Shown here piece after piece: positions 1-64,000 of a stretch of DNA of 64,000 nt. The notes beneath the pieces were generated by a model. That model saw only the letters and a program-made list of their open reading frames with translations, was not told the origin of the DNA and made no database searches. The first letter of the stretch is position 1. Every line of letters starts with the position of its first letter. The stretch comes from Paracholeplasma manati. Lineage in GTDB: Bacteria > Bacillota_I > Bacilli_A > Acholeplasmatales > UBA5453. The stretch lies in NCBI RefSeq assembly GCF_025742995.1, contig NZ_JAOVQM010000001.1:124001-188000 (forward strand), given 5' to 3'. The position numbers and the translations under genes are program-made.

Positions 1-877
1 CTATGTGGTGGTTTTGAGCATCGACCCAGTCATCACATTCTGTATATGCAACTTGACAAGCAAGGGTTGCGAAGAGGTTTGGAGTACAGTTATGGGAGAC
101 GCGCAATTCATGATGAATGGCTTCTCTCATCTTCGGGTTTCTAATTACGATATTCGATAAATGTAATCCTGCAATATTGAAGGTTTTATTGGGAGAAGTG
201 CAGACCATGAGTTGATCATAATCATCTAAATAATGTCCAAGCGATGTAAATTCATGTCCTTTAAGGATAATGTCAGCGTGAATTTCATCTGAAACTAAGG
301 TCACCTTGTATTTCTTACATAGATTCACGACTTGTTCGATTTCATGTTTGGTCCACACACGTCCAACTGGGTTGTGTGGGTTACATAAAATAAACATCTT
401 AGCCCCTTGTTTAAAGGCTTCTTCTAAGCCAAAGAAATCCATTGTGTAATGACCATTGATATTGACTAGTTTATTATCGATGAGTTCACGGTGGTTGTCG
501 TGGATGACATCGAAAAATCTTGGATAAACTGGTGTTTGAATAACGACCTTATCCTGTTTTCGAGTTAAGCCTTTAACAGCTAAATACAGCGCAGCAACCA
601 CGCCTGGTGCAGGAAAAAACTCACCTTTTTGAACCGTAAAATGGTATCTTCGAGAAAACCAATTGGCGACGGCTTTTTCATAGGATTCATCAATATAGTT
701 ATAACCGAAAGCCCCATGTTCAACGCGCTTTTTTAACGCGTCAATGATGGGTTTTGGTGACTTATAGTCTGAATCTGCGATAGAAAAAGGTAAAAAATCA
801 TCCTCAAAAGGACCTCTTTCTAAGTCCCATTTTCGAGCATTGGTGTAACTGCGATCAAGCGATTTAAATGCGTTCAT
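1..877 (-). CDS. MalY/PatB-type PLP-dependent C-S lyase/aminotransferase (C-terminus beyond window)
   Basis: A fold-type I PLP enzyme running off the left edge, so about 292 N-terminal residues are visible. It opens MNAFKSLDRSYTNARKWDL. The substrate/PLP-binding asparagine is seen in CNPHNPVGRVW, the pyridoxal aspartate in SDEIHADI and the Schiff-base lysine in SPNKTFNIAGL. This motif set and spacing are typical of MalY/PatB cystathionine beta-lyase-like proteins, which cleave C-S bonds of cystathionine or cysteine conjugates in the cytoplasm; the true substrate cannot be told from sequence. The start ATG at 875-877 follows an AGAGG ribosome binding site. No neighbour in the window points to a pathway. 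A generic class I/II aminotransferase is the main alternative. Confidence 0.88.
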   Translation of the reverse strand, partial: MNAFKSLDRSYTNARKWDLERGPFEDDFLPFSIADSDYKSPKPIIDALKKRVEHGAFGYNYIDESYEKAVANWFSRRYHFTVQKGEFFPAPGVVAALYLAVKGLTRKQDKVVIQTPVYPRFFDVIHDNHRELIDNKLVNINGHYTMDFFGLEEAFKQGAKMFILCNPHNPVGRVWTKHEIEQVVNLCKKYKVTLVSDEIHADIILKGHEFTSLGHYLDDYDQLMVCTSPNKTFNIAGLHLSNIVIRNPKMREAIHHELRVSHNCTPNLFATLACQVAYTECDDWVDAQNHHI

Positions 878-949
878 AGTTAATATACCTCTAAGGTTTC
901 TATGTTTATTATAAAGGAAATAAAAGATAGATTAAACCCCTTAAAAAGA

Positions 950-975
950 AAAAATCACCGTTTTGGTGATTTTAT
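950..975 (-). terminator. Intrinsic terminator after the GNAT gene
   Basis: On the minus strand AAAATCACC / GGTGATTTT forms a stem with a short loop and a T run directly after it. The stem begins at the stop codon of the GNAT gene. Confidence 0.8.
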
Positions 976-1334
976 TCAAAAATAGAGCCGATTTTTTTCA
1001 TGCCAATCTTTTCATAATAAGGATCAACATCCGACATCACATAAACGGGTTGATAAATCGATTTGAGGTGATCAATGAGTTTTTTACCATACCCATGTCC
1101 ACGGTGGCTTTTTCTTACCAACAAATCATAGATATAAAACCCAAAACCACTGTCATCTCTACCACGGATGAAACCAATACATATAGATTCATCCATCAAC
1201 ACATAAACCGTTGAACTTTCAATTGCTAAACGATATTGATTTCTATGTTCGATGTATTCTACCCATTCAGGGTCACTTTCAATCAGATCGAATAACGCAT
1301 CTTCATAGGTATAGTTATAATGTACTAAAACCAT
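972..1334 (-). CDS. GNAT-family N-acetyltransferase
   Basis: A 120-residue single-domain GNAT protein. The acetyl-CoA pyrophosphate-binding motif A is visible as RKSHRGHGYGKKLI, preceded by the strand GFYIYDLLV and followed by the C-terminal YYEKIGMKKIG that closes the fold. GNAT enzymes move an acetyl group from acetyl-CoA to an amine; the acceptor is unknown. A TTG five codons upstream is open, but the ATG at 1332-1334 is preferred because GAGGG lies 8 nt upstream of it. It starts one base after the stop of the upstream SRPBCC gene, so the two are almost certainly co-transcribed and perhaps translationally coupled. Confidence 0.85.
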   Translation of the reverse strand: MVLVHYNYTYEDALFDLIESDPEWVEYIEHRNQYRLAIESSTVYVLMDESICIGFIRGRDDSGFGFYIYDLLVRKSHRGHGYGKKLIDHLKSIYQPVYVMSDVDPYYEKIGMKKIGSIFE

Positions 1335-1335
1335 A

Positions 1336-1755
1336 TCATAGTCCCTCAATAAATGTTTTGAACACAGTCATGATTCGCGTGGTTTCCCCTTTAAACAACG
1401 CTTCAGATCGTTCAATACCATCTTCAAAAGTAAAAATGACATCCATTTGATAATCGGTTTGTTGACCTAAGTCTTTGAAATGATAGTCACAGCGGTTGTT
1501 TACACCAGGTACTTCATAGACAAAAACGAGTTTATATGGTAACTCATTTTCGAGTACTTTCACGGACATCTTTGACTTAACACCGATCACATCATAAATC
1601 AAAAACCCTTCAAAACCTGCTTTTGGCCATACACCTTTGACGGTTTCAATGTCGATTAAATGGGGTTGCCAGAGCTTCATCATGGCGATATCGATGAAGC
1701 CATGAATCACCTTGTCTATGTGTTGATTGAACGTTGTTTGAACTTGGTATTGCAT
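1336..1755 (-). CDS. SRPBCC (START/polyketide-cyclase-like) family protein
   Basis: A 139-residue protein with the SRPBCC pattern: an N-terminal strand (MQYQVQTTFNQHIDKVIHGF), alternating strands through the middle, and a long C-terminal helix (ERSEALFKGETTRIMTVFKTFIEGL). Proteins of this fold have a deep hydrophobic cavity and are often annotated as polyketide cyclase or SRPBCC proteins without a proven ligand. No signal peptide, so probably cytoplasmic. It is the first gene of a two-gene unit with the GNAT acetyltransferase. Nothing in the sequence gives the ligand. Confidence 0.7.
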   Translation of the reverse strand: MQYQVQTTFNQHIDKVIHGFIDIAMMKLWQPHLIDIETVKGVWPKAGFEGFLIYDVIGVKSKMSVKVLENELPYKLVFVYEVPGVNNRCDYHFKDLGQQTDYQMDVIFTFEDGIERSEALFKGETTRIMTVFKTFIEGL

Positions 1756-1790
1756 GCTATCACCTCAAGTTTACTATATCATAGATTAAG

Positions 1791-1817
1791 AAAAAGACCA
1801 TCTTTTTATCGATGGTC
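1791..1817 (-). terminator. Intrinsic terminator after the cation antiporter
   Basis: Minus-strand stem AGACCATC / GATGGTCT with an 8-nt loop, followed by TTTTCTT. It separates the antiporter from the SRPBCC-GNAT pair. Confidence 0.8.
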
Positions 1818-1825
1818 TACAGTTA

Positions 1826-2818
1826 TTAAAATATAGATAAAGCTCTTAATACGATGTAAACTAGATAAGATGCATAGATGAACACCAACGCGAACCCTTC
1901 TTTTTTAGATACTTTTCCATATGTCACTGCAGCACCTAAAGCAAACACGGTTACACCAATCATGATAAGAATATCGATGAGTACATCTCCATTGATGCCT
2001 AGTGGGGTGACTATACCAGATAACCCTAAGATGAATAATATATTGAAAATATTAGAACCCACTAGGTTACCAAAAGCAATCTCATTTTCACCTTTTTTGG
2101 CTGCCACAATGGAAGTAACCATTTCGGGTAACGATGTTCCAACAGCCACAATCGATAACCCCACCAAAGTGATGGCTTTAGTTGTAGTTATACCAAATAG
2201 ATTGACCAACACATCTACCGCGATGTTTTCAGCCCCTTTGGTGACCATCCAACCACCGGCTGTGACACCTAAAAGACCAATCACGACCCAAAGAATGGAT
2301 TTTTTCATATCCATAATCACGTAGTCTTCGTTCGATTCAGCGTCTTTAGAAGTCTTAAGCATGAGATAGATATAACCTACAAATACCACCAATAGAATGA
2401 GCGCTTCCCACCAAACAATCAACGCATCGGCTTGGAAAGCAAACGCAAATAAAGCAATGAGAAGGGATGCGAAAACCAAATAAGGAAATTCCTTTTTGTG
2501 CATGGTTTTCGATACATGCACCGGTCTGGCGATCGCGGTTAAACCTAGAATGAGGGTAATATTCACGATATTGGACCCAATGACATTGCCCATCGCGATA
2601 TCCGCTGTTTGTCCTGGCGCTACCGTGAGCGAAGCAATAAAACTGACTGCGAGTTCCGGTAATGAGGTACCGAACGCGACCAAAGTCAAACCAATGACTA
2701 AAGAAGAAATTTTAAAACGTTTCGCAATCGATGCCGATGAAGCAACAAAAAAGTCAGCACCTTTCACCAGAAAAACAAACCCAATCAAAAGTAGTAAAAC
2801 ATTGATGACGTGTTCCAT
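1826..2818 (-). CDS. CaxA/YrbG-family calcium(manganese)/sodium antiporter
   Basis: A 330-residue integral membrane protein of about 10 helices with the two inverted alpha-repeats of the CaCA superfamily. The first has AFGTSLPE and GNVIGSNIVN; the second has AVGTSLPE and GNLVGSNIFN. These acidic and asparagine residues form the ion-binding site. The family exchanges Ca2+ or other divalent cations against Na+ (or H+) across the plasma membrane. A yybP-ykoY manganese riboswitch lies immediately upstream, so in this organism the physiological substrate may be Mn2+ efflux rather than, or as well as, Ca2+; that is inference from context. Length is normal and both repeats are intact. Confidence 0.92.
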   Translation of the reverse strand: MEHVINVLLLLIGFVFLVKGADFFVASSASIAKRFKISSLVIGLTLVAFGTSLPELAVSFIASLTVAPGQTADIAMGNVIGSNIVNITLILGLTAIARPVHVSKTMHKKEFPYLVFASLLIALFAFAFQADALIVWWEALILLVVFVGYIYLMLKTSKDAESNEDYVIMDMKKSILWVVIGLLGVTAGGWMVTKGAENIAVDVLVNLFGITTTKAITLVGLSIVAVGTSLPEMVTSIVAAKKGENEIAFGNLVGSNIFNILFILGLSGIVTPLGINGDVLIDILIMIGVTVFALGAAVTYGKVSKKEGFALVFIYASYLVYIVLRALSIF

Positions 2819-2845
2819 AGACGTCTCCTTTCATAAGGTGTCTTG

Positions 2846-2882
2846 GAAAAAGAAAAACCTCCAAGACAAAAAGTCTTGAAGG
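2846..2882 (-). terminator. Terminator of the yybP-ykoY expression platform
   Basis: Minus-strand stem CCTTCAAGAC / GTCTTGGAGG with a T5 loop, then TTTTTCTTTTT. It lies between the aptamer and the antiporter start, the expected place for riboswitch-controlled termination. Its 5' arm continues from the last aptamer strand, so the two structures could compete. Confidence 0.8.
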
Positions 2883-2966
2883 TCTTGTTACAAGCTCAGC
2901 TTGGAATGCACCGGGTTAAGATATAACCGTCCTGACGATGGATTCTTGGGAAACTACTCCCCTTCG
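2846..2966 (-). ncRNA. yybP-ykoY manganese riboswitch
   Basis: The leader contains the hallmark strand AAGGGGAGTAG near its 5' end (2953-2963), then CAGGACGGTTA, CCGGTGCATTCC and a closing CTGAGCTTG...AAGACC segment, in the order of the yybP-ykoY aptamer. The family binds Mn2+ at a kissing interface and usually turns on Mn2+/Ca2+ exporters (MntP, TerC-like, P-type ATPases, CaxA-like). Here it is followed at once by an intrinsic terminator and then the antiporter gene. Aptamer recognition is from sequence motifs only, not from a covariance model. Confidence 0.88.
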
Positions 2967-2972
2967 ATGCTT

Positions 2973-3000
2973 ATTCTATCATAACCCATCCAAATGTCAA
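2973..3000 (-). promoter_or_regulatory. Sigma-A promoter of the riboswitch-antiporter transcript
   Basis: Minus strand: TTGACA (2995-3000), 16-bp spacer, TAGAAT (2973-2978). Predicted start near 2966, just before the riboswitch aptamer. Confidence 0.7.
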
Positions 3001-3169
3001 TGGAAACGATGGTCTATTTGAGGTTTATTTTTCGAATGGGTTTCGCTTCAATATAACAGCGTTCACCGCGAGGTTCTAATTGAAATACTGGGGCGTTTTC
3101 TAAATCGAATTCATACCCATATAGCGTTGGGGTTCTAAAGATATGATTTCAAATCCATCTGGGATGGGT

Positions 3170-3330
3170 TTGGTGAACTACCCACCACTTAACTAGAAGT
3201 GGGGGCTTCCTATCCATAAAAGCGTACCCGCGATTGACTCAATAGGCTATCCCCGTAGTCCCTACGGTTCTTAATGTGTCTTATTACTGGAAAGCTAATT
3301 TGTACTGTCTTAATCCCTCTTGATTGATGT
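3170..3330 (-). ncRNA. Predicted reRNA (omega RNA) of the first TnpB element
   Basis: Position-based prediction. In IS200/IS605 elements the guide RNA covers the 3' end of tnpB and the right-end hairpin and takes its guide from DNA just past the element. Here the scaffold would include the right-end stem at about 3181-3205, and the guide would begin in the former araC sequence at about 3177 and run downward. No promoter or processing site was identified. Confidence 0.4.
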
Positions 3331-4527
3331 TGATCGCTGCGTTGTGATCTCTATCTAAGTGTAGTTCACACTGCTTACACTCAAATACTCGATTATTAAG
3401 TTTGAGTTCACTATGAATCTCACCACAGGTACTACAGGTCTTTGAGGATGGATACCACTGATCCATCACCATCAAAGTCTTACCTTGTATTTCTAACTTA
3501 TACTTTAAGAATGAAACAAATCTAGTCCATCCAAACCTCGAAATCTGTTTGGCGTAATAAGGATTCGTCTGAGACATCTCTATGAGATTTAATCTTTCTA
3601 CACTCACCAAATCGTAACGCTTGGTTATCGCGTTAGATAGTTTATGTAAAAAGTCATCTCTTTTATGTCTGATTCGTTCATGTAATAAAGCGATCTCTAA
3701 TACTTTTTTATGATAGTTATTAGAACCTTGGATTCTTCTAGATAGACTTCTTTGAAGAATACTTAGTTTGATAAAGTCTGTTTGAATATCGGTTGGGTAA
3801 TCTAGTTTGAATCCTTGATCATCCACATAAAAATGATTCATCGAGAAATCTAGACCAATCGATGTTTTGATTTCTTGTCTCTTAATCTCTTTCTGGTATT
3901 CATAAAGTATCGAGACATAGTACTTACCTGTACTACTCTTAGAAACAGTTACGTTCTTCAAAGACATATCACTAGGTATGGCTCTGTGTTGTTTGATTTT
4001 CACTTCACCGAGTTTAGGTAGTTTGATATAACCCTTTAATAGAACGATGTTATTGTTAACAAGGTTGGTTGTATACCCGTAGTCTTGTTTCTTAGAATGA
4101 AATTTAGGAAAGTCTTGTTTATGATTGAAGAATTGTTTAAAAGCTTTTTCTAGATTGAGTTGCGTATTGGCTAGAGATAAAGAGTCGATGTCTTTTAGAA
4201 ATGGATAAGTATCTTTATACTGTGCAGGACGATTGTATAACATGGTTTTATCAAGTTCATACTGTTTTTGTTTATCTTCTAACATCTTGTTCCAGAGAAA
4301 GCGATTATGGCCAAGGGTCATATGAATCAAAGTCTGTTGAGTTTGAGTTGGATAGATTCTAAACTTAAAGGCTTTGTTCATCCGATATTTCCCCATTTCA
4401 TAGTATTTATGTATAGTGATTATTCAACTATATTATAACATTATTTATGGGTGTTTGTATACTAAAGAGTGAAAACAAATCAATTCATCCCACTACTTGA
4501 AGAGGAAGGGGACTTCTTGATTGTGTT
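3178..4527 (-). mobile_element. TnpB-only IS200/IS605 (IS1341-like) element
   Basis: About 1.35 kb holding a single tnpB gene, in the same orientation as the host gene. Both ends carry subterminal hairpins typical of the family: right end CCACTT/AAGTGG around 3181-3205, left end around 4488-4520. No TnpA (Y1 transposase) is present, so movement would need TnpA in trans. The left flank on the minus strand is ACTTTTAAC and the right end reads GGTAGTTCAC; exact cleavage points cannot be fixed to better than a few bases because several choices restore the host reading frame. There is no target duplication, as expected for this family. Confidence 0.85.
3284..4381 (-). CDS. tnpB: TnpB RNA-guided endonuclease (RuvC, zinc-ribbon type)
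   Basis: A 365-residue TnpB counted from the ATG at 4379-4381, chosen over an ATG five codons upstream because GGGGAAA lies at proper spacing before it. The RuvC catalytic set is complete: Asp178 in GLDFS, Glu262 in VSVERLNL and Asp345 in DRDHNAAINI. The zinc-ribbon cysteines are at 316/319 and 335/338 (CSTCGEI and CKQCEL). The N-terminal KFRIYPT is characteristic. TnpB is a programmable nuclease that uses the element's own reRNA to cut DNA next to a TAM, helping the element persist. All key residues are intact, so it may be active. Confidence 0.93.
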   Translation of the reverse strand: MNKAFKFRIYPTQTQQTLIHMTLGHNRFLWNKMLEDKQKQYELDKTMLYNRPAQYKDTYPFLKDIDSLSLANTQLNLEKAFKQFFNHKQDFPKFHSKKQDYGYTTNLVNNNIVLLKGYIKLPKLGEVKIKQHRAIPSDMSLKNVTVSKSSTGKYYVSILYEYQKEIKRQEIKTSIGLDFSMNHFYVDDQGFKLDYPTDIQTDFIKLSILQRSLSRRIQGSNNYHKKVLEIALLHERIRHKRDDFLHKLSNAITKRYDLVSVERLNLIEMSQTNPYYAKQISRFGWTRFVSFLKYKLEIQGKTLMVMDQWYPSSKTCSTCGEIHSELKLNNRVFECKQCELHLDRDHNAAININQEGLRQYKLAFQ

Positions 4528-5269
4528 GTTAAAAGTCATCGGTACTTCAACGCCTTGAACATAGGTCGATTTGCCTGCTTTTAATTTTTTGGGTAACCAT
4601 AAACCCACAGGTTCATAAAGGGCTTCTTTGATTGAAGTTAGGATCCCCCAAACATCACAACCTACTTCTTCACAATAAGCAAAGTAGTGTTCGGCTTTGA
4701 TCCCTCTTCTGACGATCAATTGTCTTTCGGGTCTTTCAATGACTTGGGTAAAAATCGGTACGGCTTGATAGTTCATCGGTGTTTTTCTCCTTTGTAAGAA
4801 TGATTGGTAATCGGACAGGATGTAAGGTAAAAAGAGTTGGATTGCGGGGGTGTCTTTTTTATAACGATAGGGACTGACCCCGAATTGTTTCGAAAACGCC
4901 CTGGTAAAACCTTCATGCGAATCAAATAAAAACTCAAGTGCCACCTCTAAAACTTTGATGTTTTCATCCCTGAGTTTCAGTGCGGCAAGTGTCAATCGTC
5001 TTTCTTTAATGTATTGCATCGGGGTTTTATCCAAATGCTTTCTAAACAGTTTATCCACATACCAAGGCGAATAGTGAGATACTTTTGCGAGCTCTAGCAA
5101 CGTAATCTCATCCAAAAGGTGTGCCTCAATATACTTTTGTAGTTTCGCAATCTCTCTCATTTGATCATCCATGTCATCACCGACTTTATTATATGTAAAT
5201 CCTTTTATGAATACTTGACCGATTTTGTCGAGTTGTATTTTACCTTCAACGCATTGAGTATTTAATCTT

Positions 5270-5312
5270 GTTATTAAAAATAATAAACCACTAATCGGAT
5301 CAGCAGTTTATT
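5270..5312 (-). terminator. Intrinsic terminator after the histidine kinase
   Basis: Minus-strand 13-bp stem AATAAACTGCT / AGTGGTTTATT (with G-U pairs), followed by ATTTTTAAT. It ends the exporter-regulator-kinase operon. Confidence 0.75.
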
Positions 5313-5322
5313 AAGGTAATTA

Positions 5323-6351
5323 TTATCCATTTTGAGTGGGTTTTAATGGTAAGGTTATTGTTGTCTCAAAGGTGTCTTTCTCATTCGTATTAAATGAGAT
5401 GGTTCCACCTAATTTATGGATGATACGTTTCACTATAGACAATCCTATACCACTTCCATTTTGTTTATGGACAGGATTTGTAACATAAAAAATCTCCGTT
5501 AAATGATCGATGTCTTGATTCAAAACTAGAACACCATCGTTCTGTATTTGAACGATAAGGTTATCATCTGAATAATCCATTTGGATGATAATATGTCCTC
5601 CATTTGGTGTGAATTTAACTGCATTCTCAACTAGATTTTTCCATACTTGGTACAATAAGGCTTTATTCGAAGTTATCGTTTTATCAATCAAGTTTAATTC
5701 TAGATGTATTTTTTTATTTTCCCACTCTAGTTGAAGCAGTTGAATGACGTTGCGAATTTGTTCAGCCAAATTAAAGCAATCATTTTGTGGTGTAATCTCA
5801 TCTGAATCTAACAAAGATAATTGTAACAAGTGCTGTGTCAAGTTGGATAACCTCTGGGCTTGGTCAGAAATAATGATTGCGTATTCACGCATTTCAGAAG
5901 ACTCATTAGTGTCATCAATCATCATATCTGCGTACCCTTTAATCGCTGCCAAAGGGGTTTTCAGCTCATGAGAAAAATTTCTTACAAATGATTTATTTAA
6001 ATATTCATTAGAATTAAGTGCCTGAACCATCTTATTGAATCGTTGACTCAACTGAGATAGTTCATCTTTTCCATGAACATCGATCATAATGTTATAATCG
6101 CCATTGGTTACTTTTTCAGTTGCAGTGTTGATGTTTTTTATCCGCTTAACAATCATACTATTTATAATAATTGTAGATAAAATCAAAGCTAGCGCAACAC
6201 TAAACAACATGCCGAAAAAGAATAAGTTCGATATGAATAATTCTCTTTCTGGAAATGTTTCAAATAGACTGACAATAAATCGGGGAATGATTGTAGATAC
6301 GATAAAAACAATGATGACCACCATAATGATCTTTAATGAGATTCGTTTCAT
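5323..6351 (-). CDS. Sensor histidine kinase (HAMP-HisKA-HATPase)
   Basis: 342 residues. Two N-terminal membrane segments (about 8-30 and 42-64) bracket a very short external loop, suggesting intramembrane sensing. A HAMP linker (about 65-115) follows, then HisKA with phospho-acceptor His128 in NFSHELKTPLAAIKG, and the ATPase with N-box LVENAVKFTPNGG and G-box GSGIGLSIVKRIIHKLGG. The ATG overlaps the response regulator stop as ATGA, implying translational coupling. It is last in an operon behind a MacB-like exporter and its response regulator, so it probably senses an envelope-active compound or envelope damage; the ligand is not known. Confidence 0.93.
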   Translation of the reverse strand: MKRISLKIIMVVIIVFIVSTIIPRFIVSLFETFPERELFISNLFFFGMLFSVALALILSTIIINSMIVKRIKNINTATEKVTNGDYNIMIDVHGKDELSQLSQRFNKMVQALNSNEYLNKSFVRNFSHELKTPLAAIKGYADMMIDDTNESSEMREYAIIISDQAQRLSNLTQHLLQLSLLDSDEITPQNDCFNLAEQIRNVIQLLQLEWENKKIHLELNLIDKTITSNKALLYQVWKNLVENAVKFTPNGGHIIIQMDYSDDNLIVQIQNDGVLVLNQDIDHLTEIFYVTNPVHKQNGSGIGLSIVKRIIHKLGGTISFNTNEKDTFETTITLPLKPTQNG

Positions 6352-7016
6352 TTGATTACCGCCTTATATCCTAAACCACGTACGGTTTGAATTTCAAAAT
6401 CTGAAGACATCACCATTTCTCTTAGCCGTTTGATGTGGGTATCCACAGTTCTATCGTAACTATCGGAGTCAAATCCCCAGATCTCATTCATCAATTGTTC
6501 TCGAGTAAAAATGATGTTCGGATTCGATAATAATTTAAACAACAACATGAACTCTTTTTTGGTTAAACTAATATTGTTTCCATCGATAGAACAACTGAAG
6601 GTAAGAAAGTCTAACTTCAGATGTTCCAATTCGATTTGGTGATCTTTGGTCACTTGATATCGTCTCAACAACGCCTTAATTCTTAAGTGCATTTCTGGCA
6701 GATTGACGGGTTTCGTCATGTAGTCATCAGCGCCAGTTTCGAACCCTTTTTCTTTGTCTTGAAAGGCATCTAATGCTGTCATAATAAGAATCGGAATATC
6801 TTTAGATGATTGTCTAATTTGTTGAGTCAAATCATACCCGTCTTGTTTTGGCATCATCAAATCGGTGATGATCAGGTCTACATGTTGATTTGAAAAAACA
6901 TCAAAACCGGATTTACCATCTTCAGCTTCAATCACATGATAGCCTTGTTTATTTAAATAGGTCTTAATCAATGTGCGGATGGATAGTTCATCTTCGACCA
7001 ATAGTATTTTAAACAT
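6348..7016 (-). CDS. OmpR/PhoB-family response regulator
   Basis: 222 residues from the ATG at 7014-7016, chosen because AAAGGAGG sits 8 nt upstream; the in-frame ATG eight codons earlier has no ribosome binding site. Receiver domain with acidic pocket VEDE, phospho-acceptor Asp52 in IITDLMMP, and the conserved Lys in MTKPVNLPE. A winged-helix domain follows, with FTREQLMNEIWGFDSDSYDRTVDTHIKRLR and the end VRGLGYKAVIK. It lies 60 bp after the ABC exporter gene and overlaps the kinase gene by 4 bp. It presumably controls this operon and perhaps others. Confidence 0.94.
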   Translation of the reverse strand: MFKILLVEDELSIRTLIKTYLNKQGYHVIEAEDGKSGFDVFSNQHVDLIITDLMMPKQDGYDLTQQIRQSSKDIPILIMTALDAFQDKEKGFETGADDYMTKPVNLPEMHLRIKALLRRYQVTKDHQIELEHLKLDFLTFSCSIDGNNISLTKKEFMLLFKLLSNPNIIFTREQLMNEIWGFDSDSYDRTVDTHIKRLREMVMSSDFEIQTVRGLGYKAVIK

Positions 7017-7078
7017 ACCGATGTCCTCCTTTGTCTTCATATTAACACATTCTATTGGATTATATACCCATCTTAAGG

Positions 7079-9403
7079 CTATTCAGTTCTAAGTGCAACC
7101 ACAGGGTCTTTATTCGCAGCAATTCTACTTGGAATCAAACCAGCGACTAAAGTCAGCATTGCACTGAGTAAAATAAGTAATAAGGCATTGTTCCATGTCA
7201 AAATAACAATATTATTGACTTGAATTAAGTTTTCGATGATCACATTCGCCGGTAAAGCAACAATGAGTGTCACGATGATACCAAATATACCTGAAGCCAA
7301 ACCGATGAGTAAGGTTTCTGCATTGAAAATTCTTGAAATATCACGTTTTCTCGCCCCAATACTTCTCATGATACCAATTTCTTTGGTTCTTTCAACAACT
7401 GATACATAGGTGATAATTCCAATCATGATGGAAGACACTACCAATGATACACCAGCCAAAGCTGCAAGGACAATTGTAATGGTATTAATCAACGATGAAA
7501 TGGTTGAAGAGATGGTTTCTGCGGTATCCGTATAAATAATCGCTTCGTTTTGGGTTTTACCAACATTATAAGCATCCAAATAGGCTTTAATTTCGTCTTT
7601 CGCATCAAACGATACTGGATAGATTTGTACGCCTGTAGGTGTCGTGTCACCACCAATGGTCTTCATGACTTGATCGTACGTAACTTGTGTATTGAATGAC
7701 ATACCTGTCAACACATTGGTGTTGGGTTGATTCAATTGTGCTGTTACGATATCCGATGTGGATTCGATGGCTAACATGTGATCTGTTAAATCGGTTAAAT
7801 AGCCAATACCGGTAGATAATAATTCACTGCTGGCTGCTTCATTTACGCGGATGATGCCAACGATTTCTAAAGTGATTCCATCACTACTGGTATACATGTC
7901 TTCTTGATTTGATTGAGGGATATATACCCCATTGTTTTCTGTATAATACGTATTATTTGGTATGACTTTGAACGTCTTGCCTAGGAAATCATTAAAGGTA
8001 TAATTCTCTTCAATACCAACACCTAAAGCTTCCAATATTTCGACAGATAATCGATTATTGGAGTCAATTACGAGCACCAATTCGTTATATTCATTGGGAT
8101 AAGTACCTGCCAAAACATCGTATTGTGATTGTATGAAATCAGGACTGTTGGGTACTTCAAAGATAAGGGATGAAGACCCAAACATGGTCCCGCTGGATTG
8201 ATTGGTTGAGATGCTTGTGTAAGTGCCTAATGATGTTTCAGCTAGGATGTGCATTGACAATGACTTGGTCGTTGAAATCGAGTTATATAAAGATGATTCC
8301 AACCCATCGAGATATGTCAAGAACGCTTCATCTAACACATTGGTGTGTATGGTGGTATTCGCCAGTTCATCATACGCATAAATGATGGGTTCATCTGGAA
8401 ATTCTGTCGCAATGTCCGCATCTGAGGCAAATGGGCTATTACCACCGCCAGGACCAAATGTATTGGTTCTAACTACTTCAGTGATGGTTAATGGGAAACC
8501 TGCGAGTGTATCGCTTTGTAAGCCATTAACATACTGTGTCATGCCTGTGGATAGTGATAAAACCAGCGCTACCCCAATGATACCGATACTACCTGCCAAC
8601 ATCGTAATGAGGCTTCGACCTTTTTTCGTTAATAAATTGTTAAAGCTGGATTTGACCGCTGTCAGAAATCCCATTGATACTTTCTTTAACTCTAAACGAT
8701 CCTTTTCTTTATTGGATGTATTGCTGACGAGCGGGTGGGTATCTTCAACCACTTTACCGTCAACCAGACGAATGATTCTGTCTGCATAGTTAGAAGCAAT
8801 TTCCGGGTTATGGGTGACCATAATGACCAATCGATCTTTTGAGATGTCTTGAATTAGTGACATGATTTGTTCACTGGTTTTACTGTCGAGTGCCCCAGTA
8901 GGTTCATCCGCCAATAAGATGGCTGGATTATTGATGAGTGCACGTGCGATGGCGACACGCTGCATCTGTCCGCCAGATAATTGGTTAGAACGTTTGTGAA
9001 TGTGATCGATTAATCCAACATCATATAATGCCTGTTTTGCTCTTTTTTTGCGTTCTACACTACCAACACCTGATAATCTCAAGGCGATTTCGACGTTGTC
9101 TAAAATCGATAAATGCGGAATGAGATTATAACTTTGAAATACAAATCCAATGGCTGTATTTCGATAACTATCCCAATCGGCATCCTTAAATGATTTGGTG
9201 GATTTGTCGTTGATGATTAAATCCCCACTGGTATAGCGATCTAACCCCCCTATGATATTCAATAGTGTGGTTTTCCCACTTCCCGATGCACCTAGGATAG
9301 CAACGAACTCATTTTTTCTAAACTCTATATCGATTCCATCGAGTGCTTTGAATGTTTGATTGCCTAAAACGTAATTCTTTTTAATATTTTTTAATGTTAA
9401 CAT
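7079..9403 (-). CDS. MacB-like ABC exporter, ATPase fused to FtsX-type permease
   Basis: 774 residues. The N-terminal ATPase (1-225) has Walker [10 protein letters not shown], signature [15 protein letters not shown], Walker [13 protein letters not shown] and the H-loop VMVTHN. A linker leads to one membrane helix (about 275-297), a roughly 330-residue extracellular domain, and three C-terminal helices of the FtsX/MacB type with [19 protein letters not shown]. The family expels antimicrobial peptides, toxins or lipoproteins by mechanotransmission rather than through a classical channel. The second ATG (9401-9403) is chosen as start because AGGAGG lies 8 nt before it and only 2 nt before the first ATG. 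It is first in an operon with a two-component system, an arrangement common for peptide-antibiotic detoxification. Confidence 0.92.
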
Positions 9404-9585
9404 AACCATGACCTCCTGTATGTTTGTGCTTCAAGGATATCAATGGTTTGTGAAGTCTGTGTGAACTTTTTTGAAATGAAAACTCTACGATATTTTCCCA
9501 CAATTGGTGTTTCGATACTTGACTCCTTGATATATGAAATGACTTAATCATTCTTTTATCAAAAATTTTGATTCTAACTAAGAAA

Positions 9586-9649
9586 AATCCCCTCTCGTAA
9601 ACTTCTACAATTACAATTATTAGTAGAGTCTACTTTCAGGGGATTTTAG
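9586..9649 (-). terminator. Long hairpin terminator after the rhodanese gene
   Basis: AAAATCCCCT and AGGGGATTTT bracket a partly paired interior (TAGAAG/CTACT segments); T-rich tails follow on both strands, so it may act in both directions between the rhodanese and exporter units. Confidence 0.7.
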
Positions 9650-9667
9650 AGTATTATTTTTTAAGAA

Positions 9668-9967
9668 TTAAGCTTCAATTGGACCTTGATACGTGATGAT
9701 TCCACCGACCACATTGGTCACGTTATAGCCTTGTGCATCCAAGTAACGCGCAACCATATGTGAACGAGAACCCGTTAGACAAATGATGTAATAATGGTTT
9801 GCTTTATCAATCAGTTTGATGTATTTTAAGAAGTTTGAGGTTGGCATATTGATGGACCCTGGGATATGGCCTTCTTCGTATTCATACTCTTCTCTACAGT
9901 CAATGACTTTAGCTTCACCAGATTTGATTTTTTCTTGAAGTGTTTTCGCATCTACATTTTTAAACAT
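9668..9967 (-). CDS. Rhodanese-like sulfurtransferase
   Basis: A 99-residue single rhodanese domain: CDC25-like VIDCREEYEYEEGHIPGSIN, the catalytic loop CLTGSRS with the active cysteine near residue 63, and the closing VVGGIITYQG. Such domains carry a persulfide on the cysteine and pass sulfane sulfur to acceptors. It overlaps the end of the CoA-disulfide reductase/rhodanese gene by 8 bp, so the two are co-translated. Together they suggest handling of persulfides or polysulfides in the cytoplasm. Confidence 0.9.
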   Translation of the reverse strand: MFKNVDAKTLQEKIKSGEAKVIDCREEYEYEEGHIPGSINMPTSNFLKYIKLIDKANHYYIICLTGSRSHMVARYLDAQGYNVTNVVGGIITYQGPIEA

Positions 9968-11615
9968 GAGCTGTCTCCTTTAGCATTTTTGAAATGTAAT
10001 TGTGTCCGCCATCGAGGTTATACACATCATAACCTTCGCTGCGTAAAAATTGTTCTGCATTGTACCCACGTATACCGTTGTCACAGAATACAACGACCTT
10101 TTTATCCTTTGGAATTTGGGTATATAGTTCTTGAATTTGGTCTAAATCCACATTGATTGCATTCGGAAGAGTCCCTTGTGCAGCGGATTCAAATAATGAA
10201 CGTACATCGACAAATACGACGGAATCGTCATTCATCATTTGAATTGCGTCATACCATTGGATGGTTTTCGTGATGCCTAACATTTGGTTAGAAGCGACAT
10301 AACCAGCCATATTAACGATGTCTTTCGCACTACCAAATGGTGGTGCGTACGTAAATTCAAGTTCTTGTAAGAAGGTAACAGGCAATTTGGCTTTGATGGC
10401 AGTAGCGATGATATCGATACGCTTGTCTACGCCTTTTTGACCAACCGCTTGAGCCCCGAGAATTAATTCGGTTTCCGGGTCATAAATCACTTTTAAGTAG
10501 ATTGAGGTTGCGTTAGGGTAATAGCTTGCATGGTCATTGGCGGTTAAGTGAAGTACTGAATACTTTTTACCTGCCAATTGACGTTCATTGAGACCTGTTG
10601 CGCCTAAGGATAAGTCAAATACTTTAACAATCGATGTGCCTAGTGAACCTTTATTAGTCACATTTAATCCACTGAGAATGTCTGCTAATTGTCTACCTTG
10701 ACGGTTGGCTGGTGAAGCGAGTGGAATGAGTGCTTCTTGATTGGACACTTGGTTTTTAACCAAAATGGCGTCTCCAATCGCGTAAATGTCTTTAACCGAG
10801 GTTTGATAGTGTTGGTCTACTTTAATCCCACCACGAATACCCGTTTCAACATTCGCTTGTTTTGCGAGAGCGGAGTCTGGGAATACCCCGACCGCCATCA
10901 CGATGATATCGGTATTGAATCGGTCGCCTGAGGCTAACAAGACTTCATTGCCTTGAATCTCTTGAATCTCATTTCCTGTGAATACTTGGGCTTGTTTTAA
11001 GACCAATTCTTCGCGGATGAAAGCGGCCATTTCAGGATCTACGATTGGTAAAACCTCAGGTGCTTTTTCGACAATCGTTGTTTGAATCCCTTTTTTAATA
11101 AGGTTTTCTGCTACTTCTAAGCCGATGTAACCTGCCCCAATCACTGTCGCGTGTTTTGGTTGGTTTTCCTTGATGAAACGCATGATCTTATCGAGATCAG
11201 GGATGTTTCTCAATGTAAAAATCGGTACATTGTATTGACCTTTGATGTCAATCACAATGGGTTTCGCACCGGTTGAAAGGACCAATTTGTCATAACTTTC
11301 AACCAAGGTTTCGCCGTCTTTTAGATAAGTCACTTGCTTGTTGTTTGAATCAATCGAAATGACTTCGGCATTCGAACGAATATCCAAATGGAATCGTTCT
11401 TTTAATAAGGTTTCTCTCACTACCAATAAGCCGCTACGTGTCGAAATTTCACCAGAGATGTGGTATGGTAACCCACAGTTGGCAAAGGACACATAAGGGC
11501 CTTTTTCAAAAATGATGATGTCATCATTCTGATTTAATCGTCTGTAACGTGTGGCGAAACTCATCCCGCCAGCAACACCGCCTACGACGATTACTTTGTT
11601 TCTTTGCTTTTTCAT
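9960..11615 (-). CDS. CoA-disulfide reductase/NADH-dependent persulfide reductase with C-terminal rhodanese domain
   Basis: 551 residues from the ATG at 11613-11615, which has GGGTGA at proper spacing; the ATG 16 codons upstream lacks one. FAD-binding N-terminus (VIVVGGVAGGMSFATRYRRL), single redox Cys47 in SFANCGLPYHI (typical of CoADR/NADH oxidase), NAD domain (TVIGAGYIGLEVAENL), FAD motif YAIGDAI, dimerisation domain, and a C-terminal rhodanese domain (about 460-551) with CDNGIRG. Fusions of this type reduce CoA disulfide, CoA persulfide or polysulfide with NAD(P)H. The adjoining stand-alone rhodanese fits a shared role in sulfane sulfur metabolism. Confidence 0.93.
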   Translation of the reverse strand: MKKQRNKVIVVGGVAGGMSFATRYRRLNQNDDIIIFEKGPYVSFANCGLPYHISGEISTRSGLLVVRETLLKERFHLDIRSNAEVISIDSNNKQVTYLKDGETLVESYDKLVLSTGAKPIVIDIKGQYNVPIFTLRNIPDLDKIMRFIKENQPKHATVIGAGYIGLEVAENLIKKGIQTTIVEKAPEVLPIVDPEMAAFIREELVLKQAQVFTGNEIQEIQGNEVLLASGDRFNTDIIVMAVGVFPDSALAKQANVETGIRGGIKVDQHYQTSVKDIYAIGDAILVKNQVSNQEALIPLASPANRQGRQLADILSGLNVTNKGSLGTSIVKVFDLSLGATGLNERQLAGKKYSVLHLTANDHASYYPNATSIYLKVIYDPETELILGAQAVGQKGVDKRIDIIATAIKAKLPVTFLQELEFTYAPPFGSAKDIVNMAGYVASNQMLGITKTIQWYDAIQMMNDDSVVFVDVRSLFESAAQGTLPNAINVDLDQIQELYTQIPKDKKVVVFCDNGIRGYNAEQFLRSEGYDVYNLDGGHNYISKMLKETAHV

Positions 11616-11701
11616 ATTATAATCACCCATAACATATATAAACCTAAATACCTCAAAATTCAAGTTATAAGCATTCTAATTAAGCAATCTATCCTGACAT
11701 A

Positions 11702-11728
11702 GAAAAAGAAAAAGCGGTTGCCCGCTTT
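11702..11728 (-). terminator. Intrinsic terminator after the MFS gene
   Basis: Minus-strand stem AAAGCGG / CCGCTTT with GCAA loop, then TTCTTTTTCT. It sits at the distal (ancestral) stop, supporting the view that the MFS gene once ran to 11727. Confidence 0.8.
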
Positions 11729-12947
11729 ACGTATTGGTTGTCTTTTTTGGTAAGCCTTCTAATAATAAAGTACGATTGAACAAAGGGACCATCGCGATGA
11801 TGCCCATACCAACCCCACTCAACAAAATAATCAAAGATATATCAAATACGTCCGATAGTGGTCCAAAGATTAACATGCCTTATGGTAAACTAATCGTATT
11901 GATTAATCCAAAGACAGAAAATACACGTCCAATATATTTCGGATCCACTTTCTCTTGGATGAGTCCAACCATCAGTGGGTTACTTAAGGAAATGAAGAAC
12001 CCAACAAATCCCCATAACCCTATATAGAAGATAAAATTGAATGGAAGGCCTAACCCAACAGTACCTAAACCGATGGCGATATAACATAAGAAAAATGTGA
12101 CCAATCGGTTTTTAAAACCACCCCATATGGTAATCACAATAGACCCCAACAACATCCCTGTCCCGAAGATGGCTTCTAAAGCAGATAATCGCCACGCTTC
12201 AGCACCAAATACACGTGCAACCTGTAAATATGTTAAGAATGATGGTGCCGCAACCATAATCATAAATAGGAAAGAGAATAATAATATATTGAAAATCAAT
12301 TTATGGGTGAAAGCATAATGTATGCCACGTTTAATATCTTCAAAGTAATCAATCGTGGATGGATGTGACTCTGCTGCATGTTTCGGTAATTTCACATAAG
12401 TAATCAAGATCATAACTGCAATCGCTGCAGTTACCACATCAATGAACAGAATCAATTCTAACTCAAAATAGGCAAGCAATAACCCCGCCAATAAAGGCAT
12501 CAAGATCATCGATGAGGATTGGATCCCTTGTGCTATGCCTTGAACCTTAACCAAGTGGGTTTCTGGAACAATCTGTGGGTATACCGCCGATACGGCTGGT
12601 TGGTGAACGCTTTGTCCAAACGATCTCACCACGGAAACCACAAACAAAATCCATATTTCACGAAAACCCATGAAAAACAGTATCGCAACAATCAATGTCA
12701 CAAATGCTATGCCTATGTCTGCGGTGATCATTAACATCTTCCGGTTGAGTCTATCTGCCCAAACCCCCGCGAAAGGGGATATTAACAAGGATGGAATAAA
12801 GGTACACATCACCATGATGGTCATCATCAAACCCGATTGGGTTTCTAACGTGATGTACCACATGATGGCGTACATAACCAACATCGACCCCAACAACGAT
12901 ACCGTTTGACTAATCATAAAAACCCCTACGGTTTTTTTCCAATCCAT
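11727..12947 (-). pseudogene. MFS exporter interrupted by one in-frame nonsense codon
   Basis: From the ATG at 12945-12947 (AAGGA upstream) it encodes a major facilitator transporter of the MdtG/EntS-like drug or siderophore exporter type: PFAGVWADRLNRK between helices 2 and 3 and about 10 helices before a TAA at 11880-11882. The same frame continues without shift after the TAA for 50 codons (GMLIFGPLSDVFDISLIILL and on), supplying the missing last helices, to a second TAA at 11727-11729 beside a terminator. A single base change from TTA or CAA would create the break. The 355-residue product lacks the final helices and is probably non-functional, unless the stop is read through or is a sequencing error. 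Confidence 0.85.
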
Positions 12948-13047
12948 AACATCACATCCTTCATAAAAAACTGTAAATATCATAACATTCATAGAAAAAG
13001 AAAGCGAATGAAATAGATGGTTTTCAAGGTTTTATATATAAAAATAT

Positions 13048-13080
13048 AAATAAAACCAAAACCGACTGGGTTTTGGTTTT
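13048..13080 (-). terminator. Intrinsic terminator after the PH-like protein gene
   Basis: AAAACCAAAACC / GGTTTTGGTTTT, 12-bp perfect stem with 5-nt loop and T-rich flank, just after the stop of the 13086-13490 gene. Confidence 0.8.
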
Positions 13081-13085
13081 GTACG

Positions 13086-13490
13086 TTATTCTTGTTTTTT
13101 ATATTGAATGACTTTTTGATACATGGCTTCAATCAAACTACGACGTTTTCCTGTAAAGTATATCTTATAATGATGATGTCCTGACTTGATGATGAATTGA
13201 TTGTTAAGGTTTAAAAATCCTTTTTTTAATTCCACATGGTCAATTTCTTCAAAATTGAAACGGAATCTTTCTTTATGTGGTTTCGTACCCAATAGATTGG
13301 CATCAAAACACACCAGTTGATTTTGATAAACCCCGATGAAACCGTCACTACCAGCTCCTGTAGTACGTCCCATGGCTACGGCAGTCACTTTATAAGAGGT
13401 TGAATACGAAATGACTACTTTCGCAACCAACTCTTCGTTATCCGTGAGTTTAAAATCTTTGGCTAATTTGACAACTTCTTCTCTGCTCAT
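13086..13490 (-). CDS. Bacterial PH-domain-like protein
   Basis: 134 residues, no signal peptide or membrane helix. The pattern of strands (GFIGVYQNQLVCFDANLLG, KERFRFNFEEIDHVELKKGF, NNQFIIKSGHHHYKIYFTG) followed by a C-terminal helix resembles bacterial PH/YokE-like domains. Such domains occur near membrane proteins; a ligand is not known. The ATG overlaps the stop of the upstream membrane protein as ATGA, so the two are translated together and may act together. Fold call is by pattern only. Confidence 0.6.
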   Translation of the reverse strand: MSREEVVKLAKDFKLTDNEELVAKVVISYSTSYKVTAVAMGRTTGAGSDGFIGVYQNQLVCFDANLLGTKPHKERFRFNFEEIDHVELKKGFLNLNNQFIIKSGHHHYKIYFTGKRRSLIEAMYQKVIQYKKQE

Positions 13491-14128
13491 GATGGTTCCT
13501 CTTCTGTTTTAGGTGTCTCTTGTGATTCAATCTTAGGTTCTTCTTTTGGTGATTCTATCTTGGTTTCTTCAACTTTCGGATGCATATCGACCGATTTTGG
13601 AATATAAGACTTCTTGGGTTCAGTGGATGGTGTTTCTGGATTTATTTGAACTTCCACCGGTGCTTCTTTGGCTACAGTTTCTGGGACAAACTTGTGAATC
13701 AACTGTAACAAATATTTTTCACCAAAGACTAAAAACCAGAATACAATGATGAGTAAGAATTCCAAAATTTTACCAAATCCATTGGAGGCACTTGCTAAAC
13801 CAACTTTATGGAATAACAACGAATATAAGAAAATGATGGTTGCTAAAACAGCTTGTCCGATGAATAACATTTTAAGGTATTTATCTTGTTTCATGATGGC
13901 TAAATAGGCAAAGCCAAGTATCGACATGAAAAAGATAAATGTGTATAAACCGCCACCAGGAAAGTCAGATGATGATAGCGAGCCATCAATCAAATTGTTA
14001 CTAACCATGTACGGTAAAAGTAATGAGATCGCAAATAGAAATCCAACGGTGATTTTGGTTATTAAAACGATTAAAGTCGTTTTGTCCCCTCGAATCAAAT
14101 CAAAAAAAGCTGTTTTAAACTTTTGCAA
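13487..14128 (-). CDS. Four-helix membrane protein with Pro/Glu-rich cytoplasmic tail
   Basis: 213 residues. Four predicted membrane helices (about 20-42, 58-76, 84-104, 110-135) are followed by an extended, charged tail from about residue 150 rich in Pro, Glu, Lys and Thr (EVQINPETPSTEPKK, repeated EEPKIE-like units). The tail looks disordered. I do not recognise the family. It forms a two-gene unit with the PH-like protein, overlapping by 4 bp. A strong ribosome binding site (GGGGGGGAACTC) precedes its ATG. Confidence 0.7.
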   Translation of the reverse strand: MQKFKTAFFDLIRGDKTTLIVLITKITVGFLFAISLLLPYMVSNNLIDGSLSSSDFPGGGLYTFIFFMSILGFAYLAIMKQDKYLKMLFIGQAVLATIIFLYSLLFHKVGLASASNGFGKILEFLLIIVFWFLVFGEKYLLQLIHKFVPETVAKEAPVEVQINPETPSTEPKKSYIPKSVDMHPKVEETKIESPKEEPKIESQETPKTEEEPS

Positions 14129-14263
14129 GAGTTCCCCCCCTCTTTCTCAATGTCAGTATATCACGTGTTTTTTTGGTTTACCTATATTTTTTATGAATAT
14201 ATATAAATATTTCAAAAATCGGTCCTTTTTGAGTCATATTTATGTCTATATTGGCGGTTTTAC

Positions 14264-14297
14264 AAAGAAAAACTCATAAATCCGCAGATTTATGAGT
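14264..14297 (-). terminator. Intrinsic terminator after the GH17 gene
   Basis: Perfect 11-bp stem ACTCATAAATC / GATTTATGAGT with a CGCA-type loop, followed by TTTTTC on the minus strand; a T7 run on the plus side may allow bidirectional use. Confidence 0.85.
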
Positions 14298-14305
14298 ATG
14301 TTTTT

Positions 14306-15226
14306 TTACTTTTCAAATTTGAATTTGCCGTCTTTATCCCACAAGCCCCAATACGCACCGTATTCGCCTTCGTGGTTAATTTTCCAGACTTCATCAAATG
14401 AAGAGAAATAGAATAAGTGGACGTGTTCTTGATTGGCCCATTCATACGTGTTGATAAAATATCTCATGGCGTTTTCATAGGAGGGTACTGCTGCCCCATA
14501 GGATTCACCTTTGGTTGGCCATCCAGTTTCACTGATGACCACTGGTTTGCCTTTAGAGTGCGTCTTTACGAGTTCATACATCTTCTTCATGTATTCTACA
14601 GAAATCTCAAGGGCACAATATTCCCAAAATGGGTAACAATTCGCGAATAAGACATCACATTCATCGATGATTTCCGGGAAATTGACATACATATAATACG
14701 CATCGACATACCCAACAGGGACGTTAGGTACAGCCGCTTTAACACGTCTGATGTATTCAATCAGTTGTTCGACTTCTAAATCATCTCTTAATAATACTTC
14801 ATTACCAATGGCGATTAAATCTGCATAACCTGCTTGACCAATACGAATGATATTATTGATTTCAATTTCATTGTTTTCTTTGTCTGAATCCAACCAAGCA
14901 CCTACCAATGTTTTTAAGCCTTTTTCTTTCGCAATCCTTGGTACTTCTTCATTCCCGTTGGTGGTTGAAAAGGTTCTAACCCAATGGGTATAAGGACGGA
15001 TGATTTCGAGTCTATCCGCGATTTGTTGTTCAGAAATAAGGGATTTAACACTTGGATCTTGACCTTCTAAGTAAGGGCTAAAACTGATGCCAGAAATCTT
15101 TTGTTCTAGAATAGCTTTGGCCTTTTTTTCTAATAGTTTTGGGTCTTCACTGATGATGGATTGTTTATTCAATAAGTAGCGATTGACATTCAAATAACGC
15201 ATTTGTTCTTTTTTTGGTTTAGACAT
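14306..15226 (-). CDS. Glycoside hydrolase family 17-like protein, cytoplasmic
   Basis: 306 residues with a single TIM-barrel domain. The GH17 acid/base is Glu143 in AIGNEVLLRDD and the nucleophile is Glu233 in VISETGWPTKG, both in canonical motifs. GH17 enzymes act on beta-1,3-glucans as glucanases or transglycosylases. There is no signal peptide or membrane anchor, so it would act on imported oligosaccharides or an internal glucan. It stands as a single-gene unit with its own RBS (AGAGGTGA) and terminator. It could serve the glycan locus 20 kb away, but nothing in the sequence ties them. Confidence 0.88.
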   Translation of the reverse strand: MSKPKKEQMRYLNVNRYLLNKQSIISEDPKLLEKKAKAILEQKISGISFSPYLEGQDPSVKSLISEQQIADRLEIIRPYTHWVRTFSTTNGNEEVPRIAKEKGLKTLVGAWLDSDKENNEIEINNIIRIGQAGYADLIAIGNEVLLRDDLEVEQLIEYIRRVKAAVPNVPVGYVDAYYMYVNFPEIIDECDVLFANCYPFWEYCALEISVEYMKKMYELVKTHSKGKPVVISETGWPTKGESYGAAVPSYENAMRYFINTYEWANQEHVHLFYFSSFDEVWKINHEGEYGAYWGLWDKDGKFKFEK

Positions 15227-15333
15227 AAAATCACCTCTTAGCCCTATGATACCATAAACACTGGTATTACAATCTGTCTATGCGAACATTTTCATATTTG
15301 GATTGTACTTATTACTGTGTAGTACGTGTATGC

Positions 15334-15891
15334 TTACCCAATCTTCACGATTGTTCTATAGATGATATAAATTAGAATCGTTACAGCAGTGCCTGCACCT
15401 GAATAATTGCCTTTAAGTACTTTTTGTTCATCATACAGATTTGTACCACCAACAACATATATTAGTGCGCCTACAGGCGGAATAAAAACACCTAAAGCCA
15501 CATATTTGATTTTTTCAAGTGCAGTCAATCCATAGGTGGCCACTGAAATATGATAGACATACATTGTTCTGGCGTTGACAATGTTGACTATTAATACAAT
15601 CATGAATAATAAAAATTGTATCCAAAAGGTGATCATGAATTGTAGATCGGTTGGTACGACAGATACCATAAAAAATGGTGATACTGGTACATTTTGAGTG
15701 ATACGTTCAAACCTAAACCCAATTTGACCTGCTTTATCGTATGAAACAAAAGCCATTTTTGTATGATCCAATTTGCGAGTGAACAATTCGATAGACATCG
15801 AATCATTAATTGACAATATAGTCACTTTATATTGTGCGACCAAAGTGTTATTACGGTAGTATTTCAAAGAACAAAGAGGTGAATAAATCAC
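15334..15891 (-). pseudogene. 3' part of a membrane-protein gene interrupted by the second TnpB element
   Basis: About 185 codons opening with GTG directly after a TAA, with no proper ribosome binding site, immediately beyond the right end of the TnpB element. The product would have a beta-rich N-terminal part (LCSLKYYRNNTLVAQYKVTILSI region) and three membrane helices. The fragment at 17344-17673, on the other side of the element and in the same orientation, ends abruptly at the left end. The simplest reading is one gene split by the insertion. I do not recognise the family. Confidence 0.55.
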
Positions 15892-17343
15892 CCTTTACAG
15901 AATGACCTATGATATATACCTCTTAACGATTTAACTCGTCTTATTTAAAGCGACTACACACCAAATAGGTATGTACGCTTAGGTGTGTTCACACCTTTAT
16001 TCCCTATCCATATGGCATCGGGATTACCTTTTCGAATCATATTTAATGAGGCATTTTGGTCCGCGTTAATCAAAGTGCCTTTTAGACTCTTATATAAACC
16101 TCTTTTGATTCTAACACCAGAAAAATCTCCTTTAACGAAATCATCATGGTCTAGATATGAAGCTTTTGAAGTGTACGCTTCATTAATCACTTTGGTTTCA
16201 ATACCTATTTGTTCTGCTAGATAGACGATTCGATCTCTAAGTCTCGCGATTGGAATACTCTTTGTCCATTGATTATAGGTATCAGATAGTCTTTCATCTT
16301 TGAAGGTATCATTATAACCAATGATAATCTGTTTTACTTTGTTTTCTATTGCGTGATTGATAATGAGTTTAGCTGCTTTATAGATTCCATAATCCATTTG
16401 ATGGTTACGTTTATCCATCAGATGGATCATTTGTTTCGTTAAGACATTTTGGTTCGGTCTAATGCTCGCTAGTTTCGCGATTCTTTTATGATAAAACTGA
16501 TTCATACTCTTTAATCGTTTTCCATCTAATAATAAGTGCTCATTATTCGTGACTGAACAAAAGGCTAGGTTGTTATACCCAAAATCAATCCCCATAGTTT
16601 CTGTATGACCTTCGAATGGATTAACAGATTCCTTATCTAGATAGACATAAATCACTTCAATGTATTTGCCATCATAGTAGGACTTGATGGTGATTTCTTT
16701 GATTTCTTTGTTTTGGATACATTCTGGTGTTTGGATGTCTAGAGATAAAGCGTCTGCTTCATTTAACTCATATGTATGTTTATGAATCTGTTTTGAATCC
16801 TTTTCTAGTTCTTTCGATACTTTCTTAATGAAGTTACTTCTGGGTAATGTATAGATTTCATTATTAGGTTTATAGACCATTCTGTCGTAGATGGGATAAT
16901 AGGTATCTTTCTTTAAGTATCTAGGGAGTCTAATGGTTTGTTTAACCTTAGACTTCAAAGATACAAAGAATCCTTTCATCGCTTCATCGACCTTACGAAT
17001 GACCATTTGACCTTGAGTCGTACTTAAGTAACGATAATGTTCACTATCTTTCAGTAATTGGTAATTATCGTTATAGGATAAATACCCATTGGTTTTGATA
17101 AAATGTTGTCTTACATTATAGAGCGCTTGATTATAAAGACTTCTTGAAGCACGCATTAAAGATAATAAAAACTGATGTTGATTTGGATTAAGATAGAGTC
17201 TTGTTTTTAGGGCTTTATAAGGCATTATTGATGTCCTCCTTTCCTACTTAAATTATACCATAAACAGTCGATAAAATATATATTTTATACGTATATTTAA
17301 TTATATATAAAGTAGTGAAAGAGGGTGTTTTAAACGGGGTATT
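15892..17343 (-). mobile_element. Second TnpB-only element (IS200/IS605 superfamily), boundaries approximate
   Basis: A tnpB gene flanked by short AT-rich ends between two fragments that look like one split gene. The right side contains an ACGA/TCGT hairpin near 15925-15940 and on the minus strand a TTCAC near 15872-15885 like that at the end of the first element. The left side lies within 17230-17345. No TnpA is present. Boundaries are inferred from where the flanking reading frames break off. Confidence 0.6.
15954..17225 (-). CDS. tnpB: TnpB-family protein with relocated RuvC-II glutamate and no zinc ribbon
   Basis: 423 residues, a different lineage from the TnpB at 3.3 kb. RuvC-I Asp214 is present in GIDFGYNN and RuvC-III Asp389 in LINADQNASLN. 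At RuvC-II the usual glutamate is replaced: the strand reads QIIIGYND with Gly303. A glutamate is found later at 349 in NEAYTSKAS, the place used by a TnpB subgroup with a rearranged active site. The zinc-ribbon cysteines are also absent (TSKASYLDHDD instead of a CxxC). This combination is known in that subgroup, so the protein may still be a nuclease, but activity is uncertain. Start ATG at 17225 follows GGAGGACATCAAT. Confidence 0.88.
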   Translation of the reverse strand: MPYKALKTRLYLNPNQHQFLLSLMRASRSLYNQALYNVRQHFIKTNGYLSYNDNYQLLKDSEHYRYLSTTQGQMVIRKVDEAMKGFFVSLKSKVKQTIRLPRYLKKDTYYPIYDRMVYKPNNEIYTLPRSNFIKKVSKELEKDSKQIHKHTYELNEADALSLDIQTPECIQNKEIKEITIKSYYDGKYIEVIYVYLDKESVNPFEGHTETMGIDFGYNNLAFCSVTNNEHLLLDGKRLKSMNQFYHKRIAKLASIRPNQNVLTKQMIHLMDKRNHQMDYGIYKAAKLIINHAIENKVKQIIIGYNDTFKDERLSDTYNQWTKSIPIARLRDRIVYLAEQIGIETKVINEAYTSKASYLDHDDFVKGDFSGVRIKRGLYKSLKGTLINADQNASLNMIRKGNPDAIWIGNKGVNTPKRTYLFGV

Positions 17344-17673
17344 CTAGGATATTATATAAAAGTCACAAATGATTGTTGGAGGATCGAACAATAAAAGACG
17401 AACTTTCCTAATATATATATGTAGTCCTAGTAAATAAAAAATATTCGCACCAGGTAGAGGTAAAACTTCGGCTTTTACATCAATATCAAATGATATTTTG
17501 GACTCATATTCCATTTGTAAAGTACCTGGTTCTTTTACCTCATAAATATTATCATGTGAAGTAATCTTCTGCCGATTGGAAATCATTCTTTCAACAAGGA
17601 CTGTACCGAAAAACAAAAAAAGGGGAAAATATATGATGGATAATACGCGTAATATAACCGTGGACTGTTTCAT
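17344..17673 (-). pseudogene. 5' part of a membrane-protein gene interrupted by the second TnpB element
   Basis: About 109 codons with an N-terminal membrane helix (RVLSIIYFPLFLFFGTVLVE) and a beta-rich continuation that runs straight into a stop at the left edge of the TnpB element. Matched with the 15334-15891 fragment it would give a protein of roughly 290 residues with one N-terminal and three C-terminal helices. Own ATG and RBS (AAAAGGGG) are intact, so a truncated product is possible. Confidence 0.55.
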
Positions 17674-17742
17674 GTTATACCCCTTTTTGTGACTTATTAA
17701 TTTTTATTATATCAATATTAATTATTTTTTTATACTTTTTAT

Positions 17743-18423
17743 CTACTCAATAAAGGATTTTAGGTATGCATAAAAACCATTCATAAGCAATTCTTTTTCT
17801 TCATTTGTCGTTAGGTTGGTTTCCTTAATGTTGGTATCGGACTCTTTTTCATATTGACGTAGTTCTGATCTAGTTTTGATGGTGAAAAACCAATCACTTT
17901 GATCATCTTTTAGATCTTGAATAAATCGTTTTAGTTCAGCTAATTCAAATTTGACTGGTGCAGTTGAAGATACTGAAAAACCCAAACCTTGTGCCTCACC
18001 ATAGATAAATCTAGTGGTATTTTCAGGTTTATTATGCATAAAATAACCGTCTTCAATCGTAGATGTTATGGGTTCAAAACCAATGATTTTGTATCCTTGA
18101 TATGTGAGCATACCCTCGTCACCATCGTGGTATTTAAGCCAATCTTTTTTCTTAAGTCTAAATGTGAGTTTCTTGTTTTGTTTGGTTCTGAATTGGATAT
18201 AATATCCTTTTTGTTCATAACCACCTGCACTATCTACTGAACCGGATGTGAAATTTTGATTCATCACTTTGGATTCTGTATAAGCACTACCCACTTTGAC
18301 TTGAACACGTTCCACTGGCGCATTCTTTTGTTTTTTCTGATTGCTTTGCATGACAAAAAAGCCAACAAAAACTGCAATTAAACCAATGAATACAAACACC
18401 ACTGCTGCAACTACAAATCCCAT
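17743..18423 (-). CDS. DUF2500-like membrane-anchored protein
   Basis: 226 residues. One N-terminal membrane helix (FVVAAVVFVFIGLIAVFVGFF) is followed by a domain with ERVQVKV near the start, YYIQFRTKQNKKLTFRLKKKDW in the middle and HDGDEGMLTYQGYKIIGFE at its end, the pattern of DUF2500 proteins. The C-terminal 100 residues (from about 125) are extra and not recognised. Topology suggests the soluble part lies in the cytoplasm or outside; it cannot be decided here. It is a stand-alone gene, divergent from the lipoprotein at 18.6 kb. Confidence 0.7.
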   Translation of the reverse strand: MGFVVAAVVFVFIGLIAVFVGFFVMQSNQKKQKNAPVERVQVKVGSAYTESKVMNQNFTSGSVDSAGGYEQKGYYIQFRTKQNKKLTFRLKKKDWLKYHDGDEGMLTYQGYKIIGFEPITSTIEDGYFMHNKPENTTRFIYGEAQGLGFSVSSTAPVKFELAELKRFIQDLKDDQSDWFFTIKTRSELRQYEKESDTNIKETNLTTNEEKELLMNGFYAYLKSFIE

Positions 18424-18497
18424 GACTACACCTCCATTTTTGTGTCATTTTATAACTTTTTACGCGAAATGACTGAAAAAATCATTTTGCATATGCT

Positions 18498-18526
18498 TTG
18501 ACAACGTGATATGCTAACAGTATAAA
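18498..18526 (+). promoter_or_regulatory. Sigma-A promoter of the small lipoprotein gene
   Basis: TTGACA (18498-18503), 17-bp spacer, TATAAA (18521-18526), 40 bp upstream of the lipoprotein start. Confidence 0.75.
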
Positions 18527-18568
18527 AGACATTTATGACATGTCGAACCATACAAGAGGGAGCGTATG

Positions 18569-18979
18569 ATGAAGAAACTATTGGCATTACTGGTAGTATT
18601 ATTCGGGCTCGTTGCGTTGGTCGGTTGTGCCGGTGGCGGTACAACAACCAATCAAGCTAACGATGTCATTGACACTTTGGAAGAGGACGGTTATGTCCTT
18701 GAAACACGTGATGAGGATTCGCGAGAATACTATCAGGCCAACATGGTAAATACCAAATATGGCTTAGATGTCGATGTTACCGAATTATACGTTGGGTATG
18801 TTAATGGTAACGAGCGCTGGGTTGAAATCGTTGTTTTAAAGAACAGCACCCAAGCGACCGAATTCTACGATGAATTGATGTTAGAAGCGACTTCTGGTCG
18901 ATTTGTGGTTAAACTTGAAAGTGTGGTTATCATTACTTTCTCAGAAGCAACTGCAAACCTTTTTACAAGTAAATCTTAA
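18569..18979 (+). CDS. Small secreted lipoprotein of unknown function
   Basis: About 136 residues with a lipoprotein signal: KK start, a leucine/valine-rich core and the lipobox LVGC followed by a Gly/Thr linker. The mature part is about 115 residues, acidic, with a short alpha-beta pattern (NDVIDTLEEDGYVLETRD, WVEIVVLKNSTQATEFYDELM). I do not recognise the family. The second of two adjacent ATGs is preferred because GAGGGAG is then 8 nt upstream; the first ATG (18566) adds one Met. It is one of only two plus-strand genes and has its own promoter and terminator. Confidence 0.8.
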   Translation: MKKLLALLVVLFGLVALVGCAGGGTTTNQANDVIDTLEEDGYVLETRDEDSREYYQANMVNTKYGLDVDVTELYVGYVNGNERWVEIVVLKNSTQATEFYDELMLEATSGRFVVKLESVVIITFSEATANLFTSKS

Positions 18980-18994
18980 TTATCCATGTATCCC

Positions 18995-19017
18995 AAACCT
19001 CCGAAAGGGGGTTTTTT
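18995..19017 (+). terminator. Intrinsic terminator after the lipoprotein gene
   Basis: AACCTCC / GGGGGTT around a GAAA tetraloop, then TTTTTT. Confidence 0.8.
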
Positions 19018-19120
19018 CTTTCCTAAGGATATTTTAATTGTTCGGTGATTCAACACCATTATGGATGGATTTTTACGTTTATTTCACTTTCATTATATCT
19101 ATAAATTATGATTTCTGCTT

Positions 19121-19154
19121 GAAAAAAATAAAAACCACAGCGGTTACTGTGGTT
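19121..19154 (-). terminator. Intrinsic terminator after the 105-residue protein gene
   Basis: Minus-strand stem AACCACAG / CTGTGGTT with TAACCG loop, then TTTATTTTTTT. Confidence 0.8.
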
Positions 19155-19470
19155 ATGTGTTGGATTTTGGATGCACAATTTCGATGACACACAAACTGTC
19201 ATCGAGTGTTTTAAAATACAAGTTTTTCTCCAATTCTAATTGTTGATACACTTGTTCTATGGTACTAAAATCATACAACACATGTGCCTCTACAGGCATA
19301 AATGTTGGATTTTGTTTTAACTCATAAGAAACCAATAATTGATGTGTTTCCAATATATTTTGAACTTTTGGTGTGTCTTTTTTGACCAACGCGTAAAATT
19401 TATGGTTGATTTCAACCAAACTGAGAAATCCTTCTTTGTCTTCAAAACTAAATTTAATGACTTTTTTCAT
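19153..19470 (-). CDS. Uncharacterised 105-residue protein
   Basis: A small soluble protein without signal or membrane helix. Strands near the N-terminus (VIKFSFEDKEGFLSLVEINHKFYALVKK) and the segment QLLVSYELKQNPTFMPVEAHVLYD recall small split-barrel (pyridoxamine-oxidase-like) proteins, but no flavin motif can be named with confidence. ATG preceded by GAAAGAAGG. It has its own terminator and no clear partners. Confidence 0.6.
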   Translation of the reverse strand: MKKVIKFSFEDKEGFLSLVEINHKFYALVKKDTPKVQNILETHQLLVSYELKQNPTFMPVEAHVLYDFSTIEQVYQQLELEKNLYFKTLDDSLCVIEIVHPKSNT

Positions 19471-19550
19471 ATGATAGATACCTTCTTTCGTACAAAACCT
19501 ATTGTATCATGGTTCATGATTTAGAGGTATTCATGATGCATAAAAACCTT

Positions 19551-20171
19551 TTATTTAGCCAGATTTTTGGACTTTATCCCTGCGTTTAGTAACGCAATCA
19601 TCTCAGATATTCGCTTCTGTTTGGTCGCTTCAGTCTTCGCTGAGAAAACATACCTTGCCCAGTCCTTTTGATAACCAGGTGTCAAAGATACATAAAAGGA
19701 AAGACATTGTTCGTTAGTTAAGAGGGTCTTGATGTCCGGAATGTATTTTGCATAATCATCGACACGCATCGAGGTCGAACTTCTAGCCTTCATCTTTGTA
19801 TCGTTCTTAATGCCCAATAAGGTGTAGTTTTCATCGAAGGCATTCATTCGATTGAATCGCATTTGAGTACCTTCAATATAACCTGTATCCATATCTACTT
19901 TTAAGAAAGGAAAAATATGATCTCGATGAATACCAGCCATACCTATATTATTCTTCATTTTAGGATAACATAGATACAACATCCCTTCCGGTTGAAGCCT
20001 TGTTTTCGCAAAATCAATTTCGTCTTTCATCGCTTCAAGGGTGTAAACAAATGATAAAATCGCGTCATAAGGGGGTGTATCTTTGTATTCAAATGGTTTG
20101 AATAGTGACTCGTGTGAATCAGGCACATTTCTAACAAGCACTTCTTTTTGAGCGAAAAGTTTATCTAACAT
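19551..20171 (-). CDS. DUF3052-like / YdeI-family two-part protein
   Basis: 206 residues. The N-terminal 115 residues resemble the small DUF3052-type fold (YDAILSFVYTLEAMKDEIDFAKTRLQPEGMLYLCYPK). The C-terminal 80 residues match the YdeI/OmpD-associated pattern: LSFYVSLTPGYQKDWARYVFSAKTEATKQKRISEM, where the YxxDWARYxxSAKxxxTxxKRI signature is typical. YdeI proteins have been linked to peptide-antibiotic resistance in Bacillus and Salmonella, but the biochemical role is unknown. Cytoplasmic; short spacing to the next gene upstream suggests independent expression. Confidence 0.65.
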   Translation of the reverse strand: MLDKLFAQKEVLVRNVPDSHESLFKPFEYKDTPPYDAILSFVYTLEAMKDEIDFAKTRLQPEGMLYLCYPKMKNNIGMAGIHRDHIFPFLKVDMDTGYIEGTQMRFNRMNAFDENYTLLGIKNDTKMKARSSTSMRVDDYAKYIPDIKTLLTNEQCLSFYVSLTPGYQKDWARYVFSAKTEATKQKRISEMIALLNAGIKSKNLAK

Positions 20172-20237
20172 TGTATCGCCTACCTTTGTTTCAATTATAC
20201 ATGATGTCCGATTTATCCAAGTGATTCGTGCTTTGAG

Positions 20238-21215
20238 TCATTGTTTGAAAGATACCTCATCTAATGATATGACAAACCGACACAATGGATCTCCATTGAG
20301 TGGCGTTTCGATACAAGTGATGTCCAGAGTACGGTTAAACAATACTTCAAATGGAAATTTGGTAAATCCCCCACTACAATCACACCAGGTTGGTGAAATA
20401 GCTAGATGTTGATCTAAAAATATGGATTTTACAAACGGACAATGACAAGCATGGTATTTTTGTTCTTCTTTTGTTTTCGCATTTAGATAGGCTTTTGTAT
20501 CATACGGTATTTTCGTAATGAATAGTTGATTATCTTTTCTCACTGCCGACAAAATTTCTGGATTATTTCGAACGAATTCAATCACTTCAGGGTTGATTTC
20601 TTGTTCAAACCAAACACGATTTTCTCGATAATGTTGTTCTAGTTCAGCCACTTTACGTTGATGTAAATCACTTAGATAATCATCGAGTGTGTTGGCCGCT
20701 TCATAATACACCTGTTCAGACAGAAAGGCTTCTTTCGGTATTTGATGGTGATTATCTGAAAGTGTTCTTTTCATTTCATCTTTAGATAAATGTGTTTCAA
20801 AAACCGTCAATAAGTGCTTTGTGTATACCGGCATTTCGTTTAAGGGTGTACCTAATGGTGGAATCGTGATTTCTGCTTTGATGGCACTGGCACGATCTTT
20901 ACCCACAACCTTTTCCAACTTGTCTAATATGCTCTCCATGACACCTAAACTACCGGTATATTTGGTCAGATGTATGAATAAATCATGATTCGATGTTGCC
21001 TTATAATAACGCATCAAAATAACGATGTTAGGGATCGTATTCAAGTTTTTTTCGACCATATAAGCGATGATGTCATCTAATTGAGATGGGTTAATTTCTT
21101 CCAACACCCATGAGAACTGTGTTTCTAAGTCTAATATAAAGCCTGCATCTTTTTGGTATTGTTCCTGCGATATGTGGTTTTTATCATAGAATGCTTGAAA
21201 TACTGACTGTTTCAT
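20238..21215 (-). CDS. Uncharacterised cysteine-rich protein (DUF6144-like)
   Basis: About 325 residues from the ATG at 21213-21215 (GGTGAT upstream; an earlier in-frame ATG at 21248 has none). The N-terminal 230 residues are helical. The C-terminal part holds a cysteine cluster YHACHCPFVK and PTWCDCSGGF, then LDITCIETPLNGDPLCRFVI, reminiscent of 4-vinyl-reductase/L-2-amino-thiazoline hydrolase-like domains that bind small molecules or metal. The CxC pairs look like a metal site. Not a confident family assignment; no enzymatic role is claimed. Confidence 0.65.
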   Translation of the reverse strand: MKQSVFQAFYDKNHISQEQYQKDAGFILDLETQFSWVLEEINPSQLDDIIAYMVEKNLNTIPNIVILMRYYKATSNHDLFIHLTKYTGSLGVMESILDKLEKVVGKDRASAIKAEITIPPLGTPLNEMPVYTKHLLTVFETHLSKDEMKRTLSDNHHQIPKEAFLSEQVYYEAANTLDDYLSDLHQRKVAELEQHYRENRVWFEQEINPEVIEFVRNNPEILSAVRKDNQLFITKIPYDTKAYLNAKTKEEQKYHACHCPFVKSIFLDQHLAISPTWCDCSGGFTKFPFEVLFNRTLDITCIETPLNGDPLCRFVISLDEVSFKQ

Positions 21216-21261
21216 ATCATCACCTACCTTACTGTTAGTATAAATCATAATTTGTAAAAAT

Positions 21262-21298
21262 GCATAAAAAGAAAAAGAACTGGAGTGACCAGTTCTTT
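21262..21298 (-). terminator. Intrinsic terminator after the LacI gene
   Basis: Perfect 10-bp stem AAAGAACTGG / CCAGTTCTTT, 5-nt loop, then TTCTTTTT on the minus strand. It ends the glycan locus. Confidence 0.85.
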
Positions 21299-21311
21299 AA
21301 AAATCCTAAAA

Positions 21312-22316
21312 TTACTTTCGAGTGGTTGTGCTTTCTCTAACAACCAATTGTGTATCGACAATAATCGGTTCTTTTTTACGATCATCGGTGTTGAGCATAT
21401 GGATCATCAAATCCCAGGCTTTCTTTCCGATACCTTCATAATCTTGAGCAATGGTGGTTAGTCGTGGTGTCGCGATTTCACACACACTTAAATTATCAAA
21501 ACCAACAACAGATACATCGTCAGGAATCTTGTACCCTCGTTTTTGTAAAAGGGTAATGGTACCCATCGCCATGAGGTCTGAGGCACATACCACCGCGTCT
21601 GGTAAACCAAACTCAGTCAGTAAGTATTTCATGGTTTGATAACCTTCGGAGAATGTATAAGATTCATTCGATTGTTTTGCATTGTATATCGGCTTTAATT
21701 TGTGTGCCTTTATGAAATCCAAATATCCATTTAAGCGTTGTTGTCCAATTAAGTTGGTATAACTACCATTGACATACGCAATTTTACGGTGTCCTAAATC
21801 ATATAAGTGTTGGCAGCTTTTTTGGATGCCTGCATAGGAGTCCGAATAGATCGTATTTAAGCCTGAGTGTAATGGGTCAAGGGTAATGACTGCCATACTG
21901 CTTTGTGTGAGTTTGTTGATGGCTTCAATCGGTGCACTACCGATGGAAACAATGAGCACCCCGTCCACGTTTTTGGATTGACAGTGTCTAAAGTAATCAA
22001 TATTCTTCTCATTGTTATTGGATAACAATAAAATATCATAACCATTGAGTTGGGCATTTCTTCTGAATTCTTCTAAAACCGCGGAGAAAAACAGGTTACG
22101 TAATCCGAATTCAACTTCATAAACCACACCAATCGTATTGGCGCGTTTATTCACCAAACTTTGGGCGTTGGCGTTCGGGGTGTAACCGAGTTCGTCAGCG
22201 ATTTGACGAATGCGATCTTTGGTCTTTTGAGAGATTGCTTTATGACCGCTTAAAGCTTTTGAAACAGTGGATACAGACACATTGGCTTGGTCAGCTATTT
22301 TTTCTAATGTGATCAT
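21312..22316 (-). CDS. LacI/GalR-family transcriptional repressor of the glycan locus
   Basis: 334 residues. The N-terminal HTH and hinge (LEKIADQANVSVSTVSKALSGHKAISQKT, then GYTPNANAQSLVNKRANTIGVV) is standard, followed by a periplasmic-binding-protein-like effector domain with VDGVLIVSIG, DAVVCASDLMAMG and SVVGFDNLSVCEIATPRLTTI. It follows the last permease of the transport operon with a 200-bp gap holding a large inverted repeat, and may also have its own promoter (TATAAT at 22349-22354). The three CAAACGTTTG-type sites upstream of the operon are the natural LacI operators, so it most likely represses the transporters until a glycan-derived sugar binds. Direct binding is inference. Confidence 0.93.
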   Translation of the reverse strand: MITLEKIADQANVSVSTVSKALSGHKAISQKTKDRIRQIADELGYTPNANAQSLVNKRANTIGVVYEVEFGLRNLFFSAVLEEFRRNAQLNGYDILLLSNNNEKNIDYFRHCQSKNVDGVLIVSIGSAPIEAINKLTQSSMAVITLDPLHSGLNTIYSDSYAGIQKSCQHLYDLGHRKIAYVNGSYTNLIGQQRLNGYLDFIKAHKLKPIYNAKQSNESYTFSEGYQTMKYLLTEFGLPDAVVCASDLMAMGTITLLQKRGYKIPDDVSVVGFDNLSVCEIATPRLTTIAQDYEGIGKKAWDLMIHMLNTDDRKKEPIIVDTQLVVRESTTTRK

Positions 22317-22405
22317 TCGTTAACATCGCCACCTTTCACTTTATTTATATTATATAATAACTGTAAAACCCTGTATATAGATTTATGATTAGCGTTGATC
22401 ATCGA

Positions 22406-22485
22406 CCGTTACACTTAGTAACCTAAGTTGTTTATGTAAACATTAGAGAGGAAGTCTAGCTAGGTTACTAATGGATGGGTAACGG
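22406..22485 (-). repeat. Two-step inverted repeat between the last permease gene and lacI
   Basis: Outer arms CCGTTAC (22406-22412) / GTAACGG (22479-22485) and inner arms TTAGTAACCTA (22415-22425) / TAGGTTACTAA (22461-22471). The loop holds a further palindrome TGTTTATGTAAACA (22429-22442). There is no U tract, so it is not a classical terminator. It may moderate read-through into lacI, stabilise mRNA or bind a protein. Confidence 0.75.
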
Positions 22486-22517
22486 GTTCTAATATAAAGC
22501 CAATCATGATACGTGTG

Positions 22518-23618
22518 TTATTCACCGGTGATACCGGTACGTTCAATGCCTTCAATAAATTTCTTTTGTGCAAACATATAGATGATGAGCAACGGTAAAA
22601 TTGAGAGGAATGTTGCTGCTGTTTTATACCCTTCATTGAGGAGCGCTTCACTCATTTGACCCCCAACACCACCACCAGACATGCTGGCGAAATCCGAATC
22701 AAATAATGCCAGTCTAGAGATGATGAGTGGGTTACCTGTACTGAAATAGACTTGTGCTGAATAAGAATCATTCCAGTTCCAAATAAAGGCGAATAGAAAC
22801 ACCACTGTAACAATCGGAATCACCAATTTGACATAGATTTGATAAAAGACTTGAAGTGAGGTTGCCCCATCGATGCGAGCTGCTTCGTCTAAAGATCGTG
22901 GTATCATTTTAAAGAAATTAAAGAAAATCAAAACAAGGATTGCAGAATTGATGCCTTGTCCAAAAATCGCGAAGAAGATTTGTGGAATCAACGTATTGAA
23001 AATCAATCTGTTAAAGATATCCCCCAAAAAGTTACCAGCAAATAGACTGTCATAGACTGGTACCCAAAGGTTGTCTTGAATGAAGGATAATATCTGCATT
23101 CTTGGCATCGTAACCATCGGTAATGGAATTACAAATGTCACGATAACCATGAAGAACCAAAACTTTTTAAACTTGAAATTGAATCTTGCGAAAGCGAACC
23201 CAGTCATCGCAGAGACCACAGTTTGCACAAAGGCGAGTACCCCTACATTCCGTAAACTCTTAAATAGATTTCCTGGGTCTTTGAATGTCCCCATCAAACG
23301 TTCACCAACAGTTAAACCACTGGCTGTCCAGGATGGTGGGAAGATTTCTAAAACGAAGTTCGCGACTTTAAAGTTATTGAGGTTGAGGTGGTTTGGTATC
23401 CATGTAACTTCTGGGTCTACCAAATCTTCAAATGCCATGAATGACATCGATACCATCTTGATGAGCGGGTATAAAAAAACGTAACTCATACCAATCAACA
23501 AGATATAAATGATGAGTTTCTTAAGGATGCCCGAAGACTCACCTAAACCCAGAAAAACCTTCTTTAATTTGTGGGGGTTTAAATAGGATTTGATGTCCAA
23601 TCGTTTTATTTTTTCCAT
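22518..23618 (-). CDS. Carbohydrate ABC transporter permease (MalG type)
   Basis: 366 residues, six core helices plus a longer N-terminal cytoplasmic stretch. The EAA loop that docks on the ATPase reads MIPRSLDEAARIDGATSLQVFYQIYVKLVIPI, matching the CUT1 family (EAAxIDGA). The last residues GIERTGITGE, including GITGE/GAVKG-like end, are typical of MalG-type subunits. It overlaps the upstream permease gene by 13 bp and forms pair 2 of the locus. It imports oligosaccharides together with a solute-binding protein and a shared ATPase not encoded here. Confidence 0.93.
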   Translation of the reverse strand: MEKIKRLDIKSYLNPHKLKKVFLGLGESSGILKKLIIYILLIGMSYVFLYPLIKMVSMSFMAFEDLVDPEVTWIPNHLNLNNFKVANFVLEIFPPSWTASGLTVGERLMGTFKDPGNLFKSLRNVGVLAFVQTVVSAMTGFAFARFNFKFKKFWFFMVIVTFVIPLPMVTMPRMQILSFIQDNLWVPVYDSLFAGNFLGDIFNRLIFNTLIPQIFFAIFGQGINSAILVLIFFNFFKMIPRSLDEAARIDGATSLQVFYQIYVKLVIPIVTVVFLFAFIWNWNDSYSAQVYFSTGNPLIISRLALFDSDFASMSGGGVGGQMSEALLNEGYKTAATFLSILPLLIIYMFAQKKFIEGIERTGITGE

Positions 23619-24613
23619 GATTGGATACCTCTCTTCATAGATGCAAAGTGACGATCAATGAACTGCTTTACCGTTTCATCCTTACGTTGATTACGACGTA
23701 ATTTCGTAACTGATTTCGCTTGTTTTTCTTTCAATGTTTCAATCATTTTTTCATCGTTCTTTTCACGGAAAATGAGTAACACTACCCCAATCATTAAGAT
23801 GATGATTAAGGAGTACATCACAACAATCCCTGAGGCGAAACCAAGACGAACCAAGCGATTCTTCGTGATTTGGTCATTGACTACATATTGATAGATGGGG
23901 TTCATTTCGAACAACGCAATTTGAATGACGACGAATATCGAGACGATTAAAGCCGTTGGTTTCAAGTTTGGTAAGCTGATTTTCCACAGGATTTGCCATG
24001 GATTCGCGCCATCAATTTGAGCCGCTTCATATAAATTGGTGTTGATTCTTTGAAGACCATTTAAAAATAGCACTACAGGTATCCCTGTCAGCCATAGAAT
24101 GGTTGTAAAGTTGGAAAAGAGATTGATAATCACTTCACCAAAGAAGGGTGAAAAGCTCTCTACCATGCGAAATATCAATACTTTGGATACATCGAACATC
24201 CCGGTGGTATTGGCAGACTCTAACTGCTTCATGACCGGTCCAGATAGAATGACGACTGGGAAAAAGTAGATGACTCTAAAAATGCCTTTAAAACGTATCT
24301 TACTATTCAGTAAAATGGCTATAATAAGCGATATTACTAAGATGGATGGGATATAAGTAATCTCCATCATAATAAACCCAATAATCAATGGGGTAAAGCT
24401 GGTGTTCTCAACCAAAGCTTCGGTATAATTTTTAAATCCAATAAACGTGGTTTGTAAGCCATCAATATTAATCACTGCATCAAAAAATGATAAATAGAGT
24501 GTATTGATGATGGGATAACCGATGAGGAAAATAAACCCGATCAACCATGGACTTAAAAAGAGATAAGCCGCTAAATTTTCATTGACAGGTTTTCTTTTTT
24601 TTGTTGAAGCCAT
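23606..24613 (-). CDS. Carbohydrate ABC transporter permease (MalF/UgpA type)
   Basis: 335 residues, six helices beginning AAYLFLSPWLIGFIFLIGYP, with the EAA loop NLYEAAQIDGANPWQILWKISLPNLKPT. The C-terminal 55 residues form a basic cytoplasmic tail (KEKQAKSVTKLRRNQRKDE) that is longer than usual and of unknown role. The gene begins 4 bp after the DUF5696 gene and overlaps its partner permease by 13 bp. It makes up permease pair 2 of the locus. Confidence 0.93.
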   Translation of the reverse strand: MASTKKRKPVNENLAAYLFLSPWLIGFIFLIGYPIINTLYLSFFDAVINIDGLQTTFIGFKNYTEALVENTSFTPLIIGFIMMEITYIPSILVISLIIAILLNSKIRFKGIFRVIYFFPVVILSGPVMKQLESANTTGMFDVSKVLIFRMVESFSPFFGEVIINLFSNFTTILWLTGIPVVLFLNGLQRINTNLYEAAQIDGANPWQILWKISLPNLKPTALIVSIFVVIQIALFEMNPIYQYVVNDQITKNRLVRLGFASGIVVMYSLIIILMIGVVLLIFREKNDEKMIETLKEKQAKSVTKLRRNQRKDETVKQFIDRHFASMKRGIQSWKK

Positions 24614-24616
24614 GTT

Positions 24617-27055
24617 TTAACCTCCAATGACTAGATAGCTTTGTGCAGTCACGATGTGTCCTGCGTAATTGACCGCTTGGGTCTGATAATTGATGAGAAT
24701 GGATACCCCATTGTTATAGGTATTCATGTATACATTTGGCATCACTTCTGTACGTGCAACCCAAGTCGCGTTCATCACAGGATTCAATGCTTGACTGACC
24801 GTTTGATAGACTTGTTCAATCAACGCTTGATTGATCGCGTACTCTGTAGAAAAGTAGTCTTGAGCATTGGTCTTTTGTAATTTATACGCAGGTTCTTGAG
24901 TCAAAATGAATGATGGGTATGTATTATAGTCAATCATCTTTAATAAGTCTTTTTGTTCGTAAAATGAAAAGTTCGCATAGGTTGCGTATAGTTCCATGGT
25001 ACCGTGTAATACCATTTGTAAGAATGGCACGGTTTCGGTTTCTACAATGTATTGAGAATTAAACATGGGTGTTTGAAGGAATCGATCCGTATATGCCCAT
25101 AAATATTGGTTGGGTGACACATGGTTGGTTTCATACTTCAGTTGAATCCACTCTGCAACTTCTTGGTATCTTTGTATGGTGTCAGTCATACTTCGATTTT
25201 TAGATGTATCGCTATATAACCATTGGGTATAGCCTTCATAAGTAATGTCACTAAACCCTATATTTTTGATTGAAGACACTTGTTTTTCGATGTATTCAAC
25301 GACTTTAGCTGGGCGAACATAATACGTTTTATTGGTAATCCCATCTACATGCATCGGATCAATCATCACCATATATTGGCCATTGATGTGTTTATTAGCA
25401 ATATTGGTTAAGCTAGTGGAAACATCGTTGATCTCAGCGATATTTTGAGCTATAGAGATGGATACACCTTGGGATTGCCACTGGGTGACAACGCGTTTAA
25501 AATCGGCAGCTGTACCAATCGCACGACTGTAATTTGGCGCGGTTTTTTTGCCTAAGGTGATACCACCTTGTTGATAACCATATAAGCCCGAATTGATGTT
25601 TGTAATCCCTAAATACATTAAATCACTTAAGATATGGTCAACATCGTCAATGGTTGTAACCACGACATCTTCCGTTCCAATCAATGACTTTTTCGCATCC
25701 GCCATTAAGAAGTCCACACGCAGTGGGATGGTGGTTGCTAAAGAGGCTTCTTTTAAGAATAATTGGTTGTTAGATAACAAATACGCACGATAGCTATTCG
25801 CCATCCCTTGATATGTAGGGTCTTCCTCTAAAAACGTGTAATGGATGGATAAATCAAAATGGTTTCTTTCTTTAAAAGCACTGATATAGGTATCCCCTGC
25901 TTGGTTATAAACTTGAGAATAACGTCCATTGTATAAGAATCTTGGAAATGAAATCGTATAATTGGTGAGGTTATAACTATCGGATGAGTCGTTGGGTCTT
26001 GAAATGATTTCCATATATTCCGCACCTTTGGTTGCGTAGGAAACAAAGGCTTTGGATAACGACTCATAGGCGATACCAAAGACAGGCATCAATGGTTGTT
26101 TGGTTGGCACACTCGATTGTACAAATTGTAAATTCGATGCGTATTGGGCCATATCGCCCCCATAAACAACCCCTGTGTACCCAGACAAGCTAGATTCATA
26201 GTCTTTGAAATCGATGAGTGCACCTGAACCATCGGGAACAAATACATACCCATCATGGCGTGGTTTTAGTACCGGTATATCCCAGGCACCTGTGGCAGGG
26301 TTATATTCGGTTTGTTTACCACCGTAAGCGCCTAAGAAAGGCATGATGTTGATGTAGTTGATGTAATTCGCGTCTTCCCCCGTGATTTCATGGTCACGAA
26401 TTTCTACATCAAACCCAGTGTCTAAAACATAAATATGGGCTTTGATTCTGACATCAAAAGCTTTAAACTGAACATCTAATACGAAATGACGATCATCGCC
26501 ATTTACTAGGTATAAATTGTCAGTATTGACTGAATCCTTTTGGATTTCCTTGATGGCGTATGAACTATCGGTTTGAATTTGTTTGGAATATGCTTTCGCT
26601 GAACTACCCATTTGAGTCGAAGCCCTAGCTGGGTCTGATGCACGCATCATATCGACAACAAGGAATGAATTCGCAATCCCTTCACGGGTATTGTTCATCT
26701 GTTCTTCAAGGGGTTGAGCGATTGAAGCCAGTTCAGTTGTTGTCGCATCTGGATGGTTTTCAGCATACAATTCGACTGTTTTCTCGATGTATTGGTCATA
26801 ATCATGATCAATGCCTGAGGTCCAAGAAGATCCATTTCGTTTGTCTACAACTTTAAAAATACCATTGTGTTTTTTGTAAAAGAGTTGAATATATTGGGTT
26901 TCTGATAATAAGGTATAAGTATCATTTAACGCTACTTTTGTGGTTGTATACGGGGGATAATTGTTTGTGGATTCTTGGGCATAACCCTGTGCAATCGTCA
27001 ATGAAATCAATCCCAATACAATCACAAATATCAGTGTTTTTTTAATTGGAAACAT
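24617..27055 (-). CDS. Secreted DUF5696-family protein, probably glycan-active
   Basis: 812 residues with a Sec signal peptide (LIFVIVLGLISLTIAQGYAQ) and no further anchor. The N-terminal 250 residues are beta-rich, then a large alpha/beta region with TIM-barrel-like alternation, ending in a small beta domain. Aromatic and acidic motifs such as VFVPDGSGALIDF, GITNINSGLYGY and MVMIDPMHVDGI, and VPFLQMVLHGTMELY, resemble carbohydrate-active enzymes but no catalytic pair can be named. DUF5696 proteins are known beside YIP1 proteins and sugar ABC systems in Bacillota. It overlaps the NHL-Yip1 gene by 14 bp. A role in binding or cutting the glycan at the cell surface is inference. Confidence 0.75.
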   Translation of the reverse strand: MFPIKKTLIFVIVLGLISLTIAQGYAQESTNNYPPYTTTKVALNDTYTLLSETQYIQLFYKKHNGIFKVVDKRNGSSWTSGIDHDYDQYIEKTVELYAENHPDATTTELASIAQPLEEQMNNTREGIANSFLVVDMMRASDPARASTQMGSSAKAYSKQIQTDSSYAIKEIQKDSVNTDNLYLVNGDDRHFVLDVQFKAFDVRIKAHIYVLDTGFDVEIRDHEITGEDANYINYINIMPFLGAYGGKQTEYNPATGAWDIPVLKPRHDGYVFVPDGSGALIDFKDYESSLSGYTGVVYGGDMAQYASNLQFVQSSVPTKQPLMPVFGIAYESLSKAFVSYATKGAEYMEIISRPNDSSDSYNLTNYTISFPRFLYNGRYSQVYNQAGDTYISAFKERNHFDLSIHYTFLEEDPTYQGMANSYRAYLLSNNQLFLKEASLATTIPLRVDFLMADAKKSLIGTEDVVVTTIDDVDHILSDLMYLGITNINSGLYGYQQGGITLGKKTAPNYSRAIGTAADFKRVVTQWQSQGVSISIAQNIAEINDVSTSLTNIANKHINGQYMVMIDPMHVDGITNKTYYVRPAKVVEYIEKQVSSIKNIGFSDITYEGYTQWLYSDTSKNRSMTDTIQRYQEVAEWIQLKYETNHVSPNQYLWAYTDRFLQTPMFNSQYIVETETVPFLQMVLHGTMELYATYANFSFYEQKDLLKMIDYNTYPSFILTQEPAYKLQKTNAQDYFSTEYAINQALIEQVYQTVSQALNPVMNATWVARTEVMPNVYMNTYNNGVSILINYQTQAVNYAGHIVTAQSYLVIGG

Positions 27056-29072
27056 GACGAATCAGCTCCTTCCATATACCGTCGATAAAGATATACAATT
27101 GACGCCACATCGTAATGATGATGATCACAACCACAATCATGATGATGGTGAATAACAAACTCATAAGGATACTCTTAAATGCTTTTTTACCGCGGTATTG
27201 ATGGATTTCAATGATGCCTAAAAACACCAATATCACGCTGTAGACAACCCCAATATTCATGGTGGTTGTAATAAAGAAAGCTTCATTTAAAGTGAGGTAA
27301 TGCGAGAGGATTGTGGTTAAACCAAACGCAATCATGATTGGACCCAAACTATAAGCAAACATCATATAGATTTGTTTAAAGTTACCAATCCCGTCGTGTA
27401 ATGAGGTATCTAGATAATTCGATACCATGAAGAGTCCTGTTAAGAGGAAATAGCCTAATATAATGGCCGTTAAATCCAAATCTTCAATCGCGACTGCTTG
27501 AAAGATAAATCCTTGAGATGAACTATATATAATGAGCAACACAAGGGTTGCTAGATACAGTATGGTTGCTGCTAGCATCGAACCTTTATGGCCCATTTTA
27601 ATCTCATAGAAACTGTCTAGAGGTTTCTTAATCACACGCCAAAAATAGGCGATGTCTTTGAGCCATTTACGATCAAAGAACGTTTTAATTGGTGTGGTAT
27701 ACTTCGTAATAATCCCTGTTTTATGATTGACAAAAACGAGGGATTTTTGGGTCGCATATAAAGCAATTAACACGATGATGAATACCCCAAGCAACCTTTG
27801 GATTTGCACATTTCTAACTTCCCAATACGCTTGAGAGTATAAGGTTTTATTACCTGCAAGTTCAAAGTGCAACATCGCTTCATCGTATTGTTCTAGCTGT
27901 AAATAACTTTTCGCAATACTATTATGCGCTAACGTCGACATCTGGTTGAGGTTTAAAACGGCTTGCCACGCTTCGATGGCTTGTTGGTATTCACGTTGTT
28001 CATATAAGGCGATGGCTTGATAAATTTGTTCACTATAATCGGTGGGTCTAAACGACTGTAAGAAAGACTTTGACTCGTCTAATGCGAAAATGAACCCATC
28101 TTCGCGAACAGCGATGGCAGATAAACTTGTAAATAACCCTTTGATATCTTCATCGGGTTTACTGCCGGTACCTTTACGAATCCCAAAACTGAGAATGAAC
28201 TCACCATAAGCATCGTATATATAAATGGCCCCAGTTTGAGTACCTGCATAAATAATGCCTTGGTCATCAACATAGATGTCTCTGGTGTCTTCAGACCCAA
28301 CGGTATTGGAAAACATATTACCACCTTGCATATTGTGTTTCTTAACTGCGGTGGTTGTCGTATTCATCGTGGAGGTATAGATCATCGAGTTTTGATCGAT
28401 GAAAATACTGGAGAACGTTTGAGGGCTACGAAGCGCTAAACGGTCGAATTGGTCTTGAGACAAAATGAGTTTATAAAATTGTTGGGTAATGGATAATTGG
28501 ACTTTATTGGTTGTAAAGAAACCTAAAAACTCCCCTTGGTTCGATAGTTGTATAATCCCGTTACTAACGCCTTCTCCATAGATGTACATATTCCCGCGGT
28601 TGTCGACAACCATCTTACTTGGGGCGAATGCTGTATCCGCGAATGAAGGTGAAGTAGGTCTGGTATACGTTTCTAAATGATTACCAAATAAGTCAAATTT
28701 GAAGACAGCTTTTGCACTAGAATCTGCTACATATAAGTATTGATTAGACACATATAAACCACGAGGTGTTACAAAGTCGGGGTACACTATTTCAGTTAAA
28801 ACCGTATTGGTATTGGTATCATATGTCAGAATGCGTTTGTTGCCTGTATCAGCAATCCAGAGGGTGCCTTGGTCATCAAACATCATGTCTTCTGGTTTAC
28901 TCAATCCCATATCGATATTGACCATCTCAGGCAAATAGGCATCTTGAGTACGGATGTATTGGCCTTTCGCATCCAAAGTAACCGTATAAGTTGTTGCTTC
29001 TGAAGCATGAATTGGTAACATCATCGTCATCGTGACGAAGATGATTAAAGATAGGATAGTTAGTTTTTTCAT
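27042..29072 (-). CDS. NHL-repeat / TPR / Yip1 membrane protein
   Basis: 676 residues in a mosaic order: signal peptide (1-23), a six-bladed NHL-type beta-propeller (about 30-345, with repeated DDQGTLWIADTGNKRI and DNRGNMYIYGEG units), a short TPR segment (about 350-412, YQQAIEAWQAVLNLN and AKSYLQLEQYDEAMLHFELAG), a membrane helix (about 420-440), and a C-terminal Yip1-type domain with five helices (about 480-660). The propeller and TPR lie outside the cell. Such proteins sit beside sugar ABC systems, but their function is unknown; a scaffold or sensor for the transporter is inference. RBS GTAGGAGGG precedes the ATG. Confidence 0.85.
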   Translation of the reverse strand: MKKLTILSLIIFVTMTMMLPIHASEATTYTVTLDAKGQYIRTQDAYLPEMVNIDMGLSKPEDMMFDDQGTLWIADTGNKRILTYDTNTNTVLTEIVYPDFVTPRGLYVSNQYLYVADSSAKAVFKFDLFGNHLETYTRPTSPSFADTAFAPSKMVVDNRGNMYIYGEGVSNGIIQLSNQGEFLGFFTTNKVQLSITQQFYKLILSQDQFDRLALRSPQTFSSIFIDQNSMIYTSTMNTTTTAVKKHNMQGGNMFSNTVGSEDTRDIYVDDQGIIYAGTQTGAIYIYDAYGEFILSFGIRKGTGSKPDEDIKGLFTSLSAIAVREDGFIFALDESKSFLQSFRPTDYSEQIYQAIALYEQREYQQAIEAWQAVLNLNQMSTLAHNSIAKSYLQLEQYDEAMLHFELAGNKTLYSQAYWEVRNVQIQRLLGVFIIVLIALYATQKSLVFVNHKTGIITKYTTPIKTFFDRKWLKDIAYFWRVIKKPLDSFYEIKMGHKGSMLAATILYLATLVLLIIYSSSQGFIFQAVAIEDLDLTAIILGYFLLTGLFMVSNYLDTSLHDGIGNFKQIYMMFAYSLGPIMIAFGLTTILSHYLTLNEAFFITTTMNIGVVYSVILVFLGIIEIHQYRGKKAFKSILMSLLFTIIMIVVVIIIITMWRQLYIFIDGIWKELIRHVSN

Positions 29073-29081
29073 TAGACCCTC

Positions 29082-29960
29082 CTACTTAATCCCAGCATGC
29101 GCCATGGTGTTCATAACACGAGACTGCATGATGATGAATATGATGAGGTTAGGGATGAATAGAATCAACCCTGCAGCGGCTGCCATACCAGTACCAGCAA
29201 CAGCTGAGCCTGTATTTTGTAATGCCAACGCATTTAGATAAAAGGCAAACGACTTCATGGTTTCATCTTGTATATATAGCGTTGAAGCTTCGACAGCTGA
29301 CCATGTGGATTGGAAGGTTAAAATAGCCACCGTCGCAATCGCGTTTTTAGTCAAAGGCATGATGATTTTAAAAATAATATAGAAGTCCCCAGCACCATCG
29401 ATGCGTGCCGCTTCGATGATCGGGTCTGGTACTTGATCGATGAATTGTTTCATCAAAAAGATATTCACTGGAACCGCGATATACGGTAAGATGTGCACCA
29501 AAGGATTGTTATTCAATCCGATTTTAACGATGACAAAATAGGTTGGTATCACCACGGCTGTCCTTACAAACATCAAGGCTGTTTGATTGATGGAAAACAG
29601 TGTTTTTTTACCCTTAAAGTTCTTCTTAGAAAATGCATAACCCGTGGTCACACTGATCCAAATGATGAGGATCATCATCACCAATGTAATCAACAATGTA
29701 TTGAATAAGTATCTCGATAGCGGGACACCTGTACTGGTTGAAATCCTGAACAAAGTCGTAAAGTTATCAAACGTTGGGTTTTGTGCAAAAAAACGTGGTG
29801 GGAATAAGAACAACTCATCCAACGGTTTAAATGCTTGATTCACAATGTAGAGGATGGGTAACACCATAAATAATGTGAGGGGAACCAATATCACATAAAA
29901 GATCACTTGTGAACGGTTAAATGAGGTGGGATTGATTTTGGTACCTTGAAAACTACTCAT
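29082..29960 (-). CDS. Carbohydrate ABC transporter permease (MalG type), pair 1
   Basis: About 292 residues, six helices, EAA loop DPIIEAARIDGAGDFYIIFKIIMPLTKNA. The C-terminus SRVMNTMAHAGIK is typical for this subunit class. The ATG at 29958-29960 is preferred; a GTG three codons earlier would overlap the preceding gene by one base and cannot be excluded. It follows its partner permease without a gap and precedes the NHL-Yip1 gene by 9 bp. It works with the partner and probably with one of the two solute-binding proteins upstream. Confidence 0.92.
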   Translation of the reverse strand: MSSFQGTKINPTSFNRSQVIFYVILVPLTLFMVLPILYIVNQAFKPLDELFLFPPRFFAQNPTFDNFTTLFRISTSTGVPLSRYLFNTLLITLVMMILIIWISVTTGYAFSKKNFKGKKTLFSINQTALMFVRTAVVIPTYFVIVKIGLNNNPLVHILPYIAVPVNIFLMKQFIDQVPDPIIEAARIDGAGDFYIIFKIIMPLTKNAIATVAILTFQSTWSAVEASTLYIQDETMKSFAFYLNALALQNTGSAVAGTGMAAAAGLILFIPNLIIFIIMQSRVMNTMAHAGIK

Positions 29961-29968
29961 AACAGACA

Positions 29969-30901
29969 CTAATCCTTTTCTGCAAACAATTTGTATGCGA
30001 CTTTAGAAAACACGATGATGATGGCGAGCAACACCACCGATAATGCAGCTGCATAGCCCATTTCATATCTTAAAAATCCATAGTCATCGATATGATTGGT
30101 AATGAACTGTGCTGCATTTTGTGGGGTAGGGTTTGCCCCGGATAAGGCAACCCCAATATACCCATTGGTAAAGGTAGCGACAATTGCCATGACGGCACCA
30201 AACAACATTTGTGGTTTCATCATCGGGATAGTCACGTGGATGACTTCTTGAAACTTATTATCGATACCTTCCACATAAGCGGCTTCATAGAGTTCTTCAT
30301 TCCCATTGAGAATACCGGCTAACATGGCTAAGAACCCAACACCCATGCTGCTCCATAAAGCAACTATGATGACCACAGTCATTAAGTGGTCTGGGGATTG
30401 AAGGAATTGGATAGGGCGTTCAATCATGTCCCATTGCAACAACAAAGCATTGATATAGCCCGATTCATCCCCTGAGAATAATGTTCTCCAAATAACGGCG
30501 ATGAAGACACCACCAATCATGGATGGGGTATATAACAGTAAAGCAAATATGGTTCTTGGTAGTTTTTGGATTTGAGCCAACATCCAAGCGAGCACGAATG
30601 CCAACATATAGCCACCTGGTCCAACAATGATGGCGAAGGTCAGTGTTTTTGGTAATACATATTGTAAAAACACATCGTCTTGGGTAAAGATATTGACGAA
30701 ATTGACTAACCCATTCAATGTTGGTGTTTCAACGACGTTGAATGAGGTTAAGGATAAATAGATAGCCAACGCGACAGGAATCGCGATGAATACTGAAAAC
30801 AATAAGGTGTACGGTAATAACATCAAGAAAACTCCAAACGCATCTTTTCGTCTGGTTTTTCGATAAGAAGCCAGTGGTTTCATTTTAATTGTCTGATCCA
30901 T
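29969..30901 (-). CDS. Carbohydrate ABC transporter permease (MalF/UgpA type), pair 1
   Basis: 310 residues, six helices. The EAA loop reads GNEELYEAAYVEGIDNKFQEVIHVTIPMMKPQ; the usual IDGA is changed to VEGI, which is within family variation. It starts with an RBS GGGGG and an ATG that overlaps the end of the 997-residue solute-binding gene by 17 bp. A basic cytoplasmic N-terminus (KPLASYRKTRRKDAFG) precedes helix 1. Forms permease pair 1. Confidence 0.92.
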   Translation of the reverse strand: MDQTIKMKPLASYRKTRRKDAFGVFLMLLPYTLLFSVFIAIPVALAIYLSLTSFNVVETPTLNGLVNFVNIFTQDDVFLQYVLPKTLTFAIIVGPGGYMLAFVLAWMLAQIQKLPRTIFALLLYTPSMIGGVFIAVIWRTLFSGDESGYINALLLQWDMIERPIQFLQSPDHLMTVVIIVALWSSMGVGFLAMLAGILNGNEELYEAAYVEGIDNKFQEVIHVTIPMMKPQMLFGAVMAIVATFTNGYIGVALSGANPTPQNAAQFITNHIDDYGFLRYEMGYAAALSVVLLAIIIVFSKVAYKLFAEKD

Positions 30902-33878
30902 GATATCCCCCTGAGGCTTCCATCATTTTGTCTTGAATCCATTCGATGGTAGGAATGGTGTAAACCTTTAATACATCGCCATTTTGATCGATGAATCCAA
31001 ACTCAATCATCTTTTTACGGATTTCACGGTTGATTAAAATGGTATATTGGTCTACCGCAATCCCTGTACTTTCCCCATTGAATACAACATCGGTCCAAAT
31101 GTTCGATAAAGAACGTTCAAGCATGTATTGTCCTGGGGTTCTTGGTACGTCAATCAACCATTTCACTTGTTCAAGAATGACGCGCTTATCCCCTTCGGGT
31201 AGCGGTGAATTCTCTACAGCGTGGATATTGGCTGATAACCAGGCGTAAGTCGGACCATAGGTGGATTGCAAATTGAATGCGAACTTGGTTTGTGTTTCTT
31301 CGCCCAACCACCATTTTAAGAATGCCCAAGATTCATTGGGTTTTTTCGTACCATTTAAAATCATCCCTGCTGTACCGTTCGCGATGTAATAACGATTGGT
31401 TTCACCATTTTCTGGTGTCACACTCGGGTATGGTGCGATGCGCCATTGTCCAACGATTTCTGGCGCTGCATTCTTGATGAGTAAATAGTTTTGGAAATCA
31501 CTGATGCCAATCGGCAAAGTCGCGTATCTAAATGCGTTATAAAACGATTGGACTTGTTCGGGTAAAGAATAGTTGGTGAATAATTGATTGAGGAATGTGA
31601 GTCCTTCAATCGAAGCTTTGGTGTTGATGGTCGTGTTCATCCCATTGGTATCGTATAAAGCCCCGCTATATTGATAGATGAAGCCTGATGTTTGATAGAA
31701 ATACTTCGTACCACCACTACCAGCAATTGGGTGATAGAAATTCATCCCATATTGTTGAAGTTCCGGGAGAATTTGAATCACTTCTTCCCAAGTATCTGGT
31801 ACCATGAAGCCTAACGCATCAAAGATATCCTTACGATACATTAAGACATTAAAGTCTAACGTTTCTGGAATCGCATAGGCTTTATCATTGAGTACATACG
31901 GGATAAATGCCCCTGGTGAGAACGCACTCGCAAATGACCAGTAATCTGGGAATGAGGATAAATCATAAGCCGCGTTACGAATGGCTAAATCATAGGGCAT
32001 ATAGGACGCTAACCCTAATGCAACATCGGGTTGTTGTCCTGCCGCTGCAGACATCACCAGTTTATTTGGGTCCGGCATCACTGAAATTTTCACACGAATC
32101 CCGGTATCTTCTGTAAAGTTTTGGTCTGCCATCTTTTGCATCATATCGACATAAGTGATCGGTCTATTCACCCACACATCCACAACTTTAGGGTCGTTGT
32201 CTTGTTTGAATTTGTTGGAGCTGAAAGAAGCCATGAATGTTTCAAGTGAAGCAAACATGCTTCTAAAGAAACCAACGTTTTCCTTTGGTAATTTGGTGTC
32301 ACTATATAAATATAGTTCATCCAAATACATCGGTTGTTCTGCAATTTCGGTCAATGAGTTCCCTAGGTATTGGGTAACTGAACCACTACCACCGATTAAA
32401 TCATCTAGGTAAAATGGTAATCTTTCATAATCTTTATAGATGTTATTTAATCTAAAGAGTGCTTTTTGAAGGTTAGAGATAGTGGATGATTCGTATTGGT
32501 TAGGGGCGTAGCTAGACAAATCGGTGATGATGGTTTTGATGAGTAATTGATACGCTTCTAAATAAGCCGGTGTTTCAGGGATGTATTGGGTAAATTGCCA
32601 TGTACGATCTTTGTCGATGGTTTTACCCGTGATTTTACGGATTTCTAGGGAGAACGCGTTGATATGATCAATCAGTAATTGAATTTGTCTTAGGCTATTT
32701 TGAACAGGCTCAGATTCTGCTTTGATGGTAATCGTGTGGGTACCTTTGGATAAATACACTTCATATGGGGTATCCCCGTTGGATAAAGTGTGCATCTTGA
32801 TGGTCGTAGCACGGGTGGTAGGGACCGCGTACGCTCTGAATTCCTCAAATGGAATTTCGCCATCAATCGCGATGGATCGGAACACTTTAAAATCCGCTTT
32901 ATCGTTGATGTATTTGATGGCCAATTGGTAGAAACCAGCGGTTTCTACATTAACATCATAGGTTAACGATTGTCCCGATTGTTTCCAAGTTGCACCATCA
33001 ATGACATTGAGTTTTTTATACACCGCATCAAAGGGTTGAACCGATGGGTTATTCAATGAGAACGATTGAACATACGATGAGTTTTTTTGAACATAATCAA
33101 TCGCGTCGACTGTAATAAGCGATTGTATTTTAGGTCCTACATGTTGAGATAAATAGGTCACATAGGTGTCATATTTTTTAGGTGATTGGAGATGGATGTT
33201 CGCTACAGTTACTGGGGTTGAACCCATATTTTCCACTTCAATCACGTTTTCGCCGGATTCAAAATAAAACATCAGTGGGTCAATACTTTGATATGTACTG
33301 CCATATAGGGGTTGATTTTGCCACCCAGAAATAATCACTTGATTGGATAAAACTTCATCGCCATAACGGTCTGTACTGTACTCTTTTGATTCGTCTTTCC
33401 AAAGGGTAGGCAAGATGATGGAATTCATCTCGCTGTAAAAGGTTTCGCCATTGATCTTTAGCGAAACAATGACATCGTTGAGTGATGATTCTCCTAACAG
33501 ATAATTCATATCGATGGTATAGTAGCCACCCTCTGTTAAAGTCAATTCATAGCGCGCGATATCGCCTTCTTCAAGCATTTTAACGGGTTTATTTAAATCA
33601 AGATCAACGTCATCATAGACAAAAAGATCGACATCTACATCGGGATGATTGTAGGTGACCTCGTGTTGATGTTCATTTAAATAATCGACGTAAGTATATT
33701 TGTCGATATCGTGTTTATTGAGTAGTTCATTTAACAAATTAAAAGCCGCGGTTTCGTCAGCTTTAGTAATGGTTTCATTGAGTTTATAGGTATATCCTGA
33801 ATCCACTAAACGGGTAATGCTAAAGATCCCCACCATCACGACGATTAAGATCAAAAAGGTGCGTTTTAGTTTTCTCAT
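30885..33878 (-). CDS. Very large extracellular solute-binding protein with N-terminal beta-sandwich domains
   Basis: 997 residues, more than twice the usual length. An N-terminal signal-anchor (RTFLILIVVMVGIFSITRLV) lacks a lipobox. Two beta-rich regions (about 90-235 and 280-410) have carbohydrate-binding-module-like patterns (YELTLTEGGYYTIDMNYLL; SLTYDVNVETAGFYQLAIKY), then a helical linker (410-560), and a family-1 solute-binding domain from about 565 to 990 (DVWVNRPITYVDMMQKMADQ, GFMVPDTWEEVIQILPEL, and a final WLGEETQ region). Probably it captures a glycan on the surface and hands it to permease pair 1. It is separated from the first solute-binding gene by a perfect 12-bp hairpin. Confidence 0.88.
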   Translation of the reverse strand: MRKLKRTFLILIVVMVGIFSITRLVDSGYTYKLNETITKADETAAFNLLNELLNKHDIDKYTYVDYLNEHQHEVTYNHPDVDVDLFVYDDVDLDLNKPVKMLEEGDIARYELTLTEGGYYTIDMNYLLGESSLNDVIVSLKINGETFYSEMNSIILPTLWKDESKEYSTDRYGDEVLSNQVIISGWQNQPLYGSTYQSIDPLMFYFESGENVIEVENMGSTPVTVANIHLQSPKKYDTYVTYLSQHVGPKIQSLITVDAIDYVQKNSSYVQSFSLNNPSVQPFDAVYKKLNVIDGATWKQSGQSLTYDVNVETAGFYQLAIKYINDKADFKVFRSIAIDGEIPFEEFRAYAVPTTRATTIKMHTLSNGDTPYEVYLSKGTHTITIKAESEPVQNSLRQIQLLIDHINAFSLEIRKITGKTIDKDRTWQFTQYIPETPAYLEAYQLLIKTIITDLSSYAPNQYESSTISNLQKALFRLNNIYKDYERLPFYLDDLIGGSGSVTQYLGNSLTEIAEQPMYLDELYLYSDTKLPKENVGFFRSMFASLETFMASFSSNKFKQDNDPKVVDVWVNRPITYVDMMQKMADQNFTEDTGIRVKISVMPDPNKLVMSAAAGQQPDVALGLASYMPYDLAIRNAAYDLSSFPDYWSFASAFSPGAFIPYVLNDKAYAIPETLDFNVLMYRKDIFDALGFMVPDTWEEVIQILPELQQYGMNFYHPIAGSGGTKYFYQTSGFIYQYSGALYDTNGMNTTINTKASIEGLTFLNQLFTNYSLPEQVQSFYNAFRYATLPIGISDFQNYLLIKNAAPEIVGQWRIAPYPSVTPENGETNRYYIANGTAGMILNGTKKPNESWAFLKWWLGEETQTKFAFNLQSTYGPTYAWLSANIHAVENSPLPEGDKRVILEQVKWLIDVPRTPGQYMLERSLSNIWTDVVFNGESTGIAVDQYTILINREIRKKMIEFGFIDQNGDVLKVYTIPTIEWIQDKMMEASGGYHGSDN

Positions 33879-33906
33879 AAAGCGATAAGTCTCCTTTCAT
33901 AATTAG

Positions 33907-33936
33907 GTGAGGCACCGAAAAATATCGGTGCCTCAC
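33907..33936 (-). repeat. Perfect 12-bp hairpin between the two solute-binding-protein genes
   Basis: GTGAGGCACCGA / TCGGTGCCTCAC with a 6-nt loop and no U tract. A stable intercistronic hairpin just after the first solute-binding gene is a known way to keep its mRNA abundant relative to downstream permeases. Confidence 0.85.
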
Positions 33937-33954
33937 AATCATGATTTTTATTGA

Positions 33955-35595
33955 TTAAAAGTCTTTTTCTGTTTTGCCGTAGTATTGTACTAATCCAGCT
34001 TTTAGTTCATCAAATGCTTGTTCAAAACGCGCATTGAATAAGACATTCCACTCAGGTAATTTAGCCAATACTGCATCGGTAAATGCAACACCGTCTAAGA
34101 TTTCAGGTGAAGTGGCTTCTGGGTTACCAGTTAAGGTTGCAGGGTTACCCATTTGATTCCATTCATGGAAAATTTGTTTGGTTTCGCCGGCTTCGGTGAA
34201 GTTCCAAGGGTATGCTTTGTCAGCCACGTCGTAGATCTTGCCTTCGTTGAAGATTTGTAGAATCTTTTGGAAACCAGGGGTTCTTTCAGCATCTCTGAAA
34301 TATTGGTGTGTCGGTAATGAATACCAAATTTCCATTTGTTCCGCGAAAGTATCGCCAGTTGTGACAGGGAAACTGTCGCTCATGACTGTATCAAATTTGC
34401 CATTATTGTTGTATTGTTGTTTGCTTTGAGCTTCCCAAGAACGTGTATCTGCAGTCCAGAAGCTTGCAAAAGTATACGCGATTTCAAGTTTGCTCTTTTC
34501 TTCTTGTGATAATTTAACATCGCTGTCATCCATTGCGTAGTTACGGATTGCAATAGGGTCTAAGACAATACCCACAGTGTTATCTACACCATTGGTAGAA
34601 GGTCTTGGATAGTAGTCCCAGTCCACATCGTTTAACATCAATTCGCTGGTTAATGGATTCGCTGCGTCACCTAACATCCAAGGGTCTGCACTGTTGGTTA
34701 ACATCTTACCTTGTTTGAAGAAGTTGTGTCCCCACCAACCGCCACTGCCATAGAATTCATTGGTTGTACCGCCACTTGACCAACCTTCACCAGTAGTCCA
34801 CAATGCGTTTTGTGCCCAAGTGGTGATGTAAGGGATCAATGCTCTTACTTCATCGGAATTGACGTTGACATAATCGCCATCAACACCTTGTTTTAGAAGT
34901 TGTTGCGTAATCGTGGTTGCACCAGTTTGAATCATTCTGAAGTCAGGATTTTCTGTACCGTAGAATTCATTGATTTGGCTATGAGCAACGAATTCAGTAT
35001 ATTCTTCGATGGTCCAATCTGGTGATGGTACATCTAAGTTCTTTTCTTCAGCGAAATCTCTGTTGACATAAATGCCCCATGGTACTAAATATTCAGGAAG
35101 ACCTGCTTGAACGCCATAATAGTTCAACATCTTCATGAATGCTGGGTTAATCGATTTGTAAACAGCATCGTCTTTGAACACAGATAAGTCTGCGACCAAT
35201 CCCCTAGTGGTATCGCCTGCTAAATCAGTAGCTGACCAAATATCCACTTTTGTACCAGTTTGTTGTTCGTAGTTGCTTCTATATTGTGCCCAAGTTTCTT
35301 TGGTGTCCCAGTTATAGGAGTCCCCTAGTTTAAAATGAACATTGATTTTAACATTTGGATAATGTTTGTTAAATTCTGTCGCAACTGCATACATTAAACC
35401 GAGTTTATCGTCTTTGATGTCTGCGGTGTTTAATGTTTGGTGACCAAGGTCTTCATAGGTGTTTCCGTCACCGTTGTAAAGCATGACTGTAACTTCACCA
35501 GCCACATTCGCATCCAACCCTGAATCTTTTTTGCAGGCTGCCAATGTTAAAGCGAGTGTCAATACTGTGATGAGTAATGTAAGTCTCTTTATCAT
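33955..35595 (-). CDS. Sugar ABC transporter solute-binding lipoprotein
   Basis: 546 residues with a lipoprotein signal (ITVLTLALTLAAC, lipobox LAAC). The mature protein is a family-1 carbohydrate-binding protein of larger than usual size, with DLAGDTTRGLVADLSVF, a hinge with EYLVPWGIYVNRDF and aromatic residues throughout for sugar stacking. It is the first gene of the transport operon, directly behind the promoter with three LacI-type operators, so it should be the most highly expressed product. RBS AAAAGGAGAAAA. Likely ligand: a beta-glucan oligosaccharide, inferred from the GH30 gene next door. Confidence 0.92.
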   Translation of the reverse strand: MIKRLTLLITVLTLALTLAACKKDSGLDANVAGEVTVMLYNGDGNTYEDLGHQTLNTADIKDDKLGLMYAVATEFNKHYPNVKINVHFKLGDSYNWDTKETWAQYRSNYEQQTGTKVDIWSATDLAGDTTRGLVADLSVFKDDAVYKSINPAFMKMLNYYGVQAGLPEYLVPWGIYVNRDFAEEKNLDVPSPDWTIEEYTEFVAHSQINEFYGTENPDFRMIQTGATTITQQLLKQGVDGDYVNVNSDEVRALIPYITTWAQNALWTTGEGWSSGGTTNEFYGSGGWWGHNFFKQGKMLTNSADPWMLGDAANPLTSELMLNDVDWDYYPRPSTNGVDNTVGIVLDPIAIRNYAMDDSDVKLSQEEKSKLEIAYTFASFWTADTRSWEAQSKQQYNNNGKFDTVMSDSFPVTTGDTFAEQMEIWYSLPTHQYFRDAERTPGFQKILQIFNEGKIYDVADKAYPWNFTEAGETKQIFHEWNQMGNPATLTGNPEATSPEILDGVAFTDAVLAKLPEWNVLFNARFEQAFDELKAGLVQYYGKTEKDF

Positions 35596-35641
35596 ATTTT
35601 TCTCCTTTTCTATGACATGGATTTACCATAATTCAAAACCA

Positions 35642-35670
35642 ATTATAGCATCGTGTGAAAACGTTTGCAA
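35642..35670 (-). promoter_or_regulatory. Sigma-A promoter of the glycan transport operon
   Basis: Minus strand: TTGCAA (35665-35670), 17-bp spacer, TATAAT (35642-35647). Operator 1 overlaps the -35 box and spacer. Confidence 0.8.
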
Positions 35671-35721
35671 TACCTTTTTTCACTTTTTCAAACGTTTTCC
35701 TATTTTTTTCAAACGTTTGAA
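35657..35721 (-). promoter_or_regulatory. Three LacI-type operators upstream of the transport operon
   Basis: GAAAACGTTTGC (35657-35668), TCAAACGTTTTC (35688-35699) and the perfect palindrome TTCAAACGTTTGAA (35708-35721), all built on AAACGTTT. Centre-to-centre distances are 31 and 21 bp, three and two helical turns, so all sites face the same side of DNA. Operator 1 covers the promoter. CcpA sites can look similar, so the LacI protein at 21.3 kb is the likely but unproven ligand. Confidence 0.8.
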
Positions 35722-35731
35722 TTGTTAAATA

Positions 35732-35771
35732 GAGAAAAAATAAAAAAGACCCGACAATTGTCAAGGTCTTT
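35732..35771 (-). terminator. Intrinsic terminator after the GH30 gene
   Basis: Minus-strand stem AAAGACC / GGTCTTT enclosing the palindrome GACAATTGTC, followed by TTTATTTTTTC. It insulates the transport operon from the SGNH-GH30 unit. Confidence 0.8.
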
Positions 35772-35804
35772 AAAATAGGCGTGTGTTTTGATGCGTTATA
35801 TAGA

Positions 35805-37121
35805 TTATAGTTCGATCGTCAAAACAGACTTTTCTTTGAGTTGATAACCTATAACAGCATCTTTAACAGCGAATCTAATTTCTTTTGGATCATCCGATTT
35901 ATTATAAACCACACAAACCATGGATTGATCTGGATTAAGGAAACTTACACTGATCAAATCGGTATCCTCTACCGTTGTTTCAATCACATGTGCACCTCTT
36001 TGAACAAATTTCGAAAAATGGCCAACCAAATAGTATTCTACATTTTTTTCGATGTGTTGAGTGATAGGATCAATGGTCAATAAACCTCGACAGTTCATAC
36101 AACCACCATTTTTAGGACCGCACTCTAAATCTAACGCAATGTTCCACAATAACACAGATTTCGCCCCATATTGAAGAGAGCCTAAAAATACATTTTCAAG
36201 ATTCCAACCCAAATTATCACTGAAGTTGTTAGCCCATAAACCGCCTGAACATTCCGTAAACCAAATATCTTTATCCGGGTATTCTTCTATCAATGCTTGT
36301 GTCGCTTTGACGTTCCCGTCATAACAATGGAAACCAGTACCTGCAACAGCTAAAGCAGCTTTTTCGTCGGAATAGATGGTTCTTGCATAATCAATATCAT
36401 CCCAATTGTGGTCATAGGCGATGATTTTTGTGTCGATATTTTGTTCTTTAAAGGTATCTGATAGTATTTGAACAAATGCTTTCTGTTCTTGACCACTCAT
36501 CAACATCGATGGGTAAGTCAAGGCTTCATGGCGTGGTTCATTTTGTGGGGTAATCGCGTAAATGTCGATGCCTATTGCTTGATAACTCTTAATGAACTTC
36601 GCTAAATATCTTGAATAGACACCATAATGTTTTGGTAATAATCGTCCGCCATTCAAATGATGATTATCTTTCATCCAAGCAGGCGCTGTCCATGGACTAG
36701 ATACCACTAAAAAATCATGGTATGTTTTCGCAACCTTCAACATTGGAATGACATAATTCAAATCATCACTCAAAGAAAAGTGATTCAAATCATCATCTTC
36801 AGATTGAGGATCAATATCGTTGTAGGTGTAACTTCTCATTGAAAAGTCGGATGCGCCAATGGTGGTTCTAACAAAGGAAATACCAATGCCCTCTTTACCA
36901 AACAAAGCGCTCATGACTTCTTGTTGGTGTTTTGAATCGAGTTGTGATAAAAGAAATGCAGATGATTCGGTCATCGCTGCACCAAAGCCATCCACCACTT
37001 GTTTCAAATGGTTTGGATTCAAATGGATATTGGGTTTGTTCGTGGTTGAATACACCGGTTCTTGAACAAATTTCTTCGATTCATCCCCAGTAGTTACGTA
37101 TAATTTAACAGTTCTGTTCAT
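35805..37121 (-). CDS. Glycoside hydrolase family 30 (glucosylceramidase/beta-1,6-glucanase-like)
   Basis: 438 residues: a TIM barrel followed by a C-terminal beta domain (from about 385), the normal GH30 layout. Acid/base Glu195 in ITPQNEPRHE and nucleophile Glu290 in IWFTECSGG are in the canonical places. GH30 subfamilies near this one cleave beta-1,6-glucan or beta-glucosides. No signal peptide, so it would digest imported oligosaccharides in the cytoplasm. It lies 2 bp after the SGNH esterase stop, in one transcription unit. Exact linkage specificity cannot be told from sequence. Confidence 0.93.
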   Translation of the reverse strand: MNRTVKLYVTTGDESKKFVQEPVYSTTNKPNIHLNPNHLKQVVDGFGAAMTESSAFLLSQLDSKHQQEVMSALFGKEGIGISFVRTTIGASDFSMRSYTYNDIDPQSEDDDLNHFSLSDDLNYVIPMLKVAKTYHDFLVVSSPWTAPAWMKDNHHLNGGRLLPKHYGVYSRYLAKFIKSYQAIGIDIYAITPQNEPRHEALTYPSMLMSGQEQKAFVQILSDTFKEQNIDTKIIAYDHNWDDIDYARTIYSDEKAALAVAGTGFHCYDGNVKATQALIEEYPDKDIWFTECSGGLWANNFSDNLGWNLENVFLGSLQYGAKSVLLWNIALDLECGPKNGGCMNCRGLLTIDPITQHIEKNVEYYLVGHFSKFVQRGAHVIETTVEDTDLISVSFLNPDQSMVCVVYNKSDDPKEIRFAVKDAVIGYQLKEKSVLTIEL

Positions 37122-37123
37122 GA

Positions 37124-37765
37124 TTACTTGATTAAATGCTGGATGACTTGGTCACGTAAAAACATGTTACCAGCCATGTTGAGGTGAATGCGATCACCAG
37201 AGATTGTAAATATTGAAACTTTTTCCAATAAATCGTCAAATGCTTTTTGTAAATCGATATACATTAAACCTAATTGGGCTGTGATGTCTTTTAAGACAAC
37301 GTTATAAGCATCCACTTTTTCTCTCAGTGCATTTGAACGGTTCGGTTCTAAGTAGAATGGGGACATGACAATCACATGAATGTTTTCGGCTTGAAGACGT
37401 TTGATGATTTCAAGGACATTTTGCTTATAAACTTCTGTGGTTAATTTATAATCTGGGATTTGTGGGCAGTCTAATTGACGCCACGCGTCATTGACACCAA
37501 TCATTAAAACAACGTGGTTAGGTTTATATGAAATCACATCTTTGTCTAAACGATTGAGCAAATCGGTGGTTCTATTTCCACTGATGCCTTGGTTGATGAT
37601 TCTTAAATTCAATTCAGGATGGTATAACAAGAAATACGAGTTGACCATGTTCACATAGCCACTCCCTAAAACATCCCATACATATGAGCCTTCAACGCCA
37701 CTTTTGTTGGAATCGGTGATGGAATCTCCTAAGAATACAACCGATTCATTTGGTTTAAATAACAT
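37124..37765 (-). CDS. SGNH/GDSL-family esterase
   Basis: 213 residues with all four blocks: GDSITDS (Ser15), ISGNRTTDLL (Gly), MIGVNDAWRQ (Asn) and DRIHLNMAG (Asp/His). The WRQLD after the Asn block is common in acetyl-xylan/carbohydrate-esterase-like members. No signal peptide, so it probably removes acetyl or other ester groups from imported sugars before GH30 acts. It is the first gene of the SGNH-GH30 unit, with RBS AAGGAGAGATC. Confidence 0.93.
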   Translation of the reverse strand: MLFKPNESVVFLGDSITDSNKSGVEGSYVWDVLGSGYVNMVNSYFLLYHPELNLRIINQGISGNRTTDLLNRLDKDVISYKPNHVVLMIGVNDAWRQLDCPQIPDYKLTTEVYKQNVLEIIKRLQAENIHVIVMSPFYLEPNRSNALREKVDAYNVVLKDITAQLGLMYIDLQKAFDDLLEKVSIFTISGDRIHLNMAGNMFLRDQVIQHLIK

Positions 37766-37811
37766 AATGATCTCTCCTTAATTAGCGACAAACATCTATA
37801 TATTACCGCAA

Positions 37812-37850
37812 TCAAAAATGAAAAACAACCATCTTTAATCGCTGGTTGTT
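37812..37850 (-). terminator. Bidirectional terminator between gfo-like and SGNH genes
   Basis: AACAACCA / TGGTTGTT stem with an 11-nt loop; T-rich tracts on both sides (minus TTTTTCATTTTT). Confidence 0.8.
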
Positions 37851-37895
37851 GTCCTTTTTTTGCATGCATAATCTCTATGTATAGATATACATAAG

Positions 37896-39137
37896 TTACT
37901 TTTGATGTTTCGATTCGTATTTTTCTTTGAGTGCTTGATACGTCTTTGGTGATACCTCAGGGTTGCCTTTTGAATAACAAGGCAACACCTGTTCTTTATC
38001 AACTTTCAAGTCTGTACAAGCATGATCGTGTCTGACCAGATCTCTTTCCGATTTCAAACGTAGATTAGGTATATTTATGGGTTGGTTGTGGTTTAAAATC
38101 GAACGATACGCATACAACCCTGGTAAAAACATATCAAGCGCTTGATAAATATCGATGGTATCTGCTGGTCGTCCTAGAATCTTTTCGGCGAAATGATACA
38201 TGGTGTAAAAATCACTACCGCCATGACCAAACGCTTTGGCTTTCTCATGATGGATGGTTTTTGGTTCATAGGTTTGAATATCGTTACTAAAGACCCCTTC
38301 TTCTGGGTCAACAGACACATAGATACGTTCTACATCGTTCAATAACGCATCCTCACGTGCACTTTCGAGTCTGCCTTTGGATCCGTAAATCGAAAACCAA
38401 ATTGAATTTTTTCCAAGGTCCCCATGAATTGATTTGATTACTGCGCCATTTTCAAGTGTAATCATTTCAATACCGGCCATACCACCCAACTTGCCCATGC
38501 GTTCGGCACGTGTACCATAAGGTAATTCAAATCCAACCACACTGACTGGTTTTAGACCAGTGATGTGTAATAAAGGTCCAATCGAATGTGTACAATAAAA
38601 TGTCGCGTACATGTGGTTTCGCCAATGGGTAGGATCACCATAAGTAATATCTGCCCAAATGGGTTCACAGTTATGGATATATTCGCCTTCTCCATATTCA
38701 AATGTCCCTAATACACCCTTTTCATACAAACGTTTCATTTCAGTAACCACCGGCATGTAACAATAGTTTTCGGCGTAAGCGTAGACCAATTGTGTACGTT
38801 CAATGGTTTCAATCAATTCAACCGCCTCTGCTAAAGTTTGAACTGGCAATACTTCAGATAAAACATTTAAACCTTTATTTAAAGCTTTGATTGCGAAAGG
38901 GGCATGTTCTGTGGCGTAATTGGCTAATATAACCGCGTCCATCGGATGGTTTAAAAAAGCATCGAATGATGTATAATAGGTGATATTGGGGTTATCTAGT
39001 TCTTTCTTTAATGCATTCAATCCAGGTTCATAAAAGTCACAGACCGCGACCAGCTCAGCGTTGTCCGCTGCTCTAGAGTATTCAATCATGGATTTGCCAC
39101 GACCAATCCCCAGTACACCTATTCTCACTTTATTCAT
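37896..39137 (-). CDS. Gfo/Idh/MocA-family oxidoreductase
   Basis: 413 residues. N-terminal Rossmann fold (VRIGVLGIGRGKSMIEY, VAVCDFYEPGLNAL) with the family EVLPVQTLAEAVELI at the usual place of the EKP motif (here EVLP, so the catalytic lysine of the EKP motif is missing). The C-terminal alpha/beta domain includes WRNHMYATFYCTHSIGPLLHITG. Members oxidise or reduce sugars and cyclitols with NAD(P), or act as glycosidases through transient oxidation. Located between the glycan hydrolases and a divergent polysaccharide deacetylase, it is likely part of this locus. Substrate unknown. Confidence 0.88.
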   Translation of the reverse strand: MNKVRIGVLGIGRGKSMIEYSRAADNAELVAVCDFYEPGLNALKKELDNPNITYYTSFDAFLNHPMDAVILANYATEHAPFAIKALNKGLNVLSEVLPVQTLAEAVELIETIERTQLVYAYAENYCYMPVVTEMKRLYEKGVLGTFEYGEGEYIHNCEPIWADITYGDPTHWRNHMYATFYCTHSIGPLLHITGLKPVSVVGFELPYGTRAERMGKLGGMAGIEMITLENGAVIKSIHGDLGKNSIWFSIYGSKGRLESAREDALLNDVERIYVSVDPEEGVFSNDIQTYEPKTIHHEKAKAFGHGGSDFYTMYHFAEKILGRPADTIDIYQALDMFLPGLYAYRSILNHNQPINIPNLRLKSERDLVRHDHACTDLKVDKEQVLPCYSKGNPEVSPKTYQALKEKYESKHQK

Positions 39138-39219
39138 AAAAAATCACTCGCTTTCTTCCACGATTATAGCACTAATTTGTATCGTGTAAATAGAAAGTTT
39201 TCAGAAAGGAAACCCAACT

Positions 39220-39900
39220 ATGTGGTCTAAAAATTATCAAAAAGCCGTCACTTTTAGCTTCGATGATGGCGTATCTCAAGACATTCGATTTATCGAAATA
39301 CTCAATCGTTATGGTTTAAAAGCCACCTTCAACATCAATACAGGGCTGGGTGAACCTCAATATAATTTTGAATTGGATGGTGTGGTTATTTCTCATCTGG
39401 ATTTAGAAACCATGTCAAAACTCTATGATGGTCATGAGGTTGCAGTCCATAGTTTCACGCATCCCGATTTAACCCAATGTACAAAAAAAGAAGTGTTTGA
39501 GCAATTGGAAAAAGATATTCAAATCATTGAAAGTATATTTAAGATAAAACCGATTGGTATGGCTTATCCCTATGGTACCTATAATGATTTAGTGGTTTCT
39601 GTCATCGATGAACTCGGTTTGAAATACGCGAGAACTATTGAGGATAATTACGATACATCTTTTCAAAAAGATTTGTTAAGATTTAAACCCACCGCGCATT
39701 TTAATGATCCAAAAATCCATGAATTGATTGATGACTTTTTAGCATCTAAGCCAAATCAGCCACAGGTTTTATACATTTGGGGACACAGTTATGAATGTGA
39801 TACCCATGATTTATGGGCACACTTAGAATCCATCTGTGCGAAATTAGCCCATCATCCAAATGTGTTTTATGGTACGAATCGTGATGTTCTATTGGAGTAG
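39220..39900 (+). CDS. Polysaccharide deacetylase (carbohydrate esterase family 4)
   Basis: 226 residues with a single NodB domain. Motif 1 TFSFDDG (Asp15/Asp16), motif 2 HSFTHPDL (metal His pair HxxxH), motif 3 GMAYPYGTYND, and a C-terminal ILYIWGHSYE-like strand with the last His. No signal peptide, so it is a cytoplasmic member, unlike most peptidoglycan or chitin deacetylases. CE4 enzymes remove N- or O-acetyl groups with a divalent metal. It is transcribed divergently from the Gfo/Idh/MocA gene from an 80-bp shared region, and probably belongs to the glycan locus. Confidence 0.9.
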   Translation: MWSKNYQKAVTFSFDDGVSQDIRFIEILNRYGLKATFNINTGLGEPQYNFELDGVVISHLDLETMSKLYDGHEVAVHSFTHPDLTQCTKKEVFEQLEKDIQIIESIFKIKPIGMAYPYGTYNDLVVSVIDELGLKYARTIEDNYDTSFQKDLLRFKPTAHFNDPKIHELIDDFLASKPNQPQVLYIWGHSYECDTHDLWAHLESICAKLAHHPNVFYGTNRDVLLE

Positions 39901-39928
39901 TTTTGATTATTTTACAGACAAATATATG

Positions 39929-39959
39929 AAAAAAGTGTGATGAAAAATCACACTTTTTT
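39929..39959 (+). terminator. Bidirectional terminator after the deacetylase gene
   Basis: Perfect 13-bp stem AAAAAAGTGTGAT / ATCACACTTTTTT with GAAAA loop; serves the converging 39974 gene as well. Confidence 0.85.
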
Positions 39960-39973
39960 GTTCAATCAATTGA

Positions 39974-40300
39974 TTATTTTGCTTGATAGTATAGGACTAC
40001 TTCGATGATTACGCCATAAACCAAACCTGCCATGAATCCCATGATATCGAGGAATTCGGTTGCACTAAAGAATGCGAACGAGACAATCGCACCAAGCAAT
40101 AAACCTCTCAAAAGGCCGATAAGAAGGGATTTTGGCTTAGGGAATAAACCAATCACCAATCCAATCAGTACTCGGTTGTACCAAAAAGAAAACAAATAGG
40201 CTGTTGATAATTGATTAGGCATTCTAAGCTGAGCACCTACAATACAAACAACCCCAAGTATTGCACCAAGAATTAATCCATAAAGCAAACGTTTATTCAT
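39974..40300 (-). CDS. Small four-helix membrane protein
   Basis: 108 residues, almost entirely hydrophobic: helices at about 5-24, 40-56, 62-82 and 86-104, rich in Gly (GLILGAILGVVCIVGAQ; LLRGLLLGAIVSFAFF). No recognised domain; glycine-zipper-like spacing only. RBS AAGGAGGATTC. It ends at a bidirectional terminator shared with the deacetylase gene. Function unknown. Confidence 0.7.
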   Translation of the reverse strand: MNKRLLYGLILGAILGVVCIVGAQLRMPNQLSTAYLFSFWYNRVLIGLVIGLFPKPKSLLIGLLRGLLLGAIVSFAFFSATEFLDIMGFMAGLVYGVIIEVVLYYQAK

Positions 40301-40328
40301 TTGAATCCTCCTTGTTTATTAGGTATAA

Positions 40329-41048
40329 CTAGTCAATAAAATCGATGATTTGAGCGATGATGATATCCTGTTGTGTTTTGATATCGATGGTTGCTTCACC
40401 ATCACCAGATTGTGGACCATACCACCCAAATTGACCGTGATTACCACCGGCAATTTCATACATTACTACATTATCTGGTAACAAAGATGCACTTTGATTC
40501 ACATCATTGATGTCTAAAACGGTATCAAACTCCCCGGTTAGGATGAGCACATTTTTATTAGAAACATCCGAAATTGGATAGCTGGCGAGAAAAATAATAT
40601 CACTCACACGGTCATCATTATGGCTGAACATACTCGCAACCGTCCCACCTAAAGAATGTCCGATAACCACATTTTCAATCCCATCTTTTAAGAATCTCGC
40701 ACCATAGTTTGGCGTAATGATTGCGAGGTTGAATACGGTTTTAACAATCGTAACATCATAGCCCGATAACGCCAATTTAACCGCTAAGTATTGATAGCTT
40801 TCAGGTTTGACTTTTCCACCTGGAACGATCACAATATTCTTCTTTGGTTGATCCACATAATAACTGATTTGATCCAAATCATCGATGACTTCAATACCAT
40901 CTAAATTCAATGTGTTGATTTCTTCTGTCATCGCTTCAAGCGGTCCGTAAGAATCCCTGGTATAAATAAATAAGCCTAGTACCAATAGCACTACAAGTGA
41001 TAATAGAACAATCGTCGTAATCTTAAATATTTTCATAAACAATTTCAT
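40329..41048 (-). CDS. Membrane-anchored alpha/beta hydrolase
   Basis: About 239 residues from the ATG at 41046-41048. One N-terminal helix (IFKITTIVLLSLVVLLVLGLFIY) anchors an alpha/beta-hydrolase domain outside the cell. The nucleophile serine is in VIGHSLGG, a likely acid in TGEFDTVLD and the catalytic histidine in GGNHGQFGWYGPQ. The last motif is typical of the dienelactone-hydrolase/PF12695-like group. Substrate unknown. An ATG four codons downstream is an alternative start. Confidence 0.85.
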   Translation of the reverse strand: MKLFMKIFKITTIVLLSLVVLLVLGLFIYTRDSYGPLEAMTEEINTLNLDGIEVIDDLDQISYYVDQPKKNIVIVPGGKVKPESYQYLAVKLALSGYDVTIVKTVFNLAIITPNYGARFLKDGIENVVIGHSLGGTVASMFSHNDDRVSDIIFLASYPISDVSNKNVLILTGEFDTVLDINDVNQSASLLPDNVVMYEIAGGNHGQFGWYGPQSGDGEATIDIKTQQDIIIAQIIDFID

Positions 41049-41162
41049 AGTAATACCATTCCTTCTTATCAAAAATCTATATGCATACCCAATGATATTA
41101 CTTCTATTATAATACATCTCAGATGGGTTGACTGATTCTTTACAAAATGAAAGCCTAAAGAG

Positions 41163-41198
41163 AAAATAAAAAACCCCATTTATATTCGAAATGGGGTC
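41163..41198 (-). terminator. Intrinsic terminator after the PAS-GGDEF-HD-GYP gene
   Basis: Minus-strand stem CCCCATTT / AAATGGGG, loop CGAATAT, followed by TTTTTTATTTT. Confidence 0.85.
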
Positions 41199-41204
41199 TT
41201 GTCA

Positions 41205-43736
41205 TTAGGTTGTTTTGTTTGAACTAACTAAAATCTTTTGAACAAAGGTTTCAACCAAATCGGGATCAAATTGAGAGCCGGAACATCTGAGTAGCTCTTG
41301 AATTGTTTCCTCTTTGGTGAGTGCTTTTCGATAAGGTCGATCAGAAGTCATGGCATCATAAGCGTCAATGATTGAAATGATGCGTGCTCTGAGTGGGATG
41401 TCTTTGCCAGAGATACCAAATGGATAACCTTTACCATCAAAACGTTCGTGGTGGGCTAAAATATCGTCTGCAATCACTGCATATTCATCGGAAGTCGAGA
41501 TGATACGTGCCCCAATTTCAGGGTGTTTTTTGATGATTTCCCATTCTTCATTGGTGAGCTTGCCCTTTTTATTCAAAATGGCTTCATCAATCGCAATCTT
41601 TCCAATATCGTGTAAGTGACTGATGGCTTTTAGTTTATTGATATCATCATCACTTAACCCTAAAACTTTGCCAAACTCTTCACACAAAGCCGATACACGG
41701 TGTGAATGCTCTTCTTCTCTTGGATTTTTTTCATGATACACTTTAATGATGGATTTGATCGATTGATTTCTAAAGGATTGAGATGCGAAAATCTTATTTG
41801 AATACATTGCATTCTCTGAAATCATGAATAGCTTCTGAATATCATCCTCTGGATTTGTCTTTTCAGCAATTCCATAAGATATCGATAATTGAGTGCCATT
41901 GATTTCATAATCGTTGACCCCTTTGACGACTTGTCTTGAAAGCGAGTCTGCTGCTTCTTTAGATGTATTCTTTAAAGCAACTGCGAACTGATCTCCGCCA
42001 ACTCTCGCAATAATAGAATCTTCACTAAACACAGTTTTTAATAACTCAGCTACGTGCTGGATGAATTGGTTACCATACTCATACCCAAAGGCTTCGTTGA
42101 TGATAATCAAACCGTTGATATCAAAGTTTATGACCGAAACAGGCATGAGTGCTTGTTGATCGAGTTCTAATAGATTCTCATTAAAATGAATGCGATTGGA
42201 TAATCCAGTTAATTGATCATGATTTCTCAGATACTCTTGTTGAATTTCGATATTTCGTTGTTTTGTAACATCCTCGACCATAACAGCAAAATACCCTTTA
42301 TCAGGAGAATAAGCCGATACCCTATAATACTTTTTAAGTTCACTCGAGTAATTTTCATACATGATTGGTTTCCCATAAAGTGCAACTTTACCATATGTAT
42401 CAATCCAATACGATTCCGTATTTGGTAGTATTTCTTTGACGGTTTTGCCAATAATATCCTTCCCAATTAATCCAGTTAATGTTTCATAGGCTGGATTAAT
42501 CGTAATAAACTCATAATCGATTGGTTTTCCTGTTTCATCACAAATAATCTTATGTAATGCAAGACCCAGTTGCATCTGTGTGGTTAATAATCGATATTGT
42601 TTCTCATTTTTTGATAGCATATCATGTGAGTTTTTTAAATCGGTAATATCGATAAAGTTGATCAATACTTCAGTAACATTACCTTGGGTATCTATAATTA
42701 GAGTCCCATTGACTTTGACCCATACAATCGGTTTGTCTGTACCTTGAACTACCCCTAAAACCTTGTCTTTAAACGGTACTTTTGTCCTTAAAAGTTGACT
42801 GACAGGATAATCTTCAATGGGTAATTTAGATTCGTCTTCATTGACAAACATCCAATCTGGATCAATCGCTAACTTCCCCATCATGGCATCTTTACTTAGT
42901 CCTAACAACTCAGTAGCCCGTTCATTACAACCAATGACCTGACTATCGGGACCATGAATGACGATACCAGCATCGATATTATGGACGATTTCTCTAAAAC
43001 GATGCTCACTCTCGTTTAGTGATTTTGTTAATCGAGCCAATTCTTCATTTTTTTCTATCAAGTGTTTATTTTCTTTAATGGATTGTTCCAGTTGACTAAA
43101 TTGCTCAACTTTTTCTTGATAGTTTTCTTTCAGTTCATTACTGATTTTTTGTATGATTCTATCGTGCAAAAATTGAGATCTGTTTTGTCTTTCGAAATTG
43201 TACGCGCCGATGATACCAATGATATTAGCCCCAATGTAAAATAACATACCAAACAAAAAGGTTTCTGAGTAATTGTTTTGGACAATCCAATAGCCTATAA
43301 AATGAAACGCCAATATCGCCAAACCCGCAAATGTAGCGTAAGCAAATCGCAATCTAATCAATAAGAAACCTGCAAAGTAAACCATGAACAGTCCGCCGTA
43401 ATAAACCACATTTTCGGGGTACAAAATCACCATGTAAGCAATGCCCGCGCCACCTGTAAAAAAACTAAAAGCGACAAAATATTGGTGATATTTCGCAAGT
43501 TTTCGATTTGAAGATAATATCATTGTTAAAATCAGTATCGGTATGACAATGGCGAATCTTATCGTAAATAATATAGCCAAGTCATCTGGATAATAGAAAA
43601 GATCTGCTAATGCAAAAAAGGCGTATAAAAAAATGAATACGCCATATATTTTTGTGATGTAGCGTGAATTTAATGCAGTTTCATGATTTAAAAAAGCCTG
43701 TTCATCTTGATTGCTAAATAACTGTTTAACTTTCAT
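41205..43736 (-). CDS. Membrane PAS-PAS-GGDEF-HD-GYP cyclic-di-GMP protein with altered GGDEF motif
   Basis: About 843 residues from the ATG at 43734-43736 (AGAGGTAATGCA upstream). Six N-terminal membrane helices (about 25-185), a coiled coil (about 195-250), two PAS domains (about 250-370 and 375-490), a GGDEF-like domain (HDQLTGLSNRIHFNENL ... RVGGDQFAVAL) and a C-terminal HD-GYP domain (HDIGKIAIDEAIL; HHERFDGKGYP). The GGDEF signature is GGDQF and the metal-site aspartate region reads NFDING, so cyclase activity is doubtful while the HD-GYP phosphodiesterase looks intact. It probably degrades c-di-GMP in response to a signal. Confidence 0.92.
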   Translation of the reverse strand: MKVKQLFSNQDEQAFLNHETALNSRYITKIYGVFIFLYAFFALADLFYYPDDLAILFTIRFAIVIPILILTMILSSNRKLAKYHQYFVAFSFFTGGAGIAYMVILYPENVVYYGGLFMVYFAGFLLIRLRFAYATFAGLAILAFHFIGYWIVQNNYSETFLFGMLFYIGANIIGIIGAYNFERQNRSQFLHDRIIQKISNELKENYQEKVEQFSQLEQSIKENKHLIEKNEELARLTKSLNESEHRFREIVHNIDAGIVIHGPDSQVIGCNERATELLGLSKDAMMGKLAIDPDWMFVNEDESKLPIEDYPVSQLLRTKVPFKDKVLGVVQGTDKPIVWVKVNGTLIIDTQGNVTEVLINFIDITDLKNSHDMLSKNEKQYRLLTTQMQLGLALHKIICDETGKPIDYEFITINPAYETLTGLIGKDIIGKTVKEILPNTESYWIDTYGKVALYGKPIMYENYSSELKKYYRVSAYSPDKGYFAVMVEDVTKQRNIEIQQEYLRNHDQLTGLSNRIHFNENLLELDQQALMPVSVINFDINGLIIINEAFGYEYGNQFIQHVAELLKTVFSEDSIIARVGGDQFAVALKNTSKEAADSLSRQVVKGVNDYEINGTQLSISYGIAEKTNPEDDIQKLFMISENAMYSNKIFASQSFRNQSIKSIIKVYHEKNPREEEHSHRVSALCEEFGKVLGLSDDDINKLKAISHLHDIGKIAIDEAILNKKGKLTNEEWEIIKKHPEIGARIISTSDEYAVIADDILAHHERFDGKGYPFGISGKDIPLRARIISIIDAYDAMTSDRPYRKALTKEETIQELLRCSGSQFDPDLVETFVQKILVSSNKTT

Positions 43737-43973
43737 TGCATTACCTCTTTTGTAGACATGCATTGCTGATCATAAAATTCAATTCAACATATTGTAATTA
43801 GCGCTTATTAAAAATCTGTAAACTTTTTGGTTGCATACAATCATTATATCTATTTAAAGACTATTTTGTTTCAAAATAATTTCAAATCAGCGCTATTTTT
43901 TAAAAATTTTCGATGATTCCCAATATAAAATCAAAGTTTTGCTTGCTAAGTATGATATTCTCATATGAATATA

Positions 43974-44011
43974 TAAATAAAACAACCTATCTTTTATTGA
44001 AATAGATTGTT
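43974..44011 (-). terminator. Intrinsic terminator after the YczE-like gene
   Basis: Minus-strand AACAATCTATTT / AAAGATAGGTTGTT imperfect 12-bp stem followed by TTATTTATAT. Confidence 0.65.
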
Positions 44012-44023
44012 CAGTTATTATTT

Positions 44024-44692
44024 TTAATTAAATAGTGGTGTCGTTATTTTTGTAAGGTACTTCAGCTGAAACTGAATCAGTGGACCAATGATTAGTGCCA
44101 GTAAAAAACTGCCAAAATTAACTGCTCCAAAACCAATATTACTGATGAATCCAAATAGGGTTGCTAAAACGATGGCGAATAGTTCAATGTACATACGTGA
44201 TAAAAAGAAACTCTTAATGTGTAAAACTTTCATGAGAATCAATGTCAACTCATCAAAGACCATGGCAGGGTATTTGGTGACTAAAATTGAAGAGAGCCCT
44301 AAGGCCAATACAAATACACCTACACCGAACAAAATCGCTCTAATCCAGAGGTCTTCAGGGTGAAAATTGCTAAGTACAATGATGTCCCAAAAATCAATCG
44401 CTAATGCAATCCCAAACATCGGTATGAATACAAACAAAAATTTGAGTTTTTTGTAGTACCACATCACATAAGACAACACGATGAGATAGATCATAAAGCT
44501 TACTGTACCTAAAGTTACATCGATATTGAAGTTATTCTTGAAAAGTGCTCTCAGGTTGAAAATAACCGTATCCCATGCACCAGCACCTAGTGCGCTTCTT
44601 AGTAAAACATTGACCCCTAAACCTGTCATGATGATACCCAAAAAATAAACCAATCCACGAATCACGTGATTGGTTGTAATGTTCAATTTCAT
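44024..44692 (-). CDS. YczE/YitT-family membrane protein
   Basis: 222 residues with about five helices. The start GLVYFLGIIMTGLGVNVLLRSALGAGAWD is the signature of the YczE/YyaS family (small-molecule-rich membrane proteins of unknown function, once linked to antibiotic synthesis regulation in Bacillus). It follows the OsmC-like gene by 12 bp and is probably co-transcribed. Nothing else indicates its role. Confidence 0.85.
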   Translation of the reverse strand: MKLNITTNHVIRGLVYFLGIIMTGLGVNVLLRSALGAGAWDTVIFNLRALFKNNFNIDVTLGTVSFMIYLIVLSYVMWYYKKLKFLFVFIPMFGIALAIDFWDIIVLSNFHPEDLWIRAILFGVGVFVLALGLSSILVTKYPAMVFDELTLILMKVLHIKSFFLSRMYIELFAIVLATLFGFISNIGFGAVNFGSFLLALIIGPLIQFQLKYLTKITTPLFN

Positions 44693-44704
44693 AAAGCCTC
44701 CTGC

Positions 44705-45103
44705 TTATTTTGTTTCAAATGTCACGATTAAATCCATCTTCGCAACCTTTGAGATGGTTTCATGAATTGAACAGTATTGAGCACCAAGTTCAGCTGCTCG
44801 TTTAAGTTTGTTTTGATCTGACCCATTGTATACGACCATCTTGATTTCAACATGGTCTAATGTTGCGGGTGTTTCGTCTCTTTTGTTGCCTGAAACTTCA
44901 ATGTCAACATCGGTAAATGATACCCTCATCTTTTCCACCACACTCAAAAATGTCGCGTAAAAACAGGACGCTAAAGCACCGAATAAGAGATGATAAGGCT
45001 TCATGCCGTTGTCTTGGCTACCTAATTTAATAGACCCTGTGGGTGAGGTTAATTCACCAACATATTTAGAATCAAATTTTAATTGTACTGTGTCTGCTTT
45101 CAT
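44705..45103 (-). CDS. OsmC/Ohr-family protein
   Basis: 132 residues. The two family cysteines are present: one in LASCFYATFLSVVEKM at the start of the long helix and one in GAQYCSIHETISKVAK. OsmC/Ohr proteins reduce organic or fatty-acid hydroperoxides with these cysteines, but the YhfA-like branch to which this looks close is less well understood. Cytoplasmic. It is the first gene of a two-gene unit with the YczE-like membrane protein. Confidence 0.88.
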   Translation of the reverse strand: MKADTVQLKFDSKYVGELTSPTGSIKLGSQDNGMKPYHLLFGALASCFYATFLSVVEKMRVSFTDVDIEVSGNKRDETPATLDHVEIKMVVYNGSDQNKLKRAAELGAQYCSIHETISKVAKMDLIVTFETK

Positions 45104-45201
45104 GATAATTACTCCATTCTTTGAGGATCATCCATCCAACATAATTATAACTCATTGATCAAACGATCCAATAATGATATGGAAAAATTAATTCCAAATT
45201 C

Positions 45202-45579
45202 TTATAGTAAATGAGTCAATTCTCCCCCTGGTAAACAAATGATTTCTTGGTTAATTGACCAGTTTTCATATGTCGTTGAAGAAACCATTAATTGAATCAA
45301 TGTATGATTAACCAGTAGTATATTTAAATCGTGAATTTCATTGATGTATAATTTTTCAATTTTGGATCCAGTCACCAAACTTCTTATTTGCTCTAAGTTG
45401 TTAAAATTTTCTTTAGATAAACACAACTGATTTCTTTGAAATATCCGCCATTGACTATCTAATTGGATATATTTTTTCTCATTAGATGCTAAAAGTATCG
45501 TTAGTACATAGTTCTCATTTACGTCAACTATTATAGAATGATGAAATTGTGTTAGGAATTTTTCAATTATATCCTTCAT
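45202..45579 (-). CDS. Small protein of a C-terminal CLPGGELTH family (paralogue of 53262-53660)
   Basis: 125 residues, soluble, mostly beta. It ends YENWSINQEIICLPGGELTHLL. The protein at 53262-53660 ends YENWVINQDIICLPGGELTHSL and has the same layout, so they are clear paralogues. The closing W...IICLPGGELT resembles DUF6188-like proteins, some of which occur as toxin-immunity proteins; that role is not shown here. Stand-alone gene with its own short AT-rich leader. This copy is not surrounded by the tRNA-associated repeats of the other. Confidence 0.7.
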   Translation of the reverse strand: MKDIIEKFLTQFHHSIIVDVNENYVLTILLASNEKKYIQLDSQWRIFQRNQLCLSKENFNNLEQIRSLVTGSKIEKLYINEIHDLNILLVNHTLIQLMVSSTTYENWSINQEIICLPGGELTHLL

Positions 45580-45736
45580 ATTTAAATAAACTCAGTCATC
45601 AAATATTAACCCGAGTTAGTCCCTTTCACTAGTTATTGTAATATTCATTTTAATCCATTTATTGAACAACAACGATGGATGATCACATTCGTATATGCCT
45701 TTTATATCATTGTTATCATTTGAATCCTAGAAAGAA

Positions 45737-45997
45737 TCAGATAAATGGATTTTCTGTGAAATCTTCACTGGTTTCATGATTCTTTTCGTGCATGATTACC
45801 ATTTTACAGGTTCGACAATAGTGTGCTTCTGCCTTGAGTGGCAAAGATAATGTGTAGTCAGACAATACGATACTATCTTTCGGTTTAATATCGATTAATA
45901 ATGGCACTCTCTCCGGTTCTGGTGCCCAATATAAGCGCCCTCTATAAACAGGTAAAAATCCGAGTTTCATTGGTTGATTGCATTTAGGACAATTCAT
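45737..45997 (-). CDS. DUF6487-like zinc-ribbon protein
   Basis: 86 residues with MNCPKCNQPMKLGFLPV at the start and HYCRTCKMVIM near the end, two CxxC knuckles that would bind one zinc. The central RGRLYWAPEPERVPLL fits DUF6487-type proteins (PF20097-like). Function unknown; cytoplasmic. ATG preceded by ACGGAGGTTTTGT. No operon partner. Confidence 0.78.
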   Translation of the reverse strand: MNCPKCNQPMKLGFLPVYRGRLYWAPEPERVPLLIDIKPKDSIVLSDYTLSLPLKAEAHYCRTCKMVIMHEKNHETSEDFTENPFI

Positions 45998-46043
45998 ACA
46001 AAACCTCCGTAATTATCTATCAATAGTATATCGTTTCTTTAAA

Positions 46044-47591
46044 TTATTTCTTCAAATGCCCTTTAATGATGTCTCTGACTTCACCATACTTGGATTCATC
46101 AATATAGTCTTCAAGATCTTTCATGATGCTATCAACAACATCTAAATTATATATTGAAACATTGGTTAAACCGAGAAAATTAATGATGTTATAGCGATCT
46201 CTATCGTTCAGGATGGGGTTAATAACCATTGTTTTGGCTTTGGTAATGACATCTTTCAACGGTTCGGTAGATATGATATAGTCGACCTTATCTTTCAAAC
46301 TGATAACATCGTGCATTCTAAAAGCGTCGATGATAACAACGTCTTTGGTAAAACTCTCTACCTCGCGTCTCAGGTTTCTCGCCAACGCTTTACCGCTTAA
46401 GGATACCAATAGAATCCTTGGGTGTGCTATCATTTGTTGTTCTTTTTCTATCAATGCACCAAAATGAATGGCGATATATGCAATTTCATCTTCACTAATG
46501 ATAAAATCAATGATTTTTTCCAGTTTTTTACAAATGATTTTGGTGATTCGATACACTTGAGTAAATTCATTCATGATTTGACTCTTGAGTTCATTTCGAT
46601 AATTGATACCGTATTTGAATCTGAATAAGGCAGGTTTCATATGGAAATACAAATTGGTGTTGAGTTCTTCTTTATTCTTAAAGTTTATCAACGTTAAATT
46701 GTAGAACTCGTTGATCATAAAATTAACCAATTCACCAATATATTTATCTTCTTTGGTTGTAGGTGCATTCCCACTATACTGTACCCTTAAAGCGAGTAGG
46801 TGTAGAACCAAGTACAAATATTCATCTGGATTGATGAAGCCATCAAACACCTCTGATACAATTTTATATTCATTTGTAGCTAAAAAGGCTGCTTTATCCT
46901 CTGGTTCAAAGTGAACCTGAGGTGGTTTATGTTTGATGATCACCGCGAGCAATACAGCTAATTGGTGTAAAGTGCTTCTTACATAAATGACGTTCAATCG
47001 TTCTTCAATTTCCGTGAACAATTCTGTCATTTTATTGACATCAGATATATCGTAATAATCCATCGATTTGATATCCATCAAGTAACTGTAGTCTGAACAA
47101 ATCATGAGGATTAAGCTACGTTTTTGAATTTCACTACCTTGAATTTCATACCCTCGCTCTATATTAAACTCTAACACCAAATTGAACTGGGATACAATGG
47201 CACGAATTTCTCTCAAATCTTTGATGATCGTACTACGACTGACGGTATAATCATCCATCAATGTCGATATATTGGTATATTTTTTGGACAATAAAATGTC
47301 TAATACTTGAAGATTATTACGTTCTTGGCTTGTGCAAATATAATCGTTATTAATCGCTGAATTGCTTTTTTTGACATACGCTACGACTTTGTCATGGATC
47401 AATAAACCCACGCCTCTTTTATTGATAATTGCGGGTAAATCCAACCGGGATAAGTAATCATTAATACGTTCTAATGAATAATAAATACTTCTTTGTGACA
47501 TCCCAAGTCTTTCTTGTATGTCTGTAATGGTAAAAATGGTATCTGAATCCACCAGTTGTTTCAATATGTAATTATCTTTATAATCTAACAT
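46044..47591 (-). CDS. BglG/LicR-type PRD transcriptional regulator with EIIB-like tail
   Basis: 515 residues. An N-terminal HTH (TDIQERLGMSQRSIYYSLERI), a second Mga-like HTH (about 85-160, LMDDYTVSRSTIIKDLREI), two PRD domains (about 170-390) with regulatory histidines such as HQLAVLLAVIIKH and IAIHFGALIEKE, and a C-terminal EIIB-like domain (about 395-500) opening RILLVSLSGKALA, where a serine stands in place of the phosphorylated cysteine. No EIIA domain. Such proteins are activators controlled by the PTS. It follows the ABC importer operon after a terminator and may control it, unusual because PRD proteins normally control PTS operons. Confidence 0.88.
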   Translation of the reverse strand: MLDYKDNYILKQLVDSDTIFTITDIQERLGMSQRSIYYSLERINDYLSRLDLPAIINKRGVGLLIHDKVVAYVKKSNSAINNDYICTSQERNNLQVLDILLSKKYTNISTLMDDYTVSRSTIIKDLREIRAIVSQFNLVLEFNIERGYEIQGSEIQKRSLILMICSDYSYLMDIKSMDYYDISDVNKMTELFTEIEERLNVIYVRSTLHQLAVLLAVIIKHKPPQVHFEPEDKAAFLATNEYKIVSEVFDGFINPDEYLYLVLHLLALRVQYSGNAPTTKEDKYIGELVNFMINEFYNLTLINFKNKEELNTNLYFHMKPALFRFKYGINYRNELKSQIMNEFTQVYRITKIICKKLEKIIDFIISEDEIAYIAIHFGALIEKEQQMIAHPRILLVSLSGKALARNLRREVESFTKDVVIIDAFRMHDVISLKDKVDYIISTEPLKDVITKAKTMVINPILNDRDRYNIINFLGLTNVSIYNLDVVDSIMKDLEDYIDESKYGEVRDIIKGHLKK

Positions 47592-47782
47592 GTATGAACC
47601 TCACAAATCTAGAATGAGCACATTTAAATTTGCACTGTAATTGTTATAACGAGCGTATCTAAACGCTCGATTTTATCGTTATATCAGCTAACTTCATTAT
47701 AACATTTATACTTGATTATTTCGACAATATCTCGGTATTATGTGTCCTAAAATTTCCATTGTGATTACTTTCTCAAACTGAT

Positions 47783-47821
47783 ATAAAACAAAAGATAGAA
47801 ACACGTAATTTCTATCCTTTA
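47783..47821 (-). terminator. Intrinsic terminator after the ABC importer operon
   Basis: Minus-strand stem AAAGGATAGAAA / TTTCTATCTTT with a 7-nt loop, followed by TGTTTTAT. Confidence 0.7.
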
Positions 47822-47841
47822 TATGACTTTAAGGTCGACAA

Positions 47842-49464
47842 TTAATTTTCAGATGTCAATATTAATTGACCCTTACAAATGAGTTTTTGAGTCTTTCTTG
47901 AGAATATTAAGATGTTTTCTGTGTCAAAGTCAAAATTGATTTTTGACCCGATTTCAAATGTAACATCACCAAATACGACGCCTGTCAAAAGGTAGTTTCC
48001 TACGTTAACCCTGACTGTAGTTTCCATACCCGTTGGCATGGAGCTGTAGATTTCACCGCTAAAAGCACCTTTATCATTGATGTTTAAAAATTCAGGTCTA
48101 ACACCGATGACAAAATCTTGCTCATTGAGTTGGTTGTCTTCTTTTATACTGCCATATTCTTCAGTAATTTTCGCAATCGGGTATTGGAAGGCTCGGTCTT
48201 TATTGGCTTTTTCGACTTTATAAACCTTCTTCATATTTTCACTGACTTCACTCAAGGATTGTTTGTACCATTGTTCGTAGTTTTTAAAGTTTTTTGGTAT
48301 AAATTGCACGGTGTGGTCGTCCCAAATGGTTAGGTTGAACACATCTTTTTGATAAACACCATGGGCATTGATCAAATTGATGGATGGTGTACCAATGAAA
48401 TCAGAGACAAACAAATTGGTTGGTTTTTCATAAATGCTTAGTGGCTTTTCATATTGTTGAAGTAGCCCATTTTCTAATAAGCAAATTTTGGTTGATAACG
48501 TCATCGCTTCAAGTTGATCGTGTGTGACATAAATGAAGGTTGAGTTGGTTTCAATATGAAGTCTTTGAAGTTCTGTTCTCATTTCAAGACGTAATTTCGC
48601 ATCCAAGTTCGATAGTGGTTCATCCATAAATAGCACTTGTGGCTTTGGTGCCAATGTTCTCGCAATCGCGACACGTTGTTGTTGACCCCCAGAGAGTTCG
48701 TTCGGATAACGATCCATGAACATTCCAATTTTAACAATACGGGATACTTCGCGAACTCGTAAGTCGATTTCTTCTTTGTCGAGTTTTCGATTTTTAACGA
48801 TGATTTTACCATCTTTTATCAAACGATAATCCTCAGTGATGGATATGAACTTGGCTTTATACTCATCAATTCGTTTATTATTCGCGCTTAATAGATTCGT
48901 GATGATTTCTTTACTATCGAGTTTTTTATTTTGATAATAGTCCATCAATGTGGTTGCTGTATATTGAGAGATTTGGTATTTATCAATCAGTTTGAGTTTA
49001 GCTGTATTGACGATGAGTTTACCATCAGCGTCTTCACAATCTTTCAATACATTTGTAAATTCTTGCATACGATTTAGAATCTCGATCATGCGATTGTTGT
49101 TCATGATGACAAAATCATATACTGGCATTTCTTCTTTAATGTTCTTTAATCCGAAAGAGATGTTTTCATAAACGGTCATATTCGGCCATAAAGCATAATT
49201 TTGGAATAAGAAACCAACTTTTCGCTTATTTGCGGGAATATTGATACCTTTTTCACTATCAAAGACCGTCACACCACCGATTTGAATACTACCTTCGGTC
49301 GGTGTTTCTAGTCCTGCAATCATACGTAATGTGGTCGTTTTTCCACAGCCTGAAGGGCCTAGCAAGGTAATAAATGAGTTGTCTTCAATGACGAGATTTA
49401 GATTATCTACTGCGTAAAATCCATTCCATCTTTTTGTTAAATTCTTCAAAATAATCTCAGGCAT
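47842..49464 (-). CDS. ABC importer ATPase (UgpC/PotA-like) with a large insertion
   Basis: 540 residues, about 170 longer than usual. Walker A GPSGCGKTT (36-44), Q-loop FLFQNYALWP (86-), signature LSGGQQQRVAIART (257-270), Walker B VLFMDEPLSNLD and H-loop YVTHDQ are all intact. Between GLK (107) and EIDLRVREV (232) sits about 120 extra, helical, charged residues where relatives have a 10-residue loop. The TOBE region is also extended. Insertions at this place are known in mycoplasma UgpC proteins. It powers the adjoining double permease; being the only sugar-type ATPase in the window it might also serve the glycan permeases, which is speculative. Confidence 0.92.
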   Translation of the reverse strand: MPEIILKNLTKRWNGFYAVDNLNLVIEDNSFITLLGPSGCGKTTTLRMIAGLETPTEGSIQIGGVTVFDSEKGINIPANKRKVGFLFQNYALWPNMTVYENISFGLKNIKEEMPVYDFVIMNNNRMIEILNRMQEFTNVLKDCEDADGKLIVNTAKLKLIDKYQISQYTATTLMDYYQNKKLDSKEIITNLLSANNKRIDEYKAKFISITEDYRLIKDGKIIVKNRKLDKEEIDLRVREVSRIVKIGMFMDRYPNELSGGQQQRVAIARTLAPKPQVLFMDEPLSNLDAKLRLEMRTELQRLHIETNSTFIYVTHDQLEAMTLSTKICLLENGLLQQYEKPLSIYEKPTNLFVSDFIGTPSINLINAHGVYQKDVFNLTIWDDHTVQFIPKNFKNYEQWYKQSLSEVSENMKKVYKVEKANKDRAFQYPIAKITEEYGSIKEDNQLNEQDFVIGVRPEFLNINDKGAFSGEIYSSMPTGMETTVRVNVGNYLLTGVVFGDVTFEIGSKINFDFDTENILIFSRKTQKLICKGQLILTSEN

Positions 49465-49465
49465 G

Positions 49466-51283
49466 TTATTTTCCTCCTACACCCTTATCTAAACTTGCGC
49501 CAGTTAACTTATTAACCACAAAGTTTAGTATTAAGATAAATACGATAATAATCAAGTTAATACCACTCGAAAATGCATAGAGTCCCATCTCATCATAGTA
49601 ACTTAATAAGGTGGTACTTAGGCGTGTTTGATTCACGAGTAACATGAAGAGTGTTAATTCTCTGACACTCGTGATAAATGGTAGTAAGAAACCACTCAAT
49701 ATCGCTGCTTTTTGAATTGGTATGATGATTCTTGTCATGCGTTTTCGCCATGGTATACCTAAAATCATGGCTGATTCTTCAATTTCAGAACTGATTTGCA
49801 TCATTGAGTTTAGTGAACTTCTTGAAGCGAATGGAATGTATTTGAATGTACCTGCGATGATGACAAGCAGGTAAGTATCATAAATACCAAGTGCGGATCC
49901 GAATGTAAAGAAGGCAATACCTACAGCGAGTGCTGGTAATAGATACGGTAAGAATGCCATATTATTCACATATAAAGCGAATTTACTCTTTCGATTTCTA
50001 CTCACAGAATATCCGATGAGCAACCCAATTGAACCTGCGAATAGCGCTGCTAAAGAGGAGACGATTACAGTACCTTTGAAACCATTCCAAATGGTGTCGT
50101 TGTAAAGGATACCCATTTGTCCATAAAGTCCAGCTTCTTCCATACTATTGTGAAGCCACCACTTTGTAGTTAATGATTCAAATGATCCTTGTGTGATAAA
50201 ACTATAATCCCCAGGGTTTGGTAAGAAGGTTTCTAATGCGAAAGACAAGATTGGATAAATCGATGTGAAGAATGTCATGACAATCAAGACTCCTGGGATG
50301 GCATACTTCAAAATACGACCAACATTGATTTGACTGATTTGTCCACTCTTACCTGTGACTGTTGTGTAACTCTTCCTACTCTTTGTATTTCGGTGGTTAA
50401 CAATGAGAATGAGTACGCCAAATATCATCATGAGAACCCCAAGGATACTATTTTGACCAGCTCTTCTAACACCTAATGAAACGTATCGAGTAGCTAAAGT
50501 TTCAAGATTCAAATAATGTGGTACTGGGTAACTACCCATCGCACTTGCGAATACCAACAATACGGTGGATAGTATCGCTGGATATACCATTGGGAGTGTG
50601 ATTTTAAAAAACATTTTAGCTTTAGGTGTATCCATAATCACTGCTGCTTCTTCTAGATTGGAGTCCATATTTCTAAAGATACTACCAATCAAAATATACG
50701 CAAATGGTGCATAGTGAATGGCTAAGATGATGATGGAAGGAAATAACCCATCAACCCACCATGCAGGCATATTGATATTGAAGAAGGTTGAGAAAATCCC
50801 ATTAGAGCCGCCAGTTACAGCATTACTCTTAAATAGATTTTGCCAGATAACAGCCAGTGTCCATTGTGGCATGATGTATGGGAATATGAATATCGCGCTT
50901 AAATATTTTTTAAAAGCAATATTGGTTCTTGTTACAAGATAAGCGAAAGTTCCCCCGAACACAATCGCACCAATACTAGAGAAAATGGCTAAGAAAATAC
51001 TGTTAAGCATTGGTGTATAAAGATTGGATCTTGATACAGCACCAAAGAACAAGTCTTTCCAGTTTACCAATGTGTAACCACTACTTCTACCTGTAATAAA
51101 TTGAGCATAACTGCCCGGTTTAATCAGAAATGTATCGTTCAAAAGTGTCATCATGGGGACAATTGTGACGAAAGATAATAAGATACCAAATATCAACAAA
51201 ATGACATGATCTGGTTTTTGAAAAAAGGTTCTAATGTAATTCCATGTCACCTTGATATCGTGTTTTTTTACTTTTTCATTCAT
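49466..51283 (-). CDS. ABC importer permease with two fused membrane domains (FbpB/AfuB-like)
   Basis: 605 residues with about 12 helices, two BPD_transp_1 domains in one chain (about 65-300 and 370-600). Each has an EAA loop: NLEEAAVIMDTPKAKMFFKITLPMV and EIEESAMILGIPWRKRMTRIIIPI. This fused arrangement is typical of importers of iron, thiamine, phosphonate or hexose-phosphate type (FbpB, ThiP, AfuB). It starts after GGAGG and lies 2 bp before the ATPase gene. Substrate is not readable from sequence. Confidence 0.92.
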   Translation of the reverse strand: MNEKVKKHDIKVTWNYIRTFFQKPDHVILLIFGILLSFVTIVPMMTLLNDTFLIKPGSYAQFITGRSSGYTLVNWKDLFFGAVSRSNLYTPMLNSIFLAIFSSIGAIVFGGTFAYLVTRTNIAFKKYLSAIFIFPYIMPQWTLAVIWQNLFKSNAVTGGSNGIFSTFFNINMPAWWVDGLFPSIIILAIHYAPFAYILIGSIFRNMDSNLEEAAVIMDTPKAKMFFKITLPMVYPAILSTVLLVFASAMGSYPVPHYLNLETLATRYVSLGVRRAGQNSILGVLMMIFGVLILIVNHRNTKSRKSYTTVTGKSGQISQINVGRILKYAIPGVLIVMTFFTSIYPILSFALETFLPNPGDYSFITQGSFESLTTKWWLHNSMEEAGLYGQMGILYNDTIWNGFKGTVIVSSLAALFAGSIGLLIGYSVSRNRKSKFALYVNNMAFLPYLLPALAVGIAFFTFGSALGIYDTYLLVIIAGTFKYIPFASRSSLNSMMQISSEIEESAMILGIPWRKRMTRIIIPIQKAAILSGFLLPFITSVRELTLFMLLVNQTRLSTTLLSYYDEMGLYAFSSGINLIIIVFILILNFVVNKLTGASLDKGVGGK

Positions 51284-51330
51284 ACAATTGCCTCCATGAA
51301 TTAACCACTAATGTTTTGTTATTTTAATAA

Positions 51331-52623
51331 TTATAGACTAAGAATCCATTCACCTACTGTGAATGCTACGGATGATGCATAAATTGGGTCTTCGATGATT
51401 AATCTACCACCATAAACACCTGTACTTACCCACCAGTCATACCCTCTGTCGTTCTTAGCAGGGAATGTGTCTACGCCATCAACGAAACCATCTTGTGTAT
51501 GGTCTAGTCTTAAGCTTGGGTTTGCACTATAACCACCCATATCTTTACCCCATGGATGGAAACCAGCTTCAACGGTAACCATGTACGCGATGAATGCGGC
51601 TGCAGTCCAAGGTAGTGGGCTTGAATCTGGGATTTGTAAGAAGTGCTTATAACCGAAGCCACCAAAACCTTGATACCCCGGTACATAGGCAGCAACTGTG
51701 ACGTTGTTAACAGATGAAGTTTCTGTTTCTGAAATCGAACGAAGTTTAGAATAAACTAAGAGTGCAGTTTCATCTACAGCTGATGTTGTTACTAATTCTG
51801 ACATGATTGGACCATCATCTGTCATGACATTGATTTGTTTTGTCCAAAGTTTGATCCAAGCAAGTGCATATTTACCATTAGGACCTAATCCAAGTTCAGT
51901 CGCTTTAGACGCTAATGAGTCAACGATTGGTTGAAAATAAGCTTTTTCAGTTGCATCTAATGCATCAAATGCTTGTTTAACGATTGCTGCGTATTCATCT
52001 TTTGTTAACATCAATAAGAAGTTAAAACCAACAGGTTCAGATTCAAGACCCATGAATAATGGGGCTTCACCTTGTTTAACAAAGTCCCAAACGTTATTGA
52101 ATTCTTTGGTTCCTAAGTTGTTGTACATGAATACTTTGTTCAATGTTTGTAATGTCAATGGAGTGCCATCCTGTTCGACATCAACACCTGCAGATTCTCT
52201 AAATTCAAGTGGAATAAAATTGCGTAGTATGCCAGTTTCGATCATTTTACTTTGAATTTGGCTACCATCTTGAATCAATGTCATTGAGAATATTGGGTTA
52301 GGACTTTCTGAATCACTGGTTAACATTTGGAAGATTGAGTTTTCCTTAGGTTGTTGCCAGTTGATAACACCTGTGTAATCAGGGTATTTTTCTTTCATCG
52401 CTAAAACGAATGCTTCACCAGCTGTTTTACCGCGACTTGAATTACCAATACCTTCAAGTGTTTTACCGTTCGATTCTTCATATGCTTTAGCCATCAATTC
52501 ATCCAAAGTCATACTCTCTGCTTCAGCAATAATCTTTTCTACTTCACTTTTGGTGTTTGACTTACAACCAAACAATGAGAATACAAAAACAATTGCCAAT
52601 ACTGTGACGAATAGTTTTTTCAT
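51331..52623 (-). CDS. ABC importer solute-binding lipoprotein
   Basis: 430 residues with a lipoprotein signal (VTVLAIVFVFSLFGC, lipobox LFGC). The mature part is a two-lobed binding protein with INWQQPKENSIFQMLTSD near the start and FLQIPDSSPLPWTAAAFIAYM late; it lacks the tyrosine cluster typical of iron-binding FbpA, so iron is unlikely. It is the first gene of the importer operon (solute-binding protein, fused permease, ATPase). The neighbouring PRD regulator hints at a phosphorylated sugar or polyol, an inference only. RBS AAAAGGAGAAAAAAA. Confidence 0.88.
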   Translation of the reverse strand: MKKLFVTVLAIVFVFSLFGCKSNTKSEVEKIIAEAESMTLDELMAKAYEESNGKTLEGIGNSSRGKTAGEAFVLAMKEKYPDYTGVINWQQPKENSIFQMLTSDSESPNPIFSMTLIQDGSQIQSKMIETGILRNFIPLEFRESAGVDVEQDGTPLTLQTLNKVFMYNNLGTKEFNNVWDFVKQGEAPLFMGLESEPVGFNFLLMLTKDEYAAIVKQAFDALDATEKAYFQPIVDSLASKATELGLGPNGKYALAWIKLWTKQINVMTDDGPIMSELVTTSAVDETALLVYSKLRSISETETSSVNNVTVAAYVPGYQGFGGFGYKHFLQIPDSSPLPWTAAAFIAYMVTVEAGFHPWGKDMGGYSANPSLRLDHTQDGFVDGVDTFPAKNDRGYDWWVSTGVYGGRLIIEDPIYASSVAFTVGEWILSL

Positions 52624-53044
52624 TTTTTTTCTCCTTTTTCCTATTTTTTTTAGTGTATCAATCTTGAGTCAATACACTTGTCATTTACAGTTTAACAAAC
52701 AAAAACACCCAATGGAAGCGTATTCATTTGCATAATCTTTCTCTAAACTTATCACAATTTTGCACGAAAAACGACAGGGTTTTCCATATTTCCGTATATT
52801 AATGCGCATATGCGGTGTATTATTTTGCAAAAACAGAAGTGTTCTCCCCTTAAATGTAAATAATATTTCGTAAAAGTCGTTCTATTTCACCATTTTTTTC
52901 GCAAAATGACATTATTTTGGATTAATTACTAGTCATTCTGAAAAATCGTCTATTCCATTCTTTTTAAGCTATCGATATTCTAACAATTCTCTTTTCAAGC
53001 GAATGATAGAATACATCTTGTGTGTCCACCTGTATTTATGATAT
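52624..53044. other. 420-bp AT-rich intergenic region upstream of the ABC importer
   Basis: No open frame of interest. It contains a perfect 10-bp palindrome CGCATATGCG (52805-52814) in an otherwise AT-rich stretch, a possible regulator site, and no clear -10/-35 pair next to the importer start (a TTGACT lies at about 52657). Confidence 0.5.
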
Positions 53045-53112
53045 AAAAAACCCTTCTCAATGGTGAGAAGAGCATTTCATATCAATATTGGTGAGCTTTA
53101 GGCGTTCACGAA
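53045..53112 (-). repeat. tRNA-Glu 3'-end relic with terminator, copy A
   Basis: Minus strand reads CACCA (CCA at 53089-53091), then a spacer and the stem CTTCTCAccattGAGAAG with TTTTTT. It matches the arrangement beyond the true tRNA-Glu, but the acceptor part is strongly diverged (GAGCTTTAGGCGTTCACG in plus-strand order). It marks the outer end of cassette 3. Confidence 0.7.
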
Positions 53113-53261
53113 ATTTTACCTTATGAATCCACAAAGAACAGCATAAGGTTTTAATTTTCATCGGATGTTATAATTGCTAATGTCTTAATATAAACAATGT
53201 TTTTGAAACCTTCCCTCACATATCTTGTTTATTATTAATGTATAAATTATTGTCTACTGAC

Positions 53262-53660
53262 TTAGACTGTTTTGGGTTCTTTAAAAAGAGAGTGAGTCAA
53301 CTCTCCACCAGGCAAACAGATGATATCTTGGTTGATAACCCAATTTTCATATTTCATTGAGTCAGCAATAATTTGAAGTACCACACCTTGTTCAAGTTCT
53401 ATCGTTAGGTCACTAAATCTACTTATTGTTATTCTTTTTACTTTCAATCCGTTTATATGCTTCTTCAAATCTTGAATCTCATTTAGTGATGATTTAGTCA
53501 AGACCATTTTGTGATTAACCAATAATCTCCAATTCGTATCTAGGAGAATATATTTAATTTCTTCGTTCTTGAGGTTGAATGCAATGTTCATATATTCGTT
53601 TATGTCAATTATTACTGCACACTTAAACTTGCTTAAATATTGTCTGATTAATTTGTCCAT
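53262..53660 (-). CDS. Small protein of a C-terminal CLPGGELTH family, cargo of cassette 3
   Basis: 132 residues; same layout as the 125-residue protein at 45202-45579: start with a short helix (LIRQYLSKFKCAVIIDINE), beta-rich middle, ending YENWVINQDIICLPGGELTHSLF. The two differ at most positions but share length, order and the C-terminal signature. It is the only gene of a 0.9-kb cassette bounded by tRNA-Glu-end relics A and B and follows a leader that resembles the leader of cassette 1. RBS GGAGGCGGTAACTT. Function unknown; an immunity-type role would fit the family but is not shown. Confidence 0.72.
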   Translation of the reverse strand: MDKLIRQYLSKFKCAVIIDINEYMNIAFNLKNEEIKYILLDTNWRLLVNHKMVLTKSSLNEIQDLKKHINGLKVKRITISRFSDLTIELEQGVVLQIIADSMKYENWVINQDIICLPGGELTHSLFKEPKTV

Positions 53661-53734
53661 TAAGTTACCGCCTCCACTAAATAAATCATCTTTTGAGTTG
53701 TTTTTGACTAGATGTAACGATTGCTAATTGTTGT

Positions 53735-53966
53735 AATTATATCACGTTTTGCAACGATAAAAAATGTAGAACTTATATCAACATTAGTTGACTTATTTTA
53801 CTAAAAATTCAAAACTTACTATAGACCTTTAGGAGTTGGGTTAGTATTTGATTATGCGCAAATAAGTTTTAATGGGGTTTCTCAATGCGACAAAACTCTG
53901 CCAAATTTCAAATTTACACTTATATTTGTATGATATTTTGTTTGATATTTATACATGAACATCTAG
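53735..53966 (-). repeat. Shared leader/promoter repeat, copy in cassette 3
   Basis: About 230 bp similar along its length (roughly 65-70% by eye) to 55463-55698. Shared blocks include AACTTATATCA, TATAGACCTTTA, ATAAGTTTTAA and, nearest the gene, GTGATATAATT, which looks like an extended -10 promoter. It runs straight into the terminator and tRNA-end relic B. Confidence 0.8.
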
Positions 53967-54040
53967 TAAAAAAAGCCCCTCCCACGATTGAGAAGTGCGT
54001 TTCATTTCAATATTGGTGACTCGTACTGGTTCACGATTTT
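53967..54040 (-). repeat. tRNA-Glu 3'-end relic with terminator, copy B
   Basis: CCA complement at 54014-54016 followed in plus order by TGACTCGTA, close to the tRNA-Glu TGACCCGTA, then GGTTCACG. On the minus strand a terminator hairpin with a T7 run follows the relic. Marks the boundary between cassettes 2 and 3. Confidence 0.8.
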
Positions 54041-54079
54041 TCCAGAGTTTATAATCTCTACTTTGTTAAACTGTCAAAT

Positions 54080-54343
54080 TTACTTATAAATGTCTCTTCG
54101 ATGTCCTGCATCAACAACCAATATGATTAATCGATCATCGAAAATATGTGCAAGTAGTCTATAGTCTCCAACTCTATATCTCCAGATACCTTTCTTGTCG
54201 GCAACCAACCCTTTTCCGTGAACTCTTGGATTATCACAGCCTTCTAGATTTTTAGATATCCATGCAAAAATCATCGTTGCGATTTGTTTATCCATTCTTT
54301 TAAAGCTCTTTAGTGCATTTTCGCTGAACTCAACTCGATACAT
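54080..54343 (-). CDS. RelE/ParE-family toxin
   Basis: 87 residues with the RelE-type fold signature: YRVEFSENALKSFKRMDKQ at the start, GIWRYRVGDYRLLAHI in the middle and the C-terminal GHRRDIYK. The conserved arginines and the terminal Tyr expected for an mRNA interferase of the ribosome-dependent RelE type are present. The ATG overlaps the antitoxin stop by one base. Together with the antitoxin it forms the cargo of cassette 2. RelE toxins cut mRNA in the ribosomal A site and are neutralised by the partner. Confidence 0.92.
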   Translation of the reverse strand: MYRVEFSENALKSFKRMDKQIATMIFAWISKNLEGCDNPRVHGKGLVADKKGIWRYRVGDYRLLAHIFDDRLIILVVDAGHRRDIYK

Positions 54344-54564
54344 TATTCAATACCAAGGATAGACTTAGCTTCTTCAATCGTGTAGGTTCTAGAGTCTTGT
54401 TCATAAGTATTAAATGCCTTTTCATACAAAAAAATATCAAACTCGTCTTCGATTTTTTCTAAGATTGCTTTTCGCATCACTTCTGAAACCGTTGAACCAT
54501 TAAGTTCAGCATATTTTTTTATAAGTTCTAACTCTTTATCGTTCATTCTAATCGATATAGACAT
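54343..54564 (-). CDS. RelB-family antitoxin (ribbon-helix-helix type)
   Basis: 73 residues from the ATG at 54562-54564 (AAAGGAG upstream; an earlier in-frame start at 54615 would overlap the operator and has no RBS). N-terminal ribbon-helix-helix MSISIRMNDKELELIKKYAELNGSTVSEVMRKAI binds DNA; the C-terminal acidic part (DIFLYEKAFNTYEQDSRTYTIEEAKSILGIE) wraps the toxin. Overlaps the toxin gene by one base. Autoregulation is suggested by two AATACAnTGTATT sites over its promoter. Confidence 0.9.
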   Translation of the reverse strand: MSISIRMNDKELELIKKYAELNGSTVSEVMRKAILEKIEDEFDIFLYEKAFNTYEQDSRTYTIEEAKSILGIE

Positions 54565-54579
54565 ATCATCATCTCCTTT

Positions 54580-54628
54580 GTAATACATTGTACTACGGAT
54601 TAATAAAATGCGCAATACAATGTATTAC
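54580..54628 (-). promoter_or_regulatory. RelBE promoter with paired operators
   Basis: Perfect 13-bp inverted repeat GTAATACATTGTA (54580-54592) / TACAATGTATTAC (54616-54628); each arm is itself near palindromic (AATACAnTGTATT), centres 32 bp apart. The promoter TTGCGC - 17 bp - TACAAT (minus strand) lies between and overlaps both, the classical arrangement for RelB autorepression. Confidence 0.8.
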
Positions 54629-54840
54629 ACTAAGATAACTTAATGCAACTTTGTGTGCCTTATACTCTGATGATTGATGTATGGATTCTACAACACACTA
54701 TGTCACAAAAAATCTGTAGCATCAACCAATATAATTGGGTACTTAGAATATATACAAGACACTATTGAATCATCACGTATAGTAACACTTTAACCTTATC
54801 ATACGGACATCATAAAAAGATTCAAGAACTCATAATAATC

Positions 54841-54925
54841 CGCCATTTTCCGCCGTGGTGGGGGTTCGACTCTTAATAGAAAACAAGCGCTACATCCAGT
54901 AAAAATCGGACTGTAGCGCTTTTAA
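54841..54925 (+). terminator. Hairpin AGCGCTACA/TGTAGCGCT with a T-arm-like GGTTCGACTC just before it
   Basis: Plus strand: AGCGCTACA (54888-) and TGTAGCGCT, nested TCC/GGA, then TTTT; works as an intrinsic terminator on plus. About 30 bp upstream GGGGGTTCGACTC resembles a tRNA/tmRNA T-loop, but its stem does not pair, so it is at best a decayed 3' end. The rest of 54640-54975 shows nothing coding. Confidence 0.5.
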
Positions 54926-54974
54926 TATAGATTTATGAGATATTTAACGTATACAAAACCATGCATAAAAATCA

Positions 54975-55050
54975 ATAAAAAAACCCTTCCCACGGGTGAG
55001 AAGAGCGTTTCATAATAATTTTGGTGACCCGTAGAGGTTCACGTTTTTTT
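54975..55050 (-). repeat. tRNA-Glu 3'-end relic with terminator, copy C
   Basis: CCA complement at 55022-55024; the next bases TGACCCGTA are identical to the acceptor end of the intact tRNA-Glu, then GAGGTTCACG in place of the T arm. The terminator arms and CCCACGGGTGAGAAGAGC are identical to those behind the real tRNA. Boundary of cassettes 1 and 2; the best preserved relic. Confidence 0.88.
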
Positions 55051-55205
55051 CAGTGTTTGCAAGACTAGACTGGCATGAATATCTTTACTTTGCGTATTGT
55101 TTTGGCAACCCTTTACGGTTTTTTAATTCATAAATCTCATTCTATTTGTCACTGTCTTCTTTAACGGTTTCACAACAAGCCTGGGGTAGTTAACTGAATT
55201 TGAGA

Positions 55206-55409
55206 TCAAAACTGCAAGTATAGCCAAATTCCACAACCTATGACAATTGCTATACCGATAAATCTCATGAGGTGTTCAAAACTCCTTCTACTTTCATCAT
55301 CAACACCGTGCCTAACTGCCCAAATAATATAAACAGTTTCTTGTGGCCAAATGATATTCACAAGCCCAATTATTAAGACAATAACAAAAGTTACATAATC
55401 CCAAAACAT
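55206..55409 (-). CDS. 67-residue two-helix membrane protein, cargo of cassette 1
   Basis: Two membrane helices (about 5-21 and 47-65) join a short charged loop (RHGVDDESRRSFEHLMRF). The pattern recalls DUF6199-like small membrane proteins (Pro after helix 1, R-x-x-G before helix 2) but the match is weak. RBS TTAGGAGGAGAAAAT and a TATAAT-type promoter in the shared leader support expression. It is the only gene in the 0.7-kb cassette closest to tRNA-Glu. Function unknown. Confidence 0.7.
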   Translation of the reverse strand: MFWDYVTFVIVLIIGLVNIIWPQETVYIIWAVRHGVDDESRRSFEHLMRFIGIAIVIGCGIWLYLQF

Positions 55410-55462
55410 ATTTTCTCCTCCTAAGGTACAACTATGTTGTTAATCTCGCATTATTTATAACA

Positions 55463-55698
55463 ATTATATCACAATTAGTTATTGCTGCAAGAAGTGTTAA
55501 AACTTATATCAGCATAAGTTGTCTTTTTTTCATAAAATTAAAAACTTGTTATAGACCTTTAAGAATTGGGTGAAATTTTGTTTATTCGCACATAAGTTTT
55601 AAGGGATTTTGTCAATTTGAGCAAATTCTGTCGGATTCTGAATTATAACCAAAAACTGCCTGATATGTAGTTTGAAAACTATACATGAGTATCTAGAA
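55463..55698 (-). repeat. Shared leader/promoter repeat, copy in cassette 1
   Basis: Counterpart of 53735-53966. It holds a near-perfect palindrome AACTTAT-ATCAGC-ATAAGTT (55501-55520) and GTGATATAATTG (promoter-like) on the gene-proximal side. It follows directly on the terminator of the tRNA operon. Confidence 0.8.
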
Positions 55699-55735
55699 AA
55701 AAAGCCCTTCCCACGGGTGAGAAGAGCATTTTAAT
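55699..55735 (-). terminator. Terminator of the tRNA-Ser/tRNA-Glu operon
   Basis: Minus-strand GCTCTTC / GAAGGGC stem with TCACCCGTGG loop, followed by TTTTTTT, 8 bp after the CCA end region of tRNA-Glu. Confidence 0.85.
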
Positions 55736-55742
55736 TAATGAT

Positions 55743-55818
55743 TGGTGACCCGTACGGGATTCGAACCCGTGAATGCATGCGTGAAAGGCATGTGAGTTAA
55801 CCGTTTCTCCAACGGGCC
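55743..55818 (-). tRNA. tRNA-Glu (anticodon TTC)
   Basis: 76 nt with encoded CCA. Acceptor GGCCCGT / ACGGGTC, anticodon stem CATGC/GCATG with loop CTTTCAC (TTC at 34-36), T loop GTTCGAATC. Intact cloverleaf. Second gene of a two-tRNA operon and the ancestor of the relics A-C. Confidence 0.96.
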
Positions 55819-55846
55819 AAGCATAAAACATAATAAAAGCGCACAG

Positions 55847-55939
55847 TGGCGGAGCAGGAGGGATTTGAACCCTCGCACGAGTTTTGGCCCGTCTACACCC
55901 TTAGCAGGGGCGCCTCTTCAGCCTCTTGAGTACTACTCC
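55847..55939 (-). tRNA. tRNA-Ser (anticodon GCT)
   Basis: 93 nt with encoded CCA and long variable arm. Acceptor GGAGTAG / CTGCTCC, anticodon loop CTGCTAA (GCT), T loop GTTCAAATC. First gene of the tRNA operon, 28 bp ahead of tRNA-Glu. Confidence 0.96.
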
Positions 55940-55954
55940 AGAATGCGCTATTAT

Positions 55955-55983
55955 ATGATAACCTATTTTACGCGTAGTGTCAA
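55955..55983 (-). promoter_or_regulatory. Promoter of the tRNA operon
   Basis: Minus strand TTGACA (55978-55983), 17-bp spacer, TATCAT (55955-55960); a TATAAT 4 bp further is an alternative -10. Confidence 0.8.
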
Positions 55984-56030
55984 CCAAAAACATGAAACTT
56001 TTTTATCTTTGATAAGCCCCTGTAAAAATA

Positions 56031-56061
56031 AAAAAAGCACTGGAGAGGTGTGCTTTTCTTA
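56031..56061 (-). terminator. Intrinsic terminator after tex
   Basis: Minus-strand AAAAGCAC / GTGCTTTT with 9-nt loop followed by TTTATTTTT. Confidence 0.85.
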
Positions 56062-56071
56062 TATTGTTTAT

Positions 56072-58249
56072 TTATCGAGGTTCAATCATAGAGAGAGAGA
56101 CTTTGCCTCGTTTTTCATCTACACTTAATACCCATACTTTGATAATGTCTCCAACGGCGACCACATCTTTTGGATGTTTGACAAAGCCTTTGGAAAGTTT
56201 CGAAATATGGACTAAACCATCTTCTTTTAAACCGCAATCTACGAATGCACCGAAATCAACTACGTTTCTGACGGTACCTTCTAACATCATACCTGGTTTT
56301 AAGTCTTCGAGATGGAGAATATCGTTTCTTAAAACTGGTGCGTCAAACTGGTCTCTTGGGTCTCTTTGAGGGGCAATAAATGCATCTAATATGTCGTTTA
56401 AGGTGTATTTATCCACAGAGAGTTCTTGTTGTAAGGCTGCTCTGTTGATTTGATCGATGACTTTCTTCAATTCAGGTTTACCAAATTGGTCTGGTGTAAT
56501 CTGATATTTTTTCATGATCTGTTTGGCAGTGGCGTAAGATTCTGGGTGAATCGCTGTCATATCAAGCGCTTCATCGCCACCGACGATGCGTAAGAACCCC
56601 ACCGATTGTTCAAACGCTTTGTCCCCTAGACGAGGGACTTTTTTAATGTCTTCGCGTGATTTAAACGCGCCATGCTGATCACGGTGCTTCACGATATTTT
56701 CGGAGACCGTTTTATTTAATCCAGATACATAGGTAAGTAAGGATTTTGAAGCCGTGTTGACGTTGACGCCAACTTGGTTTACAGCGTTACTTACAATAAA
56801 ATCTAGGGATTCAGATAATTTCTTTTGTGATACGTCGTGTTGATATTGACCAACACCAATTGACTTCGGATCAATTTTAACAAGTTCTGATAGTGGGTCT
56901 TGAAGACGTCTCGCAATGGATGCTGCTGAACGTTCTTCAACCGAATATTCAGGGAATTCTTCTCTCGCCAACTCTGAGGCAGAGTAAACCGAAGCGCCTG
57001 CTTCTGACACAATGACATACTTTGTCGTTAAGTCATACTTCTTAAGGAGCTCTGCAATAAAGGCTTCAGTTTCGCGGGAGGCTGTTCCATTCCCAATGGC
57101 GATGATATCGACATTGTGTTTCGCAATGAATTGTCTGATGATTTTTTCAGATAAAGTGACACGATCTTCGATGTGTTCTTCACCTTTATACTTTTCATGT
57201 GGGTAGATGACACCTTTTTGTAAGACAGTACCTTGTTCGTTTACAACACAAAGTTTGCAACCGGTACGGTATGCCGGGTCAACACCTAGAACAACTTTAT
57301 TCTTCATCGGTCTTTGTAATAAGAGGTTTCTTAAGTTCATAGCGAAGACTTCGATGGCTTGATCTTCTGCTTTAGAAGTCAAATCGGCACGAATCTCACG
57401 CTCTAAACTTGGATAGATTAAACGCTTTAATGCGTCTTCAATCGCTGACTCTACTACAGGTACAACCGGTGAACTCGGATTGGTTAAAATTTTTGAACCG
57501 AGATATTTTAACATCGCAGGGGTGTTGCTGTCAATAGAAACAGAAATAATTTTTTCATCTTCTGCGCGGTTCATGGCTAAGATTCTGTGAGGGGCTACTT
57601 TAGATACTTTTTCAACATGGTCATAATACATTTCATAGACGTGTTTTTCATCGAGTTGCTCGCCGTTTTTCTTCACCTTAGAGGTGATTAAACCATCGAC
57701 TTCCATCTCAACACGGAGTGCTTTACGGTAATCTGCATTATCGCTCACTTGTTCAGCAATGATGTACTTCGCACCAGTGATCGCGTCTTCAGCGGATTTG
57801 ACTTGTTCATTGATGAACTTGTTTGCTTCAGCTTCTAAGTTGATTTGATTTGGAAAAGTTAAAATCAATTTTGCGAGTGGTTCTAACCCCATCGCGATGG
57901 CTTCGGTCGCCTTGGTTTTTTTCTTTTCCTTATAAGGTCTATATAAATCTTCAACTTCAACCAACTTGGTCGATTTCAAGATGTTATTGCGTAATTCATC
58001 GGTCATCATGCCTTTTTCTTCAATCAAGCGGATGACGTCTTCTTTTCTCTTTAATAGGTTAACCCCGTATTCCCAAGATTTGTGAATCTCGTTGATTTGT
58101 TCTTCATCGAGACCACCAGTGACTTCTTTACGATATCTCGCAATGAATGGGATGGTGTTACCTTCATCGAGTAAACTTAAAACAGCTTCGATTTGTTTGT
58201 CTTTAATACTGAGGGTATTCGCGATTTCTTTGACTAATAATTGATCCAT
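56072..58249 (-). CDS. tex: Tex-family transcription accessory protein
   Basis: 725 residues in the standard order: N-terminal helical region, YqgF-like domain (about 325-450, VVLGVDPAYRTGCKLCVVNEQG), helix-hairpin-helix segments (about 485-560, with VGVNVNTASKSLLTYVSGLN), and a C-terminal S1 RNA-binding domain (about 650-722, GMMLEGTVRNVVDFGAFVDC). Tex is a conserved cytoplasmic nucleic-acid-binding protein linked to transcription and ribosome-associated processes. Start ATG follows AAGGTGG. Normal length, no unusual changes. Confidence 0.97.
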   Translation of the reverse strand: MDQLLVKEIANTLSIKDKQIEAVLSLLDEGNTIPFIARYRKEVTGGLDEEQINEIHKSWEYGVNLLKRKEDVIRLIEEKGMMTDELRNNILKSTKLVEVEDLYRPYKEKKKTKATEAIAMGLEPLAKLILTFPNQINLEAEANKFINEQVKSAEDAITGAKYIIAEQVSDNADYRKALRVEMEVDGLITSKVKKNGEQLDEKHVYEMYYDHVEKVSKVAPHRILAMNRAEDEKIISVSIDSNTPAMLKYLGSKILTNPSSPVVPVVESAIEDALKRLIYPSLEREIRADLTSKAEDQAIEVFAMNLRNLLLQRPMKNKVVLGVDPAYRTGCKLCVVNEQGTVLQKGVIYPHEKYKGEEHIEDRVTLSEKIIRQFIAKHNVDIIAIGNGTASRETEAFIAELLKKYDLTTKYVIVSEAGASVYSASELAREEFPEYSVEERSAASIARRLQDPLSELVKIDPKSIGVGQYQHDVSQKKLSESLDFIVSNAVNQVGVNVNTASKSLLTYVSGLNKTVSENIVKHRDQHGAFKSREDIKKVPRLGDKAFEQSVGFLRIVGGDEALDMTAIHPESYATAKQIMKKYQITPDQFGKPELKKVIDQINRAALQQELSVDKYTLNDILDAFIAPQRDPRDQFDAPVLRNDILHLEDLKPGMMLEGTVRNVVDFGAFVDCGLKEDGLVHISKLSKGFVKHPKDVVAVGDIIKVWVLSVDEKRGKVSLSMIEPR

Positions 58250-58276
58250 ATATGTTCCACCTTTTTTTCGGACAAA

Positions 58277-58304
58277 AAGGGCATAATCGCCCTTTTAATT
58301 TCTA
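58277..58304 (-). terminator. Intrinsic terminator after the thioredoxin-like gene
   Basis: AAAAGGGC / GCCCTTTT with GATTAT loop, then T-rich; the stem starts at the stop codon. Confidence 0.8.
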
Positions 58305-58864
58305 ATTGAGTTCAGTGTTGATAAAATCGATGTAGGACTTGTAATCATGGCATTTTCAGTTGCTAAAGCATCACCTTGGATATGAATCAAGGCTGGTCTG
58401 CTCGGTAATAATAGACCTGAAATATAGCTTGATAAGCTTGCATTATCGGTATCGTTGTAATTCATGACAAAGAATGAATAGTTTTGACTACCAGCCGCTT
58501 CTGCTGCTGCAATCACTGCACTTTCTAAGTCTTCACAAACGGTACATTCTTCGAAGTTACCATTATAAATATAGACATAAACATCGTATTTTACGTCTTC
58601 TAATGCATCTTCTTCATTATCATTTAACAACCATTTGTATTCATCTAAAACGATGTGTTCAAGGGTTTCAAAACGATCATAGTTTGGTTTTTTATCTTTA
58701 AATACATACGTATCCACTAACCAGTAAGTCAATGCACCAATCCCAATCAATAAAATACCTAGGACGGTATAAAGCATCACTTTGTTAGAAGTTTGGCTTG
58801 GTTGAACTGCTTTTTTGTTATTTTGTTTTTTAACAGGTTGTTTAGTATTCGTAACGCGCGGCAT
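58295..58864 (-). CDS. Membrane-anchored thioredoxin-like protein
   Basis: 189 residues. A basic N-terminus (about 1-30), one membrane helix (VMLYTVLGILLIGIGALTYWL) and an extracytoplasmic domain with VYVYIYNGNFEECTVCEDLESAV: a CxxC motif (CTVC) after a beta-strand, as in thioredoxin folds, followed by SFFVMNYND and a cis-Pro-like RPALIHIQG. It probably takes part in disulfide chemistry on the outer membrane face. The fold call rests on the motif order. It has its own promoter. Confidence 0.7.
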   Translation of the reverse strand: MPRVTNTKQPVKKQNNKKAVQPSQTSNKVMLYTVLGILLIGIGALTYWLVDTYVFKDKKPNYDRFETLEHIVLDEYKWLLNDNEEDALEDVKYDVYVYIYNGNFEECTVCEDLESAVIAAAEAAGSQNYSFFVMNYNDTDNASLSSYISGLLLPSRPALIHIQGDALATENAMITSPTSILSTLNSIRN

Positions 58865-58889
58865 GTTAATCTCTCCTCATTCCTATGAT

Positions 58890-58918
58890 ATTATACAAAA
58901 AATATAGTCTTCTTACAA
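58890..58918 (-). promoter_or_regulatory. Promoter of the thioredoxin-like gene
   Basis: Minus strand TTGTAA (58913-58918), 17-bp spacer, TATAAT (58890-58895). Confidence 0.7.
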
Positions 58919-58939
58919 GTTGAATAGAGAATATGGTAA

Positions 58940-59296
58940 TTATTCTTTTATTTCAAGTAAGACAATCGCTACAGCGTAGAGATCGGTGTGTGAAATGCTT
59001 AATTCAGTCTTGTAAAGCTGACCCTTAGGGAATGATTCAATATAAGGCGCTCCATCTTCATCATTCAAAATAGTGATGTCGGCGAAATTCATCGTTTTAT
59101 CGCCTTTTTTCAAGGCTTTAAATAACGCTTCTTTCGCTGCGAAACGACCGGCTAAAAAAGTAAATCGCCGAGACTCATTTTGAATATCTTCAAAAAATTG
59201 ACGTTCTTTTTTAGAGAGAATCCGTTCGATAAATGCAGTACTGTACAACGCTCTAATACGGTTGATTTCGACCAAATCAATACCTGTGGTCATCAT
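58940..59296 (-). CDS. acpS: Holo-[acyl-carrier-protein] synthase
   Basis: 118 residues. Metal-binding Asp in TGIDLVEINRI and Glu in FAAKEALFKALKKG, with the SISHTDLYAVAIVL end, are the AcpS signature. It transfers 4'-phosphopantetheine from CoA to apo-ACP for fatty-acid synthesis. The start codon overlaps the whiA stop (ATGA), and GGGAGGG lies inside whiA's end; a second ATG next to it is equally possible. Last gene of the whiA-trxB-lgt-hprK operon. Confidence 0.95.
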   Translation of the reverse strand: MMTTGIDLVEINRIRALYSTAFIERILSKKERQFFEDIQNESRRFTFLAGRFAAKEALFKALKKGDKTMNFADITILNDEDGAPYIESFPKGQLYKTELSISHTDLYAVAIVLLEIKE

Positions 59297-60228
59297 TTTT
59301 TACCCTCCCGAATGAAATCTGCCAAAGCTTTTATTTTTAATAGGCGATGGTTCATCCCAGATTTAGAAATGGTTTGACCGGTTTCTTCTTGGTACTTTTC
59401 TATGAGTTCATTCAAAGACGCTTCAGGGTATGCTTCACGCAAACGGATGGTGTCTTTTAGTTTCGCATCGATGGTACCGAACGCTTTATTGGCTTTAATC
59501 AATTCTATATCTTCTAATTGCTCATTCGCTGCTTCAATGGTTTTCTTTTCATTGGCGATTTCAATGTTGATCAAACGGTTGATGGAATTGTTGAAATCGC
59601 GTTTGATGCGTTCATCTTCAAACTTAAATACCGCTTCTACAGCACCAATCGCGCTCAAAAATGCACTGATCGCTTCAGATTCCTTTAGATAGACAATTAA
59701 GCCTTGTCGACGTTTGGTGATTTTTGCATTCAAATCAAAGTGATTCATTAATCTTTGAATGAAGATAGCGTCGGTTTTATCCATCACAAATAATTCTAAG
59801 TGATAGGTGGGTTTAATGGGGTCATTGACTGAACCAGAAGCGAGAAACGCTCCACGCAGATAAGCTCTTTTTTCTTCATCGGTTTCAGTTAAAAACTCAT
59901 ACTCTAGTGTGTTTTGATCCACCATCGAATGTTCATCCATGATTTTGTTTACATGGGATTTAACCAATACCAAATAACCGCTCTTCTTTTTTAATCTCAT
60001 CTCTTTTTTGGAGATAATTTCTGTTTTCGCATCATACATGTTTTTGATGAGCACGAAAAACCTTCTCGCAATCGAAGGGTTATTCGTATGAAACTCTAGA
60101 TGGACGCCTTCACTGGTTAAATGAATATCGGTGTTTAAATGTAACAACGCCGATAATTCTGCTAGTTGTTCTTTCGCATCTGTTCTAATTTTGACAATCT
60201 CATCTTTAACTGTTCTCGCAAATGACAT
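59293..60228 (-). CDS. whiA: DNA-binding protein WhiA
   Basis: 311 residues. N-terminal LAGLIDADG-homing-endonuclease-like domain (RAYLRGAFLASGSVNDP) and C-terminal HTH (about 220-305, ASLNELIEKYQEETGQTISKSGMNHRLLKIKALA), the standard WhiA layout. In Gram-positive bacteria WhiA influences cell division and sporulation genes. It lies directly after trxB and overlaps acpS by 4 bp. Normal length; no signs of decay. Confidence 0.96.
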   Translation of the reverse strand: MSFARTVKDEIVKIRTDAKEQLAELSALLHLNTDIHLTSEGVHLEFHTNNPSIARRFFVLIKNMYDAKTEIISKKEMRLKKKSGYLVLVKSHVNKIMDEHSMVDQNTLEYEFLTETDEEKRAYLRGAFLASGSVNDPIKPTYHLELFVMDKTDAIFIQRLMNHFDLNAKITKRRQGLIVYLKESEAISAFLSAIGAVEAVFKFEDERIKRDFNNSINRLINIEIANEKKTIEAANEQLEDIELIKANKAFGTIDAKLKDTIRLREAYPEASLNELIEKYQEETGQTISKSGMNHRLLKIKALADFIREGKK

Positions 60229-60231
60229 AAT

Positions 60232-61146
60232 TTATTCCCTAGATTCAAGATATCTTAATACATTTTGAACAGCGATGGCGCCATCGGCGGTCGCTGTGAC
60301 GACTTGTCGGATTTGTTTGACTCTAACATCCCCTGCAGCGAATAGCCCAGGGATGGCTGTTTCCATTTTTTCATTGGCTTCAATGTATCCCCAAGCATTG
60401 GTGATATTTAAGCCTTTTAACATATATGTGTTTGGATTCCACCCGATGTATTCAAATACACCTTTGCATGGAATAATGGTCTTTTCTGTCGTTTTACTGT
60501 TGGTGATTTCAACCCCAGTTAATTTGTCATTTTCCACAATAAACTGAGTGACCAATGAATCGAAATAGGCTGTAACGTTCGGTTGTTTATTTAAATGATC
60601 AATGGATTTTTTGTCCGCGGTGAAATGCGGTAAATTTTGGACGATGGTTAAATGATTCACGAGTGTAGAAAGATAACTCGATTCTTCAACCGCACTATTA
60701 CCCCCACCAATGACCACAACATCTTCACCTTTATAAATCGGTCCGTCACAAATTGCACACCAACTAATCCCATTGGATGAGAGTCTTTCTTCGTGTTCTA
60801 GGCCTAATTTACGTTGAATCATGCCGGAAGCGACAATGCAGGCTTTAGCATCATAGGTTTCTTGATCGGTAACAATTTTAAATGTTTGATCTACCTTTTG
60901 GATAGAACGGACATCGCCGTAACCATATTCAACCCCTAACGCCATGGCGTGATTGAACATGTTTAGGGCTAAATCACCACCAGAGAGTTTTGTAAAACCC
61001 GTATAGTTTTCGATTTCTCCAGTGTTCACAATTTGTCCACCGGGTGCGCTTTTTTCAATCATGATGGTTTTTAAATTCGCACGTTGAGCGTAAATCGCTG
61101 CGGTTAATCCAGCAGGTCCTGCCCCTATAATCACTAAATCATACAT
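60232..61146 (-). CDS. trxB: Thioredoxin reductase
   Basis: 304 residues. FAD-binding [16 protein letters not shown], redox-active CAIC (Cys130/Cys133), NADPH motif GGGNSAVEE and FAD motif [19 protein letters not shown]. Reduces thioredoxin with NADPH. Start ATG directly follows the phosphatase stop (TAAATG), with GAGGTGA inside the preceding gene's end. Normal length. Confidence 0.96.
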
Positions 61147-61779
61147 TTAAATCACCTCTTTTATTTGAATAAGTGTATCTAAATAATAATCCGCTTTCGC
61201 TTTCTTTAAGTCCTCCAAATTCCAACTATAATTCATCCCGATGGTTTTAATACCGGCCGCTTTACCCGACAAAATATCGTTCGGATGGTCACCAACATAA
61301 ATGGCTTCATCGATATCATCGAATAGGCTTAAAGCTTTTTGAATGGGTTCTGGATGGGGTTTGTGGTTAACGACATCATCTGAACCGATGATGACGTCAA
61401 AATAAGGTAACAATCCAGTTACTTTAAGACCACGTTCGATCAAAAAGTGCATCTTTGAAGAGACAATCCCCGTTTGAATACCGCGAGATTTCAAATGAAT
61501 CAATAACGCTTGGGCACCTTCAAACGCTTTAACATAATCGTCATGTAACTCTAAGTTTTTCTTACGATACACCTGTATTAAATGTTGAATTTGGGCCTCA
61601 TCTTGAACATACTTGCCAAACCCTTGTACAAGTGTCGGTCCGATAAAAGGGAAGTAATCTTCTTCTTTCATTTGAATATGTGGTAATTCAGTTTCAAATA
61701 CGTATTTAAAAGTCGTTATAATGAGGTGATTAGAATCGATGAGGGTACCGTCTAAATCAAACAAAACGGTATCGATCAT
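61147..61779 (-). CDS. HAD-family phosphatase (PpaX-like)
   Basis: 210 residues. HAD motif 1 LFDLDGTLIDS, motif 2 TGIVSSKM, lysine in NHKPHPEPI and motif 4 VGDHPNDILSG. In Bacillus the gene beside lgt and hprK is PpaX, a pyrophosphatase that handles the pyrophosphate made by HPr dephosphorylation; the same position here suggests the same role. Overlaps lgt by 4 bp. Could also be a phosphoglycolate phosphatase by sequence alone. Confidence 0.88.
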   Translation of the reverse strand: MIDTVLFDLDGTLIDSNHLIITTFKYVFETELPHIQMKEEDYFPFIGPTLVQGFGKYVQDEAQIQHLIQVYRKKNLELHDDYVKAFEGAQALLIHLKSRGIQTGIVSSKMHFLIERGLKVTGLLPYFDVIIGSDDVVNHKPHPEPIQKALSLFDDIDEAIYVGDHPNDILSGKAAGIKTIGMNYSWNLEDLKKAKADYYLDTLIQIKEVI

Positions 61780-62741
61780 TGTTTTTCCCTCGGTGTAATG
61801 GTATCCACATAATCTGGTAATTCTTTAAAGAATACGCGTTTAAGGATGAGATACGCAATCCCACCACCCATGAATAATACGATGGAGTTCAACACATTGA
61901 TTCGGATATTGGTATCGCCAAGCATCAATGGGTCAGTTCTTAAATATTGTTCAATAACCGCACGACCGAGTCCATACCAAATGAGATAAACCCCAATTAA
62001 ATCCCCAGACTTCAAGCCTTTACGTCTTCTTAAAACCAACATCAATATCAAACCAAAGAAGTTCCAAACCCCTTCATATAAGAAGGTTGGATGGTAATAA
62101 TTGGTTTCACCCACATTTGAGTCATAGAAATACATATTATCTACAATGAATTTTGGTAACTTAAGGGTGTTTCTTAAAAAGTCTCTCGTGGTCGCAATCC
62201 CATTGGCTTCTTGGTTCATAAAATTGCCCCAACGACCTAAAACTTGACCGATCAAGAACCCAGGTGCAAGTAAGTCTAGTAATTTCCAAATGGATAGTTT
62301 TTTAAACTTGGTGAAGAAAATGATGAATACCAACGTTGTGATGACTGCGCCATGGATGGCCAATCCACCATTTGGAATATTGATGACATCGATGAAACTT
62401 TCATAAGTGCCATTTGGATCAAACATGACATAATAAAGTCTCGCACCGATGATGGCTAGTGGCACCGCGTAAAGCAGTCCATCATAGATATCATCGCGTT
62501 TTACACCGATTAAATCAGCTTCTTCCATCGCCATGATGGCACCGAATATGATCCCGGTTAAAATGAATACTGCATACCAAGCCACACGGAGTGATCCCAC
62601 TTGAATCGCGATGGATTCATACGGTGCGTCACCACGGGTCGCTATCGTAACCAATAAGATAAACCAAACCACCATCGCTGATCCGATGATGTAGTTTCTT
62701 TGATGCTTTTTGATGTGTTCAACGATATTATTCACGGTCAT
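61776..62741 (-). CDS. lgt: Prolipoprotein diacylglyceryl transferase
   Basis: 321 residues, seven membrane helices. Family motifs: NGGLAIHGAVI, the Lgt signature GRWGNFMNQEANG, and the end YGLGRAVIEQYLRTD. It attaches diacylglycerol from phosphatidylglycerol to the lipobox cysteine of prolipoproteins in the plasma membrane, and so acts on the lipoproteins of this window. Overlaps hprK by 14 bp; AGAGGAA precedes the ATG. Confidence 0.97.
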   Translation of the reverse strand: MTVNNIVEHIKKHQRNYIIGSAMVVWFILLVTIATRGDAPYESIAIQVGSLRVAWYAVFILTGIIFGAIMAMEEADLIGVKRDDIYDGLLYAVPLAIIGARLYYVMFDPNGTYESFIDVINIPNGGLAIHGAVITTLVFIIFFTKFKKLSIWKLLDLLAPGFLIGQVLGRWGNFMNQEANGIATTRDFLRNTLKLPKFIVDNMYFYDSNVGETNYYHPTFLYEGVWNFFGLILMLVLRRRKGLKSGDLIGVYLIWYGLGRAVIEQYLRTDPLMLGDTNIRINVLNSIVLFMGGGIAYLILKRVFFKELPDYVDTITPREKQ

Positions 62742-63666
62742 TTTCCTCTGATTTCTTCATATGTCGGGTAATCTCGCGCGTTAAATTGAACGCAGCGTGA
62801 TAGCCCATATATTTCAATTTTTCATTCATCGCCGCGCTTTCCACGAGGGTTGCGACGTTTCTACCTGGTAAAACAGGGATGACAACTTTAGGAATCTCTG
62901 TATCAAAATACTTGGTGGTTTCCAAATCTAGACCTAAACGGTCATAATATTTGTTTTCTTCCCACTTTTCAAGTTCAACAACCAGACGAATCTTTTTGGT
63001 TTCACGATAAGCACCGACACCAAACATCGATACGACATCTACGATGCCAATCCCTCTAATTTCAAGGTATCTTTCCAATATTTTCGGTGCTTGACCAATC
63101 AGGATGCCAACATCTTTTTGATAAACATCCACACGATCATCTGAAATCAAGATGTGTCCACGCTTAATTAGTTCAAGAGCGGTTTCGCTCTTACCTATGC
63201 CACTCTTACCAATGATGAGTGTGCCTAATCCACCGATATCCATTAAAACACCATGGACGGTTTGACGTTCAGTTAACTTCTCTTGAAGGTAGGAGTACAG
63301 CTTAGAATTTAATGCTGTGGTTCTTAAGTTGGACTTTAAAATAGGTATGCCGTATTCATTGCCCAATCGAATGTAGAGTGGTGAAACCTCGACATTGACC
63401 GAGAATATGACTGCTGGTGGCTTGTGTCCGAAGATATCACGAATACGTTCTTCTTGGATGACTTCAGAAAATAGATTTGAGAATGAATTCTCTTTTGACC
63501 CAATTAAAATCACACGTTTGGAATCGAAAAAGTCCATAAAGCCGGCCAATTCAATCCCGGGGCGAGAAATCATATCTTCATAAATGAAGTTTTCTAAGCC
63601 TGGATGACCTGCCAAAATTTCCAATTGATTGTCTTTAACCAAGTGAATTACTTTAATGCCGTTCAT
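62728..63666 (-). CDS. hprK: HPr kinase/phosphorylase
   Basis: 312 residues. Walker A GKSGIGKSETALEL, the signature LEIRGIGIVDVVSMFGVGA, and a C-terminal region ending in a long helix. It phosphorylates HPr on Ser46, the signal for carbon catabolite control by CcpA in Bacillota, and dephosphorylates it. Its presence means PTS/HPr-based carbon control acts in this organism, which is relevant to the glycan operon and the PRD regulator. Start after GGGGTTGAAGTGAT. Confidence 0.96.
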   Translation of the reverse strand: MNGIKVIHLVKDNQLEILAGHPGLENFIYEDMISRPGIELAGFMDFFDSKRVILIGSKENSFSNLFSEVIQEERIRDIFGHKPPAVIFSVNVEVSPLYIRLGNEYGIPILKSNLRTTALNSKLYSYLQEKLTERQTVHGVLMDIGGLGTLIIGKSGIGKSETALELIKRGHILISDDRVDVYQKDVGILIGQAPKILERYLEIRGIGIVDVVSMFGVGAYRETKKIRLVVELEKWEENKYYDRLGLDLETTKYFDTEIPKVVIPVLPGRNVATLVESAAMNEKLKYMGYHAAFNLTREITRHMKKSEENDRE

Positions 63667-63667
63667 A

Positions 63668-64000
63668 TCACTTCAACCCCTTTTTTTGACCTATGGTTTT
63701 CTCATAAGTATATATTAACAATAATCTGAATACGAGAAAAAATACTGTAAACCCGATGATGCCAAAAACAGATTCAAAATAGACATCTGGAACCAGTTGT
63801 TCAGTGATGAAAATTAAGATTAAACCGACCAATGCGAGTATCAATCCAAATGATTGAATCACAAATTGAAAATAATAACGTTTGATCAATAAGCTGACCA
63901 TGGTATCTAGTAGGGTAAATAGGATGACATAAATCATGAATCCTTCAAATGAAGTCACTTTTAGCTGCATTGTAATCCCTACCGTGGTGGCAACAGCGAG
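63668..64000 (-). CDS. Membrane protein ahead of hprK, possibly incomplete
   Basis: At least 100 residues with three or four helices (FMIYVILFTLLDTMVSLLI; FGLILALVGLILIFI; GIIGFTVFFLVFRLLLI) and a basic end. An ATG at 63968-63970 has a weak RBS (TAGGGATT), but the frame stays open to the window's edge, so the start may be further out. The place ahead of hprK is taken by YvlD-type proteins in Bacillus, but similarity is not evident. Function unknown. Confidence 0.55.
   Translation of the reverse strand, partial: LAVATTVGITMQLKVTSFEGFMIYVILFTLLDTMVSLLIKRYYFQFVIQSFGLILALVGLILIFITEQLVPDVYFESVFGIIGFTVFFLVFRLLLIYTYEKTIGQKKGLK

Follow-up and report, generated by a model that had tools for sequence, protein, structure and literature searches.

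We found that a protein combining an NHL propeller, TPR helices and a Yip1 membrane domain, together with the DUF5696 protein encoded next to it, forms a couple of unknown function amid a conserved sugar-import block in many bacteria. This points to a machine, as yet undescribed, for aiding the uptake of polysaccharide pieces. The window, as we call the whole stretch of 64,000 nucleotides analysed here, holds one such cassette. The couple is the most constant centre of the cassette, and the cassette is the proper unit of study. We give roughly even chances to the reading that the two proteins serve a CUT1-type importer as its dedicated subunits, membrane and extracytoplasmic, in which an NHL–TPR–Yip1 hub and a non-cutting DUF5696 would hand the glycan over to the permeases.

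Organization of the cassette in the window

The genes of the cassette all lie on the minus strand and are colinear: a putative second solute-binding protein (SBP; 33955-35595, 546 amino acids), a large SBP of about 990 amino acids (30885-33878, exactly 997), permease pair A (A1, 29969-30901; A2, MalG/UgpE-like, 29082-29969), NHL–TPR–Yip1 (27042-29072, 676 amino acids), DUF5696 (24617-27055, 812 amino acids) and permease pair B (B1, 23606-24613; B2, 22518-23618). Two PF00528 genes thus stand on either side of the couple (22518-24613 and 29082-30901). The four permeases, assigned by PF00528 and by their position in the cassette, score 26.5-46.3 bits against a cut-off of 26.4, with B1 at 26.5, and, judged by eye, all of them show an EAA-like loop. 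One protein matches SBP_bac_1, namely the large SBP, at residues 580-863 behind a long N-terminal extension in which we noted nothing beyond weak Golvesin_C, PEGA and CBM_35 hints. The putative second SBP has a lipobox, judged by eye, and gave no Pfam match itself. A GH30 enzyme without an N-terminal signal, and so predicted to be cytosolic (35805-37121), lies, like the two SBP genes, upstream of NHL–TPR–Yip1 in the direction of transcription, and a LacI-family regulator identified by Pfam (21312-22316) lies downstream and closes the cassette on its 3′ side; both are likewise on the minus strand. The window also contains an IS605 OrfB-type transposase gene (15954-17225) and a gene for a PAS-GGDEF-HD_5 protein (41205-43763).

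Pfam, an AlphaFold model, fold matches and hydrophobicity together give the layout of NHL–TPR–Yip1: a signal peptide (residues ~1-24), the NHL propeller (~44-343), TPR helices (~345-408), one transmembrane segment within residues 419-449, a charged linker and the Yip1 domain (478-649). NHL was matched at residues 57-82 (29.5 bits against a cut-off of 20), TPR_2 at 28.0 against 27, and Yip1 (PF04893) at 478-649 with 40.9 bits against 28.6, covering positions 1-172 of the 173 in the profile. In the model, built from 70 sequences (mean pLDDT 89.6, pTM 0.79), residues 43-341 resemble an NHL domain, that of Thin (6d69), with a Z score of 30.6 and an rmsd of 2.5 over 261 residues, and residues 345-406 form the TPR helices. 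A fusion of this kind, overlapping the DUF5696 gene and lying between permease pairs, is what the preliminary description had proposed, and the Pfam matches, the model, the 14 bp shared by the start of the DUF5696 gene with the NHL–TPR–Yip1 gene, and the flanking PF00528 genes bear it out.

Besides the signal and the single transmembrane segment in 419-449, the hydrophobicity scan of NHL–TPR–Yip1 revealed several hydrophobic stretches between residues 496 and 666. From the positions of the signal and the transmembrane segment, and provided that the signal is cleaved, the propeller and the TPR would lie outside and the charged linker inside. An N-terminal hydrophobic segment was seen in 79 of 79 NHL–TPR–Yip1 proteins, as against 1 of 35 LacI proteins. 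The couple might also be a surface sensor that signals bound glycan across the membrane for operon control: the ectodomain of a sensor can be an NHL domain, the fold matches to the propeller include the extracellular domain of PknD, and LacI-type genes occur in 38 of the 80 related loci described below. However, Pfam found no cytosolic signalling domain in the window protein, and the predicted cytosolic linker (about 43 residues) is poorly conserved, with a mean top-residue frequency of 0.38 against 0.51 for the propeller, and we regard a sensory role of the couple as very unlikely. Alternatively, NHL–TPR–Yip1 may be an assembly or sorting factor for the large SBP, DUF5696 and the permeases, standing outside the working transporter. 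Eukaryotic Yip1-domain proteins have a role in membrane traffic and TPRs are often adaptors, and the tight linkage reported below would suit a dedicated chaperone. Against this, the propeller is large, is predicted to face outward and is about as conserved as the rest of the protein. Overall, we consider the assembly factor unlikely.

Conservation of the cassette among relatives

A scan with the NHL–TPR–Yip1 alignment gave 129 relatives, the best 80 of which, mostly contigs of metagenome-assembled genomes (MAGs), are the named loci used here. These best 80 come mostly from Bacillota (Acholeplasmataceae, Erysipelotrichaceae, Lachnospiraceae, Oscillospiraceae, Bacillus and Paenibacillus), together with four Thermotogota records, one Treponema MAG and one Anaerolineaceae MAG, whose 5.4-kb contig carries a partial cassette only. 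The nearest among them (L061) has an NHL–TPR–Yip1 98% identical to that of the window, which places the source of the window among Acholeplasmataceae relatives. A search of viral contigs found no relatives, and a virus origin was rejected.

Wherever the contig permitted a test among the 80 loci, DUF5696 directly followed NHL–TPR–Yip1 (69 of 69). Downstream, B1 and B2 were each found in 61 of 65 testable loci; upstream, A2 in 72 of 74, A1 in 66 of 70 and the large SBP in 57 of 60. The fourth upstream gene was labelled a small SBP in 34 of 53 loci. Pfam, applied to this second-SBP position in five loci, found SBP_bac_1 in three (L100, L101 and L120) and no match in L063 and L114, and a lipobox is present in 33 of 39 homologues of the putative second SBP. 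Where the NHL–TPR–Yip1 and DUF5696 genes are neighbours (76 pairs), they overlap in all but one. This overlap, and the same gene order in other genera and phyla, indicate that the arrangement is not due to chance.

Some loci depart from the pattern. Pair B is missing beside the couple in L127 and L131, the latter also being without A1 and the large SBP; L073 and L136 have B2 and no B1 label; and L091 has a single A permease of 579 amino acids. Antisense open reading frames (ORFs) occupy the expected site of pair A in L074 and L086, and some of the misses (L074, L086 and L211, for example) arise from our longest-ORF rule, which lets an antisense ORF mask a gene.

A split form of the protein, in which NHL–TPR (about 480-750 amino acids) and Yip1 (about 215-265 amino acids) are encoded by two adjacent genes, takes the same position in the cassette. 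In the three split loci analysed with Pfam, the small gene matched Yip1 (41.6-54.8 bits) and its large neighbour TPR or NHL. In a short form, found in three (L216, L217 and L220) of a further 16 loci, NHL–TPR–Yip1, DUF5696, B1, B2 and an SBP are present with no adjacent pair A or large SBP; permeases were found in 15 of these 16 loci, the other one, L219, being cut by the contig end. The short form points to pair B as the working partner of the couple. In each of the short-form genomes (G661 and G639) there are 11 DUF5696 matches, including fragments.

No MalK-like gene was found inside the cassettes searched with a MalK query among 1586 neighbourhood ORFs. Five of these ORFs matched the query: two in L201, which is not a cassette, one at the far end of L102, and two, of 586 and 597 amino acids, directly downstream of B2 in L194. 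The genome of the window encodes two OB_MalK proteins above the cut-off, both on other contigs.

NHL–TPR–Yip1 and DUF5696 occur as a pair

The coupling to DUF5696 suggested by the preliminary description is strongly supported by co-occurrence. We sampled 148 genomes from the family centred on the Paenibacillus genome of L116 (G446): 96 had strong matches to both proteins, 52 to neither and none to one alone. The thresholds (1e-20 and 1e-50) were chosen after the values had been seen; the NHL–TPR–Yip1 values leave a gap from 1e-18 to 1e-85, and G596, whose DUF5696 match was at 1e-13, was scored as having neither. By the PF18952 cut-off, DUF5696 was present in 97 of these 148 genomes, with up to at least 8 matches each (8 candidates were scored per genome). 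Among 199 genomes around the window, NHL–TPR–Yip1 was found in 71 and DUF5696 above its cut-off in 72. The pairwise distance correlation was highest for the couple (r 0.94; 0.74-0.93 for other gene pairs, 56 loci), a value to which the shared inheritance of linked genes contributes. Among the matches listed, DUF5696 lay no more than 3 kb downstream of 89 of 105 full-length NHL–TPR–Yip1 proteins; among the other 16, the five fetched (L156-L160) all adjoin DUF5696, two of them being cut by the contig end.

The coupling to permeases is likewise strongly supported. Apart from the frequencies of A2 and B1 given above, we fetched 43 loci (L141-L160 and L175-L197), of which 42 had DUF5696 above 100 bits, L157 being cut by the contig end. 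At least one permease was present in all 42: A1, A2 and B2 were found in 40 each and B1 in 39, alongside NHL–TPR–Yip1 in 41 and the large SBP in 40. Losses were at contig ends (L156, L160 and L184) or in one remnant (L197, with a DUF5696 of 339 amino acids), and in L158 (4297-6177) and L188 single permeases of 626-630 amino acids are probable fusions of B1 and B2. Neither gene was seen to occur frequently without sugar transporters, save for four PF18952 matches above the cut-off outside cassettes (34.6-54.5 bits; L198-L201, in G275, G291, G307 and G375), which are weak, cover part of the profile only, and were neither included in the 42 loci nor counted as members.

Matches to PF18952 below the cut-off occur in many genomes, and the control genomes of Thermotoga maritima and Lactococcus lactis give them also, there as scores without coordinates. 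Most cover part of the barrel and were taken to reflect a shared barrel fold, and we rejected them as members of the family.

DUF5696 has a GH129-like fold

DUF5696 of the window (PF18952, E 1.3e-133) begins with an N-terminal hydrophobic signal of 27 amino acids, beyond which the scan found no hydrophobic stretch; an N-terminal hydrophobic segment is present in 71 of 74 DUF5696 proteins. Its model (pLDDT 91.2) has a GH129-like fold over nearly the whole length, matching the GH129 structure 5opq with a Z score of 28.9 and an rmsd of 3.6 over 586 residues. GH129 enzymes head the fold ranking (Z 28.9-27.6), and GH13, GH101 and GH36 come behind (Z 19.2 and below). Identity to the matched GH129 structures is 13-14%. 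The GH129 profile, PF11308, did not come up when the window protein was compared with Pfam down to an E value of 1, and a single-sequence search gave no credible solved relative (best E 0.072); a profile search of solved structures gave weak GH129 matches.

To locate catalytic residues we aligned DUF5696 with GH129 proteins of two of the genomes, those of L114 (Bacillus) and L116 (Paenibacillus), but the alignment is weak (hhalign probability 84.5). Among DUF5696 sequences, no conserved acid pair was found at the ends of strands 4 and 5. Barrel strand 4 ends at residue 607 (window numbering), which is D or E in 43 of 64 type I proteins and G, S, T or others in the rest. In a set of 32 long proteins (type II/III), which were chosen by length (815-1200 amino acids) and are mostly, not exclusively, of the split form, 16 have R or S at residue 607, and 16 have D at residue 608. 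The strand-5 region showed no conserved Glu, and when 33 type I proteins were compared with the 32 long ones, the only acids conserved in both sets were D275 and D/E709.

These observations bear on whether DUF5696 cuts glycans. The GH129/GH101-like fold, the frequent acid at 607 of type I and the aspartate at 608 in half of the long forms would suit an active, surface-trimming glycoside hydrolase of an undescribed family. NHL–TPR–Yip1 would then be merely its anchor beside an ordinary oligosaccharide importer, a sensible partner for a protein with no hydrophobic stretch except its signal. The variability of 607, the missing Glu and the few shared acids argue against such an enzyme, and we think it rather unlikely. 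As far as alignments can tell, DUF5696 is probably a pseudo-glycosidase, with a GH129-like fold and without an evident conserved catalytic acid pair; because of the acids at 607 and 608 and the weakness of the GH129 alignment, the loss of catalysis stays unproven.

Neighbouring enzymes and putative substrates

The enzymes beside the cassette differ from locus to locus. We found GH16, GH3, PF10091, GH35/42, GH5, GH2 and GH123; a GH149-like phosphorylase and GH30; two GH26 with a mannosidase-like GH2; or GH106 with pectate lyase. Further cassettes in the window's own genome adjoin PF10091 enzymes (L142), GH16 (L143) and NamZ/NagZ (L144). The GH30 enzyme of the window is best matched in NCBIfam by endo-1,6-beta-glucanase, with 336 bits where the cut-off is 700, and its homologue in L061 is of equal length and likewise without a signal; the substrate is predicted to be a beta-1,6/1,3-glucan.

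Beside split forms we found NamZ (GH171-type), a NagZ-like GH3, GHL10 and NAGPA. A signal is absent in all six NamZ matches and in 10 of 12 NagZ-like ones, the two exceptions being weak matches. The split-form cassettes that adjoin signal-less NamZ and NagZ-like GH3 (L144, L145, L148, L149, L154 and L175) possibly constitute an importer of peptidoglycan glycan in Acholeplasma relatives.

At some loci, a secreted and a signal-less copy of one endo-enzyme family occur together (as assigned by a simple rule on hydrophobicity and lipobox, under which some cases are borderline): in the 80 loci, 9 of 16 with PF10091, 9 of 35 with GH16 and 2 of 15 with GH30. Examples are endo-glucanases of the same family, a secreted lipoprotein and a signal-less copy, in L063 (108-827 and 16530-17429) and L139 (12762-15437). 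Only cytosolic enzymes were called in 5 of 16, 8 of 35 and 1 of 15 loci, respectively, and only secreted ones in 2 of 16, 18 of 35 and 12 of 15. A cytosolic endo-enzyme makes sense if the imported chains exceed its products, and the paired loci thus suggest, from gene content, that longer glycan chains may be imported. However, the many loci with only secreted endo-enzymes need no such import and fit that of ordinary short oligosaccharides.

Discussion

The preliminary description had proposed a cell-surface scaffold or a processive loader of glycan onto the transporters. A scaffold or loader appears to fit and to be the best idea available; processive action would be a further supposition. 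If the couple does consist of dedicated importer subunits, the Yip1 domain and the single transmembrane segment would sit in the membrane with the propeller and the TPR facing outward, and NHL–TPR–Yip1 would dock DUF5696 and the permeases as one assembly. DUF5696, its catalytic pair apparently lost, would hold the glycan chain uncut and present it to pair B, and pair A with the large SBP, missing in the short form, would offer a second entry. Import would be powered by a shared MalK-type ATPase encoded elsewhere, and the chain would be degraded by cytosolic enzymes such as GH30. The physical complex, the binding of glycan without cleavage and the hand-over of the chain are what we infer. We hold with less confidence, and as a tentative proposal that is somewhat improbable as a whole, that the cassette represents an undescribed class of polysaccharide importers widespread in Gram-positives, in which a Yip1-anchored hub bridges two permease pairs, a dead GH129-like subunit threads intact chains, and the split branch imports peptidoglycan glycan strands in Acholeplasma relatives.

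How long glycans are transferred from the surface to the cytosol in Gram-positives is poorly understood, and the cassette bears on this question. It is common and adjoins enzymes predicted for beta-glucans, mannan, pectin and peptidoglycan, and these neighbours provide testable predictions of substrates. DUF5696 gains a function class, and the bacterial Yip1 domain gains a context. That the arrangement was not yet described, as the preliminary description had it, agrees with our finding no paper on DUF5696, or on Yip1/NHL with ABC, in an open-access library.

Comparison with known systems

With CUT1-type importers (MalFGK2-MalE type) the cassette shares permease pairs made up of two PF00528 genes, an SBP and a regulator of the LacI family, and MalK-like ATPases encoded elsewhere in the genome are candidate partners. 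In contrast to them, it has two permease pairs, two further conserved subunits and an SBP of about 990 amino acids that bears a long N-terminal extension. If long chains enter and are then cut inside, the cassette would be similar in its working to the alginate importer AlgM1M2SS/AlgQ of Sphingomonas A1, which has one permease pair and is not known to have an NHL, TPR, Yip1 or GH129-like part. DUF5696 shares its fold, over nearly the whole length, with the GH129 glycosidases NagBb and ZgGH129, but identity is low, and acids are not evidently conserved at the strand ends where the catalytic residues would be expected. Finally, the window protein's domain exceeds the curated cut-off of the Yip1 family (PF04893), and here this domain is fused to, or adjoins, an extracytoplasmic NHL–TPR part.
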